A DNA stretch of 64,000 nt from Ascidia mentula (Eukaryota > Chordata > Ascidiacea > Phlebobranchia > Ascidiidae), in the NCBI GenBank assembly GCA_947561715.1, contig OX387202.1, positions 11,359,001 through 11,423,000 on the forward strand, given 5' to 3'. Both the position numbers and the translations under genes were made by a program. This document shows positions 1 through 64,000 of this stretch, one piece after another (within the stretch, counting starts at the first letter, position 1; each line of letters begins with the position of its first letter). Below the pieces are notes generated by a model. It did not search any database, was not told the DNA's origin, and saw nothing but the letters and a program-made list of their open reading frames with translations.

Positions 1-194
1 TTCAATTGCAGAAACATGTATTTTTTGGTATTTCTGTAATCATATAGCAGTTTGTCAATAGTAAAAGTTGTGCGACAATATATTAAGCGAGTCGGATATA
101 TAAGGGCATCAAAATTGTCGTGCGATTGCTTTATTTCACTGACTCAGCAGATTGAAAAACCTCCCAACAATTCCTTTTTTTCTTTCCGAAATAG

Positions 195-2011
195 CCGACG
201 TCATCCCTGGAGTAATGAGATGGCAAATGCGGATGTGGCGATGCGTGACGAACTTGATCCAGTCACGTGAAGAAGCAAGAGAAAGTGGAAAGGTTGACGA
301 ATACCTAGAATGGAGACTTGCGCAACAAACCAATGAAGCCATTACACAGGTAAGTGGCCGTGTCACATTTCGTTGCGAACTGTTGTGGTTTTACGTCGAA
401 CTGCTTGATTCCAAGAAAAAACTATCTTTTCAATAAGCAAAAATGTTGATAATTTGTCGAAGTTTGAACTATAAACCTTTGGCACAAACTTTATATAACC
501 TGCTGTTAAATTTGCCTTTAGGTCTAAAACACACTATTGTACACACACAGACTAAGATAATAGTCTTGAGGAACTTTTTGCGAACTAATTCGATATACTT
601 GCAACCTTACTTTCAGGTTACGCAGCTGTTTGAAAACTCGTGCACTTTAAGCGCAGTCATCACCTTGCTGATGACCTTGGCCAAAGATGTATCGGTATGT
701 TTACAGCTTGTAAATTGTCTCTTGTTTTGCCGTAAATTTCTGGCCTTTGCACATGTTGTTCTGTATATACTCAATGGTTTCCTGTGTGTAAAGTATTTAA
801 GTAACTGGGCCAAAGCTTAATATATTACTGTCCTAGCGCAGTTATATAATAAATAATCAGGAGACATTACGTTATCAAAAACAACACAGACCAATGGAAG
901 TTGAGCGCGGAGAGTGAAATGTCTCGACGGTTTTTAATTGGTTTCACTGCATCATTTCTTAAATTCTCAAATTTTATTTTCAGAATTGTCCTCAGTCGCT
1001 CGTAGAGTCGAGTTCTCAATACGAACGTGCAGTGTGTGCGCTTGTCATTATGTCCGCACCCCTCATGCCACACTTTGCATCCGAGCTGTGGGAAGGTATG
1101 TGTAGCGCTAATTGATTTTGCCTGTGTTACCAGAGCGTGTTGTCCTTTGTCCTTGGAATTAGTAGCTGTTTAAATCTTTGCTATGTCAACCAGTTTATAA
1201 AAAAACGTTTATAGCGCTAAAGAGCCGATTCCCTGTGTTTTACGGTTTAAAACTGTGTACCAAAAGGGCGGGCGATTGGCAAAAGCGGTCAAGGCGCCCG
1301 ACCCATATACCAAGAATAAAACCTGATCGGGATTCGTAGCCAGGATAACCTTGGTTCGAATCCCGGTGTGGTAAAAAAGTAAAATATCCAAAGAAAGTGT
1401 TAAAGAAACATTGGCTACCAACTAATTGTACATTTCTATGACTATAATCAATTGCTTCACATTTTTTTGTCACAGGACTGCGTGGTATGACGTCAAAAAA
1501 GTGGGAACTAAACTGGGACGGACAAGTGTTGGACCAGCAATGGCCCGAACCCGTACAACTAGGCGTGGCGAAATGGAAAAAGCTTTATGTCAGAGTAAGA
1601 TATATTTTCCAAGTTGTTATGAATCGTTTTTAGTTTTTATGTATTTTCTCCATATTGATTGCGGCTGTAATTAGGTTTAGTTTAATAATTTGTAGAATTT
1701 TGCTTATTTGTTTGTTGATCTTCAAAAAAATGGTGGGAAATTATTTCCACCAATCAGAGCAGAGCTACTAAATCATCCAACTTTTGAATCTACAACCGTT
1801 AAAATTTCAGGTCGACGGCAAGCATTGTACGGTCATTTTCTACTCCAGCGACCTTGAAGGCAACGTCAAAGTCTTACAAGATCTTGCTACCAGCAACGAA
1901 ACCGTGATACGGCGCCTTAAAGAACGAGAAATCACCAAAGTCAATTGCAACGCAGGCCTCGTTAACATATGTACGAACAACACTAAAATCAACAACAGTT
2001 CTTCGGGTTAA
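195..2011 (+). CDS. LARS2: Leucyl-tRNA synthetase, mitochondrial type (C-terminal exons, 5' part outside window)
   Basis: Class I aminoacyl-tRNA synthetase that charges tRNA-Leu; mitochondrial matrix is expected from the family type. Five exons join in frame: about 195-349, 617-694, 984-1095, 1476-1594 and 1811-2011 (TAA), giving about 221 residues. The first exon encodes the PGVMRWQMRMW segment and the third MSAPLMPHFASELWEG; both match the anticodon-binding helical domain of LeuRS as I remember the human protein. The last exon encodes the small C-terminal domain, ending in an Asn/Ser-rich tail. The catalytic HIGH and KMSKS regions would lie upstream of the window. The 5' edge of the first exon is uncertain: the acceptor at 194 follows a good pyrimidine tract, but one at 150 is also open. 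A poly(A) signal lies at 2320-2325. The family is clear; mitochondrial rather than other bacterial-type LeuRS is inferred from similarity. Confidence 0.85.
1266..1378 (+). repeat. tRNA-derived SINE-like element in LARS2 intron 3
   Basis: The sequence resembles a decayed Leu/Ser-type tRNA gene: an A-box-like stretch (TTGGCAAAAGCGGTCAAGG) followed at 1353-1363 by a perfect B box, GGTTCGAATCC, and then a short A-rich tail. The spacing between boxes is wider than in a simple tRNA and no cloverleaf closes, so it is not a functional tRNA. The same body, including the block AAAACCTGATC, recurs in opposite orientation near 54.8 kb, which supports a dispersed SINE family. Confidence 0.6.
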
Positions 2012-2319
2012 AGTTGTTTGGAATAACTGTTATTAAAAAAAAAATCGCCCTGTTGGTTTTGTGGCCATGACTTCAGGAAAGGAGTTTTTATATCTTTTAT
2101 TGACAACCCAAATTTTGATCGTGTAGACTTAGACTCAAAAGAAGCACAGATTTTAAATGGTAACATGTCTTTGAAAGTACATGTTCTGTGAAACACGAGA
2201 CTAATAGGAGAATCTCTCATTTTTGACGAGATTTTTAAAGTGATAAGTGGAAGTTGATTTGTCACAGAAATAAGAAAACTCCACCCAAACAACCTTTCAC
2301 ATTATCTTGAATATGAGCA

Positions 2320-2325
2320 AATAAA
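2320..2325 (+). promoter_or_regulatory. Poly(A) signal AATAAA downstream of LARS2
   Basis: AATAAA lies 309 bases after the LARS2 stop codon and is the first canonical hexamer there. Bases 2012-2320 are therefore probably its 3' UTR. Confidence 0.5.
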
Positions 2326-5300
2326 GTGGCTCGAAGCATATGCAGTATAATCCATACTTTGCTCTTTACTACAACTTGGTGTCATTCCTCTCCATTTTCG
2401 GTTATTCTGGCATATTCCCTACGTCCACCACACATTAACAGTAAAAGAAAATAATGTCTCTAAGATGGCGTTATTGAGCATCAGGTAAATGTAACTTTAC
2501 AGTTCGTACATGTCGCATTGTTTTTTCAAACGATACACAGAACAGAAACAAAAACCAAAGAGATATCATTCGATAATGATATCGACCATGGAATTTTTCT
2601 TATATGCTCTAAGTCTGTTGACACTCAACGTTTTCACCTATATAAATTATTCATATCACCGTTCGTCGGAGCGAGGCTGAAGCAATTATTTAGGGACAGT
2701 AAAGCAAATTTCTTTCGACTAAAATTCAAAAAATTGTGCTTTGGTATGCTATTTTTGTCCACTAAATACATTTAAAATCTTTTTTTTTCGGTACTTCGAA
2801 AATCGATGTGCATACTTATGATGTTTCAATAAATGACTGCATAGCCTATGTGCTTACGACGCCAATAAATATTGCTATCTAAAATCAACATGCACACGTC
2901 TGTGTTTGCTGCAAACTGATGTATGAAAAGCCACAAGTATGTGCACATGTTTTTGGACAAGATAGCAATCACTTTGCCTCCTCAGTAAATCTGGCTGAGG
3001 CAAATTGCCGCAAATTCATAGATCATTTCGTTGTACTACACACCATAAAGAGGGCATTTGATCACTTTTATCGCAAAAACGAATACGTTTAAATATTTGC
3101 TTGATCGCTGTATTTTATGCAAAGTCTGCGAACGGGTAATGAACAGCAATTGCGGTTTGGTTTTTACAACTAAAGGACAACTACATAAATATTTGATCCC
3201 ATACAAGAACGGTGACAACAAGGCAGGTCGCCTTTATTGGTCGCTGCTGGTGCGATTGCAGCACCAAGAATAACTCGGTTATTTGCAGCCACAACCATTG
3301 TTTTCTCACTAAGAGTTGGACGTTAATATTTAACGAAACAACAAACTCTCCCTTAAATAATTATGTGTGTTTGCGGATCGGGTCGTATAACTTTGCTGTT
3401 GTTGAATTTCGCAGCAGTTACTTATTTATGACCTGACCGAGCGGTTTTAGCACAATTGGTTACAGAAGATCTGTAAACAGGGTTATTTTATAACAGGCCA
3501 CGTCGCAGGTTCGACAAGATGCTTCATTAAAGAGAAACTTCTACGTTACAATTTGCATTATAGTTTAACTCTAGAATTCGAACATGTGGCAGCATTGCTC
3601 CGATGTGAAACCCATTAATCCGCCTCTAATTATTCCCAATACACGCGTAAACAATACAATTGGATAATAAACCCCGAGTATCATCGATTAAAAGCTGTCT
3701 ACGCCTCTCTGAATTCCGACGTTCAATTAAAGGCGACGTCGCTCCACAATTAGCACGAGATCAATACTTTACATTGGACAAGTTTTAGGAGGCTAAACTC
3801 TTAGCAGTTTTTGTACGGTTACAGATCGATGCACTGCATAAAAACTGGCAGCATTTACAACGTTTTACACCAGTCGCATTGTCATCGGTGGTAAATCGCA
3901 CGAAACGGTCATAAAAATTGATATATCTGCAAGGTTGTGCGCACAAACCAGGTAAATGTTGGTGTCAATGTTAAAGCATAGACAGGGAGCAAGAACCTGA
4001 GGTAGATAATGTAGTGGCCATGTAAGTACAAGCTTTACGCTTTACATCCAAGGCAATTGAATTGAAAGAAGATGCACCGCTGTGAACACACGCATCTGCG
4101 GACAAACACTCGGCATGGTCCTAGCAAACATATATGCGAACAGAAATAGCTTTTGCACAATCGAAACAAGATATGGGCATACTGAAGGGGTGTGTCTGCC
4201 TTCAGGGTCACCTTGGGAAACTTGATAACAGCGCTGTCGTCGCAAGTTTTTTGCTGTATCTTTCCTGTGCGGTGAAATACAGGATGACAAGGCTTGGAAT
4301 AGGACTAATGAGGTTCAAATTACAAAATACGTCAGAAGTTTATATTACTGCACATAAGAGCTGAAAGGCCGTAAGAGGTTACTTCCAAAAACAAACCCGG
4401 GAAAATGGTACTCACGATTTCGTTCATACCATTTTGAAAGGTTGTCTGCTAGTAGTCTGAATGCAGGACGCCATACAAAAATGGTGTGTTGCAAGTCGAC
4501 AGACAGTTGTGATTCATGAAATAGCAACTGCTCGGTATGATAAAAACAAAAGCTATACCGGTATATGATGATCATCGCTACGGGTTTTTTTGTTGCAATT
4601 TATTATAGCTTAAGCTATTAACTATAGCTGGTGAACTACTACGCACAAGAAACGTCATGGTTATATATTACCATCATAAAGGCCTTACTGGGACGATATT
4701 GCAACCACAATAGCGTTAAAATAACACACGATGAAGGCGCAGAAAAAACTGCCTGGATTTGTTGAGAGTTTAGATCTTTAGAATGTTCCGACTGAGGCTC
4801 AGATGTGGCTATTCGAAAACATGTACCATTTTGTTGTTGTTGACAATTTAGGCATAATTAACTGTGTTCTTCCAGCAAATAATATGTTACCGTTGCCTAT
4901 AGTAGATGCCAAAGCATTGACCTACTTTATTCCTTTTAGTGTTACGACCCATTGGTGTTGTTGTGTCTTATTCATTACGTCACAGTTGCTGTGTCAGTCG
5001 TCGTTTGTCTTCTGAGGTTTGTCGACAAATGAAAAGTCAGAATACTGTTGGCAGGAAATCCGTTTTAGCCAGAACTGCCATTTGGCCAAGTCACACAGCA
5101 GGGCCTAGTATTACTAAGCTAATTTTGCGTGCACGATGTACAAGAAGTTTAGTCATCTCTAGAACACAACACTTCATGAAAAAGAAAGTTTTTTGGGCGT
5201 TATGGAAGGTCACTTGCTTTAAATTTACTTCGTGTTAACATTCGCATCAGCAAGGTTTGCGTAACGCAACTACAATGCAAGCTGGTCCACAGCAATGCTT

Positions 5301-7088
5301 TGTCATAAAGGGGGCGTTTGTTGGGTGTGGCACACAGCAACAAAGTGTAAAAAGGTGCAACCAGTACAACGCTCTGTACATTCGTATCCTCTTATCGGAG
5401 TAGCGCGTTAGGTTAACGGGCATTCACTTCCAAATGTGTAAGGGGTACTATAATTGACTGTTAGCTAGCTGTAGTGCGCGCTGTAAAGCGTACATTCGTG
5501 TGTATAAACCAGAACCGGAAACAACTGTTTCTTTATCGAACAAAGCACTGCCCAGTACAGAAAAAAGTCGCCAAGGAGAACCAAAGAGACAAGAAGGGAG
5601 TGCTAATAAATGGCGTTGTTTAGGTCTGGTGTATTGATTGTTTGAACTATACACTCGCTAACCGCTGTCGATAAACCTACATTAGGTCCGTAGTCCAACA
5701 TACAGCTGACTAAATTTGTACTTGTAACGCCTGAACGAGCTTTTGTTCGCTCCCTCTTGGCCCCGGACAGCTGTGACACACTTTTTCGACTCTGCTTACT
5801 GCTACTGGATACTCCTTGATACAAAGGTAAGAATTAACGTACTGGTAATAGTTGGTATAGTGTAGGACACTTTCCCCATCCTGAAGTACATTAATAACTA
5901 CTCAAAGTAAATTTATTTATTTGGAGTGTATTAATTCATTTGTAACCGGTCAGAGATATTTCAGAGTGAAAACCGCGCAAAGTAACGTTCTTTTGTGCTT
6001 GAAGTACCTCTTTGAACACGTGTTACAAACTACTGATGCATGACCTAAACCATTTGGTCAGTTGGTGATTTAATCTGTTATTAATAAGCGCCGTAAATTG
6101 TCCAGGAATTTCCCGTTGGAATATAGAGCTGGTGTTGCGTAAAACATGTTTTTCGTGCATCTATGTATGGTTTCATATTTACGCTACATTCCTAGATTAT
6201 TTTTTGTGAATGTTTGTTAGGTAAATCTCCCATCTAATGAATTTATGTATACGGTTGACTGATTGTATAGATAGTAATTTACGAAGCTTTACGAAATTCC
6301 TGGATGGTGTAGTGAAGTCGATGTTGAGTTTTTTTAAAGTTAACGACGTTGTCCTTGATACTGTTTTTGCGTTAACATAGTCGTTTTTTGTGTAATGGAA
6401 AATCACGCCTTAAGATTTGTTTTTGCTTTACCTATATTATGTTCAGTTTCTGTATACAGATATAGATAGGATGATAAAACCCGCAGAGTTTATCTATCTA
6501 TGTATGACAATTACAATGTCTTTTGAATAAACGTACAGTTTAGAAAACCAGTTTGGAACTGAAAAGTATCTTTATTGTAGAAAATGAAAAATGCATCATT
6601 TAAATTTATCAGTTTAGTCGGCAGGGTTTCAAAAATTTTACAGGGCAGGCAAGGTTAAGCTAAACTCCATTTTCTTGCTACATAATGGAGTGAGTAAAGG
6701 TTTTTTTCATGATAAATAAATATCAAAGAGTAGAATCCGCCTTCGTTTTCCCTAACATGGTTTCTGGTGTGCATTGAACAAAGATATAGATACCCCAAAT
6801 CCATAGGCTGGTAAATAAAACATACAATTGGCCCATGAAGTTGAAATTCATTTATATTGTTCAATTTAGAAATTCAAACAGATACCAATGGAACTTGGTG
6901 GTATGTGGCAACATTGTGTAACTTCCAGGTGGTATGTGACCACAATTAGGTTCGGTAACACAAAGAAACCCTGCCAACTTTGATGTTAAGATTCAATTAT
7001 TTCCCAAAGCCCCATTCAGTTTTCCCTAATTAAACTTACAATTTTTTTAGATTTTACGCAGTGTTAATTTAGTTAGAAACCAATCAAA
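2326..7088. other. Intergenic region between LARS2 and the aminotransferase gene
   Basis: About 4.8 kb with only short, unconvincing open frames on both strands. It holds two small inverted repeats (2871-2969 and 2975-3003) and a degenerate tRNA-like stretch around 3433-3515 (a GACCGAGCGGTT block, then GGTTCGAC) that is too broken to call. The last few hundred bases before 7089 must hold the aminotransferase promoter; I see no clear TATA box. Confidence 0.6.
2871..3003. repeat. Two adjacent small inverted repeats
   Basis: ATTGCTATCT at 2871-2880 is the exact reverse complement of 2960-2969. Inside these arms AACATGCACAC near 2887 pairs imperfectly with GTGCACATGTT near 2941. Directly after, 2975-3003 forms a second hairpin (GCCTCCTCAG against CTGAGGC). 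This could be a tiny relic of a foldback element or an unrelated pair of hairpins. Confidence 0.4.
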
Positions 7089-11518
<4,430 letters not shown>

Positions 11519-12500
11519 TTATTAGAAAAAAAAATGTTGTTCCACTTTTTTCATTTGCGCTTTGTTGGCACTTTTGCATTTTAAGCGATGATCAACTTTT
11601 AACTTCTCGTTTTTCGTTGTGACCGTGCTCTTTTCGCGATTGCATAGGAAACTACTAATTATCACTTTTTACATGATCAAATTTTGCTTTAAACTGTATG
11701 CAAAGGACCTTCCCTCAAACAGCCAATGAAGGCACATGTTGAACGATAATTAGGCACCAACTAATAAATGTGATCGAAATATGGCAAGAACAAATTGCTC
11801 TGAATAACTATAAATTTTACCATTAAATTGTATGTTTTAGCCCATCAAGTGTATTTGTGTATGTATGCTGAATGCAAATGTCTATTGTTTTGTTTGAATT
11901 ATTTTTTTCCAATATTTAAAGGTGATTCCATAATGTAGTTTTACCCCTTACTGTAGTTTGCTCCATGCAAAGGTAGAGCCATACCACATCCAGTGAGCTT
12001 TCATGACATAGCATTTTTCTGTGCCTGCAATTCAAGATTTGCAAACAAAAGACTTAAATTGCAGACACATGTTTTATAGAAAACTAAATATGACTGATTC
12101 TTATGAGTAAGATTTTGATCATATGAAGTTTTGTGGCCGACTCATGTGTACACTTTTTGCCTCCTCCTGTGACAGTTTTGTTTATTGCATAACTTATTGT
12201 TATGTGCCTTAATTCACCACCATTTTATGGTAGTGACTGTATAATCTATTTCTTAACTGATGTGTTTGTGATTTTATCTAAAAATAGCCTGCTTGGACAT
12301 GACAAGAACTTGAAAATGACACTTGTCTCTTCTTAGTACCTGTAATAACATTTCGTCACACACTGTGGGTGATGATTTTTTCTTTTCATTTAAATATTCA
12401 CATAGTACGTTTGTTTACCATCACCTTAGGAAAACAATTATTGTTTGTCATTCTATGTGTTATTGTGTGTCCCAAATAATAAAACTGCATTTTCTGTGAT
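11519..12500 (+). other. 3' UTR of the aminotransferase gene with poly(A) signal
   Basis: No coding frame continues after the TGA at 11516-11518. An AATAAA lies at 12478-12483, followed by T-rich sequence, which would give a 3' UTR of about 970 bases. The gene is convergent with the minus-strand TIL/TSP1 gene, whose stop lies at 13139. Confidence 0.5.
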
Positions 12501-13138
12501 TTTGAATTTTTGATATAAACCAACTGTCTTTGTCCTTTTCGAAAAAAAGCTCTTAAAATTTCATCACAAGTAAATGTGTTTTGTGGTGCTTGTAAAATAA
12601 TTTATTGTGAAAAAAGCTGTTTCATTAATTTCAGAACAGCAAGGTAGCAACTTACCCAGGCTGATAATATTTATCTCAAAGGTCAAAAGAAATTTAAGCC
12701 TACTTGGTAAAGACAAATATTCACAGAAAGGTCTTCTTGTTAATATCAGTACTTTCACGTTTTATCAAAGTAATTTTGTTTGCTTTTGGTATATTTGAAA
12801 GAAAACGAACAAATCTGGTCCACATGTTATTTGATCATTAATGATACAAGGTATATAATTTCTTGTTACAACTAGCTGCAGTAAAATAAATGTCATTATA
12901 CCACATGTTGCTATGTTACATATATGTAGATTACAATATCCTGAAAATTTATGAACAATTTTTTCACCATTTAACACCAGGAGCAAAATATTTTTTTTAA
13001 ATATAGATTATATGATATGGTGTCATTTTCAACAGAATTATATGGCAAGGAGTTTCTTCCAAATTATGACTGATTAAACTAATACTGATGATTATAGTGC
13101 AGTATGATCAATAATGCAGCTTGGTGTGGTTGAAACTT
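12501..13138. other. Intergenic stretch between convergent genes
   Basis: AT-rich, with no supported gene. It should contain the 3' UTR of the minus-strand TIL/TSP1 gene, but I do not see a canonical AATAAA on the minus strand in the first 150 bases after that stop codon. Confidence 0.5.
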
Positions 13139-16100
13139 CTACGATCTGAAGGTGCACTGGTATGAAGTGACGCATCTTCCTCCATTCCAATACGAGTTTT
13201 CAGGGCATACACAAAGGGGTGTGCAACCATACAAACGCTTGCTTACAGCTTGGTAGTGGTTGCAAACACGATTTATTTGGGGACAAAGTCTCCACACCAG
13301 GTTGCTATTACACCCTAAATACATTAATATTGGGTGTAAGAAAGATACTATAGGTTTATGTTCAACTAACCCAAAAAATGTTTAGGTTAAAAGTTCTTGG
13401 TTAGGACTCTTAACGCACAACACTCTTTGAAATCTCAAGAAAAAGACAATGCAACATATTGTTTTGAGAGAATACAAAAAGACATTTTGTAATAAATAAA
13501 GTCACAGTAAAGAAAGATACTATTCCATATTCAACAAAGTCCTGCCAACTGAACAAATAAAGTTTTCTACCAAAACTTAGAAAACCTACTTGTAACTGTG
13601 CACTCTTGTTTGGTCAAAGTCCTTCCATGCTTGGTGAATATTGCTTTACATCCACCACAGTAACTGTTAGTACATTTTGCATCTGGATGTGCGGGACATT
13701 TTTCAAGATCACATGGCAGTCCTTCGCATGACGCAACTGGTGTGCCAGGTGGACATTGGTGTCCTAAACACAAAAACTCCATTCTAGATAAACTTTACTG
13801 ATGTAAAACTTTGTAATAAGAAATTCCCATACCATATGACTACATCAACACCACAAAAAATTTTTGGTCATTTCAACATAGGAAGAATCAACAGCACTCT
13901 TAAAACATGTATATATATATTTCGTCTATAACTGATGATTCACATGATGTAAAATTATAGATGAAATATATATATCAAAAACAACAGAAAGACAAAGGAC
14001 CTAGGTTTGCTCTTATATAAATAGATAAGAATAATCAGCAAATTGGTGGTTTGAAACATGGTAACCAGAAGATCAAAATATAATACTTTATCATTCAAAA
14101 TACAAAAACAATTGTTTTGACTAAAATTATCATTAATCACCATGTTGTCAAGTGCACACACCTGGGGGCGAAGGGCATTGGTTTTTTGGAACACAGTGTG
14201 TTCCATTCCACTGGGTTTGGGAGTGACAGGCGCAACCTGATTCACCAAAAAATCGACAGAAAAGGTCCACACCGGTGTTGCATTTCCAGCCACAAGGCTT
14301 ACGGAAGAAGTATTCTTGGTTGGATGGACAAACTAAAATATAACGAATAAAGTTGTATTAAAAACTGCTCAAACTATTTATTAATTAGTAACATAACACA
14401 TGTTTTATATATTTTTTGGTTTTGTGGTGTGTTTCACCATTGCACTGGCTATATTTACACGCGCAACACACCTTAACTATTATCACTGCACATGGTTGAA
14501 TCTGGTTATGAAATTTTTTTATCATGTTATAAGTATTGAAGGTCATGGTGTTTATGTTGAAGCAGTCATTAAACCTTTACCCTTTACAGCACTTTAGCAA
14601 CTTATGTTAAGTGTCAGGTAGAATGTCTTACGTGGACATTGTGAATATGGAACACATTTCGCTTGACTGTTCCTAAAATGTCCTGCTGGACAGGCACAAC
14701 GTATTGTGCAGCGTCTCAGAAGACTGCAGGGTTTTTGTTTGTCATCGCATGTTGCATCACAAGGGGCTGCACAACTGTTCCACACCTCATTTAATGAAGC
14801 ATCACATCCTACAAGGCAAGTAAAATAGCTGTTTTTATCTTTTGGATGATCAAAAACAGGCGGCAATCCTAGGAATGTACAACAAATTCATAATTAAGAA
14901 AACTAATTAATTTTAACACGTATCTTTGTTGGTACAATGACTCTAGAACAGTAGGATATTGGCAAACCCTTGCATGAAGAAGTCATTGCTCGGCAAAAAT
15001 ACTTAAAACAGTTCAATATTTAATTATCAAGACCAAGGTTTCTCAACTGGGGTCTGCAGTGTGATGACATTTATTTTCTTTGAGCTAATAATGGGTAATA
15101 ATGCCTTAACATTTAAACTTATGGTATTGTTGTCTATGGGGAGTTAAGTAAATTGGTATGGTGGACCCAAACAATTTGGGAAACACTGGTTGTGGCGTTG
15201 AACAGATTGTACAGTTTCACAAAAATGTATGCTGCTAATTTAAATAAATTTGCCAAAACAAAAATACCATTGCATTCGTCGTCACTCTTTTTGTCATCGC
15301 CCACATAGAAAACAGCATTGCAGCCCCCACAATAGTTGCTACGGCATGTTGCTTCAGGGATATGTGGACATTCCGCATTTAGACAAGGATCCACTAAGCA
15401 ATTAACGGTTGGCACTCCAATGGCACAAAGTCCTTTAAAAATATTATTATATCTGGGTATTATTTGATTGCTCAAAGCGATTTTTATTAGCTGAAAATCA
15501 AGTAATTACCAACAATATTTCGCATTTCATTGGCTTTTTGGTAGAGAAAGATTTTTGACAGAAGAATAAAACTAAACTTGATTGTGGAAAAATTAATTGT
15601 AAACAAAACCTTATTTTCCCACTTTTACCCTGTTTAGCGTTACACACACAAGAATTGCAAAAATGTTAGCTTATCTTTACCAACCATCAAACTTTTTCCT
15701 GGAATGATATTCAACTCAATTTATATGCAATTCTGGTGATATTCAACTCATACATTGGCATAGAGCAAGTTTTAAGGCAGTTTAAGTATACAACAATCAG
15801 TTCGAATTGTCAATCATAACAATGGTTAAACAGCCAACCTGGGCATTCTGCTCTTCGAACGCAGACGCCTTTGGCATTTCGTAGATTGCCATGAGCACAT
15901 GCACAACGTTGTTTACACACTTGCAATAAACTGCAAAAACTGTTTGGTTGTGCACAAGTAGCATCACACAGTGGGGCACAGGGATCCCATACTTCATTCA
16001 GAGAACTAAAACAAGCTGAAAAATGCCAAGTCTTGTTAAAGGCATTCAATGCAAGCAAATTTGTCTGTTAGTGACTGATGCGTAAAAAGGTCATTATTCA

Positions 16101-19100
16101 TGCATCCAAAACGAATCATGTCAGCTTTCCCCGCAAGCTTTACTTTGCGTTAAACATATAATTGTGGTAAAGTCATGAAAATTTTCGTATAGCTTTAAAA
16201 ATGAAATAAAAGTCATAGTTTGTCAGAATGTTTGTAACATTTGTTGAAAAATTAAGATGCAAGTTTTGTGTGGTTGTTGCTGTTAGGCACATAGTAATTT
16301 CAAACAATTTGACCTTCAAGCACAATTAAACATTGATTTTTATATATGAATGTTTAACCTCGTATCCAACAAAATGCAATATATTTATACAAAGATTTTT
16401 TAGCAAAAAAAGATTTAAAAAACTATGTTAGTTTTTAAAAATTACAAACAATGACCACATATCACTTATTTACATACCATAACACTCGCTTCTGAGAACG
16501 CACACTTTTTGCTGATTTCGAAAATGTCCGGCAGGACAGGCACAGCGCGGGGTGCAAAAGCCATATGTGCAACTGTTTGGTGAAGCACAGCTTGCATCAC
16601 ATGGTTTAGCACAATTGTCCCAAACTTCATTCCTTGCTGAGTTGCAACCTAATAATTGCAAACCACAGAAATCAGAGAAAGCAGACAATGTTTTAAATGG
16701 ATGACCTCCATAATTTCAGTATCTTGTAAAATTTTAAAAAAAACATAATTTAATAAACTAATCTTTAACTGAGCCGAAAATTAGTTTGTTATTTTTTTTC
16801 AAAAAAGAATTATGTTAGTCATACACAATTCAAAAACAATATCAAAATATAGAGTAAATAATAAAGAACTGTTTATTTAATTAAAGTGGAAAGGTTAACC
16901 CTTTACACATCACAAAGTTTTAATACCATTGCAAAAAATATTTTCTTTGTTTTGCCAGACTGTAACTGAAAATACTAAAACAAGCTATTTTGCTTTAGCT
17001 TATTGTATAAGTGGCATACCATGACAGCTTGTAACATTCACACACACGTTTTCGCTGTTTCGAACAAGACCACTAGGGCATGCACATCTTCTGTTACAAG
17101 ACTCCTGTAGACTGCACAACTTGTTTGGTTCCTGACACGTGGCATCACATGGAGGTGCACATGTGCGGAAAAGCTCATTCAATGCATCGTCACAATCTAA
17201 TTAGACATTTGGAAAATATTACTTTGAAAAAACTTTCCTTTTTTAATTATAAACTTTATGTTGCAGGTGTTATTTGTGCAAATAATTATTAAACTATAAG
17301 CATTAACTTAACATTTGTAATACCGGTTGAAAAAAAATTAAAAATTGTTGTATTGATGATTTGAGGGAAACATCAAAATGTGAATTTAAGATTCTCTATG
17401 TGATTATTGTTATTGTACACACCAAGTGGGCATTGGTCTGCTGATACACATTGGTCTCCATCCAAGAAGGTGTTGGGTGGACAGAAGCAGCCAATCTTAC
17501 AGTCCAGTGTACATGGAACAGGTTGGTCTTTTTGTGAACACAAGGTGTTGCAACCTCCACAAGTGCTATATTGCTGGTTTCCAGGACAAGCTAAAGCACA
17601 GTGTGAATATTTAGTATAGGAAACAAATTTATGCTTTCATTACTGTTTTATGACAAACTAAAATATTTGATTGTTTTAAAATACTTGTTGTTTTTAGAAC
17701 ACTGCATTGACGAAATATATATATTCTATAAAGTAGTAGCTTGGATGATTGCGCAATAATCTAGGTCAATCCTAATATTTACCTTTTGTAAGCAATATTA
17801 TATCTGCTTTTAAAAATTATAACAAAAAGATTTATACTTTTTACTGTTTGCCATATTTTAAAATAGTAAAACTAAAAATACCTAAGAGCAAACAAGTTAC
17901 ACATTCAAAACACACAATAGTAATCTATAAATTAAAAACATGTGTGGAAATATTTACTTGGGCAGTTTTCCACACAACTGCTGCCATCCCACAATGTTCC
18001 ATCAGGACAAGTGCATCTTGGGGTGCACACAGCTGCACACAATGTCACTGCTGGGTCCTGACCACATTCCCAGATACATGAAGGGCATATATCCCATACT
18101 TGGTTTGAAGGGCATTCTTTACAAACAACAAATTGATAAATGTTAGAAAACGTCACAAATCTTTGTTTTCAAATTGCCCAGTTTCTGAAAAATGACTAAG
18201 TACATAACTGTGCACACTAAACCTTGCTTTTAACTTCGACAATTAAGAAAACACAAAGTTTTCAACAAAATAATAGAACATGTGTTTTTGAAATGAACTG
18301 CATTCAAACAAGAGGTATTTGTATATTGTAATTTTAAAGAAAACTGACCTTGTGGGCATTGATTCTCCTCAACACACTGCTCGCCATCTAAGAAAGTGTT
18401 TGGTGGACAGAAGCACCCAATCTTACAGTCCAGTGTACATGGAACAGGTTGGTCTTTTTGTGAACACAAGGTGTTGCAACCTCCACAAGTGCTATATTGC
18501 TGGTTTCCAGGACAAGCTAAAGCACAGTGTGAATATTTAGTATAGGAAGCATCTGCATTAAGATGTGTTTGCCTGTTTTGAAATACTTTTTGAAATACAC
18601 AAATTTGTGCTTTCAGAACTGTTTGTTGTTTTAGGATAAATTAATGTCTTTTGTAAAAAAAAAAAAATATTTGTGATATTGTGCATTTATACGCAATATT
18701 ACATCTGCATGTACAAATTATGACAAAAGTATTTATTCTTTTTTACTGTTTGCCACATTTTAAGATGGTAAATATAAAAATATCTGAGAGCAAACAACAT
18801 ACACATTCAAAACACACAATACCAATCTATAAATTAAAAACATGTGTGGAAATATTTACTTGGGCAGTTTTCCACACAACTGCTGCCATCCCACAATGTT
18901 CCATCAGGACAAGTGCATCTTGGGGTGCACACAGCTGCACACAATGTCACTGCTGGGTCCTGACCACATTCCCAGATACACGAAGGGCATATATCCCATA
19001 CTTGGTTTGAAGGGCATTCTTTACAACAAACAACAAATTGATAAATGTTAGAAAACATCACAAACATTTGTTTTCAAATTGCCCAGTTTCTGAAAAGTGA

Positions 19101-22100
19101 CTAAGTACATAACTGCGCACATTAAACCTTGCTTTTAACTTCGACAATTAAAAAAACACCAATGTTTTGACAAAATAATAGAATATGTGTTTTTTATAAT
19201 GAACTGCGTTTAAACAAGAGATCTTTATATATTGTAATTTTGAAAAAAACTGACCTTGTGGGCATTGATTCTCCTCAACACACTGCTCGCCATCTAAGAA
19301 AGTGTTTGGTGGACAGAAGCAGCCAATCTTACAGTCCAGTGTACATGGAACAGGTTGGTCTTTTTGTGAACACAAGGTGTTGCAACCTCCACAAGTGCTG
19401 TATTGCTGGTTTCCAGGACAAGCTAAAGCACAGTGTGAATATTTAGTATAGGAAGCATCTGCATTAAGATGTGTTTGCCTGTTTTGAAATACTTTTTGAA
19501 ATACACAAATTTGTGCTTTCAGAACTGTTTGTTGTTTTAGGATAAATTAATGTCTTTTGTTAAAAAAAAATTATTTGTGATATTGTGCATTTATACGCAA
19601 TATTACATCAGCATGTACAAATTATGACAAAAGTATTTATTCTTTTTTACTGTTTGCCACATTTTAAGATGGTAAATATAAAAATATCTGAGAGCAAACA
19701 ACATACACATTCAAAACACACAATACCAATCTATAAATTAAAAACATGTGTGGAAATATTTACTTGGGCAGTTTTCCACACAACTGCTGCCATCCCACAA
19801 TGTTCCATCAGGACAAGTACATCTTGGGGTGCACACAGTTGCACACAATGTCACTGCTGGGTCCTGACCACATTCCCAGATACATGAAGGGCATATATCC
19901 CATACTTGGTTTGAAGGGCATTCTTTGCAACAAACAATTGTTAGAAATTCAATAAAATTCAAAATATTTGTTTTCAAATCGCCCAAGCTACTGAAAAATA
20001 GCTCAGGTGCATAATTGTGCACCATAATCTTTGCTTTTAACTTTGACAACTAAAAAAACTCAAGTTTTCAGCAATAACAAAAATGTATGTTTAAATGAAC
20101 TGTGTTCAAACACCAGGTCTTTATATATTATTGTTTTGAAGGAAAAACTGACCTTGTGGGCATTGATTCTCTGCCACACACTGCTGGCCATCTAAGAATG
20201 TGTTTGGTGGACAAAAGCAACCATATTTGCAGTCCAACGTACATGCTGGTGGGTCATTTCGATCAGCACAGGCAGTGTTACAAGTTCCACAGTTGCTGAA
20301 CTGTTGGTTTGCAGGGCACACTGACAAAAGAATGATGAAGTACACAAATGTACTTTGAACAATATTTGAAAAAAGTCTTACAAAAAAGGCAATACACCAC
20401 AAAACATTTTATTTTTTACATTTGGCTCAATTTGGCCGAATATCAATTCCATTCCTTTCTTTTTTTTATTCTTAACACAGTTCCGCCTTTCAAAAAAATG
20501 TTTTAAGTTTTCTATTGTGTTGGGTGTATATGTAAAAAAAAATTAAAATTTTACCAGGGCAGTTTTCCACACAACTGCTGCCATTCCACAATGTTCCATT
20601 AGGACAAGTGCATCTTGGAGTACATTCAAGTGGACACAATGTTGCGGCTGGGTCTTGACCACATTCCCAGATGCATGAAGGGCATGTATCCCATACTTGA
20701 TTTGAAGGACATTCTTCACAAAAGGTAAGTCATTACCAGTTAAAAATATGTGATACCGTATTATTACATGTACTGATAAAAATTCTAAGTTGCCAATGAA
20801 ATGCATTAATTCCAACAAAATTTATGCAAAATATTGTCCAAAAACTTCTTTATTGAATTATATTAATTGCCTATTTCAAGACCAGTTTGAACACAAATAT
20901 CTGGGACCATATTAAGCAAATGTGAAATGATTTAAGCACTAACCAGCAGGGCAGTCTGCTTCAGGCACACATTGATCTCCATTCAGAAAGGTATTAAACT
21001 CGCAAAAGCAACCAATCTTGCATTCCAGTGTACAAATTGGTGGATTTATGCGCTGGTCACATGGGATATTACAAGTTCCACAGGTGCTGTATTTCTGGTT
21101 TCCGGGACACACTACAATATGGGTTTTATTTAAATATCACACCATTTATTTAATGACAGTCCAAATGCATCAATTTGTTTGATAATTGTTGACAATTAAT
21201 AAGTACAGAAAAAAACAAAGTTGGCATTTGGTAAAGAAACTTGGTACAAAAACACGCATATGTTTTATTTCTTTCGCCATGTTACTCAATCAATAAACTA
21301 CATAGTCTCTAAAATATGTTATTATGCAGGCATTTTTCTACTTTCAGTCACCCCAGGCATGTATAGCTTAGATCTCCATTCTCATGTTAAAAATATTTTT
21401 ATGAGATATAGTTTAAGTTTACCAGGACATGTAGTTACACAAGCGGTGCCATTCCACAAAGTGGCAAAAGGACAAGTGCAACGTGGTATGCAAAAATTTG
21501 GACAAGCAGTAGAAGCAGGATTCTGGTCGCAACGCCAAATACATGGGCTACAGGTGCTGAAAACTTGATTGGAGGGACAGCCTGAATTTGCTGTGAAAAT
21601 GCAAAAAAATTTAAACATAATGGTATTTGTGATAAGATTACATCTGCCAAAGTTTCACAGGACATAAATCTGAACTAATTCAAAAACTAAAAGCTCACAT
21701 GCTGGTGGAAGAGATAAAGACATACTGAGATATAGAGGGACATTTTAAGGCATGACTGTTTTAAAAATACACTGATAATTACTCTGTTATGTTTGCAATT
21801 GTGAATATTGCACCAAAACTATTCCAAATTAAAGCAGACAATGGCCATTAGGCATTTGGATCTTGTGCAAAAACTTGTGCCAAGAACTAAGACACTATGT
21901 GCCAACTTATGATTAGTCTTGAAGCACAAAAGTATTACTAAACTATTTTTTGAACTATATTTATTGAATTTTATAAATTCTTACCACATATAATGTCTGT
22001 AATTAGTTTTGCATAGTTTGCATTTACACACAACAACAACAAAAATCTACAGGTTGTTTTTAAATATGGCATATAAGATCTAAACAGCAGCTCACAACAA

Positions 22101-24412
22101 TTTCCAAGATTGCACGTTCGTTCCTCAGACAGATTTCCACAGTTGTCCACACCAGGGCAAAACCTTGTACGTCGCTGAACACCATTACCACAGGTTTCAC
22201 TACAATCACTCCATTGCTCCCAAGTGCCTAAAAATAATTTTGAGCATATTCTTCACCCTATTTTTGCAACCAGCAGGTTGTTGGGAAAATTTATTCTCTT
22301 TAATACCAAAACCTACATAAAGATATCATGTTTTTGTTTATAAGTAATATAATGTAATTAATTTGAAATTAAGGTCATAAGTTAACTGTTTTTGTCAATT
22401 GTCCATTTTGAGTGAAAAAAACAGAACTATACAATTTTAATTTTACCAAACTTTTCACACAAGAAGTAATACAACACAAAAAACAATGGACAGGGCTATG
22501 AAAGCATATGTGTCTGAAAATAACTTGAGGCCCATTTTTATTTACTAGGGCATGTGGAACTGCATTGAAATCCATCCCAGTAAGTTTGTGCGGGGCAGTC
22601 ACAGCCACGTTCACACGGTGCAGCGCAGGTAATGTTTGGATTTTGTTCGCATGCCCAGCGACATCGTCTGCAATCCACTGTTATCAGGTTGGAAGGACAA
22701 ACCTCTGCACACAAAATTTCTGTTTTGAGCAATTTGTTTCAACCTAGGTTATCTTTAGTGAGATAATAGTTTTGATTATAGAGAAGTTTTATATACATCA
22801 TGGTTGTATGGGACAGTGCAAAAAGGTACAATTCTATATGTAACAAGTAGCTAGGAAAGTCTGGGGCACAGCAACAACCTTATCAGTAAACAGTCTTGAA
22901 AAGTTAACTGTAGCCTTGCATTTAAATAAAATCATCACTAATTTGCATAATCAACTGCTATGCATATGTATTATAAAAATAATTGTAAAGGTTATTTAGT
23001 ATAAGCGAACCAAAGGATAAGTATGCCATTGGTACGCAGCCAGTCTTGCTGGGAAGTGATGGGTTAAGACAGACCACGTTGGATTTTAGTGCCAACATGG
23101 CCATGCTGGCAAACCCAGTTCACAGAATGTTTCCAATTAAAATTGACAGACTTAAGTACCCTGTTTATTATGCAAATGCAAAAGAATCACTGCACCCTTG
23201 ATTTGTCAATGTTTTTGAAAAATAACTTGGATTGTCTCAAACTAAATCTCAACATTAGCAAAAGAAGTAACCTGGACAGGCGTCAGCACACCATGATCCA
23301 TTCCACAGGGTATTTCCTGGACATGCACAACCCCATCTGCAAGCATAGCCTGTGCAGTTTTTTGATTCTTGTCCACATTCCCAGATACATCTGGGACATC
23401 TCATGTAGACTTGACTTGAGGGACATGCTGCAAAATTGAAGTACTATTGTATCAAACATATCAAAACTTTTCATGAAAAGGCCAAGGAAATGTTTGTTAT
23501 GTACATGTAGTATTTCACTATGTGATTCTGATGCAAAAAATGTAAAGGTTTAATTTAAATTTATGTTGGTGATATATTTGTTATGACAACACATTTCATT
23601 TACCAACCATAAACATAATTTAACAGCACTTCTGTTGCAATTTTTTGACAATTTTCTTATGTGTTCAAAACAGCTCAAAACATCATCAATGTTCGAGTTA
23701 AGTTTGATTGACATCGCATTGCCGGAGGAGCGGAGATAACCTTTTGTAGCTAGAACCAAAACACCGAAAAATCGCTGGAAAAGCCTGCGGCATGATGTGT
23801 CTGACGTATGGTGCTTATTTATAGGTTTGAAGCGCAAACAATTCCACGTCGCGCTGTTTAGATTTGATGCTCGACGTAAAAAAAATGTCTTACTTAAAGT
23901 TAAGTTTACTTTGGCCTTACGGGAAATTCCCTGTTTGGAAAGTTGTGCCACGAATCAGGTGTTTTAAACTCGGGGGCGTGCCGCTTAATGTAAAAATTAG
24001 GAACACATCTTAGAAATGAAGACGATATGACAGCCCAATGATAAACAATGTCAAATGACAAATTAGCTTTTTCGCTCGCGTTAAACTATTCACCCGATAA
24101 AAAATTACACTTGTCTTCAGGGCTTCCGAAACTTGTTCGGCGGCCTGATTTAAAAAAAGGAATTTATACTAACTAAGTGAACATCTTGCGTATGGTGCAT
24201 ATTACCCCTACATAAGTCAATCCCATAGTTTGAGGAGCCCTGGTCTACAGAAACACTATTTAGCGGTTATCAGTTTCAAAAACGTTAACCAAACCAAACC
24301 TTTAATCGGTGTCAATATATAAATTCTTACCAGGTACACCGGCATAACTTATGGTTATCAGAGTGCTCAGAACCGCTAAAGCAACAATTCCAAATACGTT
24401 TGCCTTGTTCAT
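13139..24412 (-). CDS. Secreted multi-TIL protein with TSP1 and CGGC modules
   Basis: A 22-exon minus-strand gene of about 1,186 residues. Exons in transcript order: 24412-24331, 23427-23272, 22704-22546, 22227-22096, 21590-21423, 21111-20944, 20713-20555, 20320-20153, 19922-19764, 19422-19255, 19018-18860, 18516-18349, 18116-17958, 17590-17423, 17196-17020, 16648-16478, 16015-15839, 15432-15268, 14808-14632, 14332-14162, 13763-13590, 13314-13139. Exon 1 encodes a signal peptide (MNKANVFG, then a hydrophobic run ending SYA). Every later internal exon encodes one module and is phase 1 at both ends: 18 TIL modules, one TSP1 repeat (exon 4) and two CGGC modules (exons 18 and 21). TIL domains, usually with 10 cysteines, occur in protease inhibitors and in VWF/mucin/SCO-spondin-like proteins. 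There is no VWD domain and no transmembrane segment, so I infer a secreted matrix, mucus or inhibitor protein. The exact function is unknown. Confidence 0.85.
13590..13763 (-). CDS. CGGC cysteine-rich module exon 2
   Basis: Second copy of the non-TIL module. It has the same cysteine pattern (PCDLEKCPAHPDAKC, then NSYCGGCKAIF and a late cysteine), followed by a donor at phase 1. It precedes the last TIL exon at 13139-13314, which ends the protein at TAG. Confidence 0.6.
15268..15432 (-). CDS. CGGC cysteine-rich module exon 1
   Basis: The exon encodes a module unlike TIL: a C-x3-PC-x4-CP block, then ATCRSNYCGGCNAVFY and a final cysteine. A second copy lies at 13590-13763 (TNSYCGGCKAIF). I do not recognise a named domain with confidence; similar NYCGGC motifs occur in secreted invertebrate proteins beside Kunitz or TIL modules. 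The exon is phase 1-1, so it was probably inserted by exon shuffling. Confidence 0.6.
17423..20320 (-). repeat. Tandem intragenic duplications of a two-exon TIL unit (about 0.9 kb)
   Basis: Four consecutive A-B exon pairs: A exons of 159 bases at 17958-18116, 18860-19018, 19764-19922 and the more diverged 20555-20713 (just beyond this span), and B exons of 168 bases at 17423-17590, 18349-18516, 19255-19422 and 20153-20320. The period is about 902-906 bases. The three younger A exons differ at only one to three bases by eye. The introns are also nearly identical over hundreds of bases (for example 18530-18840 against 19436-19740), so the copies are recent or kept alike by gene conversion. The A module carries SCIWECGQDP, the B module TCGGCNTLC. 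Confidence 0.9.
22096..22227 (-). CDS. Thrombospondin type-1 repeat exon of the TIL gene
   Basis: This 132-base exon encodes GTWEQWSDCSETCGNGVQR and then RTRFC, GVDNCG and ERTCNLGNC. It has the Trp-x2-Trp ladder, the CSxTCGxGxxxR signature and six cysteines of a TSP1 repeat. It sits between TIL modules 2 and 3 and, like its neighbours, is phase 1 at both ends. TSP1 repeats commonly bind glycosaminoglycans or other matrix partners. It is the only such repeat in the gene. Confidence 0.85.
24118..24242. mobile_element. Possible short hAT-like relic in intron 1 of the TIL gene
   Basis: CAGGGCTTCCGAAAC at the left end resembles the reverse complement of the right end, CAGGGCTCCTCAAAC. The 125-bp span has no coding capacity. 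No target duplication is visible, so this rests on the ends alone. Confidence 0.3.
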
Positions 24413-27400
24413 TCTAAAACCTACAAACTCTGCAAAAACACAACCTAGAAACTTCAGTATAAAAAATCAATGTAACAAAAAGCTTCGATAATCTTTTAAT
24501 GAAACTTCGTTGCGAAATAAATGAAAATCAAAATACCACTTCGAACTTAATTCCATAAAAACCTAGCCGCAGGCAAATGTTAAATTAAGACCACGAATCT
24601 GTTTATTCATGAAATATGTACATGGACTATAATAACTAATATATATTTGAGTTTGACCTTGCTGTTTTAAAGTCTAGTGAAACTGAAATGCAACAAGTAT
24701 AAACTAAGCTTTGTATTAACTGTAGACAAAACTCAGAGAATATATAGCTTATTTTTTATCGTATGTCTTAAATAGGTAAATTGTAATGCTATAAACGACC
24801 ATCCATCCATCCATCGCATTCGCAAGTAACAAAAACGTTAAACAGGATAACATTTAAAGCAAGATCACTTTTATTTCATTTTGTTTGTGATGCAAAAACC
24901 GGAAACGGCTTGCCATTAAGTCGTGGCATAAAATGACAAGTGACAAATTGCGGCGCCGGCATCTCCCAGCCAATTTCCATTTTAAGCTTTATTTGGAAAT
25001 AATTACAAAAAGATTGATCACGATATTTTGCCTAATTTTTTGCAGAAAGTTATGCATCACTGAAATGTCGACAGACATTGCAGCTTTCAATTTTAATTTA
25101 TGTGCTTTATCTATACTCATTTATAAAGCTTTATATGACAAATCAACTCTTGTTCCAGACGTTTTAAAATGGAGAGATACTTGGAAAAAAAAATTAAGTT
25201 CGATTTTGCCAAAAGGTTGTCTTCACCCGCGAAAACAGGCAACAAATTAAAGTTGTACGTGATTAGCTAAGGTACATTCTAAGGTACATTTCTTCGGGGT
25301 AAAACATACAGTATACGGATAACAGAATATTACACAAAAATCAAATCTAGCAGAAAACTCTTGGTTAGGCTTTAAATCATACGCCGCATCGAAAATATTA
25401 TTTAAAAACGGATTCATTGGCGTTATTAGTTTCTATGCAGACAAGGTATCAGGGAATAACCGTAGAAAGTGCTTAAATGTGTTATTTTCTTTGTACAACT
25501 AAGTTTTGACGATGAAAAATTCGAATTTTGTAAATAGACATCGCGCCGCCATGACTTTGTGGTAAAAATGCTGTATGACATATTTTTCTTGTACTTTTCA
25601 TTCAAATTACAGCAATATAGTCAGCTACTGAATGGCGACATTTGTAACCACTCGGTGGCGCTAAATACGTCACAAGGCAGTCCTAAATATGCCAGACATC
25701 ATGTCACCGATAAACTCAAACTTTTTGGTACAGAAAATGGAAGTACGAACCGGGAAAAACTAATCAATTTAATTTTATTAATAGCAAGATTTTGTATTTA
25801 CAAATGTAAAGTGGCCAAAGTGCAACCCTGTTTTACTATGTTTCGACGGCAAGTACAGCAAGTTAGAGCAGCAAAAAAAAACTGCATTAAGAACTAATAA
25901 AGTGAATGAATTTAAATTGAAATGGAATACTTTGTAATTTAATGTTGATGTGTGTAGTAGCGTATGTTTCTTGAGCTCGTGTTTTGTTTCTCTTTTCTCT
26001 GTCGTTGTTGTAGTTGTTGCAATAATAAAAAAAAAAAAAAAAAAAAAAAAGACATTATGTCACCGATTGAAACTTTCGTGTTTTTCAAATGGGACGTCGC
26101 AGTATAGCCTATTTATCAAAAATTCTACCCCGAATTACTTCGCAGTAATTTCTGCTACCTATCTACATTAAAATTGACAAATGGGAAAATGAAATGTTGA
26201 AGCGTTCGATTACTTGCCTTAAAATTATTAATGCGCTATCTGACTCAGAGTATCTCCAATACTAGTAAAGCGACAAAAAACGAACCTTCATTTACTAACA
26301 GTCCGACTCCAAATAAGGCGCAACAAAATATGTACAAACTTATTCTCTGTTTCTTACCAGTTTAACTATGTGTAGATCTCTTGACAATATATTTGCCGGC
26401 TACCCTATCTTGCAGCTTACAAAACGTCTCACTGATTAAGGTAACTAAAAATCCTCAATGATTTATTCGTACAGTATACAGAGTATTTTTAAGCCTTAAT
26501 ATTTATGTGGTGATCAGGTTGTTAACATAACAACATACATGGTTGAAAAATGTGATGGCTTATAAAGGACAAAGGTGCAATAGAAGAGAGAAAGAATAAT
26601 TAGAGGTTCCAAGCCGTGGTTGTTATCGGCGGTGCAGGTACGAGTTTGGTAATTGTAGAACAAAATGGAAGTAAACAGACGAGAAAACGACACGCAATAC
26701 ATGCAACGGGGTTTGGCGACAATTGGCGGTGACTTTAAACAAAATGCGGTTACTACAAGGATGTGTAAAAGTGCGATTACTTTTTAACGACACGAGACGC
26801 TACAATGTTATGTTAAACCACTTGCGTTTATCCTTAATTTTGAGGAAACACATAAAATATATTTCTAATTTTATTGTATAGTTGTTTGTGTTAATTTTGG
26901 TCGTTGATAATATGACGAAGTTGTCGATGTTCTGAGCAGCCTAAAATGTTAAAAAATTCACTCAAGCGTGGTGTGATTTTATAGTTTTTCGGCTTTCTTA
27001 CATAGGACCGAATCCGAATATTAGTAGATTTATTTTAATATTCGACCGAATTCAAGTATGGTCAACGCATCCTAAATTCAATGTGTTTTATTCAAATTTA
27101 AATCACGCATTGGTGTTATGATTCATGTACGAAAATATTGAACGTAGCAAACATGGCAAATTTAGCTCACGAACAATGACAAAAAAGAGAACTATATCAC
27201 TGATTTTTCAGCCAAATCCAAATCTTTTCTGTGGTGGCACATCTCATGTTTCTTGTTGATATTTGTCGTATTAGTCATGCAAATTAAAATCATTTGGTTG
27301 GGAATACCGAACCGTTTTTTGTCTTGTTGTATTTTGTGTTTCGACATGGATCGATGGTTGCATTACTCACGTGATCCAGACTGCAGACACAGAGTCAGGT

Positions 27401-27555
27401 GATTTTGTTGTTTGTTGGTCAGGAAATGTTGCCTTCAATTTTTCTACAAGACGTTTTGAAGTAGTCTACTTATGATTAATATCACTTCAACAGACAATTT
27501 ACATACACAGACGAACCATACTAAAGTTAGGGTTTTGTAAGATAAAGAATTAGAT
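24413..27555. other. Divergent intergenic region between the TIL gene and HD-PTP
   Basis: The two genes start back to back, so this 3.1-kb stretch must hold both promoters. I see a (CATC)n microsatellite at 24800-24815 and a 24-base poly(A) tract at 26027-26050. A short similar pair lies near 25695 and 26055 (both with ATGTCACCGAT). The open frame at 25559-25897 has no recognisable domain. No clear TATA box or RNA gene was found. Confidence 0.5.
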
Positions 27556-30500
27556 ATGGAGGGAGCTCCTCGTTTACCAATGTTACGACTGGACATGAAA
27601 GACAACCACGTCCACGACTATGCTGACTGGATGGATACGTCCGAAATCTCTTGTGAGGAACTACAAAAGCAAATAACCGAGGAAATTAAAAAGGCAGGCC
27701 AAAAATTTAATTTTTGTCACCACTGAGTTCAATTTTTGGGAAAGAAATTTGTGCGATGTTTAAAAACGAAAAGATACGAAACGACCAATAAAATAATATA
27801 GGCTACATCATATAATAATAACTTTGTATGTTACAGCATATTTCTGAGCAATATTCTGATGACCCCAAAAAGTATGGTGACTGCATCCAAAACCTAATGG
27901 ATCTACAAACAAATGCCTACAAAGCAATTGGCAATTTAGACTTTGAAGGTTGCAATACACTGAAAAAATATTACGGACAGCTTCACTACATGCAAAGTCG
28001 TTTCACATTTAGCGGGGAGAATGCCTTAAATATTCCTTTTGTTTGGTAGGTAATATGTTTTGTTAAATTGGAACTTAATTTTTTAATGATTATCTGCTTT
28101 GTAGGTCAGATGCTTTTACTGGAGTTTATAATCAACACAACACTTTCGTGTTTGAGCAGGTTGCTATTCTTTACAATATAGGTATGGAACAATAGTTTAT
28201 AATGTCTGATGCACACATTTGTGTAATAATTGGTAACTTTGTTGCAGCCTAATGTGCAAAGGAAATGTTTTGTATATTGCCGCAAAGAAATATACTAGTG
28301 AAACTAAATTGACTTCTAAAGTGTATATGTAAACCAGGGGCGTATCCAGGAATTTTTAAAGGGGGGTCCAATTTTTTTAGGGAATTCCCCGATTTTCAGG
28401 TATAAACTAAGTGTAAACTATTGTGGGCGAGAATCGCAAAATACGAGCGCCGGTGTTCGCGCCAATCTTCACATAAACGGTGGCTTTCTGGCTTGCGCAA
28501 TTGTGTAACGCTATGGAAAGTTTAACAACTAAACTAACTGACTTTCACGCAAATAAACCGCTTGTCATTACAACGTGGCCGCTGAAAAACGACGTTTCGT
28601 CCGTGAACTGACGAAAAATGACACTTGTTTAGTAACAATGCAACATGTTTGGTAACAATGCTCCCTGTTTGGAAACAATGACGAATGCAACACGCGGTTT
28701 TTAGGTCAACGTCAAAGAAAATTTCTGGTTTTCACGCGGATTTTGACAAAAAAATACAGTGGCGTTTGTTTAGTTATCAAAAAAGACCAAAATATTTCAC
28801 AAAAGGGGGGGGTCCGGACCCCTCGGACCCCCCCCTGGATACGCCCATGATGTGAACTGTTTATCTCTAATTGTAGACATTTTTTTTCAAATAGTCCATT
28901 GGGAAAAATTTTCAGATACGGCACATTTACATGTTTCTGTAGGTGCATGCCATTCTTATTTGGGTGCAATAGACAATAGAACGTCAGAGGAAGGAACACG
29001 GTTTTCCTGTGTGCATTTTCAACATGCTGCCGGGTTTTTCCAATATTTGGCCGATCACCTGGACACCACACTGTCGTTGGAAACGAGCCAGTTTATGCTG
29101 AAACTGTACATTAATACTATGTTGGTAAGTGTTGAGTAATTTTCTTAACTCTGTGAAATGGGATACTAACAAATCTATTTTTGCATGGGATTTAGATTGT
29201 TGTAAAACTTGTACATTCAAAATTTTAGGGTCAAGGCCAGGAATGCTTTCTTGAGAAGTCAATTCAGGACAATAGAAAAGACAATTTGGTGGCAAAAATT
29301 AGCCAGCAGGTAAATAATTTATGGCTTAAATTGCAAGCGAAGAGTCTCAAAGTTTATGCATATATATTTATTTTTAATAAAAGGACCAAGCAAAAAAAGT
29401 TGTATTTGAAATTTAAACTTACTGAACTAGTTTCTTACCTTATGTGGTGATATAAAAATACTTTCCTAACTGCAAAATACATTGTCCCTTTGGTCATCAT
29501 GTAAAAAGGCTTTTTAATTGCCAACAGGTTGTCGACTATTACAAAACATCTGCAAGCAGTTTGGGGAATTCTGAGGCGGAAACTTGCATGGGCAGCTCTG
29601 CCAGAAAATCATGGAGTAAACTGATCACTTTCAAAATCGCCTACTACTCAGCAATTACACGGGTAAAAACACATTTTTTATTTTAGAAATAATATCCAGT
29701 CTAAAAAACATCGTTAGGCAATTTTAGGGAATTAAAAGTGTGTTTTTTCGCCAGTATGTAATTTTTAAAAAAATTTGCAGTTTTATCTCGGCTGCAGTAG
29801 CTGGGATCAAGATAAATATGGAGAGGCTGTCGCTTATCTTGCCACAGCCCTTGACTTCCACCAAGAGGCCTCAAAACTTTGCAAAGGATTTAAAAGCGAA
29901 ATCAGGGGCAGAGTTGAGGACACGCTTAAATACACAATGGATGTAATCGGTGGAAAGTAAGTGAAATAGAACATCAACTGCATGTGGCAAATACCGTAAA
30001 AATGTTGTGCTGTTTGGGGTCAATCGAATACCTGTATTTGAAAGTAATGTTGACTGTGGAAAATTTGCTTAGCATGTTTTATTGCATTAGACAATTTGTG
30101 TAGTAAATATATTTCTCCCAGCATGTGGTGTGATGTTTCAAATGGAATTTAAATATTTATATTGAAACATAACAGATAGTTTAAATTTAATTTCACAAAA
30201 CTATTGAAAATATAGTTTGAAGCCAGTGGGGAAATTATAAGCAAAAAAAAATAATTAAAAATTGGACAGTCACCATCAAAATACATTTTTGTTCAGATTC
30301 AACAGTGTGAAAAAAGACAATGAATTTGTGTATCACGATCGCGTACCGGACAAAGCAACATTGTCAGATGCGAAAGGTGCAAGTCTGGTCAAAAGTACTG
30401 TATTTGAGCCAGCAACACCCTCCGTTACTGGGCCAGACATTTTTGCTAAACTTGTTCCAATGGAAGCCCATCTGGCAGCATCAACTTACAGGTAATTACC

Positions 30501-30776
30501 ACACCAGACCAAATGCTAAGTAAAAGCTTTTGCCTATACTCAAAAAGTATTATGGGTTCATACCATATGGCCTGATTGTGTATGGACATATAAAACATTC
30601 ATATTTGCAGTGGTAGTTGACAGATTGCACTGCTATAATCTATCCATGTAATGCCACCATGCAATTACATAATTCATCGTATAGTTTGGTTCTAATTACG
30701 TAACTTGCAGTGAAGAGAAAGCCAAGCTGCTACGATCTGTGCTGAATGATGTGAAAGAAAAAGATGAAATCCTTGT
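27556..30776 (+). CDS. PTPN23: Bro1 domain exons of HD-PTP
   Basis: Exons 1-9 encode the banana-shaped Bro1 domain, which in the family binds the ESCRT-III protein CHMP4 and so docks the protein on endosomes. Visible landmarks are MEGAPRLPMLRLDMK at the start, GCNTLKKYYGQLHYMQSRF, ILYNIGACHSYLGA, YKTSA, YTMDVIGGKFNS, and VTGPDIFAKLVPMEAH near the end. These follow the human protein in order and spacing. Confidence 0.9.
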
Positions 30777-33700
30777 GTAAGTTGTTTTGTGTTTTAATTA
30801 AACTGTTTTGTTTGTTCCTGTATGTATAACTATGGCAATTGATTTGAAGATAATTCCTTGTTTATTCCACCGAATAATTTTGCTGACATACATAAGATTT
30901 GCCCTGAATCCTTTTTTCTCAAAACGAAAAGAAAGTTTATGAAAATTTATATATTTTTCTGTTAAGAGCTTCTATACAAAACTATGTTATTGCTCAGCTA
31001 ATCTGACTTTTATTGCCTCAACAACATAATCAGAAGTGTCTCAAACCACATGTGTTACGAAATTTTCTCAACTTGGTGAAACTATCTTGGAATACAATGA
31101 TTTCAGGCAATTCAAAGGAGCAATTCAATTGGATCCAGAAAAGCTTATACAAGTTGAGGAAGAGGACAAACTCGATTCAAGTTTAATTGAGCATTGTGCG
31201 GAACTAAGTGTTGACCAAACATCAATAAAAAAGTTGACTAATGCAATGAAAGGTCGGTGATTTAAACATAGAATTTTTGAATGAATTAGTGATCTTTCGT
31301 TCAATTTTTTCGAGTTTAGTTTATGTTTAAAACATTTAAAAACACTGTCGTTTGTTTGCAGAATTGTCTGATAGATTTATGGATGTTGATTCAGTTCTCC
31401 ATGACACACTGGATATCATTGAAGAAGAAGAATCGCAGAGCCAGAAAGTTAAGGTATTAACTTTATATTTAAGTATGTCCTTTGACCACAGATTGTTGTA
31501 AGTTACATTGGCAACAATGATGCTCCAAATAATATTGCCTTTAAGCACATTCTTTTAAATAACCTTAACACCATTTTTACTGTAATTGATTTTGGAAGTA
31601 TTGTTTTCCGAAATCCAAATGAACTCGCTGTTGTTTGTAAGTGGTTTGACATATATATGTACTTATTTGTATTTAGTTGAGTTTGGCGCTTTAAAGACAA
31701 GCTACCATTGTTGGCTAGTTGTTTTCAATTATAACTCTGCATTCAGGATATTTGTGGAAAAACTATTGAGTCACCAGAAGTGATTGAAGAGATTAAGAAT
31801 GCTCTTGAAAAATTCCGCGAAATTCATTCAAAGGTATAATGGTTTTTTTACTCCATAAAATTCAGATTTAACCAATTGTTTATATTTACCGACACAGAAT
31901 AAATTATTCTGATATTTTTATGTACTCTTCACTTTGACAAACATCTAATGCAATAAAATAGTGTTGCATTCAAAACATTAGTAAAAACTCAATTCCACTG
32001 TTGTAACGTTACTACTCCGGTTCGCATACTTAATGCAATGCCCATTTGTAAATAATTACCCAACACTAACGTGTGTTATGGATGAGCAACATTTTTGCGT
32101 GTGGACATATCCATTTGCATTGAATGGCGTTTACGTGAGCACCATAAATTATTAAAACCTGGTATTCGCAGACCCAAGAACGGAACAGCAACCTTCACAC
32201 TGCCATCAGTCTTCACATAGCAAACCTTAAATTAGTATCGGTGGGCCTGGATTCGATCAAGAAGTTCTGCGATTGCAAGAAGATGACTACATTGTTGAGT
32301 AAGTGAACAACCTCCCAATGAAAGATGACGATTGAATTATTGCTGTTGCTTTCTGTGTTTTGTTTCTACCTGTTCAGTTGCATGTCTACCTTAGTGCTCT
32401 GCTGCATGTAGCTTATTTAATAGTACTGATGATGAACGCAGTTCGTTTCCAAAACGTCTACTTGACTTTAAGATGATTAACAGCATATTAGCTTTGGCTT
32501 TCATTTTCAAAGTAATTGACTCCAAGTATTTTGCACCTACGATTGAATTCATACAACAACCAGCGTAGAGTACAGGGGTGCCGCGCACCCCTGACCTTTT
32601 CTAAATTTATCCACACAATCGCATCGCGTCCTTTCGGCTTTCGCCGGTTTAAACCGCAGCAAAAATGAAGTTACGAAACACAAGCGAAATTACGTTGGTG
32701 ACGAATGCGAAGAAGGAAGATTTTATCGTTTGTGTAGAGAAAATCGACTGTCGAGTTTGCCGCAAAAAACACGTTTTCGGCCAAAAAAGTTGCTAACATA
32801 GACGACGCTTTAACTTGTATATTATGGCGTGCAAACGACCTTCTTTTGCTGCGGTGAAATCGCACAAATGATAAACGTTTTCTTAATCATCGGGACCTGT
32901 TTTTGTTCAAAACAACAAGGAAACATAACCAAAACTATCAAATCCTTCAGTATTTTTACCCGGAATCACAGATTTCATGCTTTACACGTATTTTCTATAA
33001 ACATCGTAACATATCAACTTGAATCGCAGACGATACGGATTATGAGGATATTTCCCTCGTAAAGAAACTCTGCAACAAAGTTAAAGAGATGGAGGATCAA
33101 CGTCAATCCCTCGTTACCCAACTTCGAACGCAACTTGAAGAAGATGACGTCACTTCCGCGCTGATGACGAAACACGGCGTTGATGCGGAGGTTTGATTTT
33201 TTTCAGGGGATATACGTTAACTACGGAAAAAGGGCTTCTCCTATCTCTAGAAAAATTATTTTATTTTTTTTTATTTTTGGACATTGTTTTAATTTCTAAT
33301 CGTCTGATAAACTGATTTTATACATCGTATCACGTAATTTGTTGCTGACGCTACCAGGCACATTATTCAATAATTCATGGTTCTTCTGGTAAATAGTTGT
33401 TAATTTGGTCGACGTTTCTGTCGTTGTGCAACAGACCTTCATCAGGAAAAGTAAGTAAAACGCAAAAACGACGATAAATAGTAATAAAGGTCTGTTGCAT
33501 AACGACCGAAACGTCGACCAAGCTGATGACTATTTGCCAAAAGAGTCTTGAATTATTGAATCGTATCACGCATATTGTTTAGTCTTACGAGCCAATATTT
33601 ATTTTTAACAGGACTTATTTAAAGACGAATTAAAGAAACACGATTCAACCATCGAATATATTAAATTAAACTTGGAGGCTCAGACCAAAATCCTGGACGG

Positions 33701-36700
33701 TGTAACTGAAGTCAACGTTCGTTATAGCAAAATCAGAAAATTGGTTGACGCACATAAAGAAAAGTAAGTCTACTCCGCATACAGATTATTTGTTCTATTT
33801 TTTGATTGGTCGGTGGAACAGTGGCTTCTATTTTTTGATTGGTCGGTGGAACAGTGGCAGAACTATGTTCTTGCATTAAAGTGATTTAGAAAATTGTTTC
33901 CTTAAAATTGAAATACAAATTCCCAACAAAAATAAGTTAAATAAACCAGTGGCTCTCAACATATTTTCACTGCAAAATCGTAAAATTTCAAACATTGGGG
34001 TAAAAAGTATGCACTTCGGACCAGAATAAATCTATTTAATATGGAAATAATATGTATGGGGGAGATTGGTAAACAATTACAGCAAAATCATTGATTTAAA
34101 CCATGAAGTATAAAATATTTTGGGTAATATCCGCCAAAACTAACTATTACCAAAGCCAAGTTTAACTTTCTAGCGGACCAGCGGATTTCTAATTCGTAAC
34201 CTTCAAAGAAAGAACTGCAGCAAATTGTTTTATTTACTGATAAAACAACCCTTGGTATTTTTCATCAAACAGAGTTAGGACGAAAATGAACCAACTGTTG
34301 GATTCTTGCACTGGCTACCAAACCCCACTGGACCGATGTGAGGAGGCAATACATTTCTTTAGAGACCTACAGGAAAAGGTGAACTTGGAGTTGGAGAAGG
34401 CCACCATTCTACATGACAAGAACTTGAAACTGAGGAAAAAGTTGATAGCAAAGTAGGTGGTTTATTTGGGCTTCACAGATAGCATATTTTCTTTGGAAAG
34501 TTGTGTTGTGTGCATGCACACTTTTTTACAAAGTTGTGTAATGCCTATTAAATTGTATCAATTTTACAACACAAAATACCAATGCATTTGTGATTCACTT
34601 CTGAGCAAATTTCAAATTAAAACGATTTGTATTTGCTTACTTGAAAATTGAGCATATTGTTACGTTCTTGCTTGTTAGATGCCAGAAATGAATTATAAAT
34701 GCATTGATATTTTGTATTGTAAAAGTGTTCGTTTTCCGTCGTTTCTAAGTCTGAACTCTCTGTTACAGACATGAAGCAAAAAAGCCCCCAGCGAGGCCCT
34801 CTGCTCCCAAACCGAAACAAACCACCAAAGCAGACCCGAAAATTCCAGCGGTTCCAGGGCTTGGGTTGTCAGCCAGTGAGCTTAGTGCCCTGGCAGGTGA
34901 TGTTAACGACGAATTTAACGATCCAGAATTCCTTAGATACCTTCAGAAGACCTCTGGATTAACACCAGGTTTGTTAGCACACATAAAGTCCCGTGTCCTA
35001 GTTTAAACCAAGTCCTAAACCACTTGAATAGTTGATGGTGGCACATTTTATAAAAACGTTTAATATATGTATTAATAATATTAACCTTCAATTACGGTGT
35101 GTTTGATGACAAAAAAAACGTTTGAAAAGTTTTATGAAGTGACTGCAGCGAGATTTTTAGAACATGCAGTTAATGTTACATGGATATATTCGTAAAGTTG
35201 CCACCATTATTTTAGGAGCATTACCTACCAATTTACCACCTTCCACGGGTGCTTTGCCACCGTCAGTTACCATGGGACCCACGTATCCATCACCTCATGA
35301 CCAAGCTCATCAACCACCAATGTCTGCGGTCAGGGCCAGAATGAACCAGCAAAGACCACCTGCGAGCCAACAGCACCAATTACCACACCATCCAACACCA
35401 CCACCGCAAAATCTTCCCATTTCGCAACCAGCAAGTTACCAACCACAAGGACCAATGTCACCAAGTCAGGTTGTACCAATGTCCATGCCCCAACATCAAC
35501 CAGTTAATCCACCACCACCACAAGGAACCATGCCACCAGGACAGCCAGTTCCATTTTCGCATGGTTACCAACCATCTACAAATCAACTGCCACCAAACCA
35601 ACAAGTATCAAGCTCCATGTACCAACCTTTACCACATAATGTTCAGTCAGTACCGTCATTGAGTACAGACACCCAAAGAGAAATACCATATACGCAACAT
35701 GCTGGTCAACACAACCAACTTCCACAACAATCGCTGCAACAGCGACATCATCAGTACCAACAGCCCGATTTTCAACACCAGCCAATGTCTCAACCACATC
35801 ACCATCAGCGGCAAATACAGGTTGGTCAAAACCATAACAGCCAACAGCAGCAGTTTTACGAACCAAATCCACAACACCATGTGGTTCACCAAGCCCCGAA
35901 AGTACCCCCACCAAGTTACCAACTGGTAAACCAGCCAAGCACGGCTGTACCTACCTCTTACCAACAAGCGCCCGTGAACCATCCGAATGTTCAAGGAGTT
36001 GTGCAAAGTTATCCACCTGGCCAAAGAATCTCCCAACCTTTGCATTCTTATGTTGAACACCCGCAACCTACTGTGGTGTTGCCAGGGCAACAGCAGCAAT
36101 ATCCCCAAACAATGTCGCCCGGAAGTGGTGGTAACCAGCATCATGGTATTACTGCTACTGCGTATCATGGTGTTCATGGCCAACCTGGGCATGGTGTCAG
36201 ACCAATCACCACTCCAGTTGCTCAACATACTTCTCAACCTATCAATGCATATGGCAACAACCAAATAAACCCAAACCAAAATGTGTATCCCGTTGTTTCA
36301 TCGCCCATGTCGCAATCGAATTACCAACAGCAGAAACCATCCTACCATACACAAAACCAATTTTCGCATGGACAAGAACCAACTCCGCAGCAACAGTTTA
36401 ATCCAAACCAAACACATCAACCAGCAATAACAATTCAAAGGGCTGGTGTGCCGCAACAACACCATGGCAATATGTATGCAACAGGAACCACCCAAGGTGC
36501 ATACAGTCCAAGACCAAACGTTTCTGTCTCACAAGGCCCCTACCATCCACCAGTAACTAATCCCATAAACAGCGCACCACCCCAAGTGCGACCATCTGGA
36601 CACAATCAACCTCAAATGGCCAGCTATGGACAAGGTACCTACCAACAGACACCATCCCAAACCCCAATAACTCAAACGAATCCTGGTCAGTTGCCCAACG

Positions 36701-39700
36701 CAATGGTTCAACCTCGACAGCGATTTCAAGGACCACAACAACAAGTTCAACGTCCACCAACGCAAATTCGTGCACCATTTGCTAACCAACCAGCCACGCA
36801 AAGACCATTGCATCCTGGTCAACAAGTGCCTTTGCGGCCAGTTCAAGACACTGTTAATTCTAAACTTCCACAGGGGATGGTTCCAAATAATTACCAACCC
36901 AGACTGGCATCGAACAAACAACAACCACAAGGAATGAACCAAGTCCAACATCGCTCTGCTCAAAGTGTGTCGCAAACCCAACAGATACCGGTACAAGGAA
37001 TGGTATCTAATCAACAGCAACAACCAGTTCAGGGCGTCAGACAAAACCAACACCAACCAGCTATTCCAATGCCACAACAGCCACTTCAGCCATCTCTGCG
37101 TGGAGCTGGGCCTGTGCAACCATCTCAACAGATCAATCAACCTCACCACGGGGTACAACTACCTGCAAATGCTGCCCCACCGAATCAACAAGCCATGCAG
37201 CCCAGCACTGTTAACCCAGGTGCGCAACCAGCACGCCCAATACAACCAACCCAACAGCCAGTACCCCAAACTGTAAATCAACCAACCAACTTAACTTCAA
37301 GCAATCATGCGCGAATACCGGCCTCTCAGCCACCGCTACACGACGCCCAAACCACAGGACCCAGGCAACCACAAAAGCCGGCCTACCAATCTAACACTGG
37401 TGGGAAACCACCCACACCACCAACTGCCATTGCGCAGCCACTTAAGCCAACAGTGGTTGGTGCAAAGAACGTAGTCCCAGTACTCGAACCAGTAAAACCA
37501 AGTGCAGATCTGGCTGGTTTGACTTACACACCGCAACCAATACTTCAACCATCCGTTTCGAGCACATCGGCGGACGAACTTCTTTCTGCCAGCCCCGAAA
37601 ACCCAATAACCGGTTTACCAGCACAAAACAACCCGGTTAGTATGCGTTGTAATTTCCTGAACACTTTGTCAATTTCCGTAATATCATACAGTGTGTTTTT
37701 AATAAGTAATGTATCCAGTACGTGCAAAAATTTGTGGTTGTCTTAAATTTAATTATATTTTTTGCCCAAATCTGGTTTCAAGAAGATGGCAGTTGCGCCA
37801 TTGTTGTTTTACCATAGAAATTCCGACCCGTGTGTCATAATAAGTATCATTCCAATGTATATTTTACGAAACTAACCCAATAAAATAATTTGTTAATGCA
37901 GCCCGATAAGTAACTTTTGTTGCGTGACTTCAAGATCCAGGCAGAAACGTGTATACCTGAATCAAAGGGCAAATAAAGTACTTGGCATATGTCTCTGCAG
38001 ATGTTGGTTCCAGTGATTGTGGACGACCAGGAAGAAACTATGATAGTTCGTCGATTCGAGGGGGTTCCCTACAAGGGCGAGGCCGACATCATGAAGTTAA
38101 AAGCCGATACGGAAGCTTACCAAAAGATGGTCTCGTCACTTTTAAACAAACAACCAGGATCACTTTGCCAGCTTGACAAGTGAGACAACATTGACTTTTG
38201 TTACTTGTTGGGAGAAAAATACTGTTCTTAGCTACCGAAGGTGTTCCTTCGTGTGAGTAAACTTGTATTTATAGAGGACAAAAGTGCCTAATACCTATAG
38301 TTAAAATGTTAATGCAGTTCGTATTTAACTGTGCTGTTCTTTAATTATACTTTCAAACTTGATAATCTTGCACACAGGACCATTGTCACAACTTAATAGG
38401 TCTCAGCTTTTCACCATAAAAAATATTATGGGCCCCCATTACGTATACATGGTTGATCCTGCCTGTTACCAAAGCCTTATTCAAACTGAAAACTTATTAA
38501 ATTCATGTTCAAGTTTACTTGGTATTGTATAATTGTGAGAAATAAACGTACTTTGCTTTTCAACTTGATTTGCTTTTCAGGGACTGGAAACAGCTTTCGG
38601 ATATGCAGGAAAAGCACGCTCGTCAGCTCTCTACTGCCATCGGGCGGTGCTCGTCGTACAAGAACAGGTTTCAGGACATTCTGCCGTTCGACCAAAGTCG
38701 CATTGTGCTGAAGGAAACGAAGGACGATTACATTAACGCTAGTCTCGTGGATGGGATTTCCCCGTTTTGTCCGCGTTTTATAGGTATGGAATGTAATTGA
38801 CCTGTACTGCACAGGAAAAGTAGCTTCTCATATACCGGTATTGCTATGACAACGTCTTTGTAGCCCTACAAAATAGTATTTAGTATAAAATTGTGTGTTG
38901 CATTTAAGGGTTAAAAGAGTGTTAGCGTAATTAGAAGCACACTTTGCTACATTATGTTGTAAAACTGCAGATAAACGAGTATTTTGTAATCTATCCGCAG
39001 CGACACAGTCGCCGCTGCCTTCTTCATCTTCGGATTTTTGGACAATGGTTTTCGAACATCAGGTCACCCTGATCGTAATGCTTGTCTCCAAGAACGACGT
39101 ACCCAAGGTAAACAAACAACAAAAAGGCTTACAAAAAGTTTAACCGAAATAGTGTGGAACTTACGTAGAAGCAATAGGGCCAAGAGTAGGCCCTGATTGG
39201 TCAAAACAGTGGCGCTGTTTGCATTTGTTGTTTTTGCTTTGAATTTTTTCATGTCCTATACTGGTAGCTTTGTCTCTACTGGCATTATTGGACATGGTTA
39301 AGGTTGATGCTACAGCCATGAGCAAGCACATTCGTATGTCTTTTGTAAGCATAACTATAAGCAAGCAATGAAATGCATCTTCTTGTGAACATTGTCATGG
39401 CCGTTTCGTATTATGTTGAAATAATACACAATGTTTCATTACAATTTTTCCAGAAATGCGCCAAATATTGGCCGGATGACCGCAACATTCCTCAAAAGCA
39501 CGGATCTCTCCACGTTACTTTCACCACAAGCCGAGTTCACGGGAGTTACATTGAACGCACTTTTACCTTGAAACACGAGAAAAGCAGTTTACCGAGATCC
39601 CTCACCCAGCTACAATACACTGCTTGGCCTGAACAGTACGAAAAACATCCTCAAATTGAAATTAGATGTTTGGGTTCCTGTCGGGGACTTACTATACGCA

Positions 39701-42700
39701 GTTACAATATTTTGGAACTAATATTTTTACAACCCAATTTTTTACTTCACCATGACCCATTTTGTCACAACTATCCAACTCAAATCCTTACTAGTGATGT
39801 TATCCTTGACATCGACTTACTGTTTGGTGGCAATAATTTGAAAACTGCCCCTTGTTTTTAATCTCCAACGCATGAGTGTACTTACCGTCACACCTTTCTG
39901 CGCAATCAACCAACATAAGATTTCAGTGGTTTGAAAATAACCATTTTAACTACGATCTTTATTGTAAGTTTTTTTCTGTTGAGTTTTTATTAATATGCGC
40001 GACCTTGACCCACTTAATGATAGTTCAACATATCCTCGAATACTCACTAAAGTTATTTTATTTATGTCTGCAGTGGGTTACCGGTCTCTACCCCCGACCT
40101 GCTGTCGTTCATGCGTGTCGTTGGCAGCTTCCACGTACAACAACGGAACCTACAGTGGCCAATCGTCGTCCATTGCGAGTATGCAGCGTTTTTAAACGCC
40201 GAAAAATTTGATTTTATACATTTTTATCAAATTAATTGTATGTGGCATTTGTTAAACATGTTGTCCTTGTTTTTCCCCCGCAGAGACGGAGTAGGTCACA
40301 CTGGTACGTTCTGTGCAACGTACACCTGTGTGCAAGAGCTGGAAGCGGGACAGGATATTCCCCCTGTTTTGGACGTCGTAGGGAAAATGCGAAGGAGACG
40401 AAAGTACATGTTGCAGGAAAAGGTGGATAAACTGCTTTAACTTCTCATATGATGATCGCAAATTAAATTATTTGTTTACCACAAAACAAGTAAGTTGGCA
40501 ACACTTTTGCAACCCCTTAATGCTCTCTGCTCTCACAGGCCCAGTTGAAGTTCGTATACGACCTCGTCTATTTGCACGCAGCGGACTTGCTCCGACAGCG
40601 TGGTGTTGAAATAGAAAGGAGAAGTTCGCAAACACCTACACCAGCACAGGTGGTAAGTGACAACAAAAAATACAAGCCGGGCAATGGTAATGTTTGGGTA
40701 AATGTCAATTTCTGTGTTTTCTTAAAATCAGCAAAAATGTCTGCTGTCATATCTCAGCATTCACATGGCAAGTGAATTCTGTCGATTCGCAATTGATAAA
40801 CTCATTTCTACCAACATTGTGGTCTATTGCTTCATAAGCAAACCGAACTGATCACATTGTATAAAAAACAGTTAAACTAAATCCAATATTCAGTTGCAAA
40901 TATTTGTTTGCAGCCAAATACAGCCCTTTTCCATAGCCATATATTTGTATACATCGCTGTATGTTTGTGATATTGCTAGATGCAGTAATGCTTAACTATG
41001 TGGTACTACTGTTCAGGCTTCACCAAGCCACAGGAAAGACGGCAGCAACTTTGACGTGTTCGGCTCGGGAGCACTCTCCACCATTCGTGCCAGCGTGGAA
41101 AAGATGACAGTGAAATCTGGGGACAAGGTAAGCGTCACAAATTCATTGTTTTGTCAAAAGGTAGTGAAACATATATAATCGTCATAGAGATAGTAGTGTA
41201 CAATTCGTTTGTTCAAGGTAATGTTCTTACGAGTATGGAACAATAGCTTTGTGTTAACCGTCTTTTAAAACGTACTTTTACGGTCCACGCAGGAAGACGG
41301 TGGTGAGCAGGTGTTTTGTTTGTCGTTGGTGGTGTTGTAACTAACTTTGCGTTGTTTGTAATTTGCCAAGCGTGTTGTACATCATATTCCGTGTTACTTT
41401 ATTCCCGCAAGCTAATGGGGTAATCATAATGAACAAAAAACGTTCCTATATGTTGCAATGTTGGTGAATTTGGACAGCAGACACAACTGACATAATACTG
41501 TCCTGTCGTTTTGCCCCCTGGCTTCGACTTGACGCAATAACTTCAGTATAGTTCAACCGTAATAGCATTTTAAACAATAACTTCAGTGAACTGATCAGTA
41601 TTTAACTACCGAGCCAGCCCATATGGCTCGTGAAAAAATGAAAAAAAAACAACAATGAAACTGTGGCATGTGTGAATAATCGTGATCGGTCTTCGAACTC
41701 TGCTATCTGTCAATTGATAAACTCAAGCACGTATGGTCTGCACGTCTCTTAGCAGGGAATTTATGCCCACAATATTGTTATTGCTGCTGGTTGTGACGTA
41801 TATGCTGGAAGCCATATGATTTTGTATGCAAACGTCCCACCGTGCTGTTGTGTATGTTGATTACGTTTTATTGTGTTGGTGTTCACACAAAGCCTAGATG
41901 CAAATCTTGGTCGTCAATTGATTTAACTATAGTTGACATGGAACACCCAACCTCATTAAAAAGGCTCTGTCTGACACTAGTTCTGATCGAATGACAATTT
42001 AGGACAGTGCTACTCAAACTTTCTCATTCAGCGTACCGATGGCAGCTTTTTCAGGATACCGAGTACCTGTCCTAACTTGTAAAAGGCAAAATAAATTGTT
42101 CTGTGAATCTAGGGAAACAGCTACATCTAATATTGTTGCATAATCACAAACTCCGGTCTAAGCAACAAGAAACACCTATATTCCCGAAAAAAGTGTGTTT
42201 CGTAATGCAGGATGCAAAACTGCTGAAAAATAATAAAGTGTACCGACAGGCAACTGCTGAAGTTCCAGCAGGGTTACATGTATAACAGTTTGAGTAGCAC
42301 TGCTTTAGGAAACCCGATTCTAAGTCATTTTGGATAATATATACATTATTTTCCGACAAATCTCGACGTTTCAGTAAACAAGATTACAACCCTTTGAAAA
42401 CCAAACCCAAAGCTAATAACTTTTTGCATTGTTGAAACACAAGGGTATTAAATTGCACCAACAAGTGTTTTCCCTTGCTTTCAGAACCCTACGCCTCCGA
42501 CGACGACACCGACAACACCGAATAACCTTCCCATTGCCGCTGCTCCACCAGCTACCTACAACAACATTGACACCATCTCCACAGTTCAAGACATCCCTTT
42601 AGTCCCAGCAGCGCCCAATTCTGTCACAGACATAGCTACGTTAATTGGCAACAATATGAGCGACTTGGTGCAGGGTACAATGACATTGCCGTCACCAGTA

Positions 42701-43039
42701 CATACCCCCAATGTACCGGAAAATCAACCCACTAACAACGACACGCCCTCCTCCATTCAACCAGACTTGGTTAGTAGCTGTAACGATGACAGCCGTACGG
42801 GGGTGAAACCCCAGGGGGAAGCACCGGTGGCCCCGGAGCCCACGCGTCCAGGCGATTCACTACTTCTGCAGCTGACACCTGAAGCTTTTACACTGGGCAG
42901 TCCAGATGCCAAGGAACGCCAGCGAATCACCAAAGCCGATTTCTTTAAACCGACGGGGGCCGGCGGCGGTCTCGGGGCAAAAACTGACGCAAGCGACCCA
43001 TTTGGTGACTTGGACCCACTGTGGGGGCTTAAGAAATGA
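27556..43039 (+). CDS. PTPN23: HD-PTP / PTPN23 orthologue (Bro1 domain, predicted pseudophosphatase)
   Basis: ESCRT-associated Bro1 protein that sorts ubiquitinated receptors into multivesicular endosomes. Twenty-seven exons: 27556-27693, 27837-28045, 28105-28181, 28943-29124, 29229-29309, 29528-29662, 29781-29956, 30297-30491, 30711-30776, 31107-31252, 31362-31453, 31747-31833, 32172-32298, 33030-33190, 33612-33763, 34273-34452, 34769-34968, 35216-37635, 38001-38179, 38581-38783, 39001-39107, 39454-39635, 40074-40178, 40284-40422, 40539-40652, 41017-41127, 42485-43039. All phases agree; about 2,172 residues (human 1,636). Order: Bro1 domain (about 1-380, e.g. DVIGGK and VTGPDIFAKLVPM), V-shaped coiled coil (to about 735), PSAP motif (745-748), Pro/Gln-rich linker (802-1607), PTP domain (about 1680-1930), and a conserved tail (LTPEAFTLGS to DPLWGLKK). 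Intron 1 has a GC donor. The PTP signature is altered (see findings). Confidence 0.95.
28335..28849. mobile_element. hAT-like MITE in HD-PTP intron 3
   Basis: The terminal inverted repeats are CAGGGGCGTATCCAGG on the left and, as reverse complement, CATGGGCGTATCCAGG on the right. The 515-bp element is flanked by ATGTAAAC (28327-28334) and ATGTGAAC (28850-28857), an 8-bp target duplication with one change, as hAT elements make. The subterminal regions are G- and C-rich on opposite strands (GGGGGGTCC against GGACCCCCCC). There is no transposase frame. Confidence 0.85.
32573..32593. repeat. Perfect 9-bp-arm palindrome in HD-PTP intron 13
   Basis: CAGGGGTGC, a CGC loop, then GCACCCCTG forms a perfect hairpin. 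The CAGGGGTG start resembles hAT ends, so it could be the edge of an old element whose other end I cannot find. Confidence 0.4.
33335..33559. mobile_element. Inverted-repeat insertion in HD-PTP intron 14
   Basis: Two arms of about 75 bases (about 33365-33440 and 33487-33560) are imperfect reverse complements, sharing AAGGTCTGTTGCA, GAAACGTCGACCAA and GAATTATTGAAT, around a loop of about 46 bases. The whole is flanked by the exact 11-bp direct repeat ATCGTATCACG at 33324-33334 and 33560-33570, as expected of a target-site duplication. No coding sequence is present. The family is unknown; the arms carry the CTGATGAAGG to GAAACGTCG motif also seen elsewhere in the window. Confidence 0.6.
33793..33858. 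repeat. Perfect 33-bp tandem duplication in HD-PTP intron 15
   Basis: Two exact, abutting copies (33793-33825 and 33826-33858) of a 33-base unit starting TTCTATTTTTTGATTGG and ending GGAACAGTGGC, just after the exon 15 donor. It looks like a simple recent local duplication. Confidence 0.9.
35216..37635 (+). CDS. PTPN23: Giant Pro/Gln-rich linker exon of HD-PTP
   Basis: One 2,420-base exon encodes about 806 residues, roughly 802-1607, dominated by Pro, Gln, Asn, His and Ser, with no folded domain visible. The acceptor TTTTAG|GA is at 35215 and the donor CCG|GTTAGT at 37635. Human HD-PTP has a Pro-rich region in the same place but much shorter and with less Gln/Asn. Near its end the segment SADELLSASPENP matches a conserved patch, which confirms the frame. 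The open frame extends upstream to 35164, but those bases are intron. Long shadow frames on the minus strand are by-products of the skewed composition. Confidence 0.9.
38581..40652 (+). CDS. PTPN23: PTP domain exons of HD-PTP
   Basis: Exons 20-25 encode the protein tyrosine phosphatase fold. Landmarks: KNRFQD, the pTyr-loop equivalent KDDYINASLVDG, ATQSPLP, DFWTMVFEHQVTLIVMLVS, the WPD-loop equivalent WPEHGLP, VVHC (Cys about 1866), and RRRRKYMLQEK (Q-loop region). The signature cysteine motif spans the 40178/40284 splice junction and reads HCEDGVGHTG: Cys kept, invariant Arg replaced by His (about 1872). The WPD aspartate is Glu. Activity is therefore unlikely; a scaffold role is inferred. 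Confidence 0.9.
42005..42302. mobile_element. hAT-like MITE in the last HD-PTP intron
   Basis: The left end CAGTGCTACTCAAACT is the perfect reverse complement of the right end AGTTTGAGTAGCACTG. The 298-bp element is flanked by ATTTAGGA (41997-42004) and CTTTAGGA (42303-42310), an 8-bp target duplication with one mismatch. Its interior codes for nothing recognisable. Confidence 0.85.
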
Positions 43040-43705
43040 TAAGTTTGACTGCTAGAGTGTTTTTGAAATCGAAAAAATCCATGCTGCTGTTTTGAGTTCT
43101 TTTACTGTATCTATACTTGCTTCTTTATACATTATTTATATTGAATGACATTGTTATTTTATGGACAGTTTTTTGTTTCTTAAAAAAATTACATGGAAAT
43201 TCAAATGTTGAAACCAGCAGTGTAATGTTAGGCCTTGTTTGTATTATTAGATTCATGCCTTAGGACTCCATAAAACAGTACACAAGGATCATCGTTGAAT
43301 TATTTAGACATGCATGTTTTTTCAACCAAACCACACGTATTTTCAGAGGCATGTTTTGAAAATTATGTTGATGCATTCCTGTTGTACACTGAATGTGGTA
43401 TTCGCGTGTGTAGTGCAATATGTATTCTAAATGTACATCGACGTGTATACTTTTAACCAGGCTATGTTGCTTATATCACCATAACCTTTGGGAATGAGAT
43501 TAAGGCTATATAAACGGAAACTTCTTCAAGCACGTTTCACTGTATGAACCGTAGCTGGTATTAGCCTATGACGAACATTTTGTCGAATGTAAACGTGTTT
43601 ATTGCACCAGTGTGTGTGTCCTTCAAGTGAAAACCTGCTTATTGGTGAACATGCCTCGCACTCACCCTTTCTTGCCTGGACGCTGCAGTGATTTGTCTCC
43701 CGTGT

Positions 43706-43735
43706 AATAAAAACTGTGTACTGTACCTGAATAAA
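43706..43735 (+). promoter_or_regulatory. Poly(A) signals of HD-PTP
   Basis: Two AATAAA hexamers lie at 43706-43711 and 43730-43735, about 670-690 bases after the stop at 43039, giving a plausible 3' UTR. Confidence 0.55.
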
Positions 43736-43739
43736 TGAT

Positions 43740-46700
43740 GTGATTTTTGAAATTCAGTCTTCTATGTTTCACGTGCAATTGGAGGTGTAGTCAACAGAAG
43801 TTCGCACTGAACTAGAAGCATTGTCAGCATACTAATTTCATCGCAATAAAAGTGTGTGGCTGCAGGCAGATGTCCACTGTTTCGAACTATTAGGTCTCAT
43901 TAGTGCAGGTTTGACTATTGTAGACGATCTTGCCGACCAAACGGCCTGCTTTGTGGTGACTTTACAATCGCCGTCATCCGTTGGGCACCAAACTAAGTGC
44001 AACCATCCAGGGAAAACGAGGTGGAAACGCAATGGCCAAGAAAAAGCTAAACCAATAGTGTGGTAAGCATGCTTGGTCAGCATAATGTATGTGCTACAAT
44101 GTGCAGGTTTATCCTGATATCACTGCCCTGGTAAGAAACAAAGGTATAACCTATAGGCCTATGCCAAGGAAGGGAATGCCCCTCGTCTTGGTATGTTCTT
44201 CGAATGTCGCTTCATTCATATACTATTTATTGCGTGCGCAATCTCTTTCTTTTGCGAAAAGTTCAAACCAGGATAAACTTCTGTTGAAAAAGTGCCGATT
44301 GCTGCGTCAGTGTGAAACATAGGCTTGTAATAGCGGTCTTTGTTGTTTCATATTTCCAGCTCGTAAAGTCTTGTTGCAAACCTTAGCCCTTGTTTGCAAA
44401 GTAAGTGCGTTTGGGAAGATAATATAAATGCTTGGTATTTGGTTCAGCTGAGTGGGTCGATAGGAATTTTATCTACGTTGCCGCCCACTTTAGTGTTTGT
44501 TAGTCATACATTACAGTATCGGTAGAATGCGGCTGGTGTATATCATATTCTCTTCTGTGTGGGAAGCAAGGGCTTGTTAACTGCCATCAGCTCTGTATAG
44601 TTTTGCAACATGCTCAATTGTCGTGGATGGCTTCTTGAAGGAAAATCGAGTTTTTCGGCAAGATATTGTTGGCGAAGCTTTCAGTATGTCTGGCCCAGAT
44701 GACATTATGAATAATTGATTTTGACGTAATAATTGGATGACTAACAGCACTAAGCACAAGTTTTCGGTTTAGGAGTTCGACTATTGGAAAGTGCAGACAA
44801 CATACAAAGCGACTATTCCGCTGTCAACGCTTTTGAATGAGGTTTTGGCCGTTTAATGTCCCCAGAGCACGAGACAATGCGTGGCACTTGTTTTGCGACA
44901 GATGGCTGTCAGTCAGTACTCGAGAATGTTATTATTTGCGCTGATAGAGAAGTCAGCTTTCATAAAGACAAAAATCCGGTTACAAATATTATTTTAAGTC
45001 TCAGCGGGAATTGTGCGCCGCCGTACAAGTAAAACCGCCGGCTGTGCTGCCGTTTGACTTTCTGTCCAAGAGAGACATGCGCTGGGCGTGCCTGCACACT
45101 CCTGCTATGAACTGGTTGGTTCGCGCTGTCTGTGCGGACACAAGCACGACTATCAGTGAGGCGGAAATAATTCTGCCACCGTCTCAAGCTTGGTACTGGT
45201 TTTAAATACTTGGGTCCTGTCAAAATCGAAGGCGTGGTTGTGGTAATGGTTTATGATGTTTTGCGGAAGTCGCTCAAATTCTTTCGTTGAAGGAAGTACA
45301 GTAGTTTGAAAGATGCAGTTTGAAAACATGCAATTACAATGGTTTCTGTTTTTTTTGCATAGACAAATGTTTTTGTCGTGCAAACAAGATATGGTATTAT
45401 AAGTATTCCTAATTTGCAGGATTTGTGCTTTTACTGTTATTCGATCGTTAAATCGTCCGTTTTGTGAGCATACGTTTTGGGGTTAAAGGTCGTGTTGATG
45501 TAACTACTCATAACAAGTAAAGCAGAACACCGGCCAAAGACAGTCTGGGTGATTTTCGAGCTACTGTGTAAAATGCAAAACTACACAAACAAGCTTTCCC
45601 GACGATCACAAAAACCACCCCTTATGAATGAATTAAAATGGCTAAGTCTTCTCAGAGAGCCTATAACATGGGATACCAGTGAGAGATTTGTTTTCATGGA
45701 AGTTTGCGAAACTGTGCATTTTGGCAGCAGCGGAGTTCAGTGACAACAGCTGTTGTGGAGGTCGACATTTTCAGCTCGTTACCTTTTCGACAGGCATCAA
45801 TTTGCGGTGTTACCTACTACCCGATAGCAGCTTAGGATGTGCTCCGGCAATTCAGGAATTTAAAACTCGCGTCGCAGCATGCTAGAGAGCTGGACGTCGC
45901 ACTGTCGCACGTGCAAGTCTCGAGGGAGTGCTGGTGATCTCAGTGGGAGCATTGTTTTTATGTAAGCAAGAAGCTGTCATTAGCCGTTTTTTAGGTTAGA
46001 TTAGGAAATTCAAAGGGCGCGTGAATTTAATAAAGAGCAGGCTTTGTACCGTTTTGATGCCACATTAGCGAGAGAAGTGAATGATAAGTTTCAAGATTAT
46101 TTTAATTTTTATCGTCAACGAGTACAGTAGCTTTATTAGCTTGGTAAAACTTTAGTTACCGCATGAACTAAAATTTACACAAGGGAGACTAAGATCTGCT
46201 TAATAAAAGGCGGACAGTTGGGGAAATGCCAGCGGGCTGTGCAAGCGTCGTGCAGAGGAAACCGCACCAATTAGTCCTCAATTAAAGCGCGCTGTTGGCA
46301 AACAGCCTTATTTCGTTTCCTTGCATATTCTTTTATGTTCAAGCGTTGCGAATGGAAGCAGTTCTGGGCAGCTGTGCAATGTGAATTTTAGTATCAGCAA
46401 TGTTTCAAGTTTGCGCCATAGAAAATATGGTGCCCTTTTCTTCACAACTTGCATTTGGGTCATCGGTTTGTGAGCGAACACGCATACTTGTTTACATAAC
46501 AAAAGTTTAGTAATAGCTGACTGTGCCTGCGGGTGATGTAGCCATTATCTTCGTTGCAATTGTGCAGTAATGTGTCGTGCTTAGCATGAGGCAAGTGGAT
46601 GTACTAAAGTAGCTAAATGGCATCGATACCAAACCGCAGTAAGGCTTGCAATCTGGCATCATGACTTTAGATGCCAGAAGGATGGGTAGTGACAGACTTA

Positions 46701-49164
46701 TGTGCATGAATTTAAATTAACGTGTAATGCTAAGTTATCAACCTAAACAATTGCAAATCTAAAGAAATAGATTCTGTTGTATTTTCATGTTCCTGAGCAA
46801 TTCGTTTTGCCCAGTCCTAGGTAATTTTAAACGGTTTGGCTCTCGTAATAACTGTGACGTGATTGTTTTACTGTGACGTCACAACGGACCAGGATGTGTC
46901 TTGTATAATTTGCAGACCGCATATGTGAGCTGAGAAAAACAAGTTTGTCATTTTAAACCCTTGAGTTTGTGGCTGGCATTTAAAAGACACGGTTGCTTGC
47001 AGTCTCGCCAGCCAAAAAACAGTCGCCTACGTTTTACGACGGTTTCTGTGGCGACCGAGTTCCACCCGAGTTTGAAATAGTGGACGCATAGTTGCAAGCA
47101 GGCGAAACGTTTCTACAGTCTGGGCAAAATGGGACTTATTTCCTCCGCATTGAAGGAATCTGTTACGAGATTGGCAACTGCCTTTTATGGGAACAGAACA
47201 CGGTGCGTTTAAATTCTGGGCAGCAATTACTTTCCCGGTGAGCTATCATTAAGCCCGCTTGAAGCCGTTTTGATGAAATTGAATTTTTTCTGTTCATGGT
47301 CAATGTGTAAGGTATGAACAGTGTCGACAGCAACATAACTAAGTTCTGCGTTGAGGTTAATTGCACCACAATTTTGTGAAAAACAGTTGCTGTATGCAGA
47401 AGCATTAAATGCGAGATGTAAGAACAATGGAGCCATGTATAATTTTCACAATATTGTCTAGTTCCCATGAATTGAAAGTGCGGAAAGTTTCGGGTGTGCG
47501 GTTTCGTTGGCTTTATAGTCGATTTTGATTTAGACGCAGTGGTGTTGCCTATTTTCACTAAATTGTAAGTCTCCATTCAACCTTTGACCAGAAAAAGTAC
47601 AATAAGATGCATGTAATATAGCTGCAGAATTCCAACGACAACCGCCTTTCGCAAAACTTCGCCTCCGTTGATTGATGGTGGGCCTAGTAGATTACCGCAT
47701 TTGCTGGAGTTTGCCGTAAGCAATCCTGCAAATCTTGTGTAACGAACTTCATCCATCTAAATTCCGTGACGCCCACGGAGTGACAGCGATGCGCCCAACC
47801 TTGTACTGGAAAATGTAAACTTTTGACGGGAAAGTCTGTTAATGGGGCCTTAAACTCTTCTTTCAGAAGTGCGTCGCTTGCTTTTAATGTGTTTTGTAGA
47901 TGCTTATAGTGGGACACTGTTGTATAGTCAATAGCACACATTTTTTATCAAAAAGTGTAACAGAAAAATGTGCAAGAGTGTACATATTGTCAAGCGGAAA
48001 ATAATGACTATTGTACGCAAAGCATTGTTTATTTAGAAGTTGTATTTTCGAGGGACATTCACACGGCGACTGGGAGTTTGGGGTCTTTTGCATTGTTGTG
48101 GTAATTTGTACCTGCAATTTTGACACGATCTATTCTGTCGTTAGCTTGTCGCTCGGGGCAAAACAGCCAGTTGTGGTCGGATGAAATATCCTCGACACCT
48201 GTGATCCTCTGCAGTCGTTTCTGGTGATTGATAAGAGGAGTGACGCAATCGTTGTAAGATAAGACGGATTTGGTTGCTCTGTCATGATTGCAAAATTGTG
48301 ACATTTCTATGTCTATTGTAGGATTGAAACGTTTTAAGCTTGTTGTTTATATGGAAAATAGAAGCGTTAGTTTGTTTACATATGTTTGTCGGTAGATACG
48401 TATGTTTGTTTAGTGGGCTATAAAGAGACGATAACCAATGTGTAGTTTAGACTAGTATGTAGTTTTAAAACTCGTGTAAAGGACAAAATTATATGAAGCA
48501 ATTACTTCTCAAACAACAGCTGCTAAAGCAGTCTCGCTGAACGCACTGAGCAATTCAGCTACACCTGCTAGTTTTTCCATTCATTCGTCCTTTAGGCATA
48601 AACACACACGACTAGAAATTTGCTGCTTTAGATTAGCTGCGTCGATGAAGTGGCTAGGAAACGAGTGTTTCCTGAATGAGCCTGCTCCACAAGTTGTTTC
48701 AGTCTAGACCAGTCGACAAGCTTACAGCTATTCAACTGGGCGTCCGCGAGCAGTGGCAGAAATATACTTGTACTTCCGTGTTCTCTAAATGTTTTACAGT
48801 TGTGCAATGTGTCTACAGTATCATCTTCCAAATGAGAAACGAGGTCTGGAAGTGTTTATGTTGCTCAGAGGTAGACATAACAAATAACAGTTAGTTGTTA
48901 TTGATGCAATTGCGTTTGTTTGTGTATTGTGGTAATAATACCGCGAACAATGAACAAAAACAACAATTGGTGATTCTTTTTGCAAGTGTAGTATTTTGTG
49001 GCTAAGTAACAAATTGAGCCAATTTTTTCTACAGGTAAATGCATGTCATAGCTGTATTACACACATTGTAGCATACAAGCTTTCCTTTTTCAAAAACATC
49101 TGCTGCTGTGGTTTGAATCAATTGGATTTGCATTTCTTAAATTTGCAAGCAGCCCCCTGACCAG
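43740..49164. other. Intergenic region and probable 5' flank of the septin gene
   Basis: No open frame over this 5.4 kb has a recognisable domain. A palindromic CRE, TGACGTCA, lies at 46874-46881. About 250 bases later an ATG at 47129 opens a 24-codon frame (MGLISSALKESV...) ending at a good donor at 47202. That exon ends in phase 2 and cannot join the first septin coding exon in frame, so it may be an untranslated first exon with a small upstream frame, or chance. Confidence 0.45.
46874..46881. promoter_or_regulatory. CRE palindrome TGACGTCA
   Basis: A perfect 8-base cAMP-response-element palindrome, in a locally GC-richer stretch about 2.3 kb upstream of the septin coding start. A role in septin transcription is inferred from position only. 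Confidence 0.35.
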
Positions 49165-49166
49165 AT

Positions 49167-52100
49167 ATGAAGACGCACTTAGAAGGATACGTCGGAATCG
49201 ACACTTTAACGGAACAAATAAGGAAAAAGGCCCTGAGGCAGGGATTCGAATTCAACGTAATGGTAGTAGGTAAGTAGTCTGTAAGTGTTTGAAACAATCA
49301 GTCGGTTTGTCCAGAAATGTTTACAAAACGTGAGCTTCAAACACTTGTAGGGCTTCACGTTGCCTCTAGAATAGCGAAGTAAACATGTTCGTGTAAAAAG
49401 GGACTGACGCGGATGCTGAACAACATGGGTTGCCGGAGTGGTTGGTTTTGGCAAACAAACCCTATTTGTTTTGCGTTTAGTCTAACTGCAGTGTCCACTT
49501 ACACCGAAAAGTTGGGAGTGCTTCGCTTTGGTTGCTCATAAATTCTTAGGCGTAGGTTTTTGTAATTAAGACCTGAATTCAAAACTTTTGTTAAATCGAG
49601 TGGGTTTTGTTGTAACTTCTTGTCCTTAAACACATGTTTTCAATACCATATTCTTAAAATCTAAATACTAATTCACGTTGAAACCTCAAAAAATTAAGAC
49701 GGGTGCCCCATAAACTTCTCACTTAAAAGTTCAACAAAAAGGCGAATGTGAACAGCCGCTGGCATTTCAACCCATCGACCTTTCCGCGGTTTTGTATGAG
49801 TGCTTACGTCACATTTTCAGTTTTATTTGTTCCCACGGGGCAATGACTATAACGCTCAAACAAGCGTTTCCAATGTCAAAATCAACTTGTCCACCCAGTT
49901 TTTTTCTCCCTCGTCTGGTAGCGATAGGGCCCAATTTCGCACGTCTAAGGCCTTCTAATACGGTCCATCGCCTATGTGTCAACAAACTTGACAGCGATGG
50001 CTGACGAGAATTGTTCAAAGCCTGTTCGGTTTTTCGTGTGGCCTCCACGTTTGACGGAGTACGTACGCAGTGTTGGTTATTTCATCCAGAGTTAAAACGG
50101 TTCATTGTGGTTTTGGGACCTTAGAAACAGTCTTGTGTTCTTATTCAATGTGTTTGGGTACCATGTTAGGTGGGACGTGACAAAAAAAGTATTGCTTGAG
50201 ATTATAGCGTGCTATTCAATACCCTCTATTGTCAGCTTCAACACTTATCTGGATATTTATTGCCCGCTACCACTAAAATTAGTTTCTCATAATAAAAATA
50301 TGTCATTTTAATGTCGGCATCGTTCCTGTTTTTCAACAGTAATGTTTGTATTAACGTCAAAGGAAACACGTTGTCAGATGAATTTCCGACCCTTGAGCCG
50401 CTGAAGTCTCTGTTTGCGTTTGTGTTTAACCTTTGAACGCCCTCCATAATCCGGTTCAGTGGTTTTTGACCGAACTGTTTACATATTCGGAGGCACAACG
50501 ACCTATATTACCACGTATCGGCTGCAAATGACTAAAAAACTTTTGAACCAAACAATATTAACCTTTATCGCATACAGTACAGCTTTACCACGAGCTCACG
50601 CTAACAACACATTAGGTACAGAATATCTAAACGCCTGAGCGTGACTATAAACTCTTGTGTATAAATATGTTAAAGTAGTGATAAGATACATGACATAAAT
50701 AAATTGCATTAACAAAAAAATGTTAGCGAAAGCTATCTTCCCCAATGAAAAAAAGTCGTATTCTCCAAATGAAGTACAGTAGTTGCACAACTTGTGCGTG
50801 ATGTGTCCAAAACACTACGAGCTGCTCATGTAATCCTCTGCAAATATTTTACACGATTTGCCACACACGAGCATGAGCTGCTTGATTGGCGGCTTCAGAC
50901 ATGTTTGCAATGGTCTGAAGTAAGTCTGACTTCAGCCGACATTTGAGAAAAACTGGAATACGTGTTTTCGTCATATATCTGTCAAAAAAGTTAAATTTCT
51001 TAATATTTTTTCGACTAATTGACTTCAGGGCATAAATCGGCATAAACAAGCGTTCAAGAAAGACAGTGCCGAGTTTTTAAATACAATTTTTTATTTCTTG
51101 CGTAGGTGGAGCTGGTCTCGGAAAGTCGACATTGGTAAACACTCTTTTCAAAGCTAAAGTTAGCAGACGCACTTGCCAACCGGAAGAAGAATACAAAACG
51201 CCCAAAACCATTGAAATCAAATCAATCAGCCACGGTGGGTGGTTTTGTAACGCAGTCACGTGACTCCTAATGCGGATGTGCGTGATCGTTAATGCGTAAC
51301 GCCTCAGTCTTTCATCTGTAGATGAAACTTTATGAGTAATCACCATAAAAATGTGTGGATAAAATAGTTCCACTTTTTCCATGTGGCTTGACTAAAGTGT
51401 TCCGGCCTTTGTACTTACATCCAGTGTTTCAAAGAGTTAAACAGCGTGGTTTTCGCGTTTGTAATGCTTGACTTTTTGCCCCCAAAATCTTGCATCAAGA
51501 AAAATGTTGCTTTTTTAACGCAGTTATTGAAGAAAAAGGTATTCGACTGCAGTTAACCATCACTGACACTCCTGGATTCGGTGATCACGTTGACAACTCT
51601 AAATGGTAAAGTTTTTGAAGTAATAAAGTGGTACGATCTTGCGGTAAACAACTTTTAGTAATTGCAATACATTGGAACAAAACGTACGTTTTTCTTAGCC
51701 GTAAGCAAGCTCTACTGTATGTAACAAAAACATGTATTTTTGCAATTTTCTTTACCACTGGCGTATGGCAGTGATGAAAAGCGTTTTACTGGACACCCAG
51801 ACGCCGAGATTTGGCAATGTTGCCTGATTTAGTACACTCAAGTCCTTGATGCATGTTCGTGTTATTTTTCAGCTGGCAACCTATCATGCGCCACATCAAC
51901 GACCAATACGAAAAATATCTGAACGAAGAAATCTCAATCAAAAGAAGAAAACGTATCCCCGACACCAGAGTGCACTGTTGCATATACTTCATTCCACCAT
52001 CTGGACATTCGTAAGTAGTCCATTTCAACGCAATTTTTTATAGCGCTTAAAATCCCACGCCTTTGGTTCTTGTGCAAAAGCTAATATACAATCAGTGTCA

Positions 52101-55100
52101 TTTGTCTTTAAGTACATATTAAGACTAGTTAATTATAGAAAGGATTCGAATAATACCTAAACCTGTAGCGTAATGCTTCACTGGCTGTAACGCCCCAGTA
52201 ATCGTGACGTCACATGTAGGCTACTATATAAGGGCGACCATGGCTAATGCGAGCCCTGACCGCTTGTACCAATTACGGCAATACAGTACCCCAATACCCT
52301 TTGCTGCAATATGACGCTTTAACGGCCCAACAACTAGAAGACCCGGCGTTTTGCATGTATGTGTTAAGTATAGCGGAGGTCTGTCTTCCTCGGTACATCA
52401 CATCTCACATTGAAAGCTATTTTCATTCCTTTCAACATATATAAATATAAACCACCTTAATTTAGATTTTCATTGGCGTGATTTCCTGTATTTCAAGCCA
52501 ACAAATGCGTTCCGCATTTAAAATGTTTGCAGTGGTAGCTGTTTTCGCTACAGTATAGTCTACTTCCATTTGGCAATGCAAGGATTTCTTTGCACATTAA
52601 ACGCAACTTGTTGTTATTTTCGTCACTAGGTTACGTCCAGTTGACATCGAAGTGATGAAACGTCTCGTTCAAGTTGTCAACGTCATTCCTGTCATAGCAA
52701 AGGCTGACTCACTCACCATTGAAGAGAGAGAGGCGTTCAAACAGAGGGTACGCTTAGGTTAAGCACTCAATTGGTGTTTCCGATGCACCATATAGCTTTA
52801 CTGGCTTTTGAATCGGACTTGAAGGTCTTGGTGTGTCGTATTTTACTTTATTTTATTTTATATTGAAGCTTTTAAATTTCATGTCTATTAGTATACATTG
52901 TGCAATGCGTTGCACTATAGAGAACGCACACTGATTTGCTCTATAAAGTGCAATTGTTGAAGATATTTAATTTTCATGGGTTAATGTACTAACGAATCAA
53001 TTGCAAAGCAAAAATACCAAACTAGACATGTGCATAAATAAACACAAGCATCTATGCAATCCAAATCAATGTTTTCTGTAGTTTGTGACTTTGGGGGACT
53101 TATTTGCAAAAAAACTAAAGCTATTGCTGTAGTACCATGGGTATCCCGGAAGTCCGCAACACGCGTTTCGTTCGCATAAGCTTGAATACACCACTAGCAA
53201 ACAAAACGCCCATCCCCGTATACAGGAAATCACGGCACCGCACCTTATGCAAGATTGTTGCCCAGCTAGGTTCGACCGCTGCCATCATAGCACGACTTTA
53301 CGCAACTTCCTCATCACAAGACTTGGCACACATGTCGGTTCAACTTAAAGAACACGTGATTGATGTTTTTGGCGTGTTGATTCAAGATTGTGGGTAAACA
53401 GTGTGATGCCTGGTTTGGTTGCCAATTTGTTGTGGTTTATGATAAAGAATATACTTTTAAAATAATGTGGTAATCTTAAACTGCCTTGGGAACGTAATTC
53501 CGCCTAGCTCCCATGTAGTGTTGTAAATTACTTGCAAATTTCAAGTGGAAGGCTGCATACACAACACAGCATTGGTCTTATGTAGTATGTGGCTAATATG
53601 AATTACTCCAAAACACTTCAATGTGTATGTTATTGATAACATTTAGTAATATCAGAATACTGTGTCTTCAATTATTGTTCCGATATCATTTCTGCACCGA
53701 AATGGCGTAGAAACGGTGCAACATTACTATCAAAGGCAATGCACGCGTCAAATTGCGTGTTCTTTCTTCTTGGTCTTATACATGTCGTATCTTTACCCAA
53801 AGGTAACGCCAGACCAACTGGACGTTACCGGCTTACGAGGGATAAATGAAAACCCCTTAAAGCCGTGGCGTGAGCCGGCAAGATTTACTTGAAAGATTTC
53901 TGGATCGAACTACCGACAGTAACACGAAACCTGGTTTTACAGAGTGAATGAAATTGGGTGTTATCCCTCTTATGAGTGCATAGTATTGTATTTTGCCGGA
54001 CAACAATATACGTTTATGTGAGTTCCATGGTAAAGGTGAGATTGCAGTCTTAACTGGAAACCACCGACAAATCAGATGAAGGTATAAAAATTTTGCCTCT
54101 CGCAGCGACGTTTTACCACTGCTGGGTTGACATAAATTCTGCTTAGTTCCAGTGGTTTATAAGTTTCTTTGGAAACGGCTGCAATTTTCACGCAAATGCC
54201 AAAAACACAAATTCGCATGTATTGTAGACTTCATACATTCGTTTAATTGGACACAGGGGGCCTACGCAAAATAATACAGCTTCCTTTCAATGGAAAGCTT
54301 CGCAGATAACCGACTGTTTAGCTGGAAGCGCAATGAATCAGTTTCCTGGTCGTGTTGTTAAGAGTATGTGCTCATGTGGAATTGACAAAGCTTTAATAAT
54401 GTTGCACATAGTTTCCATACTTCCTTTAGGCACTTTGGTTGGTAAACATACACAATGTTGGAAAAGCGGTTTAAGCCTGAAGACTTATATGGGAGCATTG
54501 TCTTTGCAGCGCGGCAAATACATAATATTGTTTGATGTCAAATATATTTCAAACATACATATTTTCCTCATAAAGTGTTTGCCGTTTTGTTTGTCTTTGA
54601 TCACTTGCCATTATTTTGGTTGTCACTTTTTTGACGCACTGGGATTCGAATCCCGAGGAGGTTTCTGTCTGATGAATGGTTCGAGCGCTTTGACGTACGT
54701 TGCAAGGTTTTTTTGACCTCACCGGGATTCGAATTCAGGATATCCTGGCCAGCAATCCTGATCAGGTTTTCTTCTGAGAATGCTGTGGGTGGGGCGCTTG
54801 ACCGACGTGACCGCAGTTTGGGTCAGAGGTCAAAAACTGATTACGGGCTCCACCTACTGGTGGGCTATGTAACGTTATTTTACGTTACATGTCAACGTTC
54901 CATTAATGGACTTAGGTTGCATGGCCAGTTTGTCATTGCTCGGAATCACTTTCCATTGGTTTAAGGGTAAAGGCATTTTTAGGTCGTCTTGTCAAGTGTG
55001 TTTCATTTCAAAGTGTAGCGATAGCAGCTGTTGTGCATTCACGTGATTTGTGTCTTTTGTGTGATAAGGTTTACCAGCTGTTTTACTAAATCTGTTGTTA

Positions 55101-56483
55101 TTTCAGATTCAAAAGGATTTGGAAGAAAATAATATTCGAGTTTATCCGGACGTCGAGAACGCCGACAACGACGAGGAAGAAGTTGAAAATAATCATAAAA
55201 TCAAGGTGAGCGAATATTGCGTATCATGTGAGAACAGTATTATATCATAACTGATGAAGCTGTTTAGCGAAACATGTTTTTCTAAAAATAAAATTGCGTT
55301 TTGACACGAGGTTTTGTTATACTGTAATTTTTAAATGTGAAATGTTCCACCTGCGTCACGCACAACAAGTGGCGTTGGAATAAGGGTCGATTTCGGGAAG
55401 AAAATATGAAATGTTGATAGCTCCAGAATATTTCTTACAAACTAACTCACAAGAGTTTTGTATGTTACTGTTGTGTATAACGTCATTGAATAATGTAAGC
55501 AACTTGTACTAAACCTTCACTCACGTTCTATTTCCAGCAACGAATCCCGTTTGCTGTTGTTGGATCCACAGACGTTCACCAAGTGGGTGGAAAAAATGCA
55601 CTCGGTCGCAAAACGCGATGGGGAATCGTGGAGGTGGAAAATGAGGCTCACTGCGAATTCAACCACCTCAGGAACATGATTATAAGGTAAGCAGGAAACC
55701 GAGGGTCAAGGGTTCGAACCCACCCCAAGTGCACAAGTCTTTGGTATGAAAGTTTTTGGAATTGCAACCAACGGCAGCAGTTTGATTGTTATGTTCGATT
55801 TTTGTGTTGCGATAAAAACATAAAATCAAAATTCCGTTACAGGTACGAAAAAAAACTATAGGTGTATGTTTTTATGAAAACATTTTAGACAAAATACGTT
55901 ATTCCCAGTAATGGAAAATTGACAAAATGTTGTTCCAATACAAAGGCTAAGCGCAATCTTTCCTCAATTCTATTGTTGCCTCCTGTTTTCGATATTTATA
56001 TCTAATCATGTGCGTCCTTTTGTCTACTTGTGACGTAGAACACAGTCAATGTGGCAAATGTAAAGAAAGTATAGCGATTAGTTTAACCAATTTCAAACGT
56101 TCTAATTTTTCAGTTTAAAGTATAATTCTGCTTACTTTAACCTTCCGTGTTACTTTTCACTCAAAACCATGCATGTCTACAGGACCCACCTTCAAGACCT
56201 TAAAGAAGTCACTGCGCAAGTTCACTATGAGCTCTACCGCCACAAGCGGCTGGAAACCCTCAAGAAGTTGCCACTTGATTCTGTTGGTTCTGCCCCGCCT
56301 TCACCCAATGACGCCATTGTCAAGACGCCGAATAACACTAACAAGCACGTTTCCAACAACGGTTCCACGGAACACAAGGCCGCGACACCAAACAAGCCGT
56401 CCCCAAAGACGAAGGTGACGTCAAACGACTCCAATCACGTGACCAAGGAGATTCAACCCGCCCTTTCTGAGAGCCAGATTTGA
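49167..56483 (+). CDS. SEPT9: Septin of the SEPT3/9/12 group
   Basis: GTP-binding filament protein of the cell cortex and cytokinesis machinery. Coding exons: 49167-49269, 51106-51234, 51524-51605, 51873-52010, 52630-52747, 55107-55205, 55538-55686, 56183-56483 (TGA); phases agree, giving 372 residues. Motifs: G1 P-loop GGAGLGKS (about 35-42), G3 DTPGFGD (about 92), G4 AKAD (about 174-177), and the septin-unique element [19 protein letters not shown], followed by [10 protein letters not shown]. The C-terminus (about 65 residues) is Pro/Asn/Ser/Lys-rich with no coiled coil, as in group-1A septins. Start: an in-frame TGA lies just upstream of the ATG at 49167 and the acceptor at 49164 falls between, so this ATG is the likely start unless an upstream coding exon exists. 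The symbol is by closest similarity; SEPT3 and SEPT12 are alternatives. Confidence 0.92.
52186..52472 (+). mobile_element. Possible solo LTR with CRE and TATA box in septin intron 4
   Basis: It begins TGTAACGCCCC, a start common among Ty3/gypsy LTRs, and could end in CA at 52472 with imperfect 5-bp flanks (CTGGC, TTGGC). Inside, TGACGTCA (52205-52212) lies 12 bases before TATATAA (52225-52231), a compact promoter arrangement. A 65-codon frame at 52247-52444 runs downstream of the TATA box but matches nothing I know. No internal retroelement genes are present. Confidence 0.4.
53137..53397 (+). CDS. Unassigned 86-residue ORF in septin intron 5
   Basis: The ATG has a strong context (ACCATGG), and the frame encodes a basic N-terminal half ([22 protein letters not shown]) and a helical-looking second half, ending TAA. 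It lies on the same strand as the septin, in a stretch less AT-rich than its surroundings. I recognise no domain. It may be a fragment of a mobile element, a small gene or chance. Confidence 0.25.
   Translation: MGIPEVRNTRFVRISLNTPLANKTPIPVYRKSRHRTLCKIVAQLGSTAAIIARLYATSSSQDLAHMSVQLKEHVIDVFGVLIQDCG
54627..54840 (-). repeat. Head-to-tail pair of tRNA-derived SINE copies in septin intron 5
   Basis: On the minus strand two related copies abut: about 54840-54714 and about 54713-54627. Each ends with a B-box-like GATTCGAATCCC or AATTCGAATCCC, then a short GTGAGGTCAAAAAAA-type tail. The first also carries the A-box-side block GTCGGTCAAGCGCC and AAAACCTGATC, as in the copy at 1266-1378. The second copy is internally shortened. 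The shared tail shows an amplified family rather than dead tRNA genes. Confidence 0.55.
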
Positions 56484-56662
56484 GAGCAGAACATCAGGTC
56501 GATTTTGCGAACTTCATGAACCGAATTATTACGAGTTCAACGGCGACGCATACACGCTTATGACGTCATCCGACCCCTTTTTGTGGCGGTCGGGTTTCTG
56601 TTTAACGTGGTTTTCAGTAGCGATCGATACAAATTCGAGCTGTTACGACGATTGACACTGGC

Positions 56663-56695
56663 AATAAACCTGCTGTCCCAAACGTTTCCAATAAA
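56663..56695 (+). promoter_or_regulatory. Poly(A) signals of the septin gene
   Basis: AATAAA occurs at 56663-56668 and 56690-56695, about 180-210 bases after the septin stop codon. Confidence 0.6.
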
Positions 56696-56699
56696 TTGA

Positions 56700-58975
56700 A
56701 TAATGTTTTCTTTCCTTGAGACATTGTCACTCTTCGCGTGGCCTTAAAAAGTGTTTCCATGTTTCCCGTTGAAAATTTTACCAGAACTTCGTCTTTCATT
56801 ACTCATTCCAGTTGTACTCGAAATATTCAAAGTAATAGAGCGCAATATCATCTCTACAATGTATCTTGTGTAAAACGCCTTTATTACCTTTTCGTCTGGT
56901 TTATATTGTTTTGTTTTTATTGCAATTCGCCTGAAAACGAATGAACAAATTGTGCACTACCGCAAATTGTAATTAAATTTGTTTTAAATATCCGCCATAA
57001 GACTTGATCTTTATCCGAATATTAAAACGTGTACAGCTACGATTCACCGAGAATACCACAACCACTTTTGACACGCCTGGTGATATACGATTTTTGTGGC
57101 ATTAGAAGACGCGTAATTTAACAAATGCATCATTCTATCATACCTGCATGTGGACATGTTATAGCACTAACACCTAAAAAGCATTTGTAGCGATGTGTGG
57201 CCATTTTTCCAAAGTGTTTGCCGGCCCTCAATTCCTCACAAATTTTAAATATACATAATCTGTTTTAAATGCACACGGGACATCAAAGCCAAACTTCCTA
57301 CCTGCAAACTTATCAGCATCATAACACAGAAAGTATTCCTCAAAAAACTAGCCCTGTCATTGGCTTTTGTGTTATTGTTTATTTTTGCAACGTAATCAAG
57401 ATATATGGGCGTTCCTATAACATAGCCCCCTTGTTTTTCGTGCTACAATGCAGTCGCGTCATGCATCTCTTCATTTCTGTTTAAAACAAATTAAATTACT
57501 CGAACGCAAAGTCTACCCGTGTGAGTACACGTTAGATTTTTTCGTCAGGTTCGTGACAAGCGGTGTTCTATACTGTCGTTATCAACAAGCAGCGCAGTTA
57601 CTCAAGCAAGTTCATTATATTAGTGCAAGCAGTTTTGCTGTAGTGACATCCAAAATCTGCATTACAAACATTTATATTAAGGAAAAGAATGCCACAGGTC
57701 TCTGTGACTCCACAAGAAATGGAGATATCATGAGAGAGATCATGAAACTTCTCGTAAACGGTGCTTATCTACGTATTGATAACAACTCGGGTGAGTTAAA
57801 TAGTATTGCACTCATGCTTAAAAGTGATGACGAAAAAATTGTTACATCAGGATCTAAAGCAGTGTTTCTTAACCTTTTTTGGATCACGAACCCCTAAAAC
57901 ATTCTTTGAAAAGCCATGGACCCCTTTGCAAGAAACACATCGCAAATGTCGAAAAATTAAAATTCGTGGACAGTGAAACCTTATGGACAGAGGAAAATAC
58001 GCGGATTTTCGGAATAATTGTATTTCGTTTCATGGACCCCTTAATGCATCTTCTCGGACCCCTTGGGGGTTCATGGACCCCAGGTTAAGAACCCCTGATC
58101 TAAAGGAAGGCTTTGTGTGCGACGTGTTATGAGAAAGATACGCTGGTACAAGCTGAGCGGAGGTTTTCATAAAAAGTACCATACCGAAGAGGTTATCACC
58201 GTCAAAAAATTCGTATCTGGGCAGCATGTATTTGTATATATAGCAACATTATCCGTTTGTACCGGCGTCGATTGGATTTCAAAATAAATGTAATATAAAC
58301 TACCTGCATTATAACGTATTTTATACATAGCCTCTAATCCAATTCTATATAATCCATTGTTTCTCAAATCCTCTACCTACGTCGGGGAAATGGTAAGAGC
58401 GTTTGTAGTACAAAATTAAAGTTAAAGTTTGTCGCTCTGATTTGATGAAACTCGGGTTGCAAACCGTAATTCTCTTTTATCACCTTTTCGAGAAAAACTG
58501 TTGTTCATTGAGGCGTGAAATCTTTTTTCTTTTCTCTCGTTTGATCCTCCTGCACAATAGGACATCTTGAAACAGCCGGAAGAACGTCATGAAAAAGAAA
58601 AAGAAAGGAAGCAAGTGGAAACAGGGAACGTGCACGAAACTGAAAGTCGATGAGGTGCGAAACGTTTTTTGTTGTCAAAGCGTATTTTGGCAATTGCATT
58701 GTGAGTCAACTGAGCAGAGCATTTCATACTTTTGCCATGCTAACCACCATTTTTTCTCGTCTTGCTTGCATAAGAACTTTATAAACTTGCTACCAGACAC
58801 GTTGTAGTTCATTTAAGAGGTAGCAGTGGTTTGAAGAAGGACTGATTAAAATGTAGTTTGGACTTGTGCTTATTCAAACATATCTGATAAATGATTGGAT
58901 GCCAGTCTCTTAGTTAAAAATTTTTTTTAGTTTTATTTTAGTTGTTTAATAGGTTTAGTAATAACATCGGACAGA
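56700..58975. other. Intergenic region between the septin and SCPEP1 genes
   Basis: It holds one well-defined MITE (57860-58097) and an open frame at 57448-57897 whose last dozen codons run into that MITE. The frame has no recognisable domain, so I do not call it a gene. The SCPEP1 promoter should lie near 58900; no clear TATA box is visible. Confidence 0.5.
57860..58097. mobile_element. hAT-like MITE with perfect 8-bp target duplication
   Basis: The left end CAGTGTTTCTTAACC and right end GGTTAAGAACCCCTG are inverted repeats of the CAGNGNTTCTTAACC type common in hAT elements. The 238-bp element is flanked by the exact 8-base duplication ATCTAAAG at 57852-57859 and 58098-58105. Subterminal GGACCCC/ATGGACCCC blocks repeat inside. 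It has no coding capacity, and the clean duplication suggests a fairly recent insertion. Confidence 0.9.
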
Positions 58976-61900
58976 ATGAAAATAGTTATTTTGTTGGTTG
59001 CCATCATTGGTGAGTTCTTTTTTAAGAGAAAAAATGCATTATGGAAAAAATTGTAAGTTTATTTTTTGCAGGCATTTGGGTTGCCAATAAATAGTTCACT
59101 GGCTAAATTGTGTGAAGCATGAAAGTAAATATGTTCATATTGTGTATGCTTCATTTTTAGGTTTCTGCCATGGAGGTCCACTTAACATGAACCAACGCAG
59201 CCTGGATTCAGTGAAGAGCGATTGGGGGTACGTAACTGTTCGCCAAGATGCCCACATGTTCTGGTGGCTGTTCTTCCAGGATCCAACCTACCAACCAACT
59301 TTTCTCGCTCCCCTTGACCCAATTCCAGTAATTATCTGGCTTCAGGTAATGCATAGTAAAAACACATTAAGGTTATTCAAGATGAAACATTTCTGTTTGT
59401 AACTTTAAACTCCCATCCCATGTGAAAAAATATGTTTGTTTTCAAAAAAGCTTTTGAAGTGTGCAAGTAATTGTTTTGGTTAATGTAATACCAGGTTAAA
59501 AAAATAGTATTACACATGCGCCTTGTGTGTTATAATGTATTGATCATAAGTCAGTTAAGAAGATTGTTGTGTCACAGAAAAGGAATAATTGTTCTTCCCT
59601 AAAACTACAAACAAATTCTAAGATACCAATCACAATCTAATGCGTTTTTATGGCATAAAAGGGTGGACCAGGAGCATCTGGAACTGGTTACGGCAACTTT
59701 GAGGAGCTTGGACCACTTGATTTGAACCTTAATCGACGCGAAACTTCTTGGACTGGTCTTGGTCATGTTTTGTTCATTGACAATCCTGTCGGCAGTGGCT
59801 ACAGGTATGTGTTGGTTAAAGATTCTAGAATTAAGTTTTATGGGTTGTATAAAATTTGTGATAATTTTTTTTTAAATGTAACATGACAATTACTATTTCT
59901 TAAAAAATGGAAAATTTTTGCTGATGTTTGTTGCAGTTATGTGACCAATTCGAATGCCTACACAACAAACATTGATGAAATAGCTGCAGACATGGTTGCC
60001 TTGTTGAAAGGATTTTATGGAAAACACCCTGAATTGACAGTAAGTTACCTTTGATCATTTTTTAAGTAACTCACAGGCAATTTACTTGGCTGAGAATTGT
60101 AAACTTGTGATCAGCTATAATGGTTTGGAACTTTTTTCTTTGCAGACAAATCCTCTTTACATCATGTGCGAATCCTACGGCGGAAAAATGGCTGCAGCAA
60201 GTGCTTTGGCAATTAGCCAGGTTAATATTTTTCAGAAGTTTTAATTACTATTTCCAAAATCCCTTTGTTTTCTGTTCCTACATTTAAAGATGAAGCACTT
60301 ATAATCTTTAATCTTTTAAATATACCTGAATCAACATGCCATAAAATATATAAACAGAAATAAAATCAGTTAAGTAACACACTGGCGAACTCTTCTTTTC
60401 AACCTAAAAAAACTTTTTTCAAGGAAATTGAAGCTGGAACAATGGATGTGAACTTGCAGGGAGTTGGACTTGGTGACGCTTGGATTGCACCAATGGACTC
60501 AGTTAACACCTGGGGGCAATACCTTTACCAGACTGTAAGTGAACTATATTGTAAATATATCTGTAAACACATGTTTCACAAAGTAAATTTTATCAGTGTC
60601 TAGTGAGGTTTTTATAACAGGATGTATGCCACCATTGTGGTCCATTGTTCCTTGCGTCTGCGTCAGTGCTCGATTGTTTTGCAGCCATGGTGCACTTTGA
60701 ACCTCCTCAGATGATTTCGGTTAATTAACCACTCACAATAAACTTATAAATTGATAAGAAGCTATTTAACCCAGTGAAAAATAAATACTCCAGTTGCATT
60801 GGCTTATCAGTGGGCATACATAAGGCCAGTTTACGGCTTTCTAAATGTTTGCAGCCCTGAAACACTGGCTCAAAGTCTGCAATTTTCAAGTGGATTTCTG
60901 GTAATGTTTCTGATTGCATCAGTGTGTGCGTGCATAGGCGTGATTGATTAAACCAACACAACCTTAAAAGTGCAAAGCACACAATTTTGTTGTGGTTGTT
61001 ATGATTTTCACTTTTTTAGAACCATGACATGGTGCATTCTGAAGGACACTGTGCCAAGTCAGCTCCCATTAAAAATTGCTTTAGTGGCAAAGTGCATTTT
61101 GTGTTTTACCCAGCATCCAGCCATTGATGGTTAAGGGTTTATGCTCAGTGCTAGCTACATGGGAATGTACCTTAAATGTATGTATTTGTCCCAATGCAAA
61201 TTTTAAATTCCTTTTAGGGTTTGTTGGATGATGCAGGTCTTGCAGCCGTCGACCAAGCAGCAGCAGCGACACAAAATGCCGTCAACAACGGTGATTGGGT
61301 TCGAGCCACCAATTTGTGGAGTCTTACTGAAGTTGTGGTAAGTGGAAAAAATGGGTGGTTTTAATGACCAAACCACTGGTTGTCAGTGGAGTTTGGTGCA
61401 AAATCCTATTCAAATCATATCTTGTGTCAACATATTGTCTTGTTTTTAGATCATTAATCACTCGGACAATGTTGACTTCTACAACATTTTGTTCCCACAT
61501 CATGCAACAACATCTTTATTGAGCAGGAACATTTCGCAATATGTTTCGGAGGAACTGAGTATGCTACATTAAGCGTCAATCAGCAAATCTTTTTCTTAGT
61601 CTCTGTGTTAAAATGATTAAATTCCTATTCACCTAAGCAATCTTTACATTGAAAAAGGCAGTGTCTGCAGAATTTTCAAATGTTTAGCTTGCCTTTTTTG
61701 TTTAATTTCTCCTCAACTGTTTTGTAAATCTCTATGTAACTTTAGGAGAGGGATTCAAGCTCAACGTGAACAATTATCAAGCGGACCCACTCGATTTATT
61801 GATGAATGGTGAAGTCAAAACTTACCTTGGAATCCCAGAATCTGTAACATGGGGAGGTCAATCCAATGATGTGTTCAACTTCCAAGCAGGGGACTTTATG

Positions 61901-62725
61901 AAGCCTGTTATTGACACTGGTATGTATGTTTTTATTGTTTCTTTGGAAAATTGTATTTTTACTTATGGTTGCAAAAGTTTCTGGTTTATTTTTTTTAGTA
62001 TTTGGATAGAAGTTTTTAATTAGACATGCAGGCAGACTTTAAAATATTTTTGGGGTGTATCAAATTTATGTTTGTGTTATACACGATTGTGCAATATGCA
62101 ATTAACGTATGGTACACAAAAAAGGCCCTTTTTAATGACCAAGGTCTCATTCAGCAGGTGACTAAGAACATTCTTGCTGGCTGAAGACCATGTCCAAACA
62201 GTGTGCTTTGTCTGCAGCTCACTGATCAATATTGGCTAATTTTGCCTCCTTTTAATGTTTTTTTTTATATTTATCAGTCGATTCACTTATTAACACTGGA
62301 ATGAAAGTTGTGGTGTACAATGGCCAACTTGATCTCATCGTTGACACTCCAGGTAAAAAATATTCCCCATAATTGCCACAAAGTTCAGATAAAAATATTA
62401 ACTTCTGTTTTGGGCATTTGCTTCACTAGGACAGGAACAATGGGTTAAGAAAATGAACTGGCAGCAGTTGAGTAACTTTATGGGCATGGACTGGACCCCT
62501 GAATACGCCTACAAAGGTGCGTGTTTTTAAACAACCAATTGCAACACTTTGTTGACTGTGATGCTTAAAAATTTAAATCCCAAACTCTCAGGACAAGATA
62601 CTGGAGGTTTTTCAAAGAAACTTGACAATTTCGAATTCTGGTGGGTGCTTAAGGCTGGTCATATGGTCCCGGCTGATGCTGGGGAGTTTACCTTGCATAT
62701 GCTCCATGACGTTATCACCAGATAA
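58976..62725 (+). CDS. SCPEP1: Retinoid-inducible serine carboxypeptidase-like (S10 family)
   Basis: Secretory or lysosomal serine carboxypeptidase of peptidase family S10. Twelve exons: 58976-59009, 59161-59345, 59662-59804, 59937-60039, 60146-60220, 60424-60534, 61218-61337, 61450-61558, 61746-61919, 62278-62352, 62430-62516, 62592-62725 (TAA). Phases agree; 449 residues, against 452 in human SCPEP1. A short signal peptide (MKIVILLVAIIGFCHG) starts it. Visible active-site parts: the oxyanion segment WLQGGPGASGTGYGNFEELG, nucleophile Ser about 165 in CESYGGKMAA, Asp about 370 in YNGQLDLIVDT, and His about 429 in KAGHMVP. WGGQSNDVFNFQAGDFMKPV also matches SCPEP1 rather than cathepsin A. It should be catalytically intact. 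Its substrate is not shown by the sequence. Confidence 0.93.
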
Positions 62726-64000
62726 GCGTAAAACGACGCTTGAAATTAAAAATAATTTGTGAAATTTTTTGTGCCACCTACGTTCATCACGCCCAGTTTT
62801 GAATCCAGGTCTTTCATCAAGCGATTCATTTTATATTCATTCAACTTTACAAAACATTTTGTCAAAGTGTTATTGTTTTTGTCAATTGCAGTGCTTTTAC
62901 AATCCAGTGCAATAAACTGATTTCTCAAAAAGTTATTTGTTTTGCTGGCAAGAAAGGCTGTCCTTGTTGTACAACCCGAATTCACTTTCGGGTATGACAC
63001 ATTCGCGACGAAACCAGTAGGTGCCTTAACAGAGATACCGGAAAAATTGCAGTGTGTTACAAACTCACCAAGGAAATAAAATAACGGACCCAAATGATAG
63101 AGTAAGTCTACACGTTGGGGTTAAAGAGTACCTGAGGACTGCCGTTGGCTGCCTTACAACTCATCTATCCTTTTCATGACACAGCGCCTAAATTATATGG
63201 ATTGAAATAGGAATAATTGATAGTGGCATAAATCAATGATGCAAGCATAATTGTGTGATTGGTCAGTTTACGTTACACTTACAGTAAGAAAATAATAAAG
63301 TCCTCTGAGTGTTTTAGTGTGGTTTACGTTGAAATTTCGGTGTCAATGCCTGATGAAGTCTCGCTGAATGGCAGACGAAACGTCGTAACAATACAACACG
63401 TTATTTTAATGCCAGAAAGGCAGTATATTTTAGATTGCAATATGCCTGGCGCCAACAGGAGTTTATAATAAAACCACCTGGAATCTTTGGAAAAATTTTA
63501 TTTCCAAAATAAAGTGCATGACCTTTGAACTGTTGCACTTAATAAAGAATATCGTGTTACGCGAGGGAATTCGTCGGTTGCTAACTAATATTGGCTGCAT
63601 TATTTAAATCAGTGCTACCGAAGAGTTACATTGCCTAAATGCCACCTGACATATTATATTTAATTTACCGAAAAAACTCTTCAAATTGTTGTATTCTACA
63701 AGCAATTGTGCATTCAAATAAACGGATTGTGAAAAGAACGAGTGATTTTATAAATTACTTCAAATGCTCGCTTAGAATATGTTTTGTTTGTTTCAACACA
63801 ACAAGTGTTGCCTTTGCAATTTTATCTACAACGTAAAAAAACAGATCCCTAACAACTGCACAACCTTAGATGTAACCCAAAGAAACAGCAAAATACGACA
63901 GAAAGCAGAAAAGTGCAGAACTACACGACAGAGCATTTAGACGTGATCAGTTAAACTTTTCAATTGTTAAAAATTTAAAGGACAGCAAGAAGCAACTTAA
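62726..64000. other. 3' UTR of SCPEP1 and downstream intergenic sequence
   Basis: A poly(A) signal AATAAA lies at 62911-62916, about 190 bases after the stop. Beyond it, 63349-63385 carries the CCTGATGAAG to GAAACGTCG motif shared with other repeats in the window, so about 63280-63480 may be repeat-derived. The last 500 bases are AT-rich with nothing I can name. Confidence 0.5.

What the first reader, a model, noticed from the sequence alone, without database searches (positions are those of the whole stretch)
13139..24412. Undescribed-looking secreted protein: 18 TIL modules, one TSP1, two CGGC modules
The reconstructed protein has a signal peptide and about 1,150 residues of disulfide-rich modules. 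Each TIL module I counted in full keeps 10 cysteines. TIL arrays usually alternate with VWD domains (VWF, mucins, SCO-spondin), but there is none here. The mixture of three subfamilies (A: WECGQDP; B: TCGGCNTLC; C: CDATC) hints at different binding or inhibitory sites along a rod. Secreted protease-inhibitor, mucus or tunic matrix roles are all possible.
Basis: partly seen in the sequence, partly recalled or inferred. Interest (0 to 1): 0.75.

Follow-up and report, generated by a model that had tools for sequence, protein, structure and literature searches.

The report
Sea-squirt secreted TIL-module array gene
A sea squirt carries an intact-looking gene for a long secreted protein made almost only of small disulfide-rich modules, some with loops like those of protease inhibitors, and related genes lie on the same chromosome; what it does has not been tested.

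Summary
On the minus strand, 24412..13139, 22 exons join through 21 GT-AG introns, all phase 1, into one frame of 1186 residues: signal peptide, 18 TIL modules, one TSP1, two eight-cysteine CGGC modules. Correction: 16 TIL modules have ten cysteines; exons 20 and 22 have eight, each lacking one known disulfide pair by spacing. The genome matches Ascidia mentula, chromosome 6. It is not a piece of a VWD protein: that chromosome holds 59 of 119 TIL matches (13 in this gene) and 0 of 117 VWD matches, and carries other VWD-free TIL arrays. No library searched names the CGGC module. For an inhibitor reading: three-residue C5-C6 loops have a hydrophobic or basic middle residue in 16 of 32 array modules and 1 of 13 VWD-linked ones (rule chosen after a first look). 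Against: cysteine spacing departs from a published inhibitor motif. Best reading: a rod of inhibitor-like heads (0.45); main rival: a purely structural rod. A new variant of a known kind, of moderate interest.

The parts
24331..24412 (-). exon 1: start codon and signal peptide (MNKANVFGIVALAVLSTLITISYAGVP), donor gtaaga, phase 1
   Evidence: mean Kyte-Doolittle 2.18 over residues 6-23; no signal-peptide program was run
23272..23427 (-). exon 2: TIL type A, 10 Cys, C5-C6 loop TGYA
22546..22704 (-). exon 3: TIL type A, 10 Cys, loop AAP
22096..22227 (-). exon 4: TSP1 domain, 6 Cys
   Evidence: TSP_1 36.3 bits, E 6.3e-9 for the exon alone
21423..21590 (-). exon 5: TIL type A, loop PNF
20944..21111 (-). 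exon 6: TIL type B, loop TLE
20555..20713 (-). exon 7: TIL type A, loop PLE
20153..20320 (-). exon 8: TIL type B, loop TLD
19764..19922 (-). exon 9: TIL type A, loop ATV
19255..19422 (-). exon 10: TIL type B, loop TLD
18860..19018 (-). exon 11: TIL type A, loop AAV; exons 11-12 are a near copy of exons 9-10, intron included (99.1%)
18349..18516 (-). exon 12: TIL type B, loop TLD; protein identical to exon 10
17958..18116 (-). exon 13: TIL type A, loop AAV; protein identical to exon 11
17423..17590 (-). exon 14: TIL type B, loop TLD
17020..17196 (-). exon 15: TIL type C, loop SLQES
16478..16648 (-). exon 16: TIL type C, loop TYGF
15839..16015 (-). exon 17: TIL type C, loop SLLQV
15268..15432 (-). 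exon 18: CGGC module, 8 Cys, spacing 8-4-4-7-4-2-15; no named family found
14632..14808 (-). exon 19: TIL type C, loop SLLRR
14162..14332 (-). exon 20: divergent TIL, 8 Cys; C2 and C6 absent by spacing
   Evidence: no Pfam TIL match alone; pairs with a TIL module of the 18.85-Mb array, support 87/84
13590..13763 (-). exon 21: CGGC module, 8 Cys, same spacing as exon 18
13139..13314 (-). exon 22: divergent TIL, 8 Cys; C3 and C5 absent by spacing; stop codon
   Evidence: TIL 22.5 bits alone, under the cut-off
24413..24429 (-). 17 bases between an acceptor-like TTTTTGCAG and the ATG: end of a 5' UTR intron or a possible spliced-leader acceptor
   Evidence: sequence printed; interpretation is inference

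Best explanation
An intact-looking gene of the ascidian Ascidia mentula (chromosome 6) for a secreted protein of about 1,160 mature residues: 21 small disulfide-closed modules joined by linkers of mostly 2-4 residues, so probably a stiff rod. It most likely works as a multi-headed, standard-mechanism serine-protease inhibitor: the B modules (exons 6, 8, 10, 12, 14) offer C5-T-L-(D/E)-C6 loops with Leu at the presumed P1, the A modules more variable loops, while the C, CGGC and TSP1 modules serve as spacers or binding parts that place the inhibitor at a matrix, tunic, mucus or egg-coat surface. The A-B pair has been multiplied by recent tandem duplication, raising the number of heads. Shown: gene structure, modules, absence of VWD, related arrays, loop contrast, high identity of A-B copies. 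Inferred: secretion, rod shape, inhibition, place of action.
For: One open frame with all-phase-1 exons. TIL match 1.3e-90. Three-residue C5-C6 loops with a middle residue in LMFYWKR: 16 of 32 in VWD-free array modules, 1 of 13 in VWD-linked TIL modules of the same genome; middle Glu or Gln 1 of 32 against 8 of 13. The B loop CTLDCKIGC resembles CTMQCRIGC of the chymotrypsin inhibitor 1ccv and CTRECKKGC of LL-TIL_mut1, 8j3q (alignments). PMC4567993 (section read) places the protease-binding loop between C5 and C6, with three active-site residues. Linkers are 2-4 residues at 18 of 20 junctions.
Against: The cysteine motif printed in PMC4567993 for the TIL peptides compared there (CX8-9CX3-5CX3-4CX6-10CX3-6CX3-5CX1CX11-13CX5C) is not met strictly by A, B or C: A and B have 2 residues between C2 and C3 and 10 between C8 and C9, A also 3 between C9 and C10; C has 10 between C1 and C2. 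VWF TIL stretches also have three residues between these cysteines and match a B module. In A modules with three-residue loops the middle residue is Ala, Thr or Asn in 5 of 6; C modules and exon 2 have 4-5-residue loops. B loops are nearly invariant. The loop contrast (Fisher p 0.015) treats modules of one gene as independent, its rule was chosen after one search had been seen, and 10 of 28 VWD-linked stretches gave no match; in the 20 VWD-linked stretches fetched afterwards it is 1 of 5. No transcript, protein or activity data.
Confidence: 0.45

Rival explanations
1. Structural rod: a disulfide-rich extracellular scaffold of tunic, mucus or egg coat, in which TIL, CGGC and TSP1 modules are stiff building blocks and no module inhibits a protease.
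For: 198 cysteines in 1186 residues and linkers of mostly 2-4 residues; near-identical A-B repeats, as in structural repeat proteins; spacing outside the published inhibitor motif; [quoted passage not shown]
Against: Inhibitor-like C5-C6 loops in the VWD-free arrays but rarely in the VWD-linked TIL modules of the same genome.
Confidence: 0.35
2. Recognition or ligand-binding scaffold (egg coat, allorecognition or microbe binding) whose variable A loops are contact sites.
For: Loops of A modules vary most (PNF, PLE, ATV, AAV, AAP, TGYA); TSP1 and unnamed CGGC modules could bind glycans or proteins (inference).
Against: No polymorphism data; A exons 9, 11 and 13 are 98-99% alike.
Confidence: 0.12
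3. The exons belong to two or more genes, or the gene is not expressed.
For: No RNA evidence here. 14 of 21 introns hold AATAAA or ATTAAA in this AT-rich DNA, while the first such signal after the stop lies about 530 bases on.
Against: 22 exons join in one frame with no internal stop, every junction phase 1 and GT-AG, a single signal-peptide exon at the 5' end; introns of 226-903 bases leave little room.
Confidence: 0.08

Closest known systems
Ascaris-type / TIL single-domain serine-protease inhibitors (1ccv, BSTI 1hx2, chymotrypsin/elastase isoinhibitor 1eai, LL-TIL)
   Same: TIL module with 10 Cys; three residues between C5 and C6 in 11 of 18 modules; B loop CTLDC is like CTMQC and CTREC
   Different: 18 TIL modules plus TSP1 and CGGC in one chain; shorter C2-C3 and C8-C9 spacings in A and B; no activity shown
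SCO-spondin
   Same: many TIL modules with TSP1 repeats in one secreted chordate protein (PMC8487547 passages)
   Different: no VWD, EMI, LDL-receptor A, FA5/8C or cystine-knot domain listed for the 1186-aa protein, and every exon is taken up by another module; one TSP1 only; two CGGC modules
VWF and gel-forming mucins (VWD-C8-TIL)
   Same: TIL module; a B module aligns with a TIL stretch of the VWF chain 7wn3 (E 0.13)
   Different: no VWD or C8; no VWD match on this chromosome among 117 genome-wide; C5-C6 loops differ from VWD-linked TIL modules of this genome
Macrostomum adhesive protein ap2, C-terminal part
   Same: TIL and TSP1 modules together in that part (PMC8621496 passages)
   Different: a far larger protein with repeat motifs and an N-terminal part holding VWD, C8 and LDL domains; no CGGC module mentioned in the passages seen
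Other TIL, TIL+CGGC and TIL+TSP1 arrays of the same genome (C70:13.95, 15.46, 18.83-18.87; C69:9.96 Mb)
   Same: VWD-free TIL arrays; type C modules of three chromosome-6 arrays group together (95/97); CGGC modules up to 58% identical to exon 18; two TSP1 stretches beside TIL at 15.46 Mb
   Different: no match above 49% identity to the A-B unit; no TSP1 found by tblastn in the fetched stretches other than the 15.46-Mb one

Membership tests
Pfam TIL (PF01826) | score over the curated cut-off | tested here: met
   16 stretches, 297.8 bits for the protein; exon 22 alone 22.5 of 24.5 bits and exon 20 no match, so not met alone for these two of 18
Pfam TIL (PF01826) | ten cysteines forming pairs 1-7, 2-6, 3-5, 4-10, 8-9 (as stated in PMC4567993, passage) | tested here: met
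   ten cysteines in 16 of 18 modules; exon 20 lacks C2+C6 and exon 22 lacks C3+C5, each one whole pair. The pairing itself cannot be tested here
TIL serine-protease inhibitors | three-residue binding loop between C5 and C6 | tested here: inconclusive
   11 of 18 modules have it, 5 have 4-5 residues, exons 20 and 22 lack C6 or C5; VWF TIL stretches have it too, so it does not discriminate
TIL serine-protease inhibitors | published cysteine spacing motif (PMC4567993) | tested here: not met
   A and B differ at C2-C3 and C8-C9, A also at C9-C10, C at C1-C2
TIL serine-protease inhibitors | inhibition of a protease | not testable with these tools
   needs recombinant modules
VWD-C8-TIL proteins (VWF, mucins) | VWD and C8 domains | tested here: not met
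   Pfam lists only TIL for the joined protein (that scan also missed the TSP1, so the stronger point is that each exon is filled by another module); no VWD match on C70 among 117 genome-wide
SCO-spondin | EMI, VWD, LDL-receptor A, FA5/8C, cystine-knot domains | tested here: not met
   with the same caution
Pfam TSP_1 | score over the curated cut-off | tested here: met
   exon 4 alone 36.3 bits, cut-off 21.6; not listed when the whole protein was scanned
Any named family for the CGGC module | match over a curated cut-off or to a solved structure | tested here: not met
   Pfam: none over cut-off for 10 modules (2, 8), best a sub-threshold IBR_1 at 17.1 of 27 bits; NCBIfam 0 of 3 at E 1; PDB none at E 1 with a profile of 15 modules

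The most novel reading that the evidence does not exclude
Chromosome 6 of this ascidian is the main seat of a family of VWD-free TIL arrays, several with CGGC or TSP1 modules, in which TIL modules have been multiplied into polyvalent protease traps on a rod, with a two-headed A-B unit recently copied in the present gene and an unnamed eight-cysteine CGGC module as a regular partner: a tunicate counterpart of the known multi-headed Kazal, Kunitz and pacifastin inhibitors.
Probability: 0.3. Interest if true: 0.55.

Novelty: new variant of a known kind. Interest (0 to 1): 0.4.

Why it matters
TIL modules are known as single-domain inhibitors and as parts of VWD proteins. A VWD-free array with inhibitor-like loops, with related arrays on the same chromosome, would show how tunicates build polyvalent inhibitors or matrix rods, and gives a small, directly testable two-module unit (exons 9-10). 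The CGGC module, with 29 matches in this genome at E up to 1 and named in none of the libraries searched, deserves a family entry.

Tried and rejected
A first set of exon borders was off by one or two bases at many exons and gave frames with stops; corrected. A fragment of a VWD protein was considered and rejected. A split into two genes was considered and thought unlikely, not excluded. Structure prediction of the CGGC module could not be run. CGGC relatives outside this genome: none in phages, none confirmed in prokaryote contigs; no eukaryote collection was on hand, so presence in other animals is untested. The genome-wide TSP_1 search scored only the best 150 of 1616 candidates and does not list even exon 4, so it was not used to judge where TSP1 occurs; tblastn on the fetched stretches was used instead. 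The TIL tree has few columns: 19 of 30 inner branches are open and subfamily A is unresolved.

Papers. Searches were seen as listings with starts of abstracts (one found none; one found one fungal paper; one found one paper, on limpet adhesion). Passages only: PMC8621496, PMC11109543, PMC4567993, PMC8487547, PMC9265791, PMC2527998, PMC7401272, PMC4224354. One section read: section 5 of PMC4567993. None of what I saw describes this gene; the library is open-access only.

Rows dropped. In the loop test the stretches L006 and L008 (loops TAT, TAT) were left out because the nearest VWD match is over 10 kb away; with them the VWD-linked count would be 1 of at most 15. 'VWD-linked' means a VWD match within about 5 kb, judged by eye. 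L014, L022-L025 and L029 were not in the array set. Modules identical up to C8 were counted once.

Full report
WHERE IT IS. The window is G000:C70:11359001-11423000. The mitochondrial contig C79 encodes COX1 with 18 AGA/AGG codons that fall where COX1 has glycines (positions judged from recall of COX1), as in the ascidian code; that the frame is open does not by itself tell this code from table 5. C79 is 19,461 bases long. The Ascidia mentula paper PMC11109543 gives a 19.46-kb mitochondrion (abstract) and chromosome lengths (passage). The nine large contigs met agree with them: 27.92, 19.88, 23.17, 22.72, 21.17, 19.87, 19.66 and 15.45 Mb match, and one is 22.34 here against 22.35 there. The total is 195.8 Mb in 79 contigs here and 197.0 Mb in 95 scaffolds there. 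I take the species to be Ascidia mentula; C70 is then its chromosome 6.

THE GENE. On the minus strand an ATG at 24412 begins a signal-peptide exon. Twenty-one further exons follow down to the stop at 13139. Every intron is GT-AG and of phase 1; the joined frame has 1186 codons and only the final stop. Introns are 226-903 bases. Sixteen ten-cysteine TIL patterns lie on the minus strand of the window, none before 13000 or after 24500; the plus strand has none, and 200 first-order Markov sequences made from the gene span have none. There is an acceptor-like TTTTTGCAG 17 bases before the ATG, which could end a 5' UTR intron or be a spliced-leader acceptor; that ascidians trans-splice leaders is recalled, not from a call.

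MODULES. Order: signal, A, A, TSP1, (A B) five times, C, C, C, CGGC, C, D, CGGC, T. Pfam finds TIL in 16 stretches (E 1.3e-90) and TSP_1 in exon 4 alone (E 6.3e-9), though not in the scan of the whole protein; the whole-protein scan is therefore not a perfect negative, but every exon is accounted for by a TIL, TSP1 or CGGC module. A PDB sequence search with a shortened protein (968 aa) found thrombospondin-1 for exon 4 and the inhibitors 1ccv, 1hx2 and 1eai for TIL stretches. Sixteen TIL modules have ten cysteines. Exon 20 lacks C2 and C6, exon 22 lacks C3 and C5 (spacing, alignment). PMC4567993 gives the TIL pairs as C1-C7, C2-C6, C3-C5, C4-C10, C8-C9 (passage), so each divergent module lost exactly one pair. 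That suggests that the closed fold is kept, on two cases only. Each module has an even number of cysteines, 198 in all. Between the last cysteine of a module and the first of the next there are 2-4 residues at 18 of 20 junctions, 9 before the first TSP1 cysteine and 7 before exon 21; hence the inferred stiff rod.

RECENT DUPLICATION. The A-B unit is about 900 bases. Between exons 9-10 and 11-12 the exons are 98.1 and 98.8% and the intron 99.1% identical; exon 13 is 98.7-99.4% like 9 and 11, but the intron after it only 81% and exon 14 92.8% like its counterparts. Such a patchwork fits unequal crossing-over or gene conversion. A genome search with the A-B unit gave 16 matches at E up to 1e-5, 13 in this gene; the best elsewhere is 49% identical.

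RELATED ARRAYS WITHOUT VWD. Of 119 TIL matches in the genome, 59 lie on C70, which is 10.8% of the bases; 13 of the 59 are in this gene (list, recounted). Of 117 VWD matches none lies on C70. Only the best 150 candidates of each search were scored (of 311 and 215), so the counts are lower bounds. Other arrays on C70 lie at 13.95 Mb (11 TIL modules in the stretch read), 18.83-18.87 Mb (TIL and CGGC, several copies), 15.46 Mb (three TIL modules) and 7.30 Mb; a further TIL+CGGC array is at C69:9.96 Mb. With exon 4 as query, tblastn on the window and the 16 stretches finds TSP1 only in the window and, twice, at 15.46 Mb (E 8e-6 and 0.08; one further match at E 0.7 is a TIL module): that is a second TIL+TSP1 place on the chromosome. 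Type C modules of three chromosome-6 arrays form one clade (95/97), B modules another (96/94), and exon 20 pairs with a module of the 18.85-Mb array (87/84); A is unresolved.

THE CGGC MODULE. Both copies have eight cysteines with spacing 8-4-4-7-4-2-15. The genome has 29 matches at E up to 1, the last ten with E above 0.001. I aligned 15 modules, two of them from this gene; the eight cysteines, one alanine and one glycine are invariant in them. No library named it: Pfam none over cut-off for 10 modules, NCBIfam 0 of 3, PDB none, phages none, prokaryote contigs none.

INHIBITOR OR SCAFFOLD. PMC4567993 (section 5) puts the protease-binding loop between C5 and C6. I compared these loops within the genome. 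VWD-free arrays: 45 distinct modules from 11 stretches (one gave no match), 32 with three-residue loops, 16 of these with a middle residue in LMFYWKR. VWD-linked: 19 distinct modules from 28 stretches (10 gave no match), 13 with three-residue loops, 1 with such a residue. Middle Glu or Gln: 1 of 32 against 8 of 13. Fisher p is 0.015 for the first contrast; modules of one gene are not independent, and the rule was chosen. In the 20 VWD-linked stretches fetched later the count is 1 of 5. In the present gene 11 of 18 TIL modules have three-residue loops and 6 of these have Leu in the middle (five B modules and exon 7). The B loop resembles those of 1ccv and 8j3q. Against an inhibitor: the published spacing motif is not met strictly by A, B or C, VWF also has three-residue loops, and 5 of 6 A modules with three-residue loops have Ala, Thr or Asn in the middle. 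I put 0.45 on inhibition by at least the B modules and 0.35 on a purely structural rod.

NOVELTY. No description of this gene was found in the paper searches, which cover an open-access library only and were seen as listings and passages. TIL and TSP1 are known domains; the VWD-free array with CGGC modules is a new arrangement as far as these searches go. I file it as a new variant of a known kind.

SURROUNDINGS. Of 9 long open frames elsewhere in the window scanned with Pfam, 3 matched: an aminotransferase (8892-9299, plus), a protein-tyrosine phosphatase (40051-40437, plus) and a septin (56106-56480, plus). None is related to the array.

Noticed in passing
L053 (G000:C71:9366501-9373000), and C71:8.77-9.74 Mb: TSP1 repeats at an exact 168-base period in one uninterrupted frame: 30.6 copies, 96% matches, in a frame of 2002 aa within the stretch (open at its 5' end); many similar long frames across about 1 Mb. 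A very homogeneous TSP1 megarepeat family without introns in the repeats.
   Followed up: partly
G000:C72:9223521-9223670: A TSP1 match inside an open frame of 3597 aa.
   Followed up: no
L022 (G000:C69:7050833-7052144): CGGC modules after a stretch that looks by eye like a WAP four-disulfide domain, so the CGGC module may partner with more than TIL; not tested with Pfam.
   Followed up: no
L016-L019 (G000:C70:18.834-18.872 Mb): Several tandem copies of TIL or TIL+CGGC module groups, with an open frame of 460 aa with a cysteine-rich end, perhaps a mobile element, at 18863911-18865290 between two of them (by eye).
   Followed up: no
L026 (G000:C70:15457447-15459579): Three TIL modules beside two TSP1-like stretches (tblastn E 8e-6 and 0.08; one scored TSP1_ADAMTS 21.8 of 23.8 bits): probably a second TIL+TSP1 gene on the chromosome.
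   Followed up: partly
window 35161-37743, +: An open frame of 861 aa without a Pfam match at E 0.01.
   Followed up: no
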